Under the pieces are notes generated by a model, which was given only the letters and a program-made list of their open reading frames with translations, made no database searches and was not told the origin of the DNA. Below, in pieces: positions 1-64,000 of a DNA stretch of 64,000 bases; position 1 is the stretch's first letter; each line of letters begins with the position of its first letter. Made by a program: the position numbers and the translations under genes. This DNA is from Polytrichum commune (Eukaryota; Streptophyta; Polytrichopsida; Polytrichales; Polytrichaceae), in assembly GCA_950295325.1 (NCBI GenBank), contig OX485804.1, positions 50,022,429 through 50,086,428 of the forward strand, in the 5' to 3' direction.

Positions 1-677
1 ATATTTTTATTGACTACGAGCAATCTAATGCTCTACCTTCTATAGGAGGATGATAAAGTCATAAGGGGGTGTATTGCATTTCCATATTTGTAGCACATGA
101 GTGCACAAAATGAGTATTAATCCTTTTGTAAGACGACTTCGTATAAGTGCAACCTCAATTTCATGAAGGTTCTAAGATAGTTCATAAACCTACCAACCAA
201 TGTTACTTACGTCAGCATCTGCAGGGGCGGTGGGGGGAAGGGAGACAATTTAATTTAACTAACTATTCTTGGTGAAGAGTCAATGGGCCAAGTCAATTGC
301 TAGTTAGTAGTCGATGGCGATTGTTGGGAGCCAATCACATTGTCTCTCATGTTTACAATGTAATCATTTGAAACTTCATCTAGAATTGCCGGCCACACAC
401 TACTGCACCTAGAAAATAAAGCTTTAATAACTGGCCATTGACATTGAGACAATGCCACCTCCCACATCTTGTTGTTATTCATTTTGTATCCCAAATAGGC
501 AACGATATGGTCCTTTGTATATCCTTATTCCAACTTTCAAAATTTGCACTCCACTTTTTTAGACGTTGGAGTCCACTCCTTAGGCACGTACCAAGGCTTC
601 TATTTGTTTCGTGTACCCATACCAATATAGCCCACTACCTCTCTTCACTTGCAACGATTTCCTAAAGGCAATCAAGG
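1..677. other. No recognisable gene
   Basis: AT-rich sequence up to the target-site duplication of the first MITE. The open frames here are short, overlap each other on both strands and show no familiar motif. I see no RNA gene. Confidence 0.4.
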
Positions 678-685
678 TCAAATAG

Positions 686-1284
686 CTCGGGGGGGGGGGG
701 GGTGACCAACCAAAAAGTAGAAACTACGTGAGAACAACTATAGGATTTTTTTTATTAATTGGTGAAAAAAATTATAGAAACTTTTGATCTACCATAGCGC
801 ACTTAAATTATGAAACATGTGATTATATATAATTTAGCATAAGGGGGAAACCCCCACTTTAGGTTTGAGGTAGAAAGAAATTAGTATGACAAAAATTGAG
901 AGGGATTTAAAAAATAAATAAATGAGTATACTCATATATGATACATGAAAATGGATGAAAATTGAACGACTGGGTTATGATGTGTACACTCTTCTTTCAC
1001 CAATATATAGCAACATGGATATACAACATGCCATATTGGAGTCCTAAGTTTGCCTTTGTATGGATTGAGTAAATCGGAATTTTATAAGTAATTTAGCATC
1101 ATTTGAAATAGTCTAGGTTTTCTTTTATAATTACCTATAGGGTGTTGAATATTTAGTGAATTTCTTTTTCTACTTAAAGGGTTCCCTAAAATCCAAATGA
1201 GGAGGTAAATAGCCCCCATAAAAACACCCTTTGTACGCAAGTGATTACATAACACAATAGGGAGTGACCCCCCCCCCCCCCGAG
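686..1284. mobile_element. hAT-like MITE with poly-G termini
   Basis: A 599-bp non-autonomous DNA transposon. The left end reads CTCG plus a run of 14 G in total, then TGACC. The right end is its inverted counterpart, GTGA followed by 14 C and GAG. The flanks are TCAAATAG (678-685) and TCAAATGG (1285-1292), an 8-bp target-site duplication with one mismatch; 8 bp is the size made by hAT transposases. No coding capacity. The same terminal style recurs at 23,150-23,467. Confidence 0.8.
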
Positions 1285-1292
1285 TCAAATGG

Positions 1293-3489
1293 AGTTGGCG
1301 AGATTATCGCATGTCAATGACATGGAGTCTTTATAGTCTTGGCCCATTCACTTGCACTAATTATAAAAGATCATTTTGTATTAATAGTCATGTTCAACCC
1401 CATACCAAACTTTTTATGACAACAAACCATTGGACTTTTTAAATAGTTGTTTGCCCTATGTCGATTGCTAAATAGCAGTCAATAGGGTTGTTAACACAAA
1501 TTAATTGCAACATTGCAATCAACCAGATGTCTCCTCCATCTTGACTATTGGATTCCAAAAGTCGTAATTGAGGAGATCGGGCCCAGGGGGTTGAGACCCT
1601 CCCAACCTGTATATAAGGCGGGATGCCTCATTGACCTTGCCTTAAGTGCCGACATTGGGACTTTAGCATGCCTAGCATACTTTTGCCCATTATTCAAAGA
1701 AGGTCAAGTGGAGTTGGAAGATTGGTGATGGGGTAAAACCCTCGCCAATTTTGGATTGGGATTTTGCGGCACTGAGGTGTGGATACCGTTGTGTTCATGG
1801 ACACGTTTAAACTATGTTTGTGAGCACAATTATACCCTGTTGTTAAACACAATGATGGAACAAAGTTGGATGACAAGAGATGACGAGATGAAGGATTCCA
1901 ATAGGATGTTTCAACGGCCTACGGAAAGGCAAAGGCATTCAAATGTGGGATTGGCTAATAATATGGGGTCAGAACCAAACTTAGCCCCTTGTTCAAAAGG
2001 TAGTGTGCCCGTCCGTCCAAATGTCCACACCCACTCCTGCAAGCAAGGAGGAGTTTTTGAGGCCTTCGGGTCATCCACTGAGAGTGGGAAACCAAAGGTG
2101 AAATTTTTACAAGCTATAACAAAAAATTGACCACGATGCTATCATAGACTGGTATGTGCACAATGATGTGGACGACATTCAATGGAATTTTATTAAGCAT
2201 CGTGTAAAAGAACAAGTGGCCGACGGAATGAAGAAGTCGATTAAAAAATCCATTTGATATGCAGTGGATGGACCCAAATTCAATGACAATCAAAATCTCA
2301 CATATTTTGACTCTTGGGTGAAGAATAAGGCCCAAAATGGAGTTTTCAATCTCAAGAAATTGGTTGATAATATTTTCCCACTCCTCAAAACAAGTGAGGT
2401 GGTGGCCCTTGGAGCGGCAAAAACATGGGTGTTGCTTACGTAGTGGGAACTCCCATGCCAAAGGATTTTCCAAGACCGCCAACAAAACAATTCCTTGGAA
2501 GGAACATAAATTGGAGAAGTGGTGTCTTGCCCATGCTAATTACCGTGGATTCCCAATAAAACATACATGGTCGTCTTTGAGAGCAAAAAAGATAGGGGTA
2601 ACAAAGAGATTATCAAGGTGAAGATTAAGGGTGACAAACATTTGTCTCCAGATATTACGTGGGCCCAAAAACTCCAAAGATCGGCATATTGTAGAAAGCT
2701 CAAATCCAAGCTAATGCCGAGGCATGTGGTTTAAAGAACTCGCATCTCAACTTCATTGAGTTTTGGTTGATCAACAGCGAGACCAACGTGGGCTACACAC
2801 TATAGTGGAAAGGGGGAACTCTGCAAGAAATATATATCCAAGATAGAGTGACCAAATGACAACGTCATATTGTGAGTGTGTGATTGAGGGTGCACGTCGC
2901 ATACGGGTGAGAATGTTGAGTCATTAGGGCATGCGGAAACCGAAGAGGCCAAGGAATTCATTTAAAATGAGAAGTGGTGGATGACACCCGAGTTGTTTAG
3001 GGTCTAAAGTGAGAGATATCAAAATCCATCTAAGTATCACACCAAGGAGGCTGAAAGTTTTAAGGTTGGAAAACTTGCATGACAACTTTGTAACTAAGGT
3101 CATGACTCAATTCTTTATGCTGGGAAGTTTTATGAATTGTGGACCACAACCCTAGAACTTATGTGCAAAGAAACCATGGGGAGCCGTATTGACTTGGTAT
3201 TGGAAGATGTCAAATGCACATGGACCATGTAAGGTGGGATAAGCTTGTGAACTGCTGGAGATCTAAGATCAAGGTTAATATTGACATAGCTTCCTAAGGG
3301 GGGGTTTCATGGACTTAGTAAGCATATATCATTGACATGAACTTGTTTGTAAAATAATTTTTCATTTAGAAACCCTTTGTTATGATACAATATTTTTATG
3401 TCTTGAATATAAACAATTGTTGGCTTTGCTTCCCTTTTCCATTGCATCTTCTCTAAATCCATATGCCCATCCACATATGGAGTCAACTA
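1293..3489. other. Unassigned stretch with decayed coding-like segments
   Basis: The plus strand has an open frame at 1,756-2,130, then stretches around 2,130-2,290, 2,337-2,621 and 2,600-2,760 that read like protein but are broken by stops and frameshifts. Lysine-rich segments and a run resembling KTYMVVFESKKDRGNKEI are visible near 2,560-2,620. I recognise no family. A degraded transposon or retroelement gene is the likeliest explanation. No start, splice site or promoter could be defended. Confidence 0.25.
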
Positions 3490-3765
3490 TTAAGTAAGCA
3501 ATCGATTCTCTAATCGACTAATAATAAGAGCAATTGACTGCCTAATCGATTGCTAATGGGAGCAATCAACTCCGTAATCGACTATTAATAGGACCAGTGG
3601 AATCCCTAATCGCATGCTAATGGGACCAATCAACTAAAGGGCCGATTGCTTGTGAGCAATCGACTAGAGAAGGTCAACTACTCCAATAAGCAGTCGACTA
3701 GAGGGACAAATGCTCCCATTAGCAATCAACTAACATAGTAGCAATATTCGTAGCAATCAACTTTG
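3490..3765. repeat. Diverged short tandem array (AATCGACT / AATCAACT units)
   Basis: About nine imperfect units of roughly 30 bp alternate TAATCGACT or CAATCAACT with TAATGGGAGC or TAATAGGACC. Parts run in opposite orientation (AGTCGATT-like against AATCGACT), so the array contains inverted as well as direct copies. Confidence 0.6.
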
Positions 3766-5092
3766 TGATGACGTCGTAAAAGAACACCATAGGATAAATA
3801 AAATTGTTACCACAATAACGTCCTCTGGGCATCACGCGTGGACGTGATGCGACATGATGGCCAAAGGTTGCATCACGTCCATTTCACATGCCTGGACATT
3901 TGACACTGAAAACTCGCATAAAAAGAGCACGTCAATTGACACGCATTATTTAGAATTTGACATGTATTATGACTTGTGAAGAAAAAAACCACACATGATG
4001 AATAAACACGTTAGAAATTGAAATGGAACATACTACTAGACATGTGACATTTTAGAAGAAAATGTAGATGTCAATTGACATTCATTTATGCTTTTGGAAA
4101 CGTCATGTGACATGTTGCCTTTCTAGTTGATTGTCAAACGAAATTTTGTCAAACACGCACACTGACCGCACGCTTCAAAGATTTGTGATGCCTACGTCAG
4201 GGTCCAAGAGCTTCAGAGGTTTGTGATGCCTACGTCAGGGTCCAACAGCTTCAGAATGAGCTTACGTCAAGGTCCACACAAGCTTTAGTTTTGGAAGAAT
4301 GCCAGTATCACGCAGCTTGGTGTGACCTGTAGTGAGGTAAAGGTGACATGATTTTCTCGAGTGTCCTTCATTCTTTATGCGTTTGGTGTTGGCTCTGTTT
4401 ATTGGCCTTCTGTCTCTCAAAAACAAAAGAAAAAAGATTGTTACGAGTGTCAACATGTTACAGATCGACCTGCAGGTTCCACGACAAAAATGAATGGGAA
4501 GTGCAACAAATACTACAATACAGCCAGTGAGTGGCTCCAATATCATACAGTACAACTAAGTTAATAATTTAGTTGACTATTTCTATTTCTAGTTCACGTG
4601 CTCGTGCTCATAGATCTGCTATTCCCGTCGTTTATTTTATATTTTAACAAAGCATCATGATGAAGCTCATGGCATGTTGGTCAGAAGCCGACGAAGGCAT
4701 GACTCCAAGGTGTCCGGACTCCAGATCTCACTCACAAGCATCTACTCAGGTAGTCGGTGGTGGTGGTGGCAGTCATAACGTCACTCAGATGAAAGGCTTT
4801 TGTTTCATTACCCCTCAATCTATCCTTATTTAGAATCGTTTCCAGAACAAAGAGGCTCAAATTCTTCACTCGCTACAAGGATCAGGAGTTGTTGCTGCAG
4901 GCTGTAGATTTAGGTCACCAAATCTGTTAATGTAGCTGATTCTGATACCAAACTTAACCTCCTAGCTAGTGGCAAAGTACCACGCGACAATGCTACTTGA
5001 TCCATGTAGTGACTGTTCATACTGTCTATCTTGAATTTGATTCTTAGGAGGAGGTACAGAGAGGATTCGTCTTTGAACAGATAAGAAACAAC
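3766..5092. other. Intergenic; contains a 36-bp tandem duplication
   Basis: No gene recognised. At about 4,182-4,255 a 36-bp unit containing TTTGTGATGCCTACGTCAGG is present twice, with a third decayed partial copy (TACGTCAAGGTCCA) to about 4,276. The small overlapping frames around 4,262-4,564 on both strands look incidental. Confidence 0.4.
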
Positions 5093-5094
5093 TA

Positions 5095-5466
5095 CACTAA
5101 ATATGATATTTAGTGTCACCGATTCTAGTTGTCTTGCTCAACACTAACTGTGAGCCTGGGGAGAGTGTCACCAACACTGAATGTTAACCCAGCATTAGTT
5201 GTCATTCCTTGTAAATTTTTTGGTGGATTATAGATTTACAGTGTTGCAATTACTGTCACTTACCAAGTGAATTTTCATCCAAATTTCAGTCATCCATGAT
5301 AATGTCTCATCACAAGTTGATGACAAGAGAACGTAGGGTTTTTGGCCAATGGATGAACTTATCCATCATCCACTACAGTATTTGCAAACTTATTCATAAG
5401 AAGTGTCATCCAAAAGTTCCCATAATGACATTAAATACTACATGACACTAAATATCACATTTAGTG
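5095..5466. mobile_element. TA-flanked MITE with self-palindromic termini, copy 1
   Basis: A 372-bp element between TA dinucleotides (5,093-5,094 and 5,467-5,468), as made by Tc1/mariner (Stowaway-type) insertion. Each terminus starts CACTAAATATGATATTTAGTG or a one-base variant, so each end is itself a near-perfect palindrome as well as the inverted repeat of the other. A second copy sits in OPR intron 2 at 40,604-40,938, and the interiors are alignable by eye (GTCTTGCTCAA, CATTCCTTGTAAA/AATCCTTGTAAA, ATTCATAAGAAGT). Confidence 0.8.
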
Positions 5467-5805
5467 TACACCTGTTACACACCTCTCGCCGGTTGGCAAT
5501 TGGTTTCACGACAACAATCTCTTAGAGTAAGGAATTGAAGAAAATATAATTTATTTCTTTGTGAGACCACTAAGTACAATCCAAGACCAAATAAGGTTTG
5601 GTCAAAGAAGCTCTACCACCCGACCATAGGAGAGAGAGCTAACAACAAAAAGCCCCTCTCTCCTCCCCCGAGCTTCCTCTTATGCCAAAGGCACTACTTT
5701 TACTTTTTATCTTTACATATAGTAAAAGTATTCTATTCATAGCTCTATTTGGTAGTTCTACTATGAATCTATATTCTATTTTTGGCTCTTCTCAAACCTT
5801 TTTCA

Positions 5806-6760
5806 AGTTGGAACTGTCTAACTCCAACTTAGTTTATCCATTCCATCTTCTAGTTGGAACTGTCTAATTCCAACTAGTTCATTCATTCATTCTTTTAGTT
5901 GGAACTGTCTAATTCCAACTAATTCATTCATTCAATCTTCTGGTTGGAACTATCTAATTCCAACTAGCTTTATCTATTCATTGAGAGTTGTCTAACTCCA
6001 ATGAATAACATTCATCTTTCCAAATATGGAGTGGTCTAACTCCGTGCACCTCATCGAGAGTTGTCTAAGGGCCAAGTTCCATGTGCCGGTCCCGGTCCGT
6101 TTTTTAAATGGGTGAGAAACGGGTGACATCATCCAAAAAATGGGTGATGTCACCCATTTTATGGAGGGGTACTTCTATGTGGGGTGCCGGTTTTTTTCGA
6201 TTTCCTACTTTCTAACTCAATTTGGTGAGTGATAAGACATAACACTTTATGAAGGTCACCGGCAATGAAGGTCACCTAGATTCTAAAAACATCATAAAAT
6301 ACATGTTCCCTAGGAGTGCTCCTCAAAAGAAGGGATTAGAAGAGCAAAGTGGCCTTTAGTATCCAAGGGTGTACCCTAGGTGACCGGCCGATCCGGTCAC
6401 CGGAGCTTTCTAACCGGCACATGTCCTTCATGTTACCGTTAGGACCGCCGGTCCTTTGGCACCCGTTCTTGCACAACACAAAATGTGGGACACCCATCTA
6501 TGGGGGGTACCGGTCCTTGGGTGAGAAGGATGGGCACATGGCACCACCCTCTTTTCACCGGCCCACCCATTTATTTCAAAAAAAACGGACCGGGACCGGC
6601 ACATGGAACTTGGCCCTAACTCACGTGCACATGTTCTCAATTGGAATAGTCTAAATCCAATGCACTAAATGCGGAGCTGTCTAACTCCAGTGCACATGTT
6701 GTCAATCTGGAGTTGTCTTACTCCTATCCATTCATCTTCAACTGAGAGTTGTCTAGCTCT
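5806..6760. repeat. Array of hairpins with conserved loop and co-varying stems
   Basis: Units begin near 5,806, 5,852, 5,897, 5,942, 5,980, 6,026 and 6,056, then after an insertion near 6,640, 6,671, 6,700 and 6,735. Spacing is about 45 bp in the first half. Each unit is an inverted repeat around a core close to TGTCTA. The stem sequence changes between units but stays paired: TTGGA/TCCAA, GGAG/CTCC, GAGAG/CTCTC, ATTGGA/TCCAAT. A Harbinger-like element (6,069-6,616) interrupts one hairpin; removing it with one TAA restores the GAGTTGTCTAACTC hairpin. Confidence 0.75.
6069..6616. mobile_element. PIF/Harbinger-like MITE with perfect 37-bp inverted repeats
   Basis: A 548-bp element. The ends are perfect inverted repeats of about 37 bp beginning GGGCCAAGTTCCATGTGCCG and ending in a T run. 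TAA flanks both sides (6,066-6,068 and 6,617-6,619), matching the 3-bp TWA duplication of PIF/Harbinger. The interior is rich in CCGG and ACCGG motifs; open frames in it do not resemble a transposase. Perfect ends indicate a young insertion. Confidence 0.88.
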
Positions 6761-7579
6761 CATCTTTCTTTGCTTACACACTGGCACATGTAGTTAGAAT
6801 ATTCCTTAATAATTTTAGTTACATTACAACACCAAATTGTCCTGTCCTATTAGTGTCGGTTACCATACGGAGTTACGAGGTGCTATAACTTTTGATTGAC
6901 CTTATCGTTTTTTACCAACTAAGTTATATCATATTCTTCGGTGTGCATACTAACTACTTATGTTATTTGGGTAAAAAATGATATTCTCAAGAAAATGTTA
7001 TAGCAATGTATTAATATTCCAAATGGTAACCCACACTGATAGAAAAATTGAGTATAGTTCCTTGTAGAGTAATGTTATTGTATAGGATGTTGCTTTGAGT
7101 ATAGGAGCTGAATGCATAACTTTACTAAGTAGGTTGTGGTTGCTCTATTTTCTAAAAGGGGATCTCAAATAAGCTAACGAAGTTGCATAAGTCTATGGGG
7201 CTATGAGCCCAAAATGGGGGCTCACATTTGTTTTATGCTTAGAATTTAGTTGAAGTTGCATTTGACGTCATTATTGAAACATCAAAAAGTATAAAAAAGA
7301 GTGAGGTTGGGTGTGGAATTATGTTTTAGGCCTTAGGCTTAGGTGGGGTGGTTAATTAAAGGATTAGTGGCATTAGGGGGTTGGTTGAATTAAGTTGAGA
7401 GTGTGTGTGTTAAGTAAGGGGAAGGGCCTTGGGTTTAATTGTTTGAATTAAGGCCTTCCCGTGTTGGTTTAAGGGTTGAGGGTTTAGTGGATAGGCTTGG
7501 GTTTATTTTTAGATGGAAGGGGTTTAAAGGGTGTGGTTTTTTTTGTGTGTGTGTGTGTCTCTCTCTCGGGGTTGAGCTG
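6761..7579. other. No recognisable gene
   Basis: From about 7,200 the plus strand turns G/T-rich, with a short (TG)n/(TC)n tract near 7,540-7,566. No coding or RNA feature could be supported. Confidence 0.4.
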
Positions 7580-8130
7580 GGGAGCCGCTACTGAAGCGGC
7601 CGTGGGTAGCACTACATATTTGCGGGCTTGAGCCTTGCTACTGATTCGGCAGTGGGTAGCGCTACAGATTTGAGGCTTGAGCCTTGGCTACTGATTCGGA
7701 GTGGGTAGCACTACAGATTTGCGGGCTTGAGCCTTGCTACTGATTCAGCAGCAGCTTGAGCATTGCTACTGATTCGGCAGTGGGTAGCGCTACAGATTTG
7801 AGGCTTGAGCCTTGGCTACTGATTCGGAGTGGGTAGCACTACATATTTGCAGGCTTGAGCCTGGGTTACTGATTTGGCTGGGTAGCGCTACAGATTTGAG
7901 GCTTGAGCCTTGGCTACTGATTCGGAGTGGGTAGCACTACAGATTTGCGGGCTTGAGCCTTGCTACTGATTCGGCAGTAGCTTGAGCATTGCTACTGATT
8001 TGGTGGGTAGCGCTACAGATTTGCGGGCTTGAGCCAGGGTTACTGATTTGGCTGGGTAGCGCTACAGATTTGAGGCTTGAGCCTTGGCTACTGATTCGGC
8101 AGCAGCTTGAGCATTCTCTACCGAAGCCTT
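7580..8130. repeat. GC-richer minisatellite of about 50-60 bp units
   Basis: About ten units containing GGGTAGCRCTACAGATTTG, then GCTTGAGCC, then TTGCTACTGATTCGG. Long and short units alternate (with or without a CAGCAGCTTGAGCAT insert), giving a higher-order pattern of roughly 110-230 bp. GGGTAGCGCTAC contains a short dyad (TAGCGCTA). The minus-strand open frame across the end of the array is a by-product of the repeat. Confidence 0.85.
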
Positions 8131-9094
8131 TTGATGGGCGATGACGGGTGCAGACCCGAGCCGACAACGTGGAATTTCAGAATAGTGGCTAAGACTAAAT
8201 TTGAATAATGGGGTGGGACTAGTAGTGTTTACACTATAGTATTTTATAGTTTAGTTTAGTAGGTTTATTACGGAATATTAATTTAGATAATTAGTTTATT
8301 AGCAAGTGAGGGGACCACGAGGCATTAGATGGTGGATTAGGGGGTGACAATAGAGAAGAGCGTTTTTCAACGCTTGTACTCATGTCATGGAATAAATTGG
8401 TGTGCCAAAGTTGATGGGAAATGTAATGGATTTTTATGACGTTGGGAAGAGGGAGTTATGTGAACATGAATGTGATCCCCATGCCCTCACCCGGACTACG
8501 ACGCATAAGGGTGGGTGGTTTGGCCTCACAGGGGCCCTACCAACACCCAGTGTTGAGGAATAATATTGCCATTAGAGTTCACATCCGATTGACCCCTTGG
8601 ACTTCGAAGCAATTGGCAGTTGCCCTGATACCCTAAAGCAACAACACACAACCAAAATGAACTGAAATTATGTGCATGTCGAGCATTAGAGGGCAATGAT
8701 GTTGGCCATGTTCCCGGACCTAGGGAGCAAGTAGAAGGGGTCGTGTAATGGTATGTGGTTGTGTGTGTTTTGTTGAGAATATTGGAAGGAGTAGTTGGTA
8801 TAAGAAAAGGTAGACAAACTTCCTATAATTACTTCAACTCACTTCTTTTAATGTGCAAATATGTTGGAAAAATTTAGTTGAGTTGAAAATTTTGTACTAC
8901 TCAAATGCCATAAGAGTCCCATGTGATAAAATGCTAGTTGCAATGAACTTTCACAAAGTGATACGCAATCATCTTAAATGGTTATATAGGAGTGCACAAC
9001 TTGGCTGGGGATGGACTCTTTATTGGAAGCCCACATGACATGTGTGGGTCACTATGGAATCGAACCCCCTATATACGAGAAGTTTATAAAGAGA
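8131..9094. other. Unassigned sequence
   Basis: The 8,436-8,636 stretch is less AT-rich and open on the plus strand, with no recognisable motif; it could be a retroelement fragment. Nothing else supported. Confidence 0.3.
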
Positions 9095-9725
9095 GAAAAA
9101 TGCATATGTACTAACAACATGCTAGAAAATGGACTCATGTATTTATACTAAGCTATTCAATTTGATGTGATGAATGCCTCCACTACGTATACAAAATATA
9201 AATCATGAATTAAATAAGCCTTTATTACACATGGAATGCAACTTTCACGTTCCAATGAGAAAGTCATTGAACGGTTCTCATCTGTAGCACGTAATTTAAT
9301 GATTATATCAAACAAAGAAAGACAAGAGCATATTAATCACTTAGCCACAATCCAGAGAGAAAAACTCGAAAAAACCCTTGAGCACTCCAAGAGCCTCTAG
9401 TTTGTAAGACCCTAGAACCCACATGCAAACCCTAACAAAAACATACTTAGTCGTCATTAAGGACTATGACCATATGACAACAATGGATGAGAATTTGAAT
9501 TGGATGAAACTAATACATCTATTGTCAATTTATTTTGTAAACCTCAGGGCCCCTTTTTGTACATCTACATGTACTTCAAAAAAACTAATAGCCTTTCTAG
9601 ATGTACACACTAGAGAAAAATAATGCCTCTCCATTATGTGTACCTACTAAGTACGCTAATGCCTCAAATAATAATTCCTTCTTACTCTCACGTTAGTTTG
9701 TACATGACATGAAGAATCCACCCCA
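9095..9725. repeat. Dispersed repeat family R1, copy 1
   Basis: About 630 bp that recur, diverged, at 54,665-55,300 and 62,400-63,010, and in part near 21,480-21,860. Shared landmarks in order: TAGAAAATGGACTCA, GCCTCCACTAC, ATACAAAATATAAATC, TCAATTT/TCAATWT stretches, TTTTGTACATCTAC, TGCCTCAAATA, TTAGTTTGTACATG. Non-coding. No terminal repeats or target-site duplication could be fixed, so the class is unknown. Confidence 0.7.
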
Positions 9726-12300
9726 AGGACAAGGTGGTTAGTGTTGAACTAATATTTAAATGTTAACTTTTGGCTATGCCAACTAAAGAGCCATCATATA
9801 GAGTAGATAGATCTATATCCGTTAACTTGAGCAATGTCGTTAGTATAGGTGTGACGTCGAGGTGATTTTTCACACGTCAAGAAATTGATATCACCACGTT
9901 TAACAATCAAATCACAAATTATTTTCAAGTTTACAATTATTGTAAAGTTTCAAAGGCAAGATTCTCTTCCAGCCCACATTCACAAATATAGGTCGACCTA
10001 TATTTAATATCTTGATGAAGAAAAGTTGAGTACATTTCCTGTCTTAATCAAGGAACCCAAATTTGCGCCCTTTTAACTTACTTGTTTCATCACACTAGAT
10101 GTGAAAGCGGCATGTGTGAAACTTCCCAGCTTTTTCCACCACGTTAGAAAATGACAAGCAACATGTGTGAAACTTCACAACTTTGGGGGACTTTGTACAT
10201 TAAGATTGGGGGATTGGAAATGGGTCTGTCTACTCTAGATCCTTAGAGTAACATTAAAAGTGAAAAGAGTCTGATAAGTTAGGAGAGGATGAAATTGCTT
10301 CACACTCAAGAGTAGGTGCTTGAACAACACATGTCTACCTTGGAGTATCAACCTAACTTGCATGTTTAGACTCCAAATCAAAAGGTGATGAGGCCAGCCA
10401 CTTAACCTCCAGCATCATACATGTGCAATCTTGTACTTCCAAACTTCCAAACAAAGAAACCGGTGCTCAATCGTGACGGCCGACCTCGCACATTTTATGT
10501 CATGTGATCGTCATTTTGGGAGCCACTTTGATGTCTACATCGTCATTGAGGAATGTGAGCCTATATACATCGTCATTGATGAATCTTGAGCTTCCCTTCA
10601 CCTTGCTATTGGTACCCTTTCGTTAATATCTTGATTTAGTAGGATAGATGACCGAGTATGCATGTGTGCTAGAATCCTTCTTAGGACCACTCCACACGCG
10701 AGCCAAGGGCGTGACAACGTAATTGTGAGGGTCCTTGACGCTCATCCAAAGGCCGTATCAAACTGTTTAACTGACATGGTTTGTTGGAATTTGCATCAGG
10801 TTTACCTCTTGGAGGTAGACCATGGAGGAGCTCATGTAGGCTTTTCATTCATGATAGAAATTTTGGGCACCTAGGCCTTCACTTTCTAGAGTGAAGTGAA
10901 CTCGGACGGTCTCGACCTTTTTAACCAATGAGAGATCTTGGAAACAATGGTCACGAGCCTTCAATCTCATGTGGGAAGTAGCTCTTAATGAGCTTGTTGT
11001 TGTTAGTTTGTATAGCTAAAGTTAAGACAGCTAAAGCAACTTCGATATGCCTTGAATCTTAACCCCTAAGCATCTATTAAGAGGCCCACACTGGGCCTCT
11101 CCAAGCATAAAATAGCGTATTTGAGCTACATACTTCCATTTCTAGCTAATCATGTCAAAAGTGACCCTATCTAAAATCAACTTACTCATCAAGTACATTA
11201 TTTGAATAAGTTGAACACTTTGGTGTTTTTGAAGTTTTAAGTTCAAATTCATAGCATGGGTGCCCTTGGATGCAAATAGAGACGTTGTGTTTTGATCATC
11301 AATGTCTAGTCTGAACTAAAGTATATTTTTATATTCTCTTTGACATAAGACAATTTGTATAACAAGGTGTCAAACACATAAATATATAAAATATGATTTG
11401 TGAAATTGGTAACCCATGTATATATTGTGTATATGGCTGTATTTTGAGACCCCACGTCCTTTAGGGGTTATGGGTCATGAAAAAAATATGACTTAGGATT
11501 TCTCATGGTAATGGTTGGTGGTCCATGACCAAGAGAAATCCATATCACTCTTTAAAAGCCTTAGTCACATGACATGGTGTAAAGCGAACTTAGACCATGA
11601 CACATTGTATTGAGTGGAACTAAAATTCAAAAACTAAAAGTATTTTTTGAAAATAATATAGGCTAAATTGAGAGAATTTGTTTTTGAAAATTTCACCCTA
11701 TTTTTGTTGAGTAAACTTAATTGGGTTCTCTCGTCACAAGATCATGATGATCACCAAACACTATCCACTTTGGACATGTAGGATTCCATGTCAACTTCAT
11801 GTCACTTTCTCCTTCATTTTTTGACATTCTCACCCTGCTCACTTCCATTTTTGGTGACCTTCATGTAACACTAAGTGGACCACCAAAACATAGGTACTTC
11901 ATTACGAAGAGTGACCACATTTATAGAAGACCACAAGCCTTGGAGTAAATATTTGTTCTTCAAGCACCAATCTAATGTAAATGGTGTGATATCCACAGAA
12001 AATGAGCATTGTTATTGTTTTAAGAAGTTATGTGATGGCTCATTATTTCGGATAACCATACAGTCAATATATCAAGCCCGCTCAACACTAAACAACATAA
12101 GCACACCTTTGCAATCCTATGCATATTCTTTAACACATTGATGCAAATTGAGGTCATCTTAATCTTATTCTTTTAGGATTGGATTCGTACAAAGATTTTT
12201 CATCAACTCGGTTTTTCTCTTGAATTTATTACACATGATAACTTATAAGAAGTCAAACTTTTTGAAAATAATTGTAAATGGTTCATCTATCTACTTATTC
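9726..12300. other. Intergenic; one R3 dispersed repeat copy
   Basis: No gene recognised in about 2.5 kb. At about 10,880-10,985 lies a short repeat (AGTGAA-GTGAACTCGGACGGTCTCGACC...) that recurs at 33,045-33,150 in the same orientation and at about 49,255-49,345 in reverse. The 10,662-10,874 open frame shows no family motif. Confidence 0.4.
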
Positions 12301-12308
12301 ATGAGAAG

Positions 12309-12807
12309 CCCAGGGAGTGCACTGTTCAAGTACTGTATTTATACACGTGGGTGCACAAAAGGGGTATTATTTAAAACAAGCATGTACAAAATGTACGTAC
12401 AAGAGACATATTGCTATTAAGCAAGAAGTAGATAATATACATGAGGCTATAGAAAAATATATGTAAAGTACGCATTTACGCGTTTACGCGTTCAAGTCAG
12501 ACCTGGACCAAGAATCATGTGTTTTTTCATCCACTAAGTAACGACTTTATAACTAAAAATCCATGATTTGATATTATACATATAATAGGGCCATATTTTT
12601 GCATTTCCAAACATTTGTACACATGTTATATACAATTTTTGTATTTGTTTTTGGACCCTTGTGTATGTATGGAAATGTATTTTGAAGCAATGAGATTTGT
12701 AAGTATATTGCTTGATTTTAGCAAAAATAAAATGTATACAGGGGTATTTTAATAAGGGGCATGCACGCACGTGATGCTTGGTTTTAATGAATAGTGCACT
12801 CCCTAAG
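12309..12807. mobile_element. hAT-like MITE (TGCACT family), copy 1
   Basis: A 499-bp element bounded by perfect 8-bp direct repeats ATGAGAAG (12,301-12,308 and 12,808-12,815). Inverted ends are CCCAGGGAGTGCACTGTTCA and, reversed, CTTAGGGAGTGCACTATTCA. The 8-bp duplication and the YAGGG start fit hAT. It shares end sequence and an inner GTGCACAAAAGGGGTATT-type segment with the element at 22,705-23,651. Non-coding. Confidence 0.85.
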
Positions 12808-12895
12808 ATGAGAAGTGGCGTATGGTATTTTATGGCACTATGGTAACTTTCCTAATGGCATTTCTTATGAATAAGTTTACAAGAAGCATCATAAA

Positions 12896-13260
12896 CTTCA
12901 GGAAAATTACCGATCATCTTAGAGGATCTGTGGAATAATGGAAAACCAAAAGATCACAAACATGTAACCAGGTTGGACTTGGAATCACTAGGGTTTTGAC
13001 CCACTAAGCCCAAAAACCTCCCCAGTCACTGTTTGAGAACATTGATGGTATTTCAAACATGACATTCCACTTTTCTTTGTGCATGTGATGTGTGTCCTGA
13101 GGGATTTTTGGACACAATCAGTCAAGACCCTAGTGTTCCAAGTCCAACTAGTTCCATGTTGTGATCTTTCAGTTTTCCTTTATTTAATTTGAAGTATATT
13201 GCATAGATTTCTCTAAGCTGATGGGTAATTTTCGTGAAGTCTTGAGCTTCACCTGTAACT
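12896..13260. repeat. Inverted repeat R2 (large hairpin)
   Basis: The left arm (about 12,896-13,000: TTCAGGAAAATTACC, AGATCACAA, GGTTGGACTTGGAA, TAGGGTTTTGAC) is the reverse complement, with differences, of the right arm (about 13,120-13,240: AGACCCTAGTGTTCCAAGTCC, TTGTGATCTTTC, GGGTAATTTTCGTGAAG). Single arms recur reversed at about 41,870-41,990 and forward at about 63,310-63,500. Likely the termini of a hairpin-type non-autonomous transposon. Confidence 0.7.
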
Positions 13261-13918
13261 ACAATAGTGGTTGGATCTTCCTGTTCATTGCATGTGAGAC
13301 TCGTGCTGAATGTGAGTACTTACACACATATTGAACATCATACTTTTGTCATACTTCAGTTTTCCTTTATTAATTCCAAACGTATTCCATAGATCCCTCT
13401 AAGCTGATGGGTAATTTTCCTGAAGTCTTGAGCTTCACCTGTAAACTACAATAGTGGTATGGTTCTTCCCGATCATTAGCATGTGAGACTCGTGCTGAAT
13501 GTGAGTACTTACACACGCATTGAACATCATACTTTTATCGTACTTCAGTTTTCCTTTATTAACTTTAAGTATATTCCATAGATCCCTCTAAGGTGATCGG
13601 TAATTTTTGTGAAGTCGTGAGCTTCATCTGTAACTACAATGGTGGTATGGTTCTCCCCGGTTATATATTAGCATGTGAGACTCGTGCTGGATGTCAGTAC
13701 TTCCACACGCATTCAACATCATACTTTTATCGTACTTCAGTTTTCTTTTATTAATTCCAAACGTATTCCATAGATCCCTCTAAGCTGATGGGTAATTTTC
13801 CTGAAGTCTTGAACTTCACCTGCAACTACAATAGTGGTTGGTTCTCCTCATTCATTTGCATGTGATACTCATGCCGGAAGTGAGTACTTACACACGCATT
13901 GAACATCATACTTTTATG
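13171..13918. repeat. Tandem array, four units of 187-192 bp
   Basis: Units start at AGTTTTCCTTTATT near 13,171, 13,358, 13,547 and 13,739. Each contains CATAGATCCCTCTAAG, GGTAATTTT, GAGCTTCACCTGTAA and GCATGTGAGACTCGTGCTG. The first unit is continuous with the right arm of the R2 hairpin, so the array appears to have grown from a transposon terminus. Confidence 0.88.
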
Positions 13919-13963
13919 TATTGGTCCTGAGTGAGTCCCGACTCCCTAGTCCCCACACAGTTC

Positions 13964-14388
13964 TAAGGTAGAAATACCATAACCCATTAACCACCCTCTA
14001 GCCGTGCACTACACCACTGTCATAATGGTGAAGTGTCATTTCTATAATGGATCATGGCTTTGCGGCAACTTTAATGCATGTACACTTAGTGTAGCCAATG
14101 GGAGTCAAGTGTTAATGTACTCATGAGGTAACCGATTTAGGCGATGTTCTGTATGGAAATGCGGATTACCGTGTTCGTTGTAGGGAGAATCTAGTGAACG
14201 AGTAGGGGTTTGGACAACTTTTCACTTTGAAAAATTGTAGCATTTTTTGTATAGGGCAGAAAAATATGAAACAACTTGCATTCTTCATGAATCCTTCTCG
14301 TCTATCTTGGAAAATTATCTCATGATTGTCAGACCAAATCTTCAATGCAAATTACCTTATTTTCACGGGTTATGGTATTTCTACCTTA
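13964..14388. mobile_element. Small TIR element
   Basis: Perfect 22-bp inverted repeats at 13,964-13,985 (TAAGGTAGAAATACCATAAC then CC) and 14,367-14,388. If the outer TA is the target-site duplication, this is a 421-bp Tc1/mariner-type MITE starting AGGTAGAAATACC. No coding potential recognised. Confidence 0.65.
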
Positions 14389-15707
14389 AAGGAGGTCACG
14401 GATTCATGGCAGCCTAATAAGGGTCGATTTACACTACGATCAATGGCCCTTGAAACTCCATAACATTACTCACTGATGTGGGTTCATTTTGTGGGCCATG
14501 GGAATATAAGCATGGGAGGTTGGGAGCTTAGTATGAATCCGAGCCATCCTAAGGTTATATTTTCATGGTCTACAGAACGGAAGCACATCATCTAGTGACG
14601 ATGAGTTTTCTACAGGGTGTAGAGTTATTTGTAAAGCTTTGGCATCAAACTCACGCGGAGTTGGCTAAAACATTAGTATGAGAGGTTATGCATAAAGTCA
14701 CCCAAGTATTTTTCATGCTTAGATTATCATATTCAAAGAGCGGTGTAATGTTGTTAATTATCAACTTTCTAGCTTGTCGTACTAAGATGGGTGGGCTGAG
14801 CTCGCCTTTCATAAGTTGATTTGGGATTTAGGGCGGGAGTTCCCATGGTCATACCTTATTTTTGATCCTAATGTTCTCTCCAAGTTTTCGGGATGGCAGG
14901 AGGAGGCCCAAAAAACTTCACCCAACTTTCAAAACAAACGTTAAAACACAACGAGCTAAGTAGTTCTTAATAGAAAGTTTGCTCCCTTTGACGGACTTTA
15001 CGGATATTAACTCTTGTACCATGGACATTGAATTTGAAATTTGCGTCATCACAAGCTAACTTTCAAGTGCAGTGTAAAGACTACTGTTGGATTGGTATAT
15101 AGGCGAGTGGATGGTATTGATACACAAGTTCAATAATGGCTTCAAAAGAACCTACCTTGGTATCAATATTTTGATCATATTCAAATATTGATGCTTTGTG
15201 GGTACTCTGTGGGTATTACAAGATGAAAGATTTTTATTTTTGCCAGACTCATCAATTGGATCAAATGCCATCCTGATCATATTCATATGCGTGATTTGAT
15301 CCTGGCGTGGAGGGTTTTTGAAGTATATGGAAATGAATAGTATCCAAAACAAAAACATTGTCAAATATCTGTACCCTGCTTGTGTATATTATTTTTTGCA
15401 CACTCCTCATTACATATCAATTAGTATAATTTTTTTGACAACTGTCTAGCATAGTAAAAGAAATACCGTGCAACTCAGCTCTCAATCAATTTCTATTTCA
15501 TTAGCATCCTGTTCATTTGAGCCCTTCCACTCTTTAAGTCGAAGTAAATCAAGGATTGTAAGCTTTTGAAGTCTCACGGTCTCCCGATTTTGTATTAGAC
15601 CCACCTCCTTCAACCTTGAGGTAAGCTTGATGCAAGATCCAACCTAGATCAAGGAAAAAAATATCCATTTCATGCTCTGTAGGAGTCCATGTAGATTTCT
15701 CATCCAA
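14389..15707. other. No recognisable gene
   Basis: AT-rich flank of the large transposon. The minus-strand open frame at 15,152-15,364 is short and unfamiliar. Nothing else supported. Confidence 0.4.
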
Positions 15708-15735
15708 AACACTATATTCGTTAATTGGAGACTTT
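15708..15735 (+). repeat. Left terminal inverted repeat of the large transposon
   Basis: 28 bp, AACACTATATTCGTTA followed by A and TTGGAGACTTT. It pairs with 32,975-33,002 with one mismatch (A versus T at position 17). Inside it follows an inner dyad (GAGACTTT..AAAGTCTC). Confidence 0.88.
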
Positions 15736-15989
15736 GGAAAGTCTCAAAATAAATTGGACCCGTAGTTTCGGATGCGAATATTGTGAACGTAGGGAACATG
15801 GGGAACAATGGCAACATAATGTTCGAAAGATCCATATGTGATGAATATATATGTTTCTAAATATAGTAATTATTTGGGGGATAATCAAAACTATGCCAAC
15901 ACAATATTCCAATGTCACAAATTCACAATTATTTTGTATTTTTGATTTTGTATTGAACAAAATTAACGAATCTATAAATAGCCATCTGA

Positions 15990-16225
15990 TTTTATATCTA
16001 GGGACTCTTGGATGCGTATCCCAAACATAACATCTTAGCCAATTGTGGGTGAATTGAACGGCACATCCCAAACGCAACAATATTAAAATAATTTGACAGT
16101 GTGTATAAGAAATTGCAAATTAGCATCTGCAATATAATTATATAGTTTGGACTCCACATCCGTAAACAAAAACATATAAAAAACATTTGATAGCGCATGT
16201 GAAGTTGGATTCCACATCCGTAAAT
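15990..16225. repeat. Left subterminal motif cluster
   Basis: Degenerate half-sites of the element's palindrome: TGGATGCGTATCCCAAAC near 16,010, GGACTCCACATCCGTAAAC near 16,150 and GGATTCCACATCCGTAAAT near 16,208. A matching CGGACTTCCATCCGTAAC occurs near the right end at 32,270. Confidence 0.6.
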
Positions 16226-16364
16226 CAATACAATCATGATATATAATTGTAATCTATAAAATTGCTATAAAATGTGTCTAATATAGTATTCGACCCCAAT
16301 GTCATATATTTCATGAAAAACCAAGACACATTTCAAATAATTGTGGTCCAACCCTACGTCAATA

Positions 16365-19300
16365 TCATTCTCCATCTTCATCTTCAGCTTCATTTCCATT
16401 CTCGACATCGTTTTCTGCAGCAGCAATACGTGCCAAATTGTCTTTGGCAAAATCTATATGTTTTTGGGGGATGGTCATTGTCTCTGATTTGGAACCTTTG
16501 CGTGGTTTCCAAGCACAAAGTATGGTATCTGTGTTTATCCATATTGGTTCGTATGCTGAGTCCATTGTCCATTTGAAACCTTTTTTGGTGTCCCACCCTA
16601 AATATGTGCGGAGCACATTTTGATCTTTGGTGCTAGGACGGCAATATTCCACCTCAATTTGATGAAAATTTGGGCTAGTTGGAACAAAATTTGGTGATGA
16701 CAATGCTTTTACCAACCAAATCGGTTTAGGGTGCTCCTCATCTCCAGGACGTACGAGGATCATATACCCTTCGTAGCAATCAACAGCCACACGAAATGAT
16801 GGAGCCGGACGATTACGAGCTGGGCCAACATAATGGTCGTCCGCTGCGAACTCTTCACGGATGTCCCCATTGTCGAAGAACATGGCCTCAGATTCCACGA
16901 TTGTCACTCGGCTTTGTGGCCAAAAATCTTGTGTCAAACATGAATGTGTTTCGACATCGGGTGCTAGCAATGCTGAGCGAATGCGATCCCAGTACGTAAT
17001 CAATGGTTCGTGGGTATCCCGAACACGCCTTGTGATGTCTTCCTCGCACAATTCTTTCCAATATTGGATGAATCCGGATATACCTTTGATGATTTCTGGT
17101 CCATTCCTCATGGGGTTGGGTTTGCAAGGCTTCGGCTCCCCATCAGGTAGCATACATTTGCCCTCTTCGTTTTGGCGCCATACGAGTATCCCTTCCTCTG
17201 GACCCCAATCCGGGGAAGTGCACAAAACTTTGAATTGCATGGCCGGCAAACCATCATCACGCATATAGTATCGGAATTGTTGAGCCTTGGTATGGCCCAC
17301 TAAACGGTCACCTCCCTTAAGAATGAATGGTTCGATAAACGCTTTGAAATCGGGCACTTCTTCAATCAAATGCGGGATGACTGGCACATTATCCAAATCC
17401 ATGTATGATTTCATGAGAAGAGGAATCGTCGGAAAATCCTCCTCGTGCAACTTCATACTCCAACGTCCAAATGAAGCGTCAATGTCATCATGCGTGTGGC
17501 CAACCATCAAAAAAGACACAAACACTTCTTTGAAAATGCCCTTGGCTACGAGCAATGACCAAAAACAAAACACGTATCGACATTTGTTGTCTTTGGCACA
17601 ATTGTTCAGTTGCACATGTAGAGTTGGAGGCAAAGGTTTAGCAAGAACGGTTTATTCAGGCGGTTCTTGCAGTGACGATAGACATACTTCTTTCCCTTCT
17701 AGCACAGCCTCATAAATCGGTGTTGTTCCACATCCAACAAAAAGAGCGCGAGAGGATGATGTTGGCGGACTCTCAAGATCTCGTAGAAGTTTTGCAAAAG
17801 ACCCTACGGTATGATTGGCGTCGCCTGGATAGAAATCCAAGCCATAATGTGCATACTTGACGTCCACATGGCCATGTGCGATCATACCTGAATTAAGACA
17901 TACAAATGAGAAGTACATTCCAATATCATTTATGATAAGGAAATTCAATTTTTCCGCAAGCATGCCAAGAAAATGAACAAACACTTACGGATGTACATCC
18001 GTAACTCTTAACGATGAGTATGTGGGTTCGCAAAAAAAATGTGAAAACCAACGAACCTGTGACAGATATTGGGAGCTTGAAATATCCATCTGTAGCCTTT
18101 ATTTTCCGTGCATAACAAGGGCACGCAGTCTTCGCATGGTCCATTTTGTCATGAATGATTGTCAAAACCTCATTCGACCTCATTATCGATAATGCGCGAT
18201 TCTTGTAGTAGTCTTGACGGTGTGCCTCTTGGTTGTTGACATGCTCAATGTATTTCCGTTGATGTCTATTGTGCGACTCAGTCCCTATGGGATGTGCATC
18301 TCGAAGGCCCTTGTATTTCTCACAAGCAGAACACCTGGCAAACTTATCCCCAGGCCTCTTCGTAATGTACTCTGCAAATTGTTGATTCTTGATCACACTC
18401 AATTTTGACAACGAAATCGGCCCACATCCAGCCTTTTGGCCAACCTCATTAACATCCATAAGTATGTTCTTCCATTTTGTCCCTGTAGGCAAAACCATCT
18501 GGACAACCTTTTCCCCCGACGGCAGAGTCCGTGTCTTGTGTGGCATCGCATCTGCTAATGGCATAATGATGGTTGATAGTGTTGCAGCTGCTTGGAGTGC
18601 TGCCTCCCTGGGCTTCTTTGTACCAGAGTTGCCATGGAACCGAGAACGCCGTCCTTGCAGCGAGTAGTTCCGGAACCTATAAAAATCTGCCTTTGAAACT
18701 GCATGTATAATGTACCATGCCGTGCAGCATACCTCTATATTTTCCAAGGTCACAACCTTACGACCTTCGGCATCAAAGTGCATGTTGCGATGGACTTCAA
18801 GTTTCTTTGCAGATCGCATCCGAAAGTCCGCAAGCCACATCTCTTGTCTTAAAGATTTGATTTTGTCACGGGGAAATAGTTGGCAACACATTTTTGCACA
18901 ACAATCCTTTGTTGCTACGGACCTAATAGATGTGTCTCCCAATGTTAGATCTCGACGACGTTGCGTGGGTTCACGGGGCACGCGAACGGAATCATATTTA
19001 CGCCGACCTTGTCTAGGACGCATTGTGGCGAACAAAGTCTTTTGTATTTCCTCAAAACGACGTGCATGATTCCACAAGCTGACACCATCGTGAAGAACAC
19101 TTCGCAACGGCCATCGACGAAGAGAGAATCTCCAACCAGGAGGTACTTCCAATGGATGTAAGGAGTTCAAAATGCACACCCCAACATCTTCCTCCCCAAG
19201 GGGATTTGCATCAATACAGTCCATAGGATTTGAGTTCCTACAAACACCATTGGCCACGGGGACGCCGTATCCATTGAATATGACAACATCAAGATCAATC

Positions 19301-19461
19301 CATTGTTCCCGCGAATAACCCTCACATGTTGGTATGAAATCATCCTCTGCATTGGCGACACCAATTGTAGTTTCATGTTCCATGACACCTTCAAATTCGC
19401 TAGCATAGCTTGACGCTTCCGAAGAGAACTCGAATGCACTATCTCGGACGTTGGAATCCAT
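16365..19461 (-). CDS. Transposase-like protein (DUF7869-type), two exons, one internal stop
   Basis: Exon 1 is 19,461-18,057 and exon 2 is 17,887-16,365; the 169-bp intron has GT..AG ends and phase 1. About 975 codons. An upstream in-frame ATG at 19,521 would add 20 residues; I prefer 19,461 (MDSNVRDSAFEF). Seen motifs in order: CCAKMCCQLFPRDK, VCCTAWYIIHAVSKADFYR, FARCSACEKYKGLRDAHPIG, LTIIHDKMDHAKTACP, then across the splice GMIAHGHVDVKYAHYGLDF, LHVQLNNCAKDNKCRY and FLMVGHTHDDIDASFGRWS. This architecture matches DUF7869 proteins, a probable RNase-H-fold transposase family of plant and protist genomes. Two lesions: an in-frame TAA at 17,652-17,654, and QLNN where I expect QLDN (a likely catalytic Asp to Asn). 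The tail is acidic (AEDEDGE). The intron carries the element's palindrome. Probably inactive in this copy. Confidence 0.75.
17985..18004. repeat. Palindrome in the transposase intron
   Basis: TTACGGATGTACATCCGTAA, a perfect 20-bp dyad. Relative to the element consensus it differs at paired positions on both arms, keeping symmetry. Confidence 0.85.
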
Positions 19462-19599
19462 GGCCACTACAAGTGACCCACATGAAGAGTATGTCAAAAT
19501 ATCCCATTCAATAAATGTCATGGATAGTCCTAACGCTTATTGTCAATGAAACACAATGTCAACAATAGTGGATTTCATGGCCTGGAAACAAAGACACAT

Positions 19600-20140
19600 T
19601 GGTATACGAACGCGCGTACATATATCTCCATGTAACAACATTATCAGTGCAAGCACGCGCATACATATGTCTTTATTTGTTCATAGTCGGCGGAAAGGTC
19701 CAGACAACAAAAACATGACAGTTTTATGGGCGCGCACCCGTAAATCTCTTCGTGGTCAAAGAGGTCAATATCATGCGCAAATGTTTTCGCAAACTATACA
19801 ACATAGGTATACGGACGTGCGTCCGCAAACATCCGAATGTCAAAAGTCAGTGTTGTGCAAGACACACAGAGGTTTAGGAAACCAAGATGTCCAGGTGCCA
19901 GGTTCCTACTGTGTATTATGAATGTCAAAATATTATACTATGACACATAGGGTGATGCAAGCTTAGGGTTTAGGGATCTTATACCTCCATTGACCGTACA
20001 GTCTCAATGTAATATTCTACATAGCACATAGTGAAAAGTATGGAACCAAAGGTTTGCAGGTTTACGGATGCGCGTCCGTAAACCTCTCTGTACCTCATTA
20101 CTAGCACAAATAGGTTTAGGTTACTGGACGTGAGTCAGAA
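19600..20140. repeat. Decayed palindrome copies upstream of the transposase gene
   Basis: Imperfect copies near 19,601-19,620 (ACGAACGCGCGTACA), 19,726-19,745, 19,807-19,830 (ACGGACGTGCGTCCGCAAAC), 20,060-20,083 (one mismatch from perfect) and 20,122-20,140 (very decayed). They lie between the transposase start and the regular 95-bp array, in its presumed promoter or 5' leader. Confidence 0.7.
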
Positions 20141-20242
20141 AATTTTCATGACAATACAGTCTCGTTGGTATACTATACATGGCAAGTGGTCATGATGTCA
20201 GCTCAGGTGCAATACCGAACAATGGAACAAAAAGGTGCAAAA

Positions 20243-20646
20243 GTTTACGGACGCGCGTCCGTAAACCTCAATGTAGATGAAATAGGTCAAGTATAATTCT
20301 CACTGCAATAGATATCCAATCAAGCAAGAGGTTAAAGGTTTACGGACGCGCGTCCGTAAACCTTAATGTACATGAAATAGCTGAAGTATAATTCTCACAA
20401 CAATAGATATCCAATCAAGCAAGAGGTTTAAGGTTTACGGATGCGCGTCCGTAAACCTCAATGTAAATGAAATAACTCAAGTATAATTCTCACAGAAATA
20501 CATATCCAATCAAGCAAGAGGTTTAAGGTTTATGGACGCGCGTCCGTAAACCTCAATGTACATGAAATAGCTCAAGTGCAATTCTCACAGAAATAGATAT
20601 CCAACCAAGCAAGAGGTTTAAGGTTTACGGACGCACGTCCGTAAAC
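20243..20646. repeat. 95-bp tandem array, each unit with one palindrome
   Basis: Palindromes start at 20,243, 20,338, 20,433, 20,528 and 20,623, exactly 95 bp apart. Each is GTTTACGG-ACGCGCG-TCCGTAAAC or a one-base variant. The spacer carries CTCAAGTATAATTCTCACAG and ATATCCAATCAAGCAAGAGG. Located about 0.8-1.2 kb upstream of the transposase start codon. Confidence 0.95.
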
Positions 20647-20649
20647 CTC

Positions 20650-21480
20650 CGTGATTTGCGGCGCCATAATAGGACCATTTCACCAGGAACGATACTTGCC
20701 ATAAACAAAAATCAATCACTATAAGGATCCAGACAGTGCAATCCACATAAAAATTGGCTCCACTAATGGGTTTATGGCTTGGAATTTAGTGTTTAGGGTA
20801 TAAAAGGTCCATTGCAATAGGATCTGTACCTGCACGAAATAAACATCCAGAACACTACAAGGGTCCAAGCAGCGCAACCCACATCTGAGATGCAAAAAGA
20901 GTCCCTTGGTGGAGGGGTGTCCCCTTAAGTACTGATCGTTTCCCTTGGATCCGTTTTCCAACATAGGATACTAGCCACCATCTACGTCCTATAAATAAAA
21001 ACCTAACATTACTACATTCCGTGTGCCAGCCTTACAATGGAATGTGTATTCATAGTGGACAACATGCATAGACGATGAGTCCACATAATGACAAAGCAAA
21101 AGGCATCTACGTATTTATGGTGGACAACAAAGAAAATAGGCTAATAATATATGAGCATTGAACATTGTTGAGGGGTGGTTTATAATATTGAAGTACCTAA
21201 TATTGAGAGGTCATTGTAGAACTAGGAGACAGAAAATTATAGTGTCGTGTGAAACATCAACCACAACAACAACAATAGTACATGGAGTATAAAAATACGT
21301 GTCATTCAAAATTAAACTAGCATCTATTTTATTGTTTTGCATACGATGTAATGATATTCACTCCAATATCATGTTATCTCCTCTCATCTAGCATTTAAAC
21401 TAGTAATTACATTTGCCACCACCCTACCATCCAACCCGTTTAATTTACCCACTTTTACACACCTATACATAATTATATTA
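20650..21480. other. Interior of the large transposon; no gene seen
   Basis: A diverged direct duplication spans about 20,700-20,760 and 20,830-20,890 (ACTATAAGGATCCAGACAGTGCAATCCACAT against ACTACAAGGGTCCAAGCAGCGCAACCCACAT, given here only as landmarks 20,720 and 20,855). CCTATAAATA near 20,988 could be a TATA-like element on the plus strand. No open frame of note. Confidence 0.4.
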
Positions 21481-22696
21481 ATACGTACACAAACTTTGAG
21501 CGCCTAGATGCCATGAAAATAGCACATCTATTGTCATAGGCACTATGGGTTGCTTTAAAATCAATATTCTCAATTTCCTCTCTTAACCTTAGGGCCCCCT
21601 TCAATACATCAACATTTATTTCAAAAAAAATAATACTAGCATTCTTAATGTACTATACGTGAGACAAAAAACAATTTTTAGTACCCCATGTACATTATCT
21701 ACAATATTGACTCAAACAATAGCAGTTGTTGTTCTAAGTAACATTATGAGCCCAACAAAGCATAATGGAGAGAAGGGGAGGGTAGGGTATCCAAATATTA
21801 TAAAGGCAAGCAATTTTAAGTTGGTGACAGAAGGGGGATACTCTCATTAGTTCATACGTGGTACCCTAAATCCTAAACCCTAAACCCTAAACCCTAAACC
21901 CTAAACACTATACCCTATACCCTATACCCTATAACCGCCCACCCCTGAACAAACACAACGACATACGGTACGCATGGTTAACTGAATAACTCCCAATACA
22001 TGTGTAGCCTTAAGTGGAAGTAATTCAAAACTATATGACTACCTTTAAATTTTGTAAAATAAAACCATAAACATTTCAAATGTGAAGCAAATTTAGGGGT
22101 AACCTTACCTTTCATTTTTTTAAATCTTTCTTTGGCTTTAAACCATTTGCTTTAAACATATACTTTTGATGAAAGGTTTTGAAGATCGTATATTGGTATT
22201 CTATAATCGAGTCCTAAACACAACTCACCACCGAAAGAAAACTCCAAATATAAACAAGTTTGCTACTACTTATAAGCGATAATACAAGCTGAGGCCTATG
22301 TGTGGAAGGATTGGATGGATCCGAAAGGTTGTTTAATGTACAAGAGGGATGTACATTCAACACATACCCATGCATTTTGTTTTAATACAAGCTTAGACCT
22401 ATGTGTGGAGGGATTGAATTAATCCGTAATGTTGTTTAAGGTATTACAAGCATATGAATTCTCCCCATATCTCGATGTTTCGGTTTTGTTAATTGCGTTT
22501 CACAACTTATTGCGATAATTGAGGGATTCACAAGTATTTCTTGGCAAAGTTTCATGAGAATTTGTGGCCAATTGGTATATTGCCCCAATTGCATTTGAAT
22601 CCCACCTTTGAGAAGAAAAAGAATTCTTATACTGAAGTTAATCACCAAGACATCCTTTTATTGAATATTATTACTATTCTCGAAATATAGAGTCCC
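21480..22696. repeat. Partial R1 copy followed by interstitial telomeric repeat and unassigned DNA
   Basis: 21,480-21,860 resembles part of R1 (CACATCTATTGTCAT, TTAGGGCCCCCTTCAAT, TTCATACGTGG). It runs into the telomere-like block at 21,863. Downstream, 22,280-22,330 and 22,385-22,435 share a short direct repeat (AGCTGAGGCCTATGTGTGG / AGCTTAGACCTATGTGTGG). Probably foreign DNA inserted into the large transposon. Confidence 0.45.
21863..21935. repeat. Interstitial telomere-type repeat (CCCTAAA)n
   Basis: About five CCCTAAA units, the plant telomere repeat, grade into CCCTATA variants. It lies at the end of the partial R1 copy, inside the large transposon. Confidence 0.9.
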
Positions 22697-22704
22697 CTCC
22701 ATAG

Positions 22705-23651
22705 CTCGGGGGGTGCACTGTACTAAACATGTACGAGTCATACGTGAGTGCACAGGAGGGGTATTTATTTGGACCTTGCCGTATTGCATATACATATGGT
22801 ATACATGTTATAATTTATAGTTACGTACATATATGGAAGGCCTTTAAAAAGTATAGAATAATTGTACTTGTATGGTATTGTTACTATACTATATATCATA
22901 AGTGTTCATATTGGATAAGTTTTCATAAGGTTTGGTTTGTTGGGAGAGTTTATAGGATGCGGAGGAAGTTTGGTAATCGTTGGGTGGAGTATAGGGATCC
23001 ATTTGACTTGATGGACCGTCCATCAAACGTGGAGATTGGTTTATGTTGGTATCAAAAGGGGCTAACAACAAGTGGACATATGATCTTATTGATCATTCCA
23101 TGGTAGACTTAGAGACAATAATTGCATTTGTATACTTATGTTAATGACTCTCGGGGGGGGGGGGGGGGCAGTCATTGGTTGGAGTAGCAATATACGTGCA
23201 AACAAATGATAGGGTATTTTAAAAACATGGGGGCAAAAAATTATAAATGGACTTAAGAGTAATATAGGGTATCAAAAATGGCACTGGACATCTTTAAAGT
23301 AGTATAGGGTATGGAATAATTGGTAATTTGGAATTATAAGTAATGCAAGCCATTTTTCTATTAACCCAAAGTAGAAATTTATATAATGATAGCATGTGAA
23401 AAAAATAAGAGAATTGAAAGTAATACCCCCTTATATCCTTATTTTTTTAACACACTGCCCCCCCGAGTAATGACTAATATATATGAATGGATGTTTTTTT
23501 GTGTATACATATTGTCGCTTGTATATTTATTGTTGCAATTGTATGTGTATTACTTCATTTCACAAAAAATCACTTGTATATATTAGGGGGTTTTTAGAGT
23601 ATGCAGTGAACGCACGTGATTCTAGGTTTTAATGAAAGGTGCTCCCCCACT
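22705..23651. mobile_element. hAT-like MITE (TGCACT family), copy 2, nested
   Basis: A 947-bp element with perfect 8-bp target-site duplications CTCCATAG (22,697-22,704 and 23,652-23,659). The left end is CTCGGGGGGTGCACTGTACT; the right end, read inward, is AGTGGGGGAGCACCTTTCAT. It shares inner end segments with the copy at 12,309-12,807 (GTGCACA..GGGGTATT; ACGCACGTGAT..TTTTAATGAA). It contains another MITE at 23,150-23,467 and lies inside the large transposon, so three insertion layers are stacked. An unfamiliar open frame (22,729-23,106) starts just inside the left end. Confidence 0.85.
23150..23467. mobile_element. Poly-G-ended MITE nested in a MITE
   Basis: A 318-bp element flanked by perfect TAATGACT duplications (23,142-23,149 and 23,468-23,475). 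Ends are CTCG plus 16 G in total then CAGT, and the inverted CTCGGGGGGGCAGT. Same terminal type as 686-1,284. Non-coding. Confidence 0.88.
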
Positions 23652-23659
23652 CTCCATAG

Positions 23660-24289
23660 AGGCCACACTAGAAATTGTAGTTAGTTTCTCTCATTGTTTG
23701 GAGTTCCAAAATGATATTATTATTATTATTGATGTCATTTAATTGTTGACAATGACATAATAATTTACTCAACCTCACACCCTAATATAATTTCCTAAAA
23801 TAATGAATACTTTCTAGAGCTCGTATGAATATTTCACTCATTATCAAAAGTGAAGAGAAGAGGCAACGAGATGGCTCATTTTATATTTAGAGTGACATTT
23901 AGTGTGACTTTTAACTTGCCTTAGCATAAACATAAGATGTTATTATGACATAATATGATAATAAAATCACCAAACTAAGTATAAATTAAACCCCTATTTC
24001 AATACCAAATATAGACCAGTAGGGTGATGCCACGTAAGGGTATAGGCCGGCGATTGGGCGCGACGTTTGGGGTAGGGACACGTGGAGGCACGCCATTGTT
24101 TTAGGGTTCCAAGTACTCCAGCACCCTTTCGCCCTCGCTCTTCGTGCTTTTCCTTCCTTCTCTATCATCTCTTCCTTCCGTTCCTTCTACTGTTGCTCTT
24201 GCTTCTCTTGCTTTAGGGTTATAGGGTTTCAAAGTACACCAGCTCCCTTTTGCCCTCCTCTTCGTGCTTTTGCTTCCTTCTCTTGCAGC
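23660..24289. other. Upstream region of the plus-strand transposon genes
   Basis: No coding feature. A direct duplication near 24,100-24,140 and 24,215-24,275 repeats TAGGGTTCCAAGTACTCCAGCACCC against TAGGGTTTCAAAGTACACCAGCTCCC (landmarks only) plus TTTGCCCTC..CTTCGTGCTTTT. This probably holds the promoter of the plus-strand gene set. Confidence 0.4.
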
Positions 24290-24560
24290 TCTTGTTTCTC
24301 TTGTTTCTCTTGTTTCTCTTGTTTCTCTTGCTCATCTGCTCTTGCTTCTCTTGCTCATTTGCTCATCTTCTCTTGCTCATCTGCTCTTGCTCATCTTCTC
24401 TTGCTCATCTTCTCTTGCTCATCTGCTCATCTTCTTTTGCTTCTTTTGCTTCTCTTCACTTTCTTCTCTTGTTTCTCTTGCTTCTTACCCTTATCTTCAC
24501 TTTCTTCTCTCTCTTCTCTTGCTTCCCTTGCTGGTCTTGCTTCTCTTTCCTCACAATGCA
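24290..24560 (+). repeat. Pyrimidine-rich CTCTTG minisatellite, probable leader
   Basis: About 270 bp of TTTCTCTTG, CTCATCTGCTCTTG and CATCTTCTCTTG units without purine runs on the plus strand. CT-rich tracts are typical of plant promoters and 5' leaders. The long Leu/Ser/Cys frames across it are artefacts of the repeat. Confidence 0.75.
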
Positions 24561-25413
24561 AAACTCATTCTTATTGGTCAATTGCTGACGCGCGTCAGAG
24601 CTAGAGTAAGTTCTCCTTGTTTGCTGCTCATTTGCTTATTAGCTCATTAGCTCATTAGTAAGTTTTGCTTGCTGCTTGCTTGCTTGCTGCTCATTAGATC
24701 ATTAGGATGCTCATTGTTGCTTGCTACTGCTCATTAGGTTGTTTTCAGTTGTTGATCTCAGTTGTTGCAAGGGTAATTAGTGTTTCAGATGTTGCTCATT
24801 AGGGTTTCAGTTGTAGCTTCACCATGTAGTTCATTATATTTTTTGCATACAAATCAATAGTTTCCTTTCACTTGTGTTGCATGAATCTGATTTATGAGCA
24901 ACTTTTTTTGAGTAGTTCTCAATGTTGAATCATGCATGTGCACATTGAATTACTAGAGGTTTCTGACCTCAATTTTATTGTTCATTTGCAGTTGGTATTA
25001 GCTGCAGCAGGAGCAGCTAGTTGTGGTTTAGGAGCAAACACTCTAGAAAGGTAAGTTTTTTAGAACATTGCAATTGCATTTTGTATGATTGCAATTTTGG
25101 GTTGTTGTGGTTTAGGGCTTAAGGTTAGCATGAGAGAATGTGAGATTCCAGTTTCAAGGAATTCTGAATTTGTTTAGTACTTTGTCTATGGCTACATTCT
25201 AAGAATCATTTAGTTATGGACATGTCAGTGTTCTGAAAGTGCCTTATGTTGTCAATCTGCAGTGCAGTGTTTGCTATTGCAGTGAAGTAAGATTGCATTC
25301 TTATTTGGAGGGCAAAACCATATTGGACGACAAGGTAAAGTCCCGAAAAACACGGAGCATTAATGAAAACATTGGAATACGCAAACATTACAATAGCCTT
25401 TATAATCCTCAAA

Positions 25414-25842
25414 GTTTACGGACGCGCGTCCGTAAACTTTGTGGATCTTTGTGTAGGTGAGAGACAAGCCTCTCAAACAACATATTACGCAAACGAAGCC
25501 AAATATTGTAATATTAGGCATATTAAAATAGCCTTTATAATACTCAAAGTTTACGGACGCGCGTCCGTAAACTTTGTGGATCTTTGTGTAGGTGAGAAAC
25601 AAGACTCTCAAACCGCATATTACGCAAACGAAGCCAAATATTGTAATATTAGGCATATTAAAATAACCTTTATAATACTCAAAGTTTACGGACGCGCGTC
25701 CGTAAACTTTGTGGATCTTTGGGTAGGTGAGAGAAAAGCCTCTCAAACAATATATTACGCAAACGAAGCCAAATATTGTAATATTAGGCATATTAAAATA
25801 GCCTTTATAATACTCAAAGTTTACGGACGCGCGTCCGTAAAC
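25414..25842. repeat. 135-bp tandem array, each unit with one palindrome
   Basis: Perfect 24-bp palindromes start at 25,414, 25,549, 25,684 and 25,819, exactly 135 bp apart. The spacer carries ACGCAAACGAAGCCAAATAT and TAATATTAGGCATATTAAAA. Three shorter decayed units (GTAGGTGAGAAACAAGACTC) follow to 25,950. Located in the presumed last leader intron of the ParB-like gene. Confidence 0.95.
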
Positions 25843-26000
25843 TTTGTGGATCTTTGTGTAGGTGAGAAACAAGACTCTCAAAAATATATGTAGGTGAGAA
25901 ACAAGACTCTCAAAAAAATGTAGGTGTGAAACAAGACTCTCAAAAAATATTAACCGTAACTTGAATACATTGATATTTACCACCATACTATCTTTGCGAA

Positions 26001-26148
26001 GTTTACGGACGCGCGTCCGTAACTTATAGAGATATTTGAGTATATAATATACACGTTATGCGTATTTGGAAGAAATGTATCTTTTCATTTGGATCCAAAA
26101 ATGTAATTGAGACAATTTGGAAAACTTTACGAACGCGCGTTCGTAAAG
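26001..26148. repeat. Two further palindromes before the ParB-like start codon
   Basis: 26,001-26,024 is the standard form with a clipped right flank. 26,125-26,148 is a compensated variant, TTACGAACGCGCGTTCGTAA, with G to A on one arm and C to T on the other, and a C..G outer pair in place of G..C. Confidence 0.9.
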
Positions 26149-26202
26149 TATGATCTATATCTTTTGCCAAGAATTCTAACTTATCTATCTTATCATTTGC
26201 AG

Positions 26203-28944
26203 ATGGCATCTAAAAAGAGACATGCAATTGAGATGTTCGCAGAAGCTCTCATTCCTCCGCTACCAGAAGCCATCAAAGACATAAGTCCCAACAACCATTA
26301 CAAGCCACAAGATGAAATTGTGGATAATTGGACAGTATTGGTAGAAAAGGACGAGAAAGAAATATTTGTGCTTAGATTTGCATATCAAATGAAGACGGAC
26401 ATAGATGAAGCTGAGAAGTGGATAAAGCTTAAATCGTGGACAGTAGAGTGTGCAGTGGCACAAGGGGATTATGTAGTAATAGACCTTGAGAAGAAAGAAG
26501 ATCGGGTCACTTTCATTTTGCACGAATCCTACCACCCCTTCAACAAAAATGAGTGTGAGAATGCTAGTACAGATGCGGCTTGCTTCAATCTCCAGACGGA
26601 GTTCCAAGACTATGCATGCAATGCACCTTGGACGGGTAAGCGGCTTGGACGACTCTTGAACAATGTAACAAGAGTAAATGGAGCCTTGCTAGAGGCCAGA
26701 AAGGGGAAAGATAAGAAAAAACAAGTCGTTCCTGAACGACCCAAGCGTGTGCCTAAACCAGTGCCGGAATCCTCAAGGCCCTCGCAGAGTGGTGCATCAA
26801 GAGGGAGCAGACAGGCGAGTAAACGCTCTCACTCGCAGATGGACTCTGGACTAACAGAGGGTCCGGATGTCAGCTCTACACTGACTGTCGCTCCACTCCT
26901 CAAAAAGGGTCAACGCCCTGACGCCGAACTCTCAACAAAAATATTCCAAGAGTTCGATGAGAAGACGAAGGGATGCTGGCCCCTTGGCAGGTATTTTACT
27001 TTCGAAGTAGACGTCTACAAATGCCACAAGGGCACCGAAAGTATGAATACCAGAGCAAAAGAAGAAAGCGGTGTATGGTGGCAAATGAACAACATCATGA
27101 ACAACCCCAAGTTTGACAGGCAAACCATTTGTGTGACACTAAAGGATCCTATCGTTGAAGTCAACGAAAAAAATTGGCCGATTCTCAAGAATGGAGAGTT
27201 CTACATTGTCGACGGCCAACATAGTGTAATGGCTGCAAAAGCTCTCCTTGAAGACGACGAGTGGAAAAGCCCATTAAAGGAGACAATCCGATATTGGAAG
27301 GCATTCGTCGTGCATTCCAAGGACTCGAACCAACTCATAGCAATATCTGCCTTCATGAACCAGGGGAATAAAGTGAGGCAGTTCGAGGCTTCATGGGCAG
27401 CCAACATCGTGGCTGGGAGGACCTTGTGGGTGGAGCACGAATGTCCCCCAAAAGAAAGAGATAATGCTGTCGTGAAGAACCCAAAATGGCAGGTATGTTA
27501 CTCAAATAGATTTACGGACGTGCGTCCGTAAATGTGGCCCTTCTCCTCCCACTGATTCAAATATTTGAATTTAATTTGTACTGAATTCAATGTTCTGATT
27601 TCTTGCAATTCGCGCCTCTTGCAGACATTCAGTAATGCCATATTGACAAAGTTCTCGAGTATAGACATGAAGACAAGCGGCATGAAAATAGTGCATGAAT
27701 TAAAAGGCGAACTCAAGCTCATCACTGCAACAGAAGAGACGTGGTCAATGTGGTTGCGACTTTTCGATGCCCACAACAACGGCGACCTTGTCAATCCAGA
27801 TACGGAGAACACCTACAAGAGCGACTCAAAAGTTAAGGTACCACCAATCCTGCGAGAGTTCTTTCGTCCCCTCCAAGGATTGATGGACTCGGAGCTGTAC
27901 AGGGCAGCAGAACACATTCTTCTAGAAACTCCTAGAAGAACTCTGCCCTATCCCAAAATCTTTCTGAAGCGGCCGAAGCACATGAAGCCATCCACGTACC
28001 ACATTAAGGAATGGTGCGATTACAGAAAGAAGAAGACCATGGCTGTAAGGGAGATTAGCAAATTGCTACCCACCCACAACCTCATTAATAGTGATGGTGA
28101 GATCGTGTGGGAGAATTGGAGGAAGCTGAAGGGTGAATACTACATCAATGGCGTCTCAATGCGAGCTTTGATAAGAGGGGCATCATCCTTCCTTGCCCAA
28201 CGATCCAGAAGGAACGAAAAGAAGGGATCCATCGACGAGAGGGAGGCAGGGTTGTATGTTCACTTTCTCGATAGGAAAAAGAACGCGAAATTTGGAGGGT
28301 TTGCATGATTCTGCACGGTCGCAAAGGGCATGAAGTTCGGCGCATGGGACACCCATGCTTCAAGAGCCTCTGTGAGAGATGACCCCAAGGGTTGCCCTTT
28401 CGCCATTTTTGATTTTCGTGCAATTCCCGGAGCATGGAAGCAAAACGTTGCGGGAGCACCCTTCTACGAGCCCTTCTTAAAAGCCTTCAAGAGCTATCGC
28501 TCGCCTGCCCTCTTCGAGCCTCATGTGTGGTTATGGATTGTAGAGCAAGAGAGGTCCACATCCATTGTCCATCTGTACACATCAACGATGGACCTCGAAT
28601 ACGATATGTACCACAGCACCTACATCCCAGCGAAGACAGAAGGGATCACTTTCATTCAAGAGGCAAGGGGGGTGAAGCAAGTGGGAGCTGTGCAGCTTTA
28701 TTTCTTAACACGCAAGTCTTCCCCAACTGGGCGATTGCCCATTAAAGCACACGAGGTGTTCAGGAAAGTCTATTCGTTGCCGCCACCACATCCCAAGGAG
28801 CTTGTTGAGGAGACAATGCATGCAATCTATCCGGCGTTCGAGCTCCGGATGGACTTTTATATAGGGGTCTTGAAGGCTTTAACTGTCATGAGTGAGACAA
28901 TTTACAACGTCTTCGGAGGCACGAAGTTTATGTATGCAGCACTG
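26203..28944 (+). CDS. ParB-like (DGQHS) protein of the large transposon, internal stop
   Basis: Two exons, 26,203-27,492 (430 codons) and 27,625-28,944 (440 codons), both phase 0. The ATG directly follows a TTGCAG acceptor. Residues 1-160 are of unknown fold. Residues about 165-245 form a Lys/Arg/Pro/Ser linker with nuclear-localisation-like runs (KGKDKKKQ, RPKRVPKP). Residues 331-350 read EFYIVDGQHSVMAAKALLED; DGQH(R/S) followed by an Ala-rich helix is the signature of the ParB/Srx-like nuclease/NTPase fold. Exon 2 is Lys/Trp-rich and unrecognised. One in-frame TGA at 28,306-28,308 lies inside otherwise open sequence, most simply a mutated Trp codon. The gene may continue into the coiled-coil and phosphatase exons, since all junctions are phase 0. 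Role in transposition is inferred from location only. Confidence 0.65.
27510..27533. repeat. Palindrome in intron 1 of the ParB-like gene
   Basis: TTACGGACGTGCGTCCGTAA with an A..T outer pair. It lies 18 bp after the donor of a 132-bp intron (27,493-27,624). Confidence 0.88.
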
Positions 28945-28990
28945 GTGAGTATTTGTTTGTCTTTCAACCCACCTATCTTTTGCATAGTTA

Positions 28991-29107
28991 TTTTACGGAC
29001 GCGCGTCCGTAAAAACCCAGTATCAGGTGCATGTGAATTTTACGACCGTGCGTCCGTAAAATTGTCCAAGATTTGAGTGGTGGTTTTACGGACGCGCGTC
29101 CGTATAA
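28991..29107. repeat. Three palindromes in intron 2 of the ParB-like gene
   Basis: 28,991-29,014 is perfect with T..A outer pairs, 29,038-29,062 is a variant (ACGACCGTGCGTCCGT), and 29,084-29,107 is nearly perfect. All lie within the intron that starts at 28,945. Confidence 0.88.
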
Positions 29108-29180
29108 CGTGTTGACATCTAGCCTCATTTATATGCAATCACCACTATTGTTCTTATCTAATTTTCTTGTTATGGTCCAG

Positions 29181-30611
29181 ATGCTTGGCTTGCAGGTGAA
29201 TTCTTTTGTGCAGGATTCCGACTACGATGACGCCCATACTCACAGGGTAATGGCCTCCAAAATGGATATCCAGGACATCATAGACATCCTTACACCCCAT
29301 CCTGTTGTGCCTCTTTCTTCTAGAGAAGAGGCAATGCCCGGAATGGAGACAGACCCTGAAGAGGACCAAGATCCCAGTTCCCCAAGAGCGCAACCCTCCA
29401 CACAGGAGCCTTTACACGGCCTTGTTCGCGACCCAATTAATCCAAGTGCTTTCCTGCTGGGAACAGACGACACGGATGCGCAGGAGGCACACATGAACTT
29501 CACTCCGATAAGGGTCCCTCATACCCCTGTTCTCTCACCTTTTGGGACTCCCACCTCTCGAGTTGGATTTCCCTCAACTGCGGGTCCATCTCGTGCTCCA
29601 GGAGTTATGGCCGAGAAGGATGTGGACCTTGCGGCAGAAGGCGGATGCACCGCTTCATCTGGAGGGGGATCTCAACATTCAGATCTACCCCCTATGGAGG
29701 GGAGGGATGTGCTGGAGTTGATATTGAGGCCTGATATCTCTCTATATCGTGAGAGTCGACGAAAGAGGAACAAGACGCCATACAACGAATACCCTGAAGG
29801 CGCGGTCTTGGAGCTCTCCGATGAAGACGAGGATGAGATTAGGATTCACAATGCCATCTCTGCCTTGCCTACGGAACCTGGCAAGGTGAAGAAAGAGCCG
29901 ATGTCAGTGTCCGAATTGGACGAGAAGATGGAGAGGCGAATGAAGGAAGAGCTTGACCAACGGCTTCGAGAAGCTAACGAGGAGCACGCCAAAAAGATGG
30001 CCGCCATCCAAGCTGAGATGGAGCAAGCTAGGTTGGAGTCTGCTCGAAGGCACGCCGATCTCATGGCCCAAAATCAACAGTTCTTGGCCCAAAGTCAACA
30101 ATTTATGAGCCTGATGCAGAGCTTGCAGGCAAGACCCCCTGTAGTCTATACAGCTCCCGATGCCGTCATGTCTATGCCCCCCACTCTCATGCGGCCTCCG
30201 TCTAGTAGCCATGCGGTGTATATACCCGAGCATGCTTATCCAGCCCCCGCGTTGATTGTCCCGCCCTCTCCCCTTGTTGTCGCCACTCCAGAGGAGCCCT
30301 CCTCTCATCCTACAGGAGTGGAGGAGATACCGGCACGTGACATGGCGGGTGCCGCCGAGATAGATGTCAATGAAGGCAATGCCCCCATCGGCGATGAAGA
30401 TGTACATATGCGGGGCAGCCAAGACTCCACAGATGTGGATCAGCCTTACGTGGATACTCAAGGGTCGCAAGCGGCTGGAGACACCTTGTTGGTGGTCGAA
30501 GATCTGGACAATTTTGCGGACGCGCGTCCGGATCCTGTGCCCATGACGGGGCCAGGTGAGGGAGGCACTGCTGGCGCGGACCTCGCCCTTGAAGAGGTAA
30601 TCAACCTTTGA
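29181..30611 (+). CDS. Coiled-coil, proline-rich protein or exon of the large transposon
   Basis: One long exon. Three in-frame acceptors are possible (ATG after GTCCAG at 29,181, or AG before 29,196 or 29,214); all fit phase 0 from the previous exon. The frame ends at TGA 30,609-30,611, but a GAG|GTAATC donor at 30,596/97 would join it in phase 0 to the phosphatase exon. Residue pattern: acidic, Ser/Pro/Thr-rich N-terminal third; a charged helix with heptads from about 29,910 to 30,130 (ELDEKMERRMKEELDQRL, then EEHAKKMAAIQAEMEQA) ending in Gln/Met-rich MAQNQQFLAQSQQFMSLMQS; then Pro-rich sequence. No enzyme motif. A likely protein-protein interaction module. The palindrome at 30,513 lies in frame here and encodes ADARP. 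Confidence 0.6.
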   Translation: MLGLQVNSFVQDSDYDDAHTHRVMASKMDIQDIIDILTPHPVVPLSSREEAMPGMETDPEEDQDPSSPRAQPSTQEPLHGLVRDPINPSAFLLGTDDTDAQEAHMNFTPIRVPHTPVLSPFGTPTSRVGFPSTAGPSRAPGVMAEKDVDLAAEGGCTASSGGGSQHSDLPPMEGRDVLELILRPDISLYRESRRKRNKTPYNEYPEGAVLELSDEDEDEIRIHNAISALPTEPGKVKKEPMSVSELDEKMERRMKEELDQRLREANEEHAKKMAAIQAEMEQARLESARRHADLMAQNQQFLAQSQQFMSLMQSLQARPPVVYTAPDAVMSMPPTLMRPPSSSHAVYIPEHAYPAPALIVPPSPLVVATPEEPSSHPTGVEEIPARDMAGAAEIDVNEGNAPIGDEDVHMRGSQDSTDVDQPYVDTQGSQAAGDTLLVVEDLDNFADARPDPVPMTGPGEGGTAGADLALEEVINL

Positions 30612-30646
30612 GCATGCCTCCCACGTTACGGACGCGCGTCCAAAAC
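30513..30646. repeat. One palindrome in coding sequence and one in the following intron
   Basis: 30,513-30,534 (TTTGCGGACGCGCGTCCGGA) lies in the coiled-coil exon. 30,625-30,646 (GTTACGGACGCGCGTCCAAA) lies just after its end, in the candidate intron 30,597-30,936. Outer arms are partly decayed in both. Confidence 0.8.
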
Positions 30647-30936
30647 TTCTTTGTCTGCCTCCTTCGTGGCGTGTGTATATTATCGAGTTCAATCCTCGAC
30701 TTCGCCCGGCGGGTGGATACAATTTTGTTAGCATAGATTCCATTAACTTCAACAGATATTTTTTGCGACAATGTATATTATTCACCAAATGTATATCACC
30801 AATTACATTAATACCAATTTTTCAACTGGATGGTTCGGATTATTTTTGGCCTTATAATTTGTGTTGAGTTTATCCATGCTTGTCAATTGGTTTTCTTGAG
30901 TAGTACCATTTACCTAGATAGAATGTTCCATCACAG

Positions 30937-31704
30937 GGTCCGTCGGAGATATGTCGCAACCCCGCGGGAAAACCAAGCGCGCCCATGATGAAACCGTTCA
31001 TAATATTTGACCTCAATGGGGTGCTTTGTCAATCCAAACATATCTCGAATAGTGCGTCCAAGGGGCCCTTCCGTAGTCCACAAGACATGGATTATGGCGG
31101 ACATTTCGATACTCTCATAAATAAGAAGGTTGTACGTGCCCGCCCCGGTTTGAGGAGCTTCCTTCGTGAGGTCCTTGGCTTCGCCCATGTCATCATCTGG
31201 AGCTCTATGCTCATGGACAACACGAAGGCCATCGTCGGTTTCCTTTTCCGAGAACTCGCAATGCCATGCTTGCTTCTCGGTCAAGAACACTGCGATGACC
31301 TCTATGACCGTAGTGGCAATATTGTACCCAAGGTCGGAGGAGGTCGTGGGCCTCAATTCTTAAAGGTCCTGAGGAAGAACCTCTGGGTGGGCGTCCCTAT
31401 GTTGGAGGGGGTTCCCCACGGTTGTTGGCCCACCCCGGATAACACACTCCTCATTGACGACAACCCGGCAAAGAGTATTCTCAATCCCCCGGGCAATTGC
31501 ATATTCCCGGATCCTTGGGAAAGCGATAGAAATGACAACTTTCTAGAGAGTGAACTAGGACCCTACATTAGGAGGCTTGCCTATCACCCCGGAAGTGTCC
31601 CGGATTTTGTGCTCTCCAACCCAATTGGCAATAGGCCTCTAGGCCCACAAGATGAGGAATTTAGGAGATTGTACGGCTACGCTAGACTCAATAAATTAAT
31701 ATGA
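30937..31704 (+). CDS. FCP1-type HAD phosphatase-like protein of the large transposon
   Basis: 256 codons from the CATCACAG acceptor, or about 240 if starting at ATG 30,985 (MMKPFIIFDLNGVLCQ). Seen HAD motifs: FDLNGVL (motif I, usual form DxDGT; the second Asp is Asn as in a group of plant FCP1-like proteins), RPGLRSFLREVLGFAHVIIW then SS (motif II region) and NTLLIDDNPAKS (motif IV acidic pair). The family dephosphorylates Ser/Thr, classically on the RNA polymerase II CTD, acting in the nucleus. Whether this copy is catalytic is unclear because of the Asn. In frame and phase with the preceding exon, so it may be the C-terminal domain of a single large protein. Presence inside a TIR-bounded element suggests captured cargo or a regulator of its own expression. 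Confidence 0.75.
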   Translation, partial: GPSEICRNPAGKPSAPMMKPFIIFDLNGVLCQSKHISNSASKGPFRSPQDMDYGGHFDTLINKKVVRARPGLRSFLREVLGFAHVIIWSSMLMDNTKAIVGFLFRELAMPCLLLGQEHCDDLYDRSGNIVPKVGGGRGPQFLKVLRKNLWVGVPMLEGVPHGCWPTPDNTLLIDDNPAKSILNPPGNCIFPDPWESDRNDNFLESELGPYIRRLAYHPGSVPDFVLSNPIGNRPLGPQDEEFRRLYGYARLNKLI

Positions 31705-31873
31705 AAACTTTGATGATTTTGGGTTTGTACTTGGACTCTCCATGTAAATATCTAACATTTCTCCCCTTATCTTTGTAATGTATTTTTGTGTCTTAGTTGC
31801 CTCACCAAGCACCCAAAAGTGTCGTCAATGGCATGTCTGCATCTCAGGCAGACACCGGCTCCCTTTCCCTGGT

Positions 31874-32692
31874 ATGAGCGACGTTGCAATGCCTTCACTA
31901 TTCCAATATTCGGCCGTCGATGCTGCCTCTGCTGTTGATTACTCCAAAGACTCCGGGTTTGAAGACGGAGTCGTGGATAGCCCTCCTGCAAAGGTTGCAA
32001 AACTCAATTACTCTCCAAGTCCATCTCCATCTCCCCTCCGCAGTGAGAAGCACGTCCGTAACCCATGGTCGACCAGACGCCTTTGCATGGATGAACCCCA
32101 AATTGATGTCCCGGCGTTTGCGAACGTCCCTCTCGAGCTTGTATCTACACCCGTCGATGTCCCAAAAGCTCTAACTAGCGCCCCAAAGGCGAAGGTGCCC
32201 AACTATTGGCATTCTCAAGTTTTTCCTTGATGATTTCCGTGTATTAGTGCATTTCAACTTCTTGGGTTTTTCGGACTTCCATCCGTAACTTGTAACCACT
32301 TATACTAACCCACTTCATTATATATATTTATGGTCATTGTTCAGACCCCAATGTACACGAATGTGGGCCGGGCATCATCGACTTCGTCATTGGATAGGCG
32401 AACACTGAAGACAGCTTCTTGCGAGTCTGATCGTTGTTTGGCCCTACGGAAGAGTGCAAGACGTTCGGTTTCCCAAACGCATTCGTATTCCACTTATTCG
32501 GAAGGGGGTCGGCAAATATGGGCAAATGGCGCATATTCGGGGTCAACAAATAAACAAGGTTACAGCCGCGGACCCGAGATCTTTAGAGCCATGGAGGCCA
32601 TGAAAGCAAAGGAACGTGAAACGGCCGTAAATGCTAATAATAGTATTGCAAAAGCAAAAGTAGTGAGTCGTAATCATGATCCGAACGTATAG
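31874..32692 (+). CDS. Small serine-rich basic protein of the large transposon
   Basis: Two exons, 31,874-32,218 and 32,345-32,692, joined in phase 0 (CAA|GT donor, TTCAG acceptor), about 230 residues. The upstream frame is open from 31,778, so an earlier exon is possible. The N-terminal half has SPSPSPSP and proline/valine runs; the C-terminal half is Ser/Arg/Lys-rich (KSARRSVSQ, EAMKAKERETAVNANNSIAK). No known domain. The 126-bp intron contains a decayed palindrome (CGGACTTCCATCCGTAAC). Possibly a DNA- or RNA-binding accessory protein. Confidence 0.45.
32268..32288. repeat. Decayed palindrome near the right end
   Basis: TCGGACTTCCATCCGTAAC, in the intron of the small gene. It resembles the left subterminal half-sites near 16,150 and 16,208. 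Confidence 0.6.
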
Positions 32693-32974
32693 GCTATATT
32701 AACATACATGTAGTTGTGGAATTATGTTTCTAGGACTTTCGCCTAATATTGGATATTCCACTTGCATTTTGTACTTCAACCCCTATTCAATAAATATGAT
32801 ATTGATTTTCCATATGCAAATGTTTTCATATATCCCATTTTCTTATTGTTAATGTGTAGTTCCATGCATTTGAGTCTCTTATTTGTTTCCAAAATTGGGA
32901 ACATAGCATATTTTTAGTGTTTTCATTCCTATAAATGTGAAAGCCACGTCCTTAAATAGTCTCAAAATTAACAA

Positions 32975-33002
32975 AAAGTCTCCAAATAACGAATATAGTG
33001 TT
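32975..33002 (-). repeat. Right terminal inverted repeat of the large transposon
   Basis: 28 bp ending CGAATATAGTGTT, complementary to 15,708-15,735 with one mismatch. Followed by CCAA, which also precedes the left end. Confidence 0.88.
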
Positions 33003-33044
33003 CCAATATAAATACAAGACAATTTCTTGGTCCTTAGATCCTAA

Positions 33045-33150
33045 AGCTTAAGTGTAAAGTGAGTGGGATGGTCTCGGCCTTTTCCACCGATGAGAAATTT
33101 AAGATTTCAATGGTCATGGGCCCTTAAGCTCTAGTGCCCCTCTAGTGTCG
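33045..33150 (+). repeat. R3 dispersed repeat copy
   Basis: AGTGAGTGGGATGGTCTCGG, then TTTTCCACCGATGAGAAAT and CAATGGTCATGGGCC, alignable with 10,880-10,985 and, reversed, with about 49,255-49,345. Lies just outside the large transposon. Confidence 0.55.
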
Positions 33151-33504
33151 AGTGCCCCCTTGGACTTAAGAAAACCACACAATTAATTTCTTTCAAGATA
33201 TTTGTTATGGGACACAATACAACCTCATCAATGTAATAAATCTTTAATTGTTCTTGAAATATGTTATGGGACATAACGATGAACCATTTTCTTTGGCACT
33301 ATATATATATCCAGTTTAATGCAATGTGTAGTGCAGGCCTCCTAAAATGTGTCATTCTATTTTTAGATGACACATTTAGATAATATAAGGTATTTTGGAT
33401 GCCAAAAATAAGAAGTGAATGTTTTGTTCGTAAACGCTGCGCAGACGTGTCATTGGAGGTGGTCTCTATTATGACACTACCGTCGATGACTAAAACCTGA
33501 TCAA

Positions 33505-34035
33505 ATGTTGATCATGAAGGAGATTGCTCATTTCGGATTGAAACTAGTGCAAGGTATATCAATTGTTCAGGCTGAGCGCGACTCGAATAACGAGGTTGCA
33601 CTCAATCTCGCTCCTCCTGTAATGTTGTTCCAGCTTGTTGAGATGGCACCGTGCGATTTCATTGATTCAGTTCTCGATCCATATCGAAGTCAATTGGCAA
33701 AGTTTTGGCCTGATGAGAAGATTGATCTCATTGAACGACATCAACATGAACTCTTTAAAGCTTACAAGAGGGAACCCGGCTCCAAGCTCCTCATTGATAA
33801 GCAAGATCATACAACGTTCTTCAATACGGGATGGGATGATATGAAGGGACGCTTTGAGCATTTGCGAATGTTCTGCGGTGGATTGGCAAATACTTTCACC
33901 AACACAACAAGCATTGAGTCGGATTTTAGCATTCTGAAATGGGAAAATGATGACTTTTGATAGTCAATGATGAACCTGGTGTTGGAGGGCATCTTTTAGG
34001 CCAAGCAACGTTGTGTTGTGATGGGAATTCCTGTT
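33505..34035 (+). pseudogene. Decayed hAT-like transposase C-terminal fragment
   Basis: Open from 33,505 to a TGA at 33,958. After two adjacent stops and one more, the same frame still reads SMMNLVLEGIF..AKQRC. Motifs: SIVQAERDSNNEVALNLAPP, PVMLFQLVEMAP, FCGGLANTFTNTTSIESDFS. The last resembles the conserved C-terminal region of a group of hAT-like transposases (NT..VESDFS). No N-terminal part is visible upstream. A dead fragment. Confidence 0.5.
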
Positions 34036-37000
34036 CCGATTGGGTTCGATGATGGCGTTGGGACCCAATAGAACGAGCAACTGACACTTTTACAACTTAC
34101 GTCATGAAAATTAATTAAATTCGAGGCAATTTGCCACTTTTTATATATTGCCGATTTTGAAGATTTTTGAACGCCAAACTTAAGCTAAAGACAGTAAAAT
34201 TGGCATTTGCCATATCTTTGGAGGCCTGGTGTAGCGCAATTTTACACAACATTTTTAAAGATGATGTAGCCCTTCCATTATAGGTATAATTAAAACACCT
34301 TTTATCATAGCTATAAAGTGAACTCAAAAAGACCTTTTTGAAACCTTAAATACGACTTCCAAAATCATTGGCAATTGACTTTGGGTTGATAGTCCTTTAA
34401 GGATAAAGGCGAAAATGGAAAACCACCTTGTCATGGAAATGTGTGATGTACCTTATTCCTTTGTTATTGGTCTCCCATCCTTCCATATTACATGTTCTTT
34501 TTCACACTAGCAACAAGACATTCATCTAGCTATTCAAATTATAAATTACATTATATTAAATACAATGTATACAACGCCCTTCAACAAAGAACATGCCAAA
34601 GGTGTAGAGACATTGAAGGTAACTGCAAAGTCAATACGTAGCATATGTACTAATTTCTGTCAAACTCTTCAATGGATTCTCATGTGTGTCAAATCCATCT
34701 CCTACATTGGAATTGTCCATGTCTAAGGGGAACATCTTAATTTGAGCACCTACACTTGTATAAAACAACATGCATCTTGATCCAACTATCTCCACCTTAA
34801 TCTTAAAACATTGCACTGTCATCACACCTTGAAGAGGTTTGGATGCCTTCTTGAGCCTTTTGGGTTGCCTTAAATTCTTGGTGGTATGTAGGTTATTGTT
34901 GGCTTGGTATTGTTGGCGGTTTGTAATGATCACAATTGAGCTTGTTGTTGGTAGTGGGAGCATGTAGGTTGTATCCTCATGATGTCACCATACTACGCCC
35001 ATTGTAAGGCTAATTCCTTGTCATTGAGTGGAGAAGCTTATGGGATTGGGACCACAACTATGTGCCCCTTTGCCGCATTAAAAAAAGAAATGTTCCCCAT
35101 CGCCCCAAGTAGCAAGAACCTTAAAGACTTGACACTCAAAACATGGGTGTTGAGGGGGTCTTCATCCCCGATTCAAGGCTCCCTTCTACTTTGCAGTTTA
35201 CTTTATTTAAATGATAAATATTTTGAGTGGAAAGTTGACCACGTTGTTACAATTATCCCCATCAATTAATGTATATTTTTAGTACATCGATTATATTATA
35301 TTATGAATATAATCTAAAATTAGTACTTGGATTGCAACTCATGCACACATAGTGTGAACGCTCTATAAGGTGTCTATTGGGATAGTTGCAATTGCCTTTT
35401 TGGGTCTTATTTTGTTCGTAAGTACTACTAGCTTGGCCCCATTGCACCCGAGCATATGAATTTAATATCCCTAGCTAGCCTACTCCCTTAAGTCCATGCA
35501 ACCATATGCCCATCATCCCAACATGTTCCACATGTGCATATGAATCAATAATTCATGTCAACCCAACCCTAAAAGACCTTGGCACAACCATTTGCCCCCC
35601 CCCCCCCCCCTCGTGCCCATTATTCCCATCACGTGCGTGTGTTCCAATGCTTATGCTCATAAATCCCTCCATGCCTTTTTGCTTTTTTCTTTATTTATTT
35701 ATTTTTAAATTTGGTCACATGTTTGTTATAGGATATGAAATTGACAAGTGACCCCTTTTCTTTGGAATTGTTTTTTTTAATTTTTAGGCATGGATGGTGG
35801 GGAATGGGCGACAACCTCTCCACCACCACTACTACGTCTTCTGTTGTATGTAGATGTGATAGTTGGATAAAATTTAAGCATGGGAGAGCCTTAGGGTACT
35901 TTGTAAAATGGCAATCAATGACTAGAATCCATAAATCGTTTCTCTCTACTCTTCAACCACAGCTAAGATATGTGAACATGATGTAGACACCGTTTGCAAA
36001 GTGGTCATATTATGCTAAAATCTAATAGTACCTACTTTCATTTAGAATGCAAATCTTTGAATATCATCGACCACTATATAACACTTAAAGACCTTGAACA
36101 TATTCCTACTAATTGCTTAATTTCTCTTGATACCATATGGTATGAAATCTTCATTGCGCTCTATGCAAGCTACTTTGTGTCTAGGTGTCAAGAAGAATAT
36201 ACTTCCAAAACAACAAGCTATCACTATCTATCAAAAATTCACAATCTTTATCCAAGTCGTCCAATTTCAAAATACCACATGCATGATTGTTCCGACTTGG
36301 GATCCAAGAGCTTTTTGGAGTTAAGAAAAATGTTTGTTTATGGCCCCCACCCCTAACACCTCGAAATTTGTGATTGAAACTAGCCTGAACCCTAAGGTAT
36401 ATGGGCGTTATTTGGCTTGTTTTTCACGTTCTCCTACTTCTACCAATTAGACTCACTCAAAAAAACTCGTGTTGCATTAGCAAATCTTTAATGAAACATG
36501 TGCAAATACTAGATTGAAAATTGGACCTCCCCTTATTTAGTTACGGAACTTATCGGAAGTGCATGTTTGTAGATTTCTTAACTGGAGACACACATGTAGG
36601 TCCTCCCAATTGTGCCACTATTGAGTGTAGAGTAGTTATCAATGTTGAAGATATAGTGCAACCTCTTTTAAGCATGTGTCTTTATGATGTTTGCACTTTG
36701 ATCCTCACCGAACCACATACCAATCAAATAAGTGTAGATAGACTCATTCCGATACCTTTCCCAATCCTAATACATAGAGTCCCCTAAAGTCATGAAGTTC
36801 CACACATGTAGCCCTCATTTTCAAATGTGATGGAAAAGTCATGAAGAATCACACACGTCACCGTCAAATTCGGTGTAACGGGGAAAAGTAAGATAAAAGG
36901 GCACAGATTTGGGTTCCTTGAAAAGGTCATTGATTGTATGCACGTTTTTGTCTCCCAGACATGTGAAAAATCACCCCAATAACACACTTGTACCACTTAT

Positions 37001-37080
37001 GCGAAATTGCTTAAGTTAATGGAAATAGGTTTGTTAACTCTATGGGTCCGATTAAGAAAACGTCAAGCCACTTAAGACCC
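34036..37080. other. No recognisable gene; poly-C tract
   Basis: AT-rich. 35,595-35,610 is a run of 16 C. 36,785-36,880 holds a short direct duplication (GTCATGAAGTTCCACACATG / GTCATGAAGAATCACACACG). Open frames at 34,631-34,963 (minus) and 35,994-36,356 (plus) show no family motif. Confidence 0.35.
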
Positions 37081-39000
37081 ATCTAACCCTAGGCCTACAA
37101 ACCCCAAACCCTAACTACTCTAGGCTTACATAGTCTACTTGGGTATGAAGTATGAACCCAGTTGATTTTGAGGGCGCCACCGTTTTCAAGGGGCGTTGAC
37201 CAGGTGGCCCTTCTGACACCCACTGACGTCATCAATCTCCACGTGTTCTCATATTGAATATGTATTGCACTCCGCAGCCCACCGCCACCTCTCTTTCCTG
37301 CCGCTGCCGCTGCCGCGGAGTGCCGCTCGCCGCTCCTCGCACTGGATAAATACCAAGTGTGGCCGACTAGAACTTCCTGCACTGGTTCCTTCTCTGCAAG
37401 CTTTGCCTTGTTACTTACAAGCCTAGATACTACTAAAACTTCGAGATTCCATGCTAGAATTTAGCTTTGGGATAAATCAGATCACCCCAAGCCTCATCAA
37501 TCTGACTCATCAGCTGATTTCTCCATTATTCCTGCCATGCTTCAACCACTCCTCACTCCCTGTTAACAAGGTGGTAGTGAGAGACTTATAGAATTTGTGG
37601 AAAAATAGATGTAGAGTATTAAATAAAAGGGAGTACTAGGTGTTATAATATGTGAAGTTGATCTCCGTCTAACTTGTTTTAGGTTTACACTTGATGACTT
37701 ACTAACTTGGTGGCCTTTTGATGACAACACTTAACGTCAAGAGTGTGTAACGTCACCAGTTGTCACTTGGTTGCTCGTCTATACTTGATCGTCCTCATGT
37801 GGAAGTGAAATGCGTCGTGAACGAGCTACTCACCAAGTTAATGGACTCTTGGAGTTCCTGCAACAGTACTGACTCCACGTCGTGACAGCTTGTAGTTGGG
37901 CAGTGATTGATGTTGATGATGCTGGGCAGACGTTATAAACCTTGAGCATCATGATTTGTAACAGAGTTCCAGATTCCAGATTGGTGATGGAATGATTTTG
38001 CAGCTTTGGATTCTTTCCCGGTCTGGAGCTTGGAGGTGGAGGAAATTCTTCCAGCCGCTCTAATTCCAAGCTCCAACACGGCTATGGATGCTTAGATCTA
38101 ATTCCAAGCTTTGATCAAACTTGACTTGAGGCCGGGTTCGATCGAACTACCAAACTACCGAACCACCGACCACCGAGTTGTTTGTTGGTGTTGATGCGAG
38201 CAGGAGTTGCACGTGAATCTGCAGTTGTAACTTGGTCGGCAAAAAAGTTGATATCATTCTGTGTGCAGCTAGTAGTAATACTACTGTTGCTGCCTGATTG
38301 AGTCTCTCTCCAGTCCTTTTTAGCTATTTTCGATTTCTGATATTTGATTTAATTTTTTTTAAAGCTGCTGAGTGGGTCCACGCAGGTCGTAATTCTGGTA
38401 AATCTGAATAAAAAGAAGAAGAGAAGTTTACAACTTGTCGGTGCAATAGTAATAAGCGACAGTAGTACTGAGTAGCATCAGAATCATGCAGCTGTGTTGA
38501 AAATGAGTGATGTTGAGCTTCTCGATTATTCTGCCAGATTTCTAAGTTAGTACTAGCTAGCTATCCCTTTCCCTTCACCTAATTTCAGATGCAGTACTAC
38601 CCAGACTAGTCTCTTGTAGCAAAACCCGGCTCTGCCATTTTAATTTAGATTCGCTAGGAAGACTAGTTCTCTCTCTGTCTCACTCTCTCTCTCTCTCTCT
38701 CTCTCTTTTCTCAAATATAGTTGCGACCGTTGCCTTGAACCCTCCATTATGATGCTTCCTTTGCTAATCGTGGCTGGAATAATTTAGTCCCAAACAATTT
38801 CGGTAGTTTCGGCCGCTTGATTGATCAGAATGCTGCTGTTACATCGGTATTAAACCTGCAGTTGCTCACCTCTCCGCTAAATCTACAAGTTGGTAGCAGT
38901 CCCATATTCTATAAACCTTTCTGCATCATCAACTCCTCGAAGTTACTCTGAGGAACTCTTTGGTATCCGCAATAGTGGTACTGCTGGTGGGCTATTAGAG
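37081..39000 (+). promoter_or_regulatory. Upstream region of the OPR gene
   Basis: About 1.9 kb before the OPR start. A GC-richer patch with GCCGCTGCCGCTGCCGCGG lies at about 37,297-37,318, and a (CT)n tract at 38,671-38,706, both common near plant promoters and 5' leaders. A stop at 38,851-38,853 closes the OPR frame upstream, so 39,001 is its first ATG. A non-coding leader exon cannot be excluded. Confidence 0.4.
38671..38706 (+). repeat. (CT)n microsatellite
   Basis: CTCTCTCTGTCTCACTCTCT and more CT, about 36 bp, 295 bp before the OPR ATG. CT-rich tracts often mark plant core promoters or leaders. Confidence 0.8.
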
Positions 39001-45559
<6,559 letters not shown>

Positions 45560-46289
45560 GTGAATGGCCAAGTGCAACGTGCGGGTGTGTGCACTTGCTA
45601 TAACACATCGATCACAATGAAGACAAGATTGGGAGTTGCACACAACACATTGTTCTGCTGAAAAATTTGAAGTGTAACTCACTCTGGAGATTACCTAGCT
45701 TGTTGTGATCATGTATGTAGTAGCTGTGTGAAATTTGTTGACGCACATGGCAGAGAACAAACAGCGTACACAAGTACAATGTAACAAAACCCAGAAAATT
45801 AAGTCACAGGTTCCTAGTACCTAGTATACCGTATTTCAATTGACGTTCAATTGATCTGCCACTTGTTGTTTAATTCTGAAATGATTGAAAAAAGATGTTA
45901 CACGAAATTATAGTACTCCAATTCTTCAGTATCACTCCAATATTCACTCCCCTGGGCTGGCAACTCTCCCTTTTAGATGGATTGATGATCTGTTTTTTCA
46001 CAAAGAGGAGAAACATGCTTGGGAAAAGGAATCATTGGTATGGTTTGTGTTTGAAGTAGAAAACGTGTGCACTTCGACATGCCATTTTGAGAAGCAATTC
46101 GAAGAATTTAAGAAAAAACTTGGTCCAGAGTCCCTAGACATGTCGAATTTCACTTCAAAGAAAATTCATAATATTCTTAGAATTTTACTCTTAAAAATGC
46201 TTATAATATGAAAGTAGCTCCCAAATAATGCTTTTTAGAAATATAATAGCAGCTCTAAACCAATCTCTAAAGATGGTGACCCCTGCAAG
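45560..46289. other. OPR 3' UTR and intergenic space
   Basis: To about 45,800 this is the OPR 3' UTR as judged from its duplicated copy. Beyond it is AT-rich sequence; the 45,885-46,211 open frame shows no recognisable domain. Confidence 0.4.
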
Positions 46290-46560
46290 TGCTACAGATA
46301 GCTGCCACCCTGGGATCACTCTCCACCCCCCATCACTGCGCAACGTATCTGAAGGAATGGCCAAATGCAAAGTTGAGGCGCATGGACTTCCTACACATCA
46401 CAAATGTGGACAGCTTGAGAGTTTCACAAAACACAGTATCTGCTGAAATTTTGAAGTGTAACTCTGGACATCCATCCACTGATCAAGTATGTGAAATTTG
46501 GTTGAGGTCTGTGGCAGAGAACAACTAGTGTATAATGTAATAAAACCTACTGCGAAAAAT
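46290..46560 (+). pseudogene. Decayed duplicate of the OPR 3' end
   Basis: Aligns with 45,515-45,800, the last OPR codons and 3' UTR: CACTGCGCAACGTATCTGAA against CATTGCTGTGCAACATATCTGA, then TGGCCAA(A/G)TGCAA, CTGCTGAAAttTGAAGTGTAACTC, TATGTGAAATTTGGTTGA and GGCAGAGAACAA, ending in AATAAAACC. An internal part of the UTR is missing. About 0.75 kb downstream of the original, same strand. Confidence 0.75.
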
Positions 46561-47252
46561 TACCTGCACTGGCAGGAGTACACAGAAATATATAGGTAGT
46601 CAAAATTTTCCTGGTTATTGAAGGTAAGTTTCACATTTCAAACTTAGTGGCATTGACATTGAATCACATTGATGCTATTATCCACTGACCAAGCAAAAAT
46701 TTCGAGATTTTCCAACAAGGAGTGACCGTTTTTGAGATTTTCAACCACCTTGAGACTACCGATCTGCCCTGATTCCAAAGGGAACCATGTCCATGTCAAT
46801 TTACACAGCATGTCTTTAACTTATATTCCAAAACATCAAGTTGTTTGCAGCCAGATTTCTACGGGAAGGTCAGCTGAAAAACGTTTCAGTATGAAACAAA
46901 AAGATATTCATCGTGTTGGTAAATATTTTCCTGAATTTATAGGAAACTCATCAACCATGCCAAACCTATATCATATCCTGTCCCACTGTAATTCCCAGAA
47001 TCTCTAATTTTTTTGGACAGCAAATGTCTGCAGCTGAAATTCATGCTCCTAATGTACTTCTCCTGCAAGTCCTCTTGTTAACATACCATCTGGTGACATC
47101 ATAAATCTGCATATATAGTTCAAAATACCAATTGGAAGGTTGAACATAAAATGCACATCCACTCATGTCGATTTAATCTGGTGCCTGAGTCATCATCAAG
47201 ATTGCAAGTATTCATCCGATGAGTCAATGTTTGAAACTCAATTAGCCCTCAA
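46561..47252. other. Convergent intergenic region
   Basis: Between the OPR 3'-end duplicate and the transporter stop codon. It must include the transporter 3' UTR. No other feature seen. Confidence 0.4.
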
Positions 47253-50200
47253 TCAATCAGAAAGATGACGTTTTATTTCTTCATGACCTTCTTCTAATCT
47301 GGAAATCCCTTCCACAGGATCTGATCGTGACGTTGAAGCTTCGGTGATGAGTGGGCTGTACGAGTGGATCGCAATAATTTTCTGTTGGCATTGTTCTGGC
47401 AACATCTTGAGAATAATGCCCATCGAAATGAGAAGCAGACCTGTGCAATGTTGCCCTGAAAGAGGTTTGGTGAAGATAATGTAAGAAAGAAGGAGTGTCA
47501 CAGCTTTACGAGCAGTCGTCACCTGTATGAGCACAAAGTAGAGTTCCATGAGTATATTGATCAATAATAATATTCAGTCTAATTGATCACCATAATAATA
47601 AGCCAGCTGTATTGGGTCTACTGGGCGATTGAATTTGTCAAAGTGACTAGAGTGAAGTCCCGAAAGTGAAGGCTACTGAGACCGAGTTCACATGCACTCT
47701 GAATACAAATATATAGAAATTCCTTCCCAACTGATCAGACTAGTAGTTTTATCCTCTAACTCGACATGACTTTTTGTCGGAGTTGGTTGTATTGCATCCA
47801 ACACGTTCCATGTTCGGTCTGAACAAAAGAGATCCTATCCTCATTCTATATCGGTCCATTGAGGGTCTAAGAACACCTCAATATACAGGTTGACCCTCAA
47901 TGAACCAAAATAGGTTGCTCTTTATTCAAATTCTATAACCACCTCTGAGCACGCAACACAAGTGGAAATAATTTCTTGATATTGTATGCAAAAGGATGAG
48001 TCGAATCTATTGAGTAAAATATAAACCTGAGATTGCAAAAAGAGTAGCATCCTTTCAGCTCAGTCAGCTAAGAGAATCTAGATTAATTGATACTCACCAT
48101 AGCTGTTGTTGCAGCACCAAATAAGGCAATAAGCGAGAGGACAGAGATCTGTCCAATAAATGTTGCCATTGCCTCAAAGATGAGGACCAGATATACATAT
48201 GGATGCTGCATTAGTCAGGAAGTCAACAAGAATTATGTCAAACTTGAACGTGTCATGCCTGCCTTGACAGCATATGTCATGGAGGAAGATTGAAAGGAAA
48301 TGCAAGAGGCGATTCCAATTCATCAGAAAGTCTCAGCCATAATGTTCTTTACTCAATAAATTTTTGAGTGCCAGGACAACTGGCAGTAACATCATTGCAT
48401 CGACTGGGTTAACCTACCTATCCGTAAAATGATGTATCCATTCCAGAGCTCACAAGAACAACGAGAAATATGGCGAACCTGAAAGCAATTTGACCAGGCA
48501 CGAAAAAACTCCCCTGTAATGAGCATTGGGGGTATCAAGAATGGCAGCCCGACAGCTGTTGAACAGAACAGCATTTCCATCTGTTTCACGAGAAATGTAA
48601 GCAGTGTAACAGAGGAGAAACTACTTCACTAAGAAACTTGTACTCCAAAAGTGCCAAGTGCCAAGTGCCATTCATCCCATAAAAGTCCTCTATGAAGAAC
48701 ATGGCTAGTAGATTCAAAGGCCAGGACATCTTCCATCTTAGGGTCCATGACAAACACAAGAAAACTTGTTTCAACTAATCTAGTTGGGTGGCAACTAGAG
48801 GGCATCATATAACACATAATGCTACATAACAAGTCATGAGGACCTCCCTAATTAACATACCACACCAATTTTAATGCCACACTTGATTAAATGTTTAGTG
48901 TAGTCCTAACTTACCTGAGAAGTAGCAGGGTTGATGGTGAAAATAGCTTCTTGGAAGTTCCCAACAAAGGAGTCAAGGACAAGTGCCCCAACAACCATGA
49001 CCACGCCCATGATGCTGAAGTTTGGTGATGCTTGTGCATCGGCAAGGGTGAAAATTACGAGCCCCACAACAAGCATAACTGCCGAAACGTATTCAAGAAA
49101 TGAGTATCGCCGCCTGAGGCCAGGTACAAATGCACCCATTATCATTACTGGCAATACCTGCACAAGAAGCATTATCAATTTAATGATGTTCGAAACACAC
49201 TTCAAAAACACAACATAAGTACAAGTTATTTACGTGGGGCACTTTACATTTGAGAGTCTGTGACCACTGAAATAATCTCATTGGTGGAAACTGCTGAGAT
49301 CGTCCAACTTCACTTTACACTAGAGCTTGAGGGTTTAAGGGACCAAGGACGTTTAAATGGATGACCAAGCCTACCTGAAGTCCTACATGGCATGCAATGG
49401 AGAAATGTTTCATGGTCTACCTCAAAGAGGTGGGCCTAAAACAAAACTGGGAGATCAGGCGACTTCAAATTCTCACAACCTTTCATTAACTATAACTTAC
49501 CGTGTAGAAGTGCCCACAAAAATAGGATAGTAATAAATTAGCATTTGGTTGAGAGCCCGGTCACAAATGTCTTTACACTACACTTGAAGGACCGTGACCA
49601 CACAAAATTCATTTTAATTTTCCAGGGTATGGCCTTCAATGTAAAGGTCCCTTAGAGTTGCATGGTCACGGCCTTTGGCCGTAGTGTAAAGTGGCCCTAA
49701 AACCCGGTCCAGCTCAAGAATGCCAAATGAATGGACAAATAACATGTGGACCACAGAGATAAGGTACCGGATGTCAATTTAACCACAACAATATAGAATA
49801 TGAACCTGGGGTAAAGTAGACAGGCGTTAATCCAACACCCTAAAAATGTGGAGGCCTATATTTGAGTGGTGTGTGATTCGGCGTGGATCTAAAAACGGAC
49901 ACCAAAAAAATGTGTTTAAAAGAGATTTTAAAAATGATAAGACATTCATACGAGCTCCAAAATTCATGAGGAAAATGGCTACAGGTACAATTTGGATTTG
50001 CTAATCATCTCACACTGATTGCCTATTTCATATCTTCAGAGAAGTGGGTGCAGAGAAAAAAGTGTCTGATTAAGGCCCACTTACCTTGAATCCTAATTTC
50101 TCAGGGGTTTGAGCTGCACAGCACCTCCTATTGCATTACAATATCTTTGACAAAAAGGGTGAGCTCTGACAAATTGGCTATTATTAGGATGCAGAAATAT

Positions 50201-51603
50201 GGTATGTGAAGACAAGTAGTACCTTGGTAGACTTGAACATAATCTGGGCAGGATAATTGAGAAACATGAGAGAACCTTTGGTGAGTCCATGTGAGCCCAT
50301 CAACACAGCTGACAGCTTAATGTAAGTCTTCCAGGGATTGATGATGTGCTTTGGTCGAAATCCGTGCCACGAAACAAGCCCCAAGTAAACAAAACCTTGA
50401 ATGAATGTAAAATACCACCCATAGCTGGACACCATAACAAACACGAGATCAAAACAAAAAGGTTTTTGATTGCAGTAATTATTATACATTGTTAACCCTT
50501 ACTTTTGGTTCTGTCATGCACCTGCCCTTCGCTTGAAGCTACTGGCCTATTTGATGTCCCCAAAATAATGACTATAGAATGTCATAGCAAAGAAAACGGA
50601 TAGTTAAATGTCTCATTTATTTAATTGGGAGGACAGAGCAAGAACAGGTTAGTAATTGCCCAAATAAGCCTTACCTAAATTGAAGCCTGTTGTAGACGTA
50701 CTCCTGCACAAATGTCACAGTGACTCTCCTGTTAGGATACCTTTTCTTGTTTGTCCCCAAAAACCAGACCCAACCGCGAACTCAACATAGACTCACAGAT
50801 GGTGCGACGAATCCATCGGCATCAAGTTCCTTTAATTTGCTGGTTATAACATAAGAATATTGTTGCGCAGGACCAGTTCAAATATGTAAATGTTGTTTGA
50901 TTTAGGAGACATTGCACTTGGAAGTGGGTATCGCCTTTCCGTCAATCACAGGTTTGTTTTGTGTTTGTTGCAATTTAAGAGGTTCCGCTCCAAGATTTTT
51001 ATTACAGAATTTACGGAATTGAGCTTTCTGAACAAATGCTACCAACACAAACACACGGTCTATTTTGAAAGCCGGAAAGCATAGGATCTCCTCATTTACC
51101 CAGAAATTTGTACATTTTCCTGGCATTCTCAAGCCATGACCGCTACTCCTTTTTTCCTTTGTGTTTGTTGCAATTTAAGAAGTTCAGCTCCAAGATTTTC
51201 ATTACACAATCTACTGATTTGAACTTCAGGGCAAAATGCTACCAACACAAACACACAGCTTATTACTGGAGGCCAGGAAAGCATACGATTTCCTCATCTA
51301 CCCAGCAATTTGTACATTTTTCTGGCACTTTCAAGCCATGACTGTTAATGCTCATTTTTGTGAAAAGTTCGTGGAAATGGATATGGTTGTGGACCTTGAA
51401 ATATGGGAAGGGTACTCATCATTAAAATACTCAACAAATAGCATGCCACGTTTCCCCGCAGACCTATTACGTACCTCGCAGACCCCATTGACCATGTAGC
51501 CGAAGAAAAAGCCGCCGCCGCAAATGAGGAGCTGCAACCATCGAGGCTTGGAGCTCACGTTGATGCCCAGCAACCACACATGATTCTCATCCGCTTGACC
51601 CAT
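47253..51603 (-). CDS. UTR2: UDP-galactose/PAPS-type nucleotide-sugar transporter (UTR2-like, SLC35B)
   Basis: Seven exons on the minus strand: 51,603-51,475, 50,703-50,675, 50,424-50,223, 49,157-48,915, 48,580-48,479, 48,205-48,098, 47,522-47,253. All junctions are GT..AG, giving 360 residues, the family's usual length. These are multi-pass Golgi/ER antiporters of the drug/metabolite superfamily, SLC35B branch; plant members are annotated UTR2/UTR4, while animal relatives carry PAPS. Seen: [60 protein letters not shown] then [113 protein letters not shown]. About ten hydrophobic segments and a polar C-tail ending RHLSD. No stop or frameshift. Exact substrate cannot be read from sequence. Confidence 0.92.
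49234..49695. mobile_element. Possible MITE in transporter intron 3
   Basis: GGGGCACTTTACA near the left and TGTAAAGTGGCCC near the right are inverted, and both continue into GTGACCA-like sequence. The left interior includes an R3 copy in reverse orientation. No target-site duplication is evident, so the bounds are approximate. Confidence 0.4.
50956..51345. repeat. Two-copy tandem duplication in transporter intron 1
   Basis: Units at about 50,956-51,141 and 51,159-51,345, offset 203 bp. Both contain GTTTGTTGCAATTTAAGA, GCTACCAACACAAACACAC, TACCCAG(A/C)AATTTGTACATT and CAAGCCATGAC. Each is highly similar but not identical. Confidence 0.85.
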
Positions 51604-52780
51604 ATTTACTGATCTCCACCAAAAACCAATGCCGGCCTCTTTTCTTGTTTTTCCCTGCTCAAAATTTAACTACAGAAATCTGACGAAGATTTCCACCGAA
51701 TCACGACCCTAACCCTCCAAAAAGCATGTCATTCTGGGAGATATAAAAGGGTGCAGGACTAGCGCTGTAGTTATTAAGACGACGACGAAGCCAAAGCTGT
51801 TGGAACTCTTGAGCTGCCAACAAGGATGATGGGCAAACATCATTTGAATAACATGACGACTTCTCATGGATATCCTGAACCCTAAATGTGGTACTAATTC
51901 GGACAGTATTCTTCACAAGTAGTATGCTTGCTGTGCACATGACCACCTTTAATGGGTGATGAATCAATGCACAACATCAGCATTTTCTTGCTGCAAGTTT
52001 TCAGTGGATGCTTATGTCACCGGAATCAAATCACATGGGTGGCGCCAAGAAAAACCCAAACCGTATGAACCAACTTCACAAACCTTGGAAATCCCTGTTT
52101 TCTGTGCAGATCATCAACTTAAGAGAGACTAATAACCGCCTGGGGATAACAAAGGTTGGGAGCTGCAAAAGAACTCCGCGTGCCACAAATGCTCCAGAAT
52201 TAACTGAAATGGACTAGGGAGTGGGTCTCCACTCGGAAAGAAATATTGTTGTCAACCCAAAGCTGCCTTTATTCCCCCCTTATTATACAAGGAGTTGAAT
52301 GGGTCATCCAAAGCTTGCTTGCAGGCATGGCTGTCTATGCATATTGTTGCCTCCTCCAGCTCCTCCTTCCGTTATAGTTTTCTGGAGCTAGAAACGGAAC
52401 GTAACGAAGTGGTCACCACCTCTGCACACTTGTACTTGCTTCTTCTTCTTCTTCTTCTCCTTCTTCCCAATGGAGGAGCCAAAGAAAATGAACAAATTAA
52501 AAACAAAAATAACAAAAATAAAGAAAAAGGACAGAGTCACACTTTCGGGCCTTCCCTGGCAGCCATGCACAAGGTGTGGTGTGTTGAAGGCATCATTTCT
52601 GTTCCGCCGGAGTTAGGGGCCCATCAATGCAGCTGGGCTAGCTACTTAGGGCAGACATCACAAATTCAAACCCTACAGCTCCAAACTGATCTACCACGAC
52701 AGAGATATGTATATGTGTCATAAATGAATACATGTACAGCAGGAAGCACCAACAGATCAAATGAAGTGAAAGAATAAACT
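51604..52780 (-). promoter_or_regulatory. Upstream region of the transporter gene
   Basis: The 5' flank of the minus-strand gene. It includes a (CTT)n tract at about 52,438-52,470 (GAA on the sense strand of the gene) and an A-rich stretch at 52,490-52,530. No further coding exon recognised. Confidence 0.35.
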
Positions 52781-53745
52781 TGAAGATAAATTAAACTGGC
52801 TATGTCGATGTATGTAAGAATCATGCCCAGTAAGTTAGCACCATCTGTGTGTGCATCTACTACGATACAAGCAACCCAAACCTGAAGCAGAGATGGTGAG
52901 ACTAGGTATACCTATAGGTATGAAACCAAAATCGGGCAGGATTCAAAACATGGCATGCTATAACCTAATATACCCCATGACCTATCCATGCAAAACCATC
53001 ATCATCAAAACAGAAGCTACCTAATCTGTACAGTGGCATGCAGCAACTGCACAGGGGCTGTGCTATGTCAGTTGTCTCTGAAGTGAAATTAGAAACGGAG
53101 ACTGAGTGAAGATAAAACTGGCAGCTGTGGACGTATGCATGTAAGTAAACCCTAAACACCATCAGTGCCTGTACTGTACTAGGATAGCAACCCATTGAAA
53201 ACCTGCCGCAGCAAGGATATTGGTGAGACTAGGTAACTTATATATGTATGTAATGACAAGCACAAAATCAGGCAGGACTCAAATTCACATGGCATGCTCT
53301 AGATAATATTGTGTGTATGTATGTATGTATGTGTATATATATATATATATACCAAGTATTGATATGGTGTAAAGGTGAACTCCAATTACCTACCCGTGGG
53401 TATCAAAATCGTAATACCACTCAAATATTGATATTTGATGAGTATCATGTCAAGGACGTGAGAGGATCTTTGTATACCCGAGTTATTGTTTGGAGCCATT
53501 TACCATTCAAAACCATATTGAACTAGGACGATTTTTCTTAGGTATGAAAGCTCTTGCATGCATGGTATACAACAAATCCAAAATAATGAGACCCATGTTA
53601 TTGATGACCGAATGGTATTAAATTTAAAAAGGCGCTACCAGACCAACACTATATTACACCATGCAAAAGTACCTACCCATGCAAAACCATCATCATCATC
53701 ATCATCAAAATCAGAAGCTACCTCAAATCTGTATAGGGACTAGGT
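52781..53745. repeat. Diverged segmental repeats
   Basis: Blocks at about 52,781-53,040, 53,105-53,300 and 53,665-53,745 share GAGACTAGGTA, ATGGCATGCT, GGCAGGA(T/C)TCAAA, CCATGCAAAACCATCATCATC and AGAAGCTACCT..AATCTGTA. They look like an old local duplication broken by insertions. Confidence 0.6.
53311..53350. repeat. (GTAT)n/(TA)n microsatellite
   Basis: GTGTGTATGTATGTATGTAT followed by GTGTATATATATATATATA, about 40 bp. Confidence 0.9.
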
Positions 53746-53881
53746 GACCACCTGTAGATAGCCTCAAAGTGACTTACTCCACCATTCATGATGGCATCAA
53801 GAACAGCTCCACAAGTGCATGGCATGCCTGGCTGATCATGTATCATATGTGCAGTCACGGCCCCCCATCACTACATATACT

Positions 53882-53916
53882 CAGCAGCAGCAGCAGCAGC
53901 AACACACACACACACC
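53882..53916. repeat. (CAG)n/(CA)n microsatellite
   Basis: Six to seven CAG units directly followed by AACACACACACACACC. Intergenic. Confidence 0.9.
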
Positions 53917-54664
53917 AATAGTGTGATATTCTAATTCATGTAACGGCATCATCCTTCATTTCTGTGTGCACACACATTCAATCTTTCCCAAGTCAGCGCC
54001 AGAAATTAAAGTTGCCCTGCATGCATGACCTCAGTTCTAACTTATTGATCCCTTGGAGGGCAACTAAGTTAGGTAATTCGGAAGGAGTTCAAAAGCAGGC
54101 AGTTACAGATTACAAGGGATTACAATGCAGCAAAACTTGCAGTGAGAAAGTTAAGTTATCTGAGTTAGTGATCTGCTACCTGTAAGTAACAGTTCAACTG
54201 AGTGCCCAGCAGCGTGGAAGTGGAAACTGCAACATTTTAAAGTTGGATTCCCCTCCCCACTTTGCACAAGTTTCTAAAACAATATTACCTAGACATAAGG
54301 TACACATGGTGCTAACACCATCACCTTTAGTAAGTGCTGAGCATGGATACCAACACTATTGAATTAAGTGTTTTTTGATTTTTGGTACCTTTTGAAAGGG
54401 GATTTTAATATTCAATGCACCAAAGTATGTCTTATTTGGATTATGTATGTAATAGTTGTAAGTTTTTATTGATAGATGACCCAAAACCAACACATTTTGA
54501 CCATGATGTTAACTTGGTGGTGGGAATTCTCATAGTTAGAATGCATTTGTTGTGTAAAGTGTTCTTATTTGAATTATATCAACTGAACATAAGCAAAAGC
54601 TAGTCGCATTGGCAACATGTATATCTTGCAAATATGAAGCCTCAAAATGTATATGGTCTAAGCT
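53917..54664. other. No recognisable gene
   Basis: Short open frames without familiar motifs. Nothing else supported. Confidence 0.4.
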
Positions 54665-55300
54665 TCAAAACAAGTGTATATGTACTAACGGCATGCTAGA
54701 AAATGGACTCAAGAATTTATACTAAGCTTTTCAATGTAATGTAATAATTGCCTCCACTACATATACAAAATATAAATCTTGAATTCAATAAGCATTCATC
54801 ACATATAAAATCCACTTTCACTTTCCAATAAGAAAGGCATTGAACATTTCATCCACAACATGCAACTCAATAATTGCATCAAGCAAACAAGGCCAAGAAA
54901 CACAATAACTAAGCCACAATCCAAAGAGCAAAACTCAAGGGAGCCCATGAGCACTTCATGACCCTTCAACTTGTCAAAACCTAGAACCCAAATACAAACC
55001 CAAAAAGAATGAACAACGTAGTCATTGAGGACTATTACCATATGACACCAATGAACGAAAACGTGAACTGGATGGAACTATCACATCTATTGTCAATTTT
55101 CTTCTCTAAACCTAGGGCCCCCTTTTGTACATCTACCTTTACTTCAACATTCTTAATAGCATTTTTAAATGCACATACTTCAAAAAATTAATACCTCTCC
55201 CTTATGTATACTATGTACACTAATGCCTCAAATAGAACTCCTTCTTAAACTCACATTAGTTCATACATGGTATGAAAAGCCCAACCGTTGGAATTTGAAG
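54665..55300. repeat. R1 dispersed repeat, copy 2
   Basis: Same landmarks and order as 9,095-9,725 (GCTAGAAAATGGACTCA, TGCCTCCACTACATATACAA, AGGACTATTACCATATGACA, CCCCCTTTTGTACATCTACC, CTAATGCCTCAAATA). Diverged by scattered substitutions and small indels. Confidence 0.7.
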
Positions 55301-57233
55301 TTCAATATTGGTTTTGGGTATACATACCTTATTGTAGCCATGACCCTAGTTTTCATAAAGTAATAAGCTTGAAAATATGAAATGATGCCAAATCTTGGAT
55401 CTATGGCGATTTAACATAACACTCTTTAGCATTGAGACAAAAAAACCTCTTCCTCATGAGAACATCTACAAAAATAAATTTAAAAAATAAAATAGAAATG
55501 ATATACAATGATTCTATTGGAATTGAACAAAGGAATGCAAACAATTATTTTGACATGTGGGCAATTGGAAACTACACTCTGCCCTCTATATTTGTTACCT
55601 CTGTAAATGTTAAACTTCCATATGTGTTAACATTTTTCTTCCTCCTACTTGGGGATACTACAAAGACATTAAGTGTTAAGTGTTACTTGAATATCTAATC
55701 CCTTCTTCGTATATTTTCATTTTATATATGTTAACTTGGGTGCAGCACAATAAAGTGAACATGTCCTGAGTGTTTAGTGAAAGTGATTCAAAACTATACA
55801 CTAACTTTGAGTTTTGTGAAGAAAAAAACGTAGACATTTTAAAAACATATTGATCTACAAAGCCAAGCAAATTATGATGACCAAAAAGAATTCCAAGGAA
55901 ATTCTACATATTTTAGAAGACAGTGCAAGTGGTGTGCAAGTAGGTGATATTGAACAAGTGACTGTCTAAAATTTGTTCAAAGTACGATAAAATTACATTA
56001 AATTGATGGTTTTCCACAAAGTTTTGTGATGATGCCCTCAAGTAGATAATGAATTCAAGGAATATGAAAGAAAATTCCAACTTTAAAATAATTAAGGTCA
56101 TGAAATCTATGTCCAAAACTAGAATCAACCATTTGCTTTTGAGCATCACTTTTAATGATAAGTATTGAAGATCTCAACTTGATTTTCTACATTTGAGTAT
56201 TCAACACAACAACAAAGCTCATCATGAAAATAAATCCAATTTAAACAATGCTTTGCTATTACTTTTAGGCCTTTGATCCAAAAAATTATGGTTTTAGTAT
56301 ACCAAAGCATTTTTTTGGTCCACTTTACCATGCTTGCACCCACTTACTATTATAGTATATGATAGCATGCAATATTACATATCAAACAAATCTTCAAATA
56401 GACCCCCAACTAGAAATGATGAAGTTCATGATATTGACTGCAAGTCCCTCTCAAGTCTCATTGACTCGTTTTGCCTAGTTGCTTGAACCACAATGTACTA
56501 AGTGCTCGAATTCTTGAGATTGTTGTTTATGGCTTTCAAATTTGTAGGTCAAATTGCATACTAAACACTATATTCATTAATTTGGGATTTTTTTGGCATT
56601 TTGAGACATTTACAAATATAAGAACGTTTACAAATATAAGAACATTTACAAACATGGATAATATCACACAAATATTGGAGAATGTTGTAAGATGCAAGTA
56701 CTTTGAAGTGGGTGTTCATATGAAGAACCCAATTAAGAACTCATATCAAGATGGTTTAGGTAGGACAATCCAAACATTAGACCATATTGAAGGGAAAATC
56801 ATATAACACTTATATTAATGCAAATAGAATATACAATGTATGGCATGTAAATTGAATAGAATACTAACGCCACATATCCATTGAATAGTGTGATCTAAAA
56901 TCATCATGCCTATGCGCAATGTCTATGCCTACGATGGCCTATCTAGCCTTGGAGACCGCATCTTTTTCTTTTCCCGCCAATTATTTTGTTCACATCGCTT
57001 CAACATTCCTGAAAATCTATGCCCTGTGACTATAGCCAAAGTCACGACCTAGGCCCACCATAACACATTTTGGAGTCCGTTGAGCGCCTGAATCATAAGA
57101 CGAAGAATTCGAATATGATGAAGTGGATTGTCTGACATTTCTACGCATGGCGTAGAAACGCTACAACTCGATGAACGCACTTGACCACGGAGGTTTAGGG
57201 CTGGACACAACCTGCAATTGATCAAACCAATAA
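55301..57233. other. AT-rich, no gene; short tandem repeat
   Basis: 56,605-56,655 holds about 2.5 copies of a 20-bp unit (ACATTTACAAATATAAGAAC). Open frames are AT-biased and without family motifs. Confidence 0.4.
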
Positions 57234-57643
57234 CACGGGGAGGTCACTTCATTGTCAAGTTGACACCACGTGCGGACAAAGTTTGCTACCCCTATATTAC
57301 ATGCCATATATAATTTTAAAATTTATGATATTTTTTCTACATATACATAACCATTGATAGTATCTTTTGTATACTGTTTTGAAATTTTTAGTCATCTTAA
57401 TTTTTTTTAGTAATTGTTTTAGTCCAATTCTGTGTCATTCTTGTTAGAAATGATACGTTTTATGAAAAAAACAAATCATCAAATTTAGTTACCACTCTTA
57501 ACTATGTCATAGGTACTGTGTATGTCTACTCATGAAAAAAAATTGATAAAATTTTGACCCATTTTGGTGGTGCAACTTACCAAAAGAAGATTTTTTTTGG
57601 CCGCACGTGGTGTTCAACTTGACAATGGAGTGATCTACCCGTG
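57234..57643. mobile_element. TIR element with 8-bp target-site duplication
   Basis: 410 bp between perfect ACCAATAA repeats (57,226-57,233 and 57,644-57,651). Inverted ends of about 42 bp begin CACGGGGAGGTCACTTCATT on the left and CACGGGTAGATCACTCCATT on the right arm, then share GTCAAGTTGA and CACCACGTGCGG. The interior is AT-rich and non-coding. 8 bp suggests hAT; long ends would also suit a Mutator-like element with a 9-bp duplication and one mismatch. Confidence 0.83.
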
Positions 57644-57651
57644 ACCAATAA

Positions 57652-58268
57652 ACATGTGTTAGTTTGACGAAAAAAACCCAAACATGTTACACGGTCTTTT
57701 TAGGTTAGAAGGATTGTCATGTATGGTTTAGCTATGGGCATGGAGGTTGGTTTGTGGGGGGTCACCTTGGCACGATGGGCACTTGCGTCCGAGTTGGCGT
57801 ACGCGTGGAGGGGCAAAGCGTCCCACCAAAGAATAGGGAGGGGTCCACTCTTTGCAGGTTTAGCGTCCATCCGCGGCCGCCGTTGAGGTGGAATACTATC
57901 ACTGGGCCAAGAGTGGGACGCATGGATGCAGTTGCGCTCTGTGCCCTTGAGTGGTGACGGAGACGGAGATTGTCGGCATTTTTGCTTGGGTGGGGGGCTA
58001 TCAACGACCCGGCATCAAGAGGCTCATTGGAGTAGTCAATGGTGGACGCGACATTGTAAACAATATCATAGAAGAAGCTTCCCAAGTTTGAGTTACTGAT
58101 AACCTCAAGCGAGGGCTCCAAATGTTGATGCCATAAACAAAAAAAAACCAAGGGAATGGAGAAGGAGCATTTGAAAATCGATATACATTGAAGCATATTT
58201 ACACAAAGGGCACACCATGTGTCTTAAATGAATTTACTATATTTCGCGTGATTGTACAACTTTATGTA
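57652..58268. other. Unassigned; GC-richer patch
   Basis: 57,750-57,980 is notably less AT-rich and open on both strands, with no motif I recognise. It could belong to the truncated retroelement or to another insertion. The homology to Ty3/gypsy begins at about 58,269. Confidence 0.35.
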
Positions 58269-58874
58269 CAAATAATCCCTCAGATCTATGTATCTCTCGG
58301 TTACTACCGACGATTCATAAAAAACTTTAGCTTAATCGCCAAACCTCTCACTATTCTTATGAGCAAGGACCAACTTTGGACTTGGAGTTATGAGCAATAA
58401 CAAGCGTTTGAGACATTGAAGCATAGACTGGTTGCGGCTTCAGTACTTCGACATCCTGATGTCCCCAAACCTTTCCAGTTGCATACAGACTCGAGTTCAT
58501 TGGGTTTGGTAACAGTCCTCGCTCAAAAGGATGACTTTGGCCGGGAGTATGTTGTTGCTTATGCTTCACGAAGCAACAATAATATGGAGGTCAATTATTC
58601 GTCATATGAGAGAGAAACATTGGTGGTGGTGTGGGTTATTGTCCATTTCCGGCCATATCTCTATGATCAACGCTTTATTTTACTGGTTGACCATTAGCCT
58701 TTATGGTGGCTCATGGAGTCATATAAGCTTACTGGTAAGCTCACCACGTGGGCTTTATTACTCCAGGAGTACGACTCTGAGGTGGTACACTATGGTGGGA
58801 TTAACAACTTGAATGCAGATGGATTCTCACGCAATCCAAGTCCCTTGGATGAGGACTTGACAGGAGCCATGTGA
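58269..58874 (+). pseudogene. RT thumb and RNase H part of the gypsy relic
   Basis: Reads YVSLGYYRRFIKNFSLIAKP (the conserved RT connection FLGL.GYYRRFI), then a TAA at 58,398; QAFETLKHRLVAASVLRHPD and FQLHTDSSSLGLVTVLAQKD (RNase H start, catalytic Asp visible in HTDSS), VVAYASRSNNNMEVNYSSYE, ERETLVVVWVIVHFRPYLYD; then TAG at 58,695 and TGA at 58,872, with NNLNADGFSRNPS between. All remain in one frame, so decay is mainly by point mutation. A frameshift follows before 58,972. Confidence 0.85.
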
Positions 58875-58971
58875 CATGAAAAATTGTGATCGAGAGGCGG
58901 TTTCAGGTTGGTACGCAGCTGCTTACCTCATTTTGTTTTTTGGCACTGCTGTTGAGGTTCCGATATAGAGT

Positions 58972-61404
58972 TTGAATAATAAGAATGATCGACCTCAAGC
59001 TATTGTAGATACATGGGAGGATTTTTCCGGACTACATAAGCTTCAACAAGGAACCTTTGTCTTGTCTATCTCGGCGATGGAAAGAGATAGGATTGAACAT
59101 CGAATGATAAGGTTCTATTGGGAGAACGGTTTGTTATTTCAATTGTGGTTGGATGGGACAAGGCGTATTGTTCCTAGACCGGATCAGAGGGCCTCCTTGG
59201 TGCGACAAATGCACGAGGAACTTGGCCATTTTGGCATACACACGACACATTCAATGTTGCGTGGCCAATATTGGTGGACTGGCATGTATTAGCAGGTTGA
59301 TACTTATGTCGGGAGGTGTGAAGTTTGTGACCATGTCAGATCTAGCTTCAACATCTTGTCACCTCAATTATAGCCTTTACCTATCATGGGACTGGGCTAC
59401 CGCTGGTTGTTGGACTTTGTAGGACCTATGGTTGTCACACCACGTGAAGCAAAGTACGTGTTGGTGATGGTGGAGCATTTTAGCAAGTGGGTTGAATTTG
59501 TCACTCTATCCCAAAACTCTGCAGAGTTGGCCGTGACAACCTTTTTGAATCGTGTGTTGACTCGTTTTGGAGCACCGGCTGAGGTATTGACGGACTAGGG
59601 GAGGTGGTTCCTCGGTGCTTCTGAGAAGTTGTCGCAACCCTTGCTAGCCCCCTTAACAATCTCGTCAATTTTTATTTCTAGCAAAGGTTACGAGCGCTAC
59701 CCCTTCGCATTCCGCCATGCCAATGGTTAGCTCGTTCTACCCCGGACCTTATAGTTCATAGGAGGGGAACCAACCCTCCTATTTTACTTTCGGGACTCAC
59801 CCCTTAATCGGTAAACAATCCTTAGATATGAACTTCCATCCATGAAAGTCCAATCTTATGTTGATCATTGCATTGCCGGAGCAACACTACAACAACCCAA
59901 ACCTTACTAGGCAACTATGGCCTCACAATGGGCCAAAGCCCATCGAGGCCGTGCCGTTTGGCCTCGGGAGGGTGAGGCTACACCACCTCACCCATATAAG
60001 CCTCTAGCGCTCTAGGCGGGGCCCCTACCCCACCGTCAAGAAACCTCTTGTCTCTCTACCAAGAGTTGGGGCCAAGTAGACATTTTCCCTTAGCCGCTGG
60101 GCCTAGAAGCCCTTAGCAGCTTCAGACCATCATAACTTCCCTGTACAATGTTTGATGCTAACAAGTAACCACTCCATCTTCATTTACGCTTCACGTAGAT
60201 GCCGATGGACTCCTCACTTGCCCCATTCCGGCAAGTATTGACGAAGTTATGCCTGTTTGAACCTTGGCAGTCCCGGGAATCACTCCCAGGCACTGCTGTA
60301 CCAGGGCGCTGTCCCGGGACAGCGCCCCACTCAAATTGCCATAACTCCTAGCTCACACCTCTGATTGAGGTGTTCTTGAGCATTCTAAATCTACATGCCA
60401 TAAGCTACGCATAGCTCATGGCCTTACCCTCGTGCCTCCTAGTCTCCGTGGGTGGGAGGCGTTTCCAACGCCCGGGGCCCTCGGCCACACTAGGATCACT
60501 TGGGCCCTCTCGCCAATGGCGCCACAAGTTCTAGGTGTCACTCCGGGATCCCCCTTGTGTCCATGGTGTTTCGGGCACTCCTCATGGAGAGGTGCGCAAC
60601 AGAAGTTGTGTACTAAAGCTCTTATAGATCACCATACCACCTCGCGGGATCATCCGGAGGCGGATGACTTAACTGAACGGGTTGTTCAGACAACCAAGCG
60701 TGGCTTGAGGAAGTATGAATTACTTCAAAGGAGCCACCGGGATTGGGACCTTATATTGCCTTGGATTGCTATGGGCTATCAATTTAGTAGGCAAGCCTGT
60801 TTGGCATCCTATAGCCCGTATTAGTTGTTGTATGGACGTAAGCCTGTACTCCCGAAACTCTATTTGGAAAAAACTAGCTCATGTTGTGGACTTGGATGAC
60901 CTAAAAATTTGGGCAAAGTGTTTGCAGGAGCGGGTTCAATTCTTTCAGAGGGCCATGCCTATGGCCATGGAAAATTTATCCATTGCTCCACACCGTGATA
61001 CATTGCATCATATATGTATTTGCAGTGGTGCTTATCAACTTCAACTACAAAGATTCCGGTAGGGGGGTTATGTTTATCTCCAGCGTGAGGCACCTACAAC
61101 ATTGGATGTCAGGGCGGGGCGTACTATCCTTCGGGTGAAGGAGGTGTTGCCGAGTGGTTTATTGTTGTTGGAAGGCAAGGATGACAGAGAATGTCGCGAG
61201 CATTTCAAAAACTGTGCCTCATGTCATCTACCCAGTGAGGGTATAGTTCATCATGAACTGGCCATCGTGCTAGAGGGTCTTTTATATTTTGTGTATGGGG
61301 AGAAGAAAAGAGCGGCTATTATGCTCTTGTGTGATCAGTATCAACGTAGTTGGCACATGACATGCCTAAGACCACCCTTAATTTCTCTATCATTTAGACA
61401 ATGA
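58972..61404 (+). pseudogene. Integrase and PHD-like finger of the gypsy relic
   Basis: Before the insertion: HHCC zinc-binding domain (MHEELGHFGIHTTHSMLRGQ ... CEVCDH, partly across stops) and the integrase core start (GYRWLLDFVGPMVVTPREAK, with catalytic Asp). Stops TAG at 59,290, 59,371 and 59,596. After the solo LTR the core resumes at 60,607 (TTSRDHPEADDLTERVVQTT, with a DHPEADD motif where other lineages have a catalytic Glu region), stop TAG at 60,822. The C-terminal part reads VYLQREAPTTLDVRAGRTIL, RVKEVLPSGLLLLEGKD, then a PHD-like FVYGEKK..IMLLCDQYQRSWHMTC in which two expected Cys positions are Tyr. Non-functional. Confidence 0.8.
59630..60601. mobile_element. Solo LTR inserted in the gypsy integrase
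   Basis: 972 bp starting TGTCGCAACC and ending GGTGCGCAACA (TG..CA ends with short inverted repeats), flanked by perfect 5-bp duplications GAAGT (59,625-59,629 and 60,602-60,606). Removing it with one GAAGT rejoins the integrase sequence. GC content is clearly above the surroundings. An inner dyad GCGCTGTCCCGGGACAGCGC lies at about 60,306-60,325. Solo LTRs arise by recombination between the two LTRs of a full element. The family is unknown. Confidence 0.92.
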
Positions 61405-61420
61405 AGTTGTCCTCGATATT

Positions 61421-61759
61421 GCAGATCTTCAATACTTGGTGTTTTTACCAATCGTACTCAATGATTATGTGTGGTTTTCACCGTGTTGTACCCACCCAAA
61501 TGGAAAATGAGGAGTTATGGTTCAGAGACGCAATTGAACTCGAGACAGTGGAATTAATTCTTTGAATTATGATGGCAAAATATCAGAGGCGATTAAGAAT
61601 GAGGCTCACACTTCACCTAGCCTACAGTCCTTGGAATGACATTCACCACACTAGTTGGGTGTGGAGCAATTCTTCATTATTCATGCTTTTTAGATTGGCA
61701 TGGTCCTAGTTGCTTGGCGGGACACTATAATCAGCTAAAGGGGAGGGAGGGGGGCATGT
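61421..61759. other. Unassigned flank of the gypsy relic
   Basis: Probably the 3' non-coding part of the retroelement. No polypurine tract or LTR boundary could be fixed. Confidence 0.3.
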
Positions 61760-62290
61760 GGAGGTATGTTGTGTATGTGTGTCTTTGCTATGTTTTAGTT
61801 TTATTTGTTAGTGGTGGTTTGGTACTCGAGCTGTAGTGATACACGATCATTAATTACACAATAGTTGTCACGGTATGCGGCGTTGGCGGCCACACCGCAT
61901 TTGTCCATTTAGATTTGGATGTATAAATCCTAGAATTTGGAGAGATGCTCTTAAGTGAGGAGCCTCCTCTTTGGCTTGGTATTCTTGACAAGTCAAGCTT
62001 TGTGAGTGAGTGTGTGGAGAGAGCTTGTGTGAGGTGAAAATTGCATGTTTGTGCAATAAAATCTTGAGTTCTTCTCCCTTTATTTACACTCTTGGATATT
62101 CCCGTGGTGGAGTGAGAGATAATTTTATTCATTATGTGCATTTGAAGAGAGAATTAGAGCTCTTGTTAGGATTTGACTCTCTTCCTTCTCATGTGGAGGT
62201 GTGTTTTGTATGTGTGCCTTTGCTATGTTTTAGTTTTATTTGTTAGTGGTGGTTGGTACTTGTGCTACAGTGACATACGATCGCTATTTA
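61760..62290 (+). repeat. Direct repeat pair, possible LTR fragments
   Basis: About 61,760-61,865 and 62,195-62,290 share TTTGCTATGTTTTAGTTTTA, TTTGTTAGTGGTGGTT, GGTACT(C/T)G, GTGA(T)ACA(T)ACGATC and TTACACAA. Offset about 430 bp. They follow the gypsy relic, so they may be parts of its 3' LTR duplicated or of tandem LTR ends. Confidence 0.55.
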
Positions 62291-62299
62291 CACAACAAG

Positions 62300-62385
62300 A
62301 ACTTGTATATAGGGGGTTTTTAGAGTAAGTTGCAAAGGCACATGGTTCTTGCTTTTTAATGAAAGGTGCAACCCACCAGGCTCTA
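62300..62385. mobile_element. Right-end fragment of the TGCACT-family MITE
   Basis: TATAGGGGGTTTTTAGAGTA then GCACATGGTTCTTGCTTTTT, AATGAAAGGTGCAACCC matches the right inner end of 22,705-23,651 (TATTAGGGGGTTTTTAGAGT, GCACGTGATTCTAGGTTTTA, ATGAAAGGTGCTCCCCC). No left end could be found nearby. Confidence 0.5.
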
Positions 62386-62399
62386 TATGTGAAGATTAT

Positions 62400-63010
62400 A
62401 AAGAAGAACAAATGTATACATACTAACAACAAGTTAGAAAATGGACTCATGAATTTATATTAAGCTTTTCAATTTATTGTGATAAATGCCTCCACTACAT
62501 ATACAAAATTTAAATCATAAATCAAATAAGCCTTTATTACATATAAATTTCACTTGCATTTCTCAATGAAAAAGTCATGGAACATTTTTTCATCCATAGC
62601 ATGTAACTTAACAATTGCATCAAAGAAAGAAAGAAAATACCACAATAACTTAGCAACAATACAGAGAGCAATACTCAAGGGAGTCTGTGAGACTGTACTC
62701 CAAGAGAATCCAGTTTGTAATAACCTACTAGAACCCAAATGCAAACCCTTAAATGAATGAAGATGGTAGCACATCTATTATCATGAAATTAGCTCATTTA
62801 TTGTCAATATGTTTTCTCTAAACCTCAAGGCTCCCTTTTGTACATGTACCTTTACTTCAAAATTCTTAATAGTCTTTTTGAAAGTACACGCAAGATTTCA
62901 ATAATACATCCCCCTTATGTATATTATGTATATTATGTACACTAATGCCTCAAATAATACCCCTTCTTACACTCAAGTTAGTTCGTATGTGATATGAAGA
63001 GTTCACCCTC
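62400..63010. repeat. R1 dispersed repeat, copy 3
   Basis: GTTAGAAAATGGACTCATGA, GCCTCCACTACATATACAAA, CCCTTTTGTACATGTACC and ACTAATGCCTCAAATAATAC in the same order as 9,095-9,725. Follows directly after the MITE-end fragment. Confidence 0.7.
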
Positions 63011-63309
63011 GGGGTAATTTTGTAATGCAACTTTATCATGGATGATTGAATTTTGAATGTCAAAGTTGCATTCAAAACTAGTTGTTAGAACACGCACTAA
63101 ATCTCTTGAAATATATGATAAATGAACATGTATTCGTGAATTTAGTACCACGAAATAAAGATTTCAACCTTCACTAATCTAGAGACTTGGCAAAACAGTG
63201 AGTGTTTCAGGAATTAGTACCACCCGCACTAATTGGGATAATCAGTGTAGCTGGATTGAATCAATGTCCATGGTGATTCTTGGGCATAATCAATTGAGAT
63301 CCTTATGGT

Positions 63310-63500
63310 TCCAAGACAAACCAGTTACATGTTGATATCTGTCAGATTTTCTTTATTAAATTGAAGAATATTATGTAAATTCCTCTAAATGGAATATACC
63401 TGAAGTGATTTTCCTGAAGTCTTGAGTTTGAAGCAGTTATTTCTCAAGCTCAACGGCTTCATCTGTATCTAGCAGTCGGTTCTCCCCGTACATTGGATTG
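63310..63500 (+). repeat. R2 arm copy
   Basis: GGTTCCAAGACAAACCAGTT, GATATCTGTCAGATTTTCTT, CCTGAAGTCTTGAG and GGCTTCATCTGTA, ending with GTCGGTTCTCCCCG; matches the R2 right arm and array unit at 13,130-13,450. The remaining 500 bases of the window show no feature. Confidence 0.6.
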
Positions 63501-64000
63501 ATTTGCCGGTTGCCAACAACACGATGGCCAACGGGCACATTCGTTGATAGGAACATAGAAAGAGAACAAGTCCAAGGCATTGAGTAATGTTCTGCACGAC
63601 TTGGAACCACAAGCAATGATTTAATGTGGCAGAAAACTTGTGAAGCTTCAACAGTTCACTATTATTCACTTTGATTTATGAACTAGAGCTCCCAGTCTGG
63701 CAATTTTTGTAATAAGAAAAGGTGATCATTAAGAATCAAGGGAGAAGGTAAGGAGGTTCATGCTGGCTACCTTTCCCTTTGCACTCAAACCTTTATACAA
63801 TTTATTTAAGACGAGCAAGGGATTGCACCATACCATGATAGATAAAGGCTAGTATTCAAAGGCAGCCCATTTCAGCACATATTGTGAACCTTGAACCTTG
63901 AAAAAAATGCAATTTTCTTACTGAAAAGCTGTATTTGTGTTGTACATGATAAATACCAATGATGTCACCTATTTGCAACACCGGAAGGACAATTCCTTCC

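Follow-up and report, generated by a model that had tools for sequence, protein, structure and literature searches.

A 17.3-kb multi-gene DNA transposon of the moss Polytrichum commune, most likely a large Sola member, with a predicted methyltransferase-fold protein and palindromes almost restricted to it

We analysed a window of 64,000 nucleotides of the Polytrichum commune genome (GCA_950295325.1, contig OX485804.1, positions 50,022,429 to 50,086,428), which contains an element of 17.3 kb with divergent genes. A transposase gene (T) lies on the left, and an accessory gene (R1), an FCP1-like gene and small proteins lie on the right (Table 1). As described in the initial annotation, which was made from the letters of the window, the element is enclosed by 28-bp inverted repeats with CCAA on either side. 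The two arms are 96% complementary (27/28). Both termini read AACACTA (AA..TT) with a CACTA string starting at the third terminal base.

Table 1. Features of the element and its borders (positions in the window).
Feature	Position	Strand	Basis or remark
Target site duplication, left copy (CCAA)	15704..15707	.	adjoins left terminus
Left terminal inverted repeat, AACACTATATTCGTTAATTGGAGACTTT	15708..15735	+	genome-wide termini, copy comparison
T exon 2, DUF7869; two candidate catalytic Asp	16365..17887	-	Pfam PF25273 1.6e-35
T intron, 169 bp	17888..18056	-	splice sites inferred from phase
T exon 1; first candidate catalytic Asp near exon end	18057..19461	-	gene model
Palindrome array upstream of T, nine sites (≤5 mismatches to TTTACGGACGCGCGTCCGTAAA)	19603..20645	.	
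Palindrome array upstream of R1, six sites	25415..26147	.	
R1 exon 1, ParB/Srx- or DGQHR-like motif FYIVDGQHSVMAAKALL	26203..27492	+	open frame, phase-0 splice signals
Palindrome within R1 intron 1	27511..27532	.	
R1 exon 2, beta-class DNA methyltransferase-like domain (DFRxxPG; VWLWIV)	27625..28944	+	
Three palindromes within R1 intron 2	28992..29106	.	
R1 exon 3, probable end of methyltransferase-like domain (MLGLQVNSFV...)	29181..30611	+	frame, splice signals
FCP1/NLI-interacting-factor-like (HAD) protein	30985..31704	+	Pfam PF03031 3.8e-13
Small protein, 5' exon	31796..32230	+	dN/dS 0.26-0.27 between subfamilies
Small basic protein, probable 3' exon; weakly constrained	32346..32692	+	dN/dS 0.54-0.56
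Right terminal inverted repeat	32975..33002	-	genome-wide termini, copy comparison
Target site duplication, right copy (CCAA)	33003..33006	.	adjoins right terminus

A genome-wide pattern search with the 28-bp terminus, as proposed in the initial annotation, gave 987 + 999 matches with at most two mismatches. The reversed-pattern control gave none against these 1986 termini, which rules out a chance pair of inverted repeats. Among the zero-mismatch termini listed (100 of 1986), at least 26 adjacent facing pairs lay less than 60 kb apart, and 19 of these 26 were spaced by 16.5-18.3 kb. Ten further copies, all picked from facing zero-mismatch terminus pairs, were fetched. Perfect 4-bp duplications flanked each of them (10/10) as well as four additional terminus pairs, so that together with the window copy 15/15 insertions carried the duplication, in 14 different sequences. 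Moreover, the flanks of the window copy joined with a single CCAA matched element-free places. At the level of sequence, these comparisons define the boundaries of the unit and its 4-bp target duplications. Seven of the ten fetched copies were about 99% identical to the window copy and one was 94-97% identical, while two represent a diverged subfamily with about 77-90% identity in alignable pieces.

To relate the two halves of the element, marker lists covering 100 of 128 left-gene and 100 of 127 right-gene (FCP1) markers were compared. Among the matches listed, 67 of the 98 left-gene markers judged were accompanied within 20 kb by an equally oriented right-gene marker, and 79 within 50 kb, compared with an expectation of 0.29. 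This linkage across the genome disfavours independent left and right halves, the finding named beforehand as evidence against a single element. A listed right-gene marker was absent within 50 kb for 19/98 left-gene markers, and 20/100 right-gene markers had no listed left-gene partner. Part of these may have partners among the unlisted markers, but the genome probably also contains copies that were truncated or rearranged. Termini (1986) are far more numerous than the approximately 128 gene-bearing copies (markers with up to three mismatches). Judged by marker linkage and copy comparison, the two halves move as one unit of about 17.3 kb, and the proposed multi-gene DNA transposon is real.

The left gene bears the DUF7869 domain expected from the initial annotation, and a Pfam scan of the protein found no other family. 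In open-frame copies T has a length of 975 amino acids, with 42 residues separating the second and third candidate Asp (alignment interval 546-588). A structure model of a T homolog displayed a predicted RNase H fold, and we predict that T, the DUF7869 transposase, belongs to the DDD enzymes with this fold. The structural search of T matched MazF/BAH-like folds too, over residues 811-928, and profile searches with T yielded nothing informative. In the window copy, the T frame is ended prematurely by a stop near 17652-17654, and the second candidate catalytic Asp is replaced by Asn. R1 is interrupted at 28306-28308, a stop present in the window copy only among 11 compared. Judged from these changes, the window copy of the element is inactivated.

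The ParB-like and coiled-coil ORFs, initially listed as separate, turned out to be exons of one reading frame, R1. The predicted methyltransferase-fold continuation of the ParB-like ORF had been missed. An R1 homolog (P0096) gave, at the FYIVDGQHSVMAAKALL-type motif, the sub-threshold matches PHROG1033 (0.096) and PF20188 (0.03), and exon 1 itself a sub-threshold Pfam match to YEATS (0.02); the structure model had a pLDDT below 50 over the ParB-like part. Exon 2 reads SETVYNVFGGTKFMYAA in open copies, and the MLGLQVNSFV... part of exon 3 is followed by a Pro/Ser-rich, coiled-coil-like tail. In the model of an R1 homolog, from which exon 3 was left out, residues 640-863 are predicted to adopt a beta-class DNA-methyltransferase-type fold like that of M.MboIIA, CcrM, RsrI, Tetrahymena MTA1 and rotifer N4CMT, and R1 is predicted to contain such a domain. 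Sequence-profile comparison of R1 with beta-class DNA methyltransferases detected no similarity. Likewise, hhalign against E. coli YhdJ (minus its last residues) and a PDB sequence search returned no useful match, and profile searches with R1 were uninformative.

Active beta-class N6A/N4C methyltransferases possess a DPPY-type motif. In R1, this DPPY/W-type catalytic motif is absent and DFR is invariant at the same strand (alignments of 31 and 24 sequences), while the SAM-motif position reads NVFGGxK. Because of the replacement by DFRxxPG, R1 could have evolved from a methyltransferase into a reader of DNA and no longer be an enzyme. A profile search with exons 2 and 3 identified 62 protein relatives, 56 of them over exon 2 and six covering merely 9-11% of the query. 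The alignments comprised 31 of the 62 relatives, 26 of these plus window pieces, and 22 plus two further sequences (the set of 24).

The FCP1-phosphatase gene assigned to the right half indeed encodes a PF03031 domain (49.8 bits, cut-off 21.8); its match to TIGR02251 (6.7e-07) was under the family cut-off. The canonical HAD motif is DxDxT. This motif is absent from the FCP1-like protein, which reads DLNGVL at this position in 11/11 copies. Splicing may link this ORF to another exon upstream of it, and a PDB search gave no useful match. Other sub-threshold Pfam matches of element ORFs were Sigma70_ner (0.047) and DUF7002 (0.0071). Between subfamilies, the accessory genes are open with low dN/dS, R1 and the FCP1-like gene among them; values against a close copy (L053) were scattered.

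A palindrome common to both halves and absent elsewhere in the window had been reported before, and with at most five mismatches we found 21 sites inside the element and none in the rest of the window. Genome-wide, 1641 sites were counted (≤1 mismatch; control 0). On one contig, 52 of 53 distinct listed sites lay no more than 30 kb inside a zero-mismatch terminus, which indicates that the palindromes are almost confined to the element. Their placement in front of each divergent gene, and also within introns, had escaped the earlier description. The last five sites of the array upstream of T are spaced by 95 bp and the first four upstream of R1 by 135 bp. Furthermore, a weak palindrome (30513-30534) is located inside the coding part of R1 exon 3, another (30625-30646) immediately 3' of it, and a related perfect palindrome (17985-18004) inside the T intron.

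Taken together, we regard the element as a cut-and-paste DNA transposon that was active recently, is present in many copies and carries accessory genes, most likely a large Sola member (probability about 0.7). In the excerpts used here, Sola elements are described with a DDD transposase, 4-bp duplications, a moss host and some members above 15 kb (PMC10741241, PMC9033089). Compared by description, the element has the 4-bp duplication (found in 15/15 insertions), the host and the size in common with Sola (Sola1 of Physcomitrella), along with a predicted DDD transposase, and the former label of an unassigned superfamily is probably too strong. It differs in that ParB/methyltransferase, FCP1 and palindromes are unmentioned in those excerpts (PMC10741241, PMC9033089). 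The earlier suggestion of an unnamed DUF7869 transposase superfamily separate from Sola is considerably less probable: it draws on the lack of any further Pfam family in T and of any literature found under the name DUF7869, and the agreement of the predicted DDD core, target duplication and host with the excerpted Sola description speaks against it. Literature searches on moss transposons with ParB or methyltransferase (judged by title) and on moss-genome DNA transposons with TIR found nothing relevant. In line with the initial annotation, no description of an element with this gene set was found in the literature searched, although Repbase may already contain a Sola element of Physcomitrella that has these genes.

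Capture of the accessory genes from the host or from bacteria, as passengers functionless for the element, is unlikely. The weak constraint on the last small exon (Table 1) and the scattered ratios against the close copy would fit such an origin, which is opposed by the low between-subfamily dN/dS of R1 and FCP1, by the FCP1 marker remaining linked to T and by the number of R1 relatives covering exon 2.

CACTA/EnSpm elements have 3-bp target duplications and CA..TG termini. The 4-bp duplications and AACACTA ends of the moss element contradict this, as the initial annotation had recognized in part, and DUF7869 is the sole Pfam match of T. The CMCT clade is described in excerpt with duplications of 2-5 bp, a range that includes 4 bp, and with C(2)C and H(3-4)H between the second D and the last catalytic residue (PMC12730594); by inspection, T shows no such pair in the interval from its second to its third candidate Asp. 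Hence a CACTA/En-Spm relative is very improbable, despite the large multi-gene layout, the near-terminal CACTA, the repeated palindromes and a sub-threshold N-terminal Transposase_23 (TNP1/EN/SPM) match in a T relative (P0087, 6.6e-04). Kyakuja-Dileera-Zisupton (KDZ) elements were rejected on the basis of the 4-bp duplication, against 8 bp given for a Dileera family in the excerpt (PMC12730594). An endogenous large DNA virus or Maverick-like virus-transposon, suggested by element size, multi-gene content and a sub-threshold Viral_alk_exo match (0.29) in a small ORF, was dropped as hardly credible, since none of the scanned ORFs matched a polymerase, packaging or capsid family above its cut-off, the viral contigs searched held no relatives of T or R1 exons 2-3, and the TIRs are short with a 4-bp duplication.

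For a Sola-type transposon with these genes, T would bind the 28-bp ends, cut, and insert with a 4-bp stagger. R1 would bind the palindromes, arrays of which adjoin upstream of both divergent genes, and palindrome-bound R1 could control transcription and/or mark element DNA or shield it from silencing by the host; the element's transcription may also be a target of the FCP1-like protein. The predicted methyltransferase-like protein together with about twenty palindromes suggests that the element carries its own means of recognizing DNA or of countering silencing. We tentatively propose a self-recognition or epigenetic system, in which a ParB-like/methyltransferase-fold fusion acts on parS-like palindromes in promoters and introns, methylating or shielding element DNA, although the odds are somewhat against it. 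N6A/N4C DNA methylation is unusual in land plants. Within this proposal, reading or shielding of element DNA is more likely than N6A or N4C methylation because the DPPY motif is lost in R1.

TET/JBP fungal DNA transposons of several superfamilies carry a DNA-modification gene with a proposed anti-silencing role, as the moss element may by prediction. They differ in encoding a dioxygenase, in superfamily and in host, and the excerpt describes no palindromes (PMC12730594). The composite-like KolobokP and KolobokD transposons likewise combine a transposase with accessory genes, there nucleases; KolobokP occurs in animal phyla, and the excerpt mentions no methyltransferase-fold gene for either (PMC9587614). 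If true, the proposed self-recognition would parallel, within a transposon, both bacterial ParB-parS and the TET-carrying fungal elements. VANC anti-silencing proteins of VANDAL elements are thought to act via short repeats in their own non-coding DNA. The moss element shares the combination of an encoded protein with repeated motifs in its non-coding DNA, where a similar action may be envisaged; VANDAL elements differ by a MuDR-type transposase, a longer target duplication and the lack of a methyltransferase fold.

To our knowledge, few descriptions exist of large DNA transposons of plants other than CACTA and Mutator, and Sola-type elements of bryophytes have received the least attention. 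If our reading holds, DUF7869 would gain a likely identity as a DDD transposase, at least in bryophytes. A selected methyltransferase-fold protein and palindromes within one mobile element would offer a testable case of self-regulation or silencing evasion, and might point to a possible entry route of bacterial-type DNA methyltransferases into eukaryotic genomes.

Complementarity of the two 28-bp arms (15708-15735 and 32975-33002) at 27 of 28 positions, with CCAA outside both, was confirmed. We searched the 408-Mb genome (64 contigs, including the window) with the 28-bp terminus and obtained 987 + 999 matches with up to two mismatches (control: 0). Among the first 100 zero-mismatch places listed, 26 adjacent facing terminus pairs lay less than 60 kb apart, 19 of them at 16.5-18.3 kb. 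Ten further copies, picked from facing terminus pairs, were fetched as halves. Seven shared about 99% identity with the window copy and one 94-97%; two represented a diverged subfamily with about 77-90% identity in alignable pieces. Perfect 4-bp duplications were located immediately outside the termini (AACACTATATTCG..CGAATATAGTGTT) in all ten, and four extra terminus pairs displayed four more. Including the window, 15/15 pairs carried a duplication, with 14 distinct, rather A+T-rich sequences.

The initial annotation had named independent occurrence of the left and right halves as evidence against a single element. Using up to three mismatches (controls: 0), a 32-mer of T, the left, DUF7869 transposase-like gene, occurred 128 times and a 32-mer of the FCP1-like gene on the right 127 times. 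A same-orientation right marker was found within 20 kb of 67 of the 98 listed, judgeable left markers (random expectation 0.29; median distance 13.5 kb) and within 50 kb of 79. Moreover, a right terminus free of mismatches lay no more than 2 kb from 24 of 45 FCP1 markers (those listed in the stretch covered by the terminus list), the most frequent distance being 1735 bp. Marker linkage and terminus spacing indicate that the genes transpose together as a single unit. Termini far outnumber the gene markers, implying many deleted or fragmentary copies.

A query of 343 bases, consisting of the window flanks joined with a single CCAA, was used to search for empty sites. Of 853 candidates, 40 were scored; two were the window's own flanks, and the remaining 38 all crossed the junction with 70-77% identity. 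Alignment of six fetched matches revealed continuity across the junction and absence of the element in each. The junction read CCAT in five and GCAT in one, compared with CCAA in the window, and 9 bases just downstream were missing in all six. The element-free state was thus observed at diverged paralogous places rather than at an allele of the window insertion. As the flanks match many such places, the element sits in a dispersed repeat. The ORF directly right of the element resembles a hAT-type transposase remnant in its motif.

Features in and around the element
Feature	Position	Remark
Palindrome array ahead of T start	19603-20645	nine sites
Palindrome array ahead of R1 start	25415-26147	six sites
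Palindromes in R1 introns		four sites
Weak palindrome in coding part of R1 exon 3		one site; one more just past exon
Plant-telomere-like ACCCTAA repeats	21863-21932	in element, between divergent genes
CTCTTG-type low-complexity tandem repeat	24160-24551	within element
Dispersed-repeat flanks	about 15550-15707 and 33003-33190	38 or more further matches at 70-77% identity
ORF directly right of element	33490-33960	terminates in TTSIESDFSILKWENDDF
Unrelated perfect palindromes	60304-60327 and 9984-10005	24 and 22 bp, outside element

Sections of two published accounts describe Sola elements as having a DDD transposase and 4-bp duplications, as mostly 2-9 kb but in some cases over 15 kb long, and as present in Physcomitrella (PMC10741241, PMC9033089). 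The predicted DDD core, duplication length, size and probable moss host agree with this description, and by this likeness, drawn from published description rather than sequence, the element would fit Sola. KDZ does not fit in duplication length. EnSpm/CACTA failed on duplication length, termini and motif, in agreement with the earlier view that transposase and 4-bp flank do not fit CACTA. TET/JBP are already known as DNA-modification cargo of fungal transposons (part of PMC12730594); no description of ParB/methyltransferase-fold cargo was found in the literature searched, a key Sola paper excepted.

Named relatives of T occur in Ceratodon purpureus, Physcomitrium patens and Riccia sorocarpa, which makes a moss the probable host. 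The predicted model of residues 811-928 of the T homolog P0001 has structural matches to MazF and to folds of the BAH type (rows 7lmm, BAH, and 5znr, PtSHL), and the C-terminal part of T is possibly a chromatin-reading module. The N-terminus of another relative (P0087, residues 19-70) gave a sub-threshold match to Transposase_23 (TNP1/EN/SPM). The window copy is inactivated by stops in T (17652-17654) and in R1, the right, three-exon gene with a ParB-like motif (28306-28308). In its T, moreover, Asn replaces the second of the candidate catalytic Asp residues (HVQLNN stretch). Open-frame copies are present elsewhere in the genome. The canonical HAD motif is DxDxT; the FCP1-like protein reads DLNGVL in 11/11 copies, retaining the first Asp and having Asn in place of the second.

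Comparison of the window copy with the diverged subfamily by the Nei-Gojobori method (exon bounds approximate by a few bases) gave dN/dS values of 0.13-0.20 in T, 0.15 in FCP1, 0.09-0.13 in R1 exons 1-2 and 0.22-0.25 in R1 exon 3; the small exons had 0.26-0.27 and 0.54-0.56. All are upper-biased averages because some compared copies are broken. Values against the close copy L053 spread from 0.07 to 0.69 with few changes. Between subfamilies, dS reached 1.35-1.66 in R1 exons 1-2 (26203-28944), 4-5 times that of T, and 0.79-0.87 in exon 3. For T and FCP1 it was 0.28-0.35 and 0.42-0.46, respectively. High dS in R1 and low dS in T and FCP1 suggest that the R1 block was exchanged between element subfamilies.

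Consistent with the initial annotation, the element contains 21 sites of the palindrome TTTACGGACGCGCGTCCGTAAA and its variants (up to five mismatches), and the rest of the window none. Genome-wide, 1641 sites were detected with at most one mismatch, and 52 of the 53 listed, all on one contig, lay inside an element. The T intron holds a related palindrome. The diverged subfamily shares the core, with different spacing. Symmetry continued past the core: in 73 distinct of 125 sites from five copies, three flanking positions paired in 48-50 sites versus 28-29 expected from column composition, an excess possibly inflated by tandem copying. Core positions hardly vary, and their pairing in these 73 sites was therefore not clearly above expectation. 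The ends of several R1 relatives (e.g. YERSFV, FTNARS) look like read-through of similar palindromes.

Given the termini and duplications, T would perform cut-and-paste insertion with a 4-bp stagger. Methylation of DNA by R1, which has a predicted methyltransferase-like domain, is the less likely role; co-occurrence, position and conservation point to R1 as a protein that may bind the palindromes as a regulator or shield.
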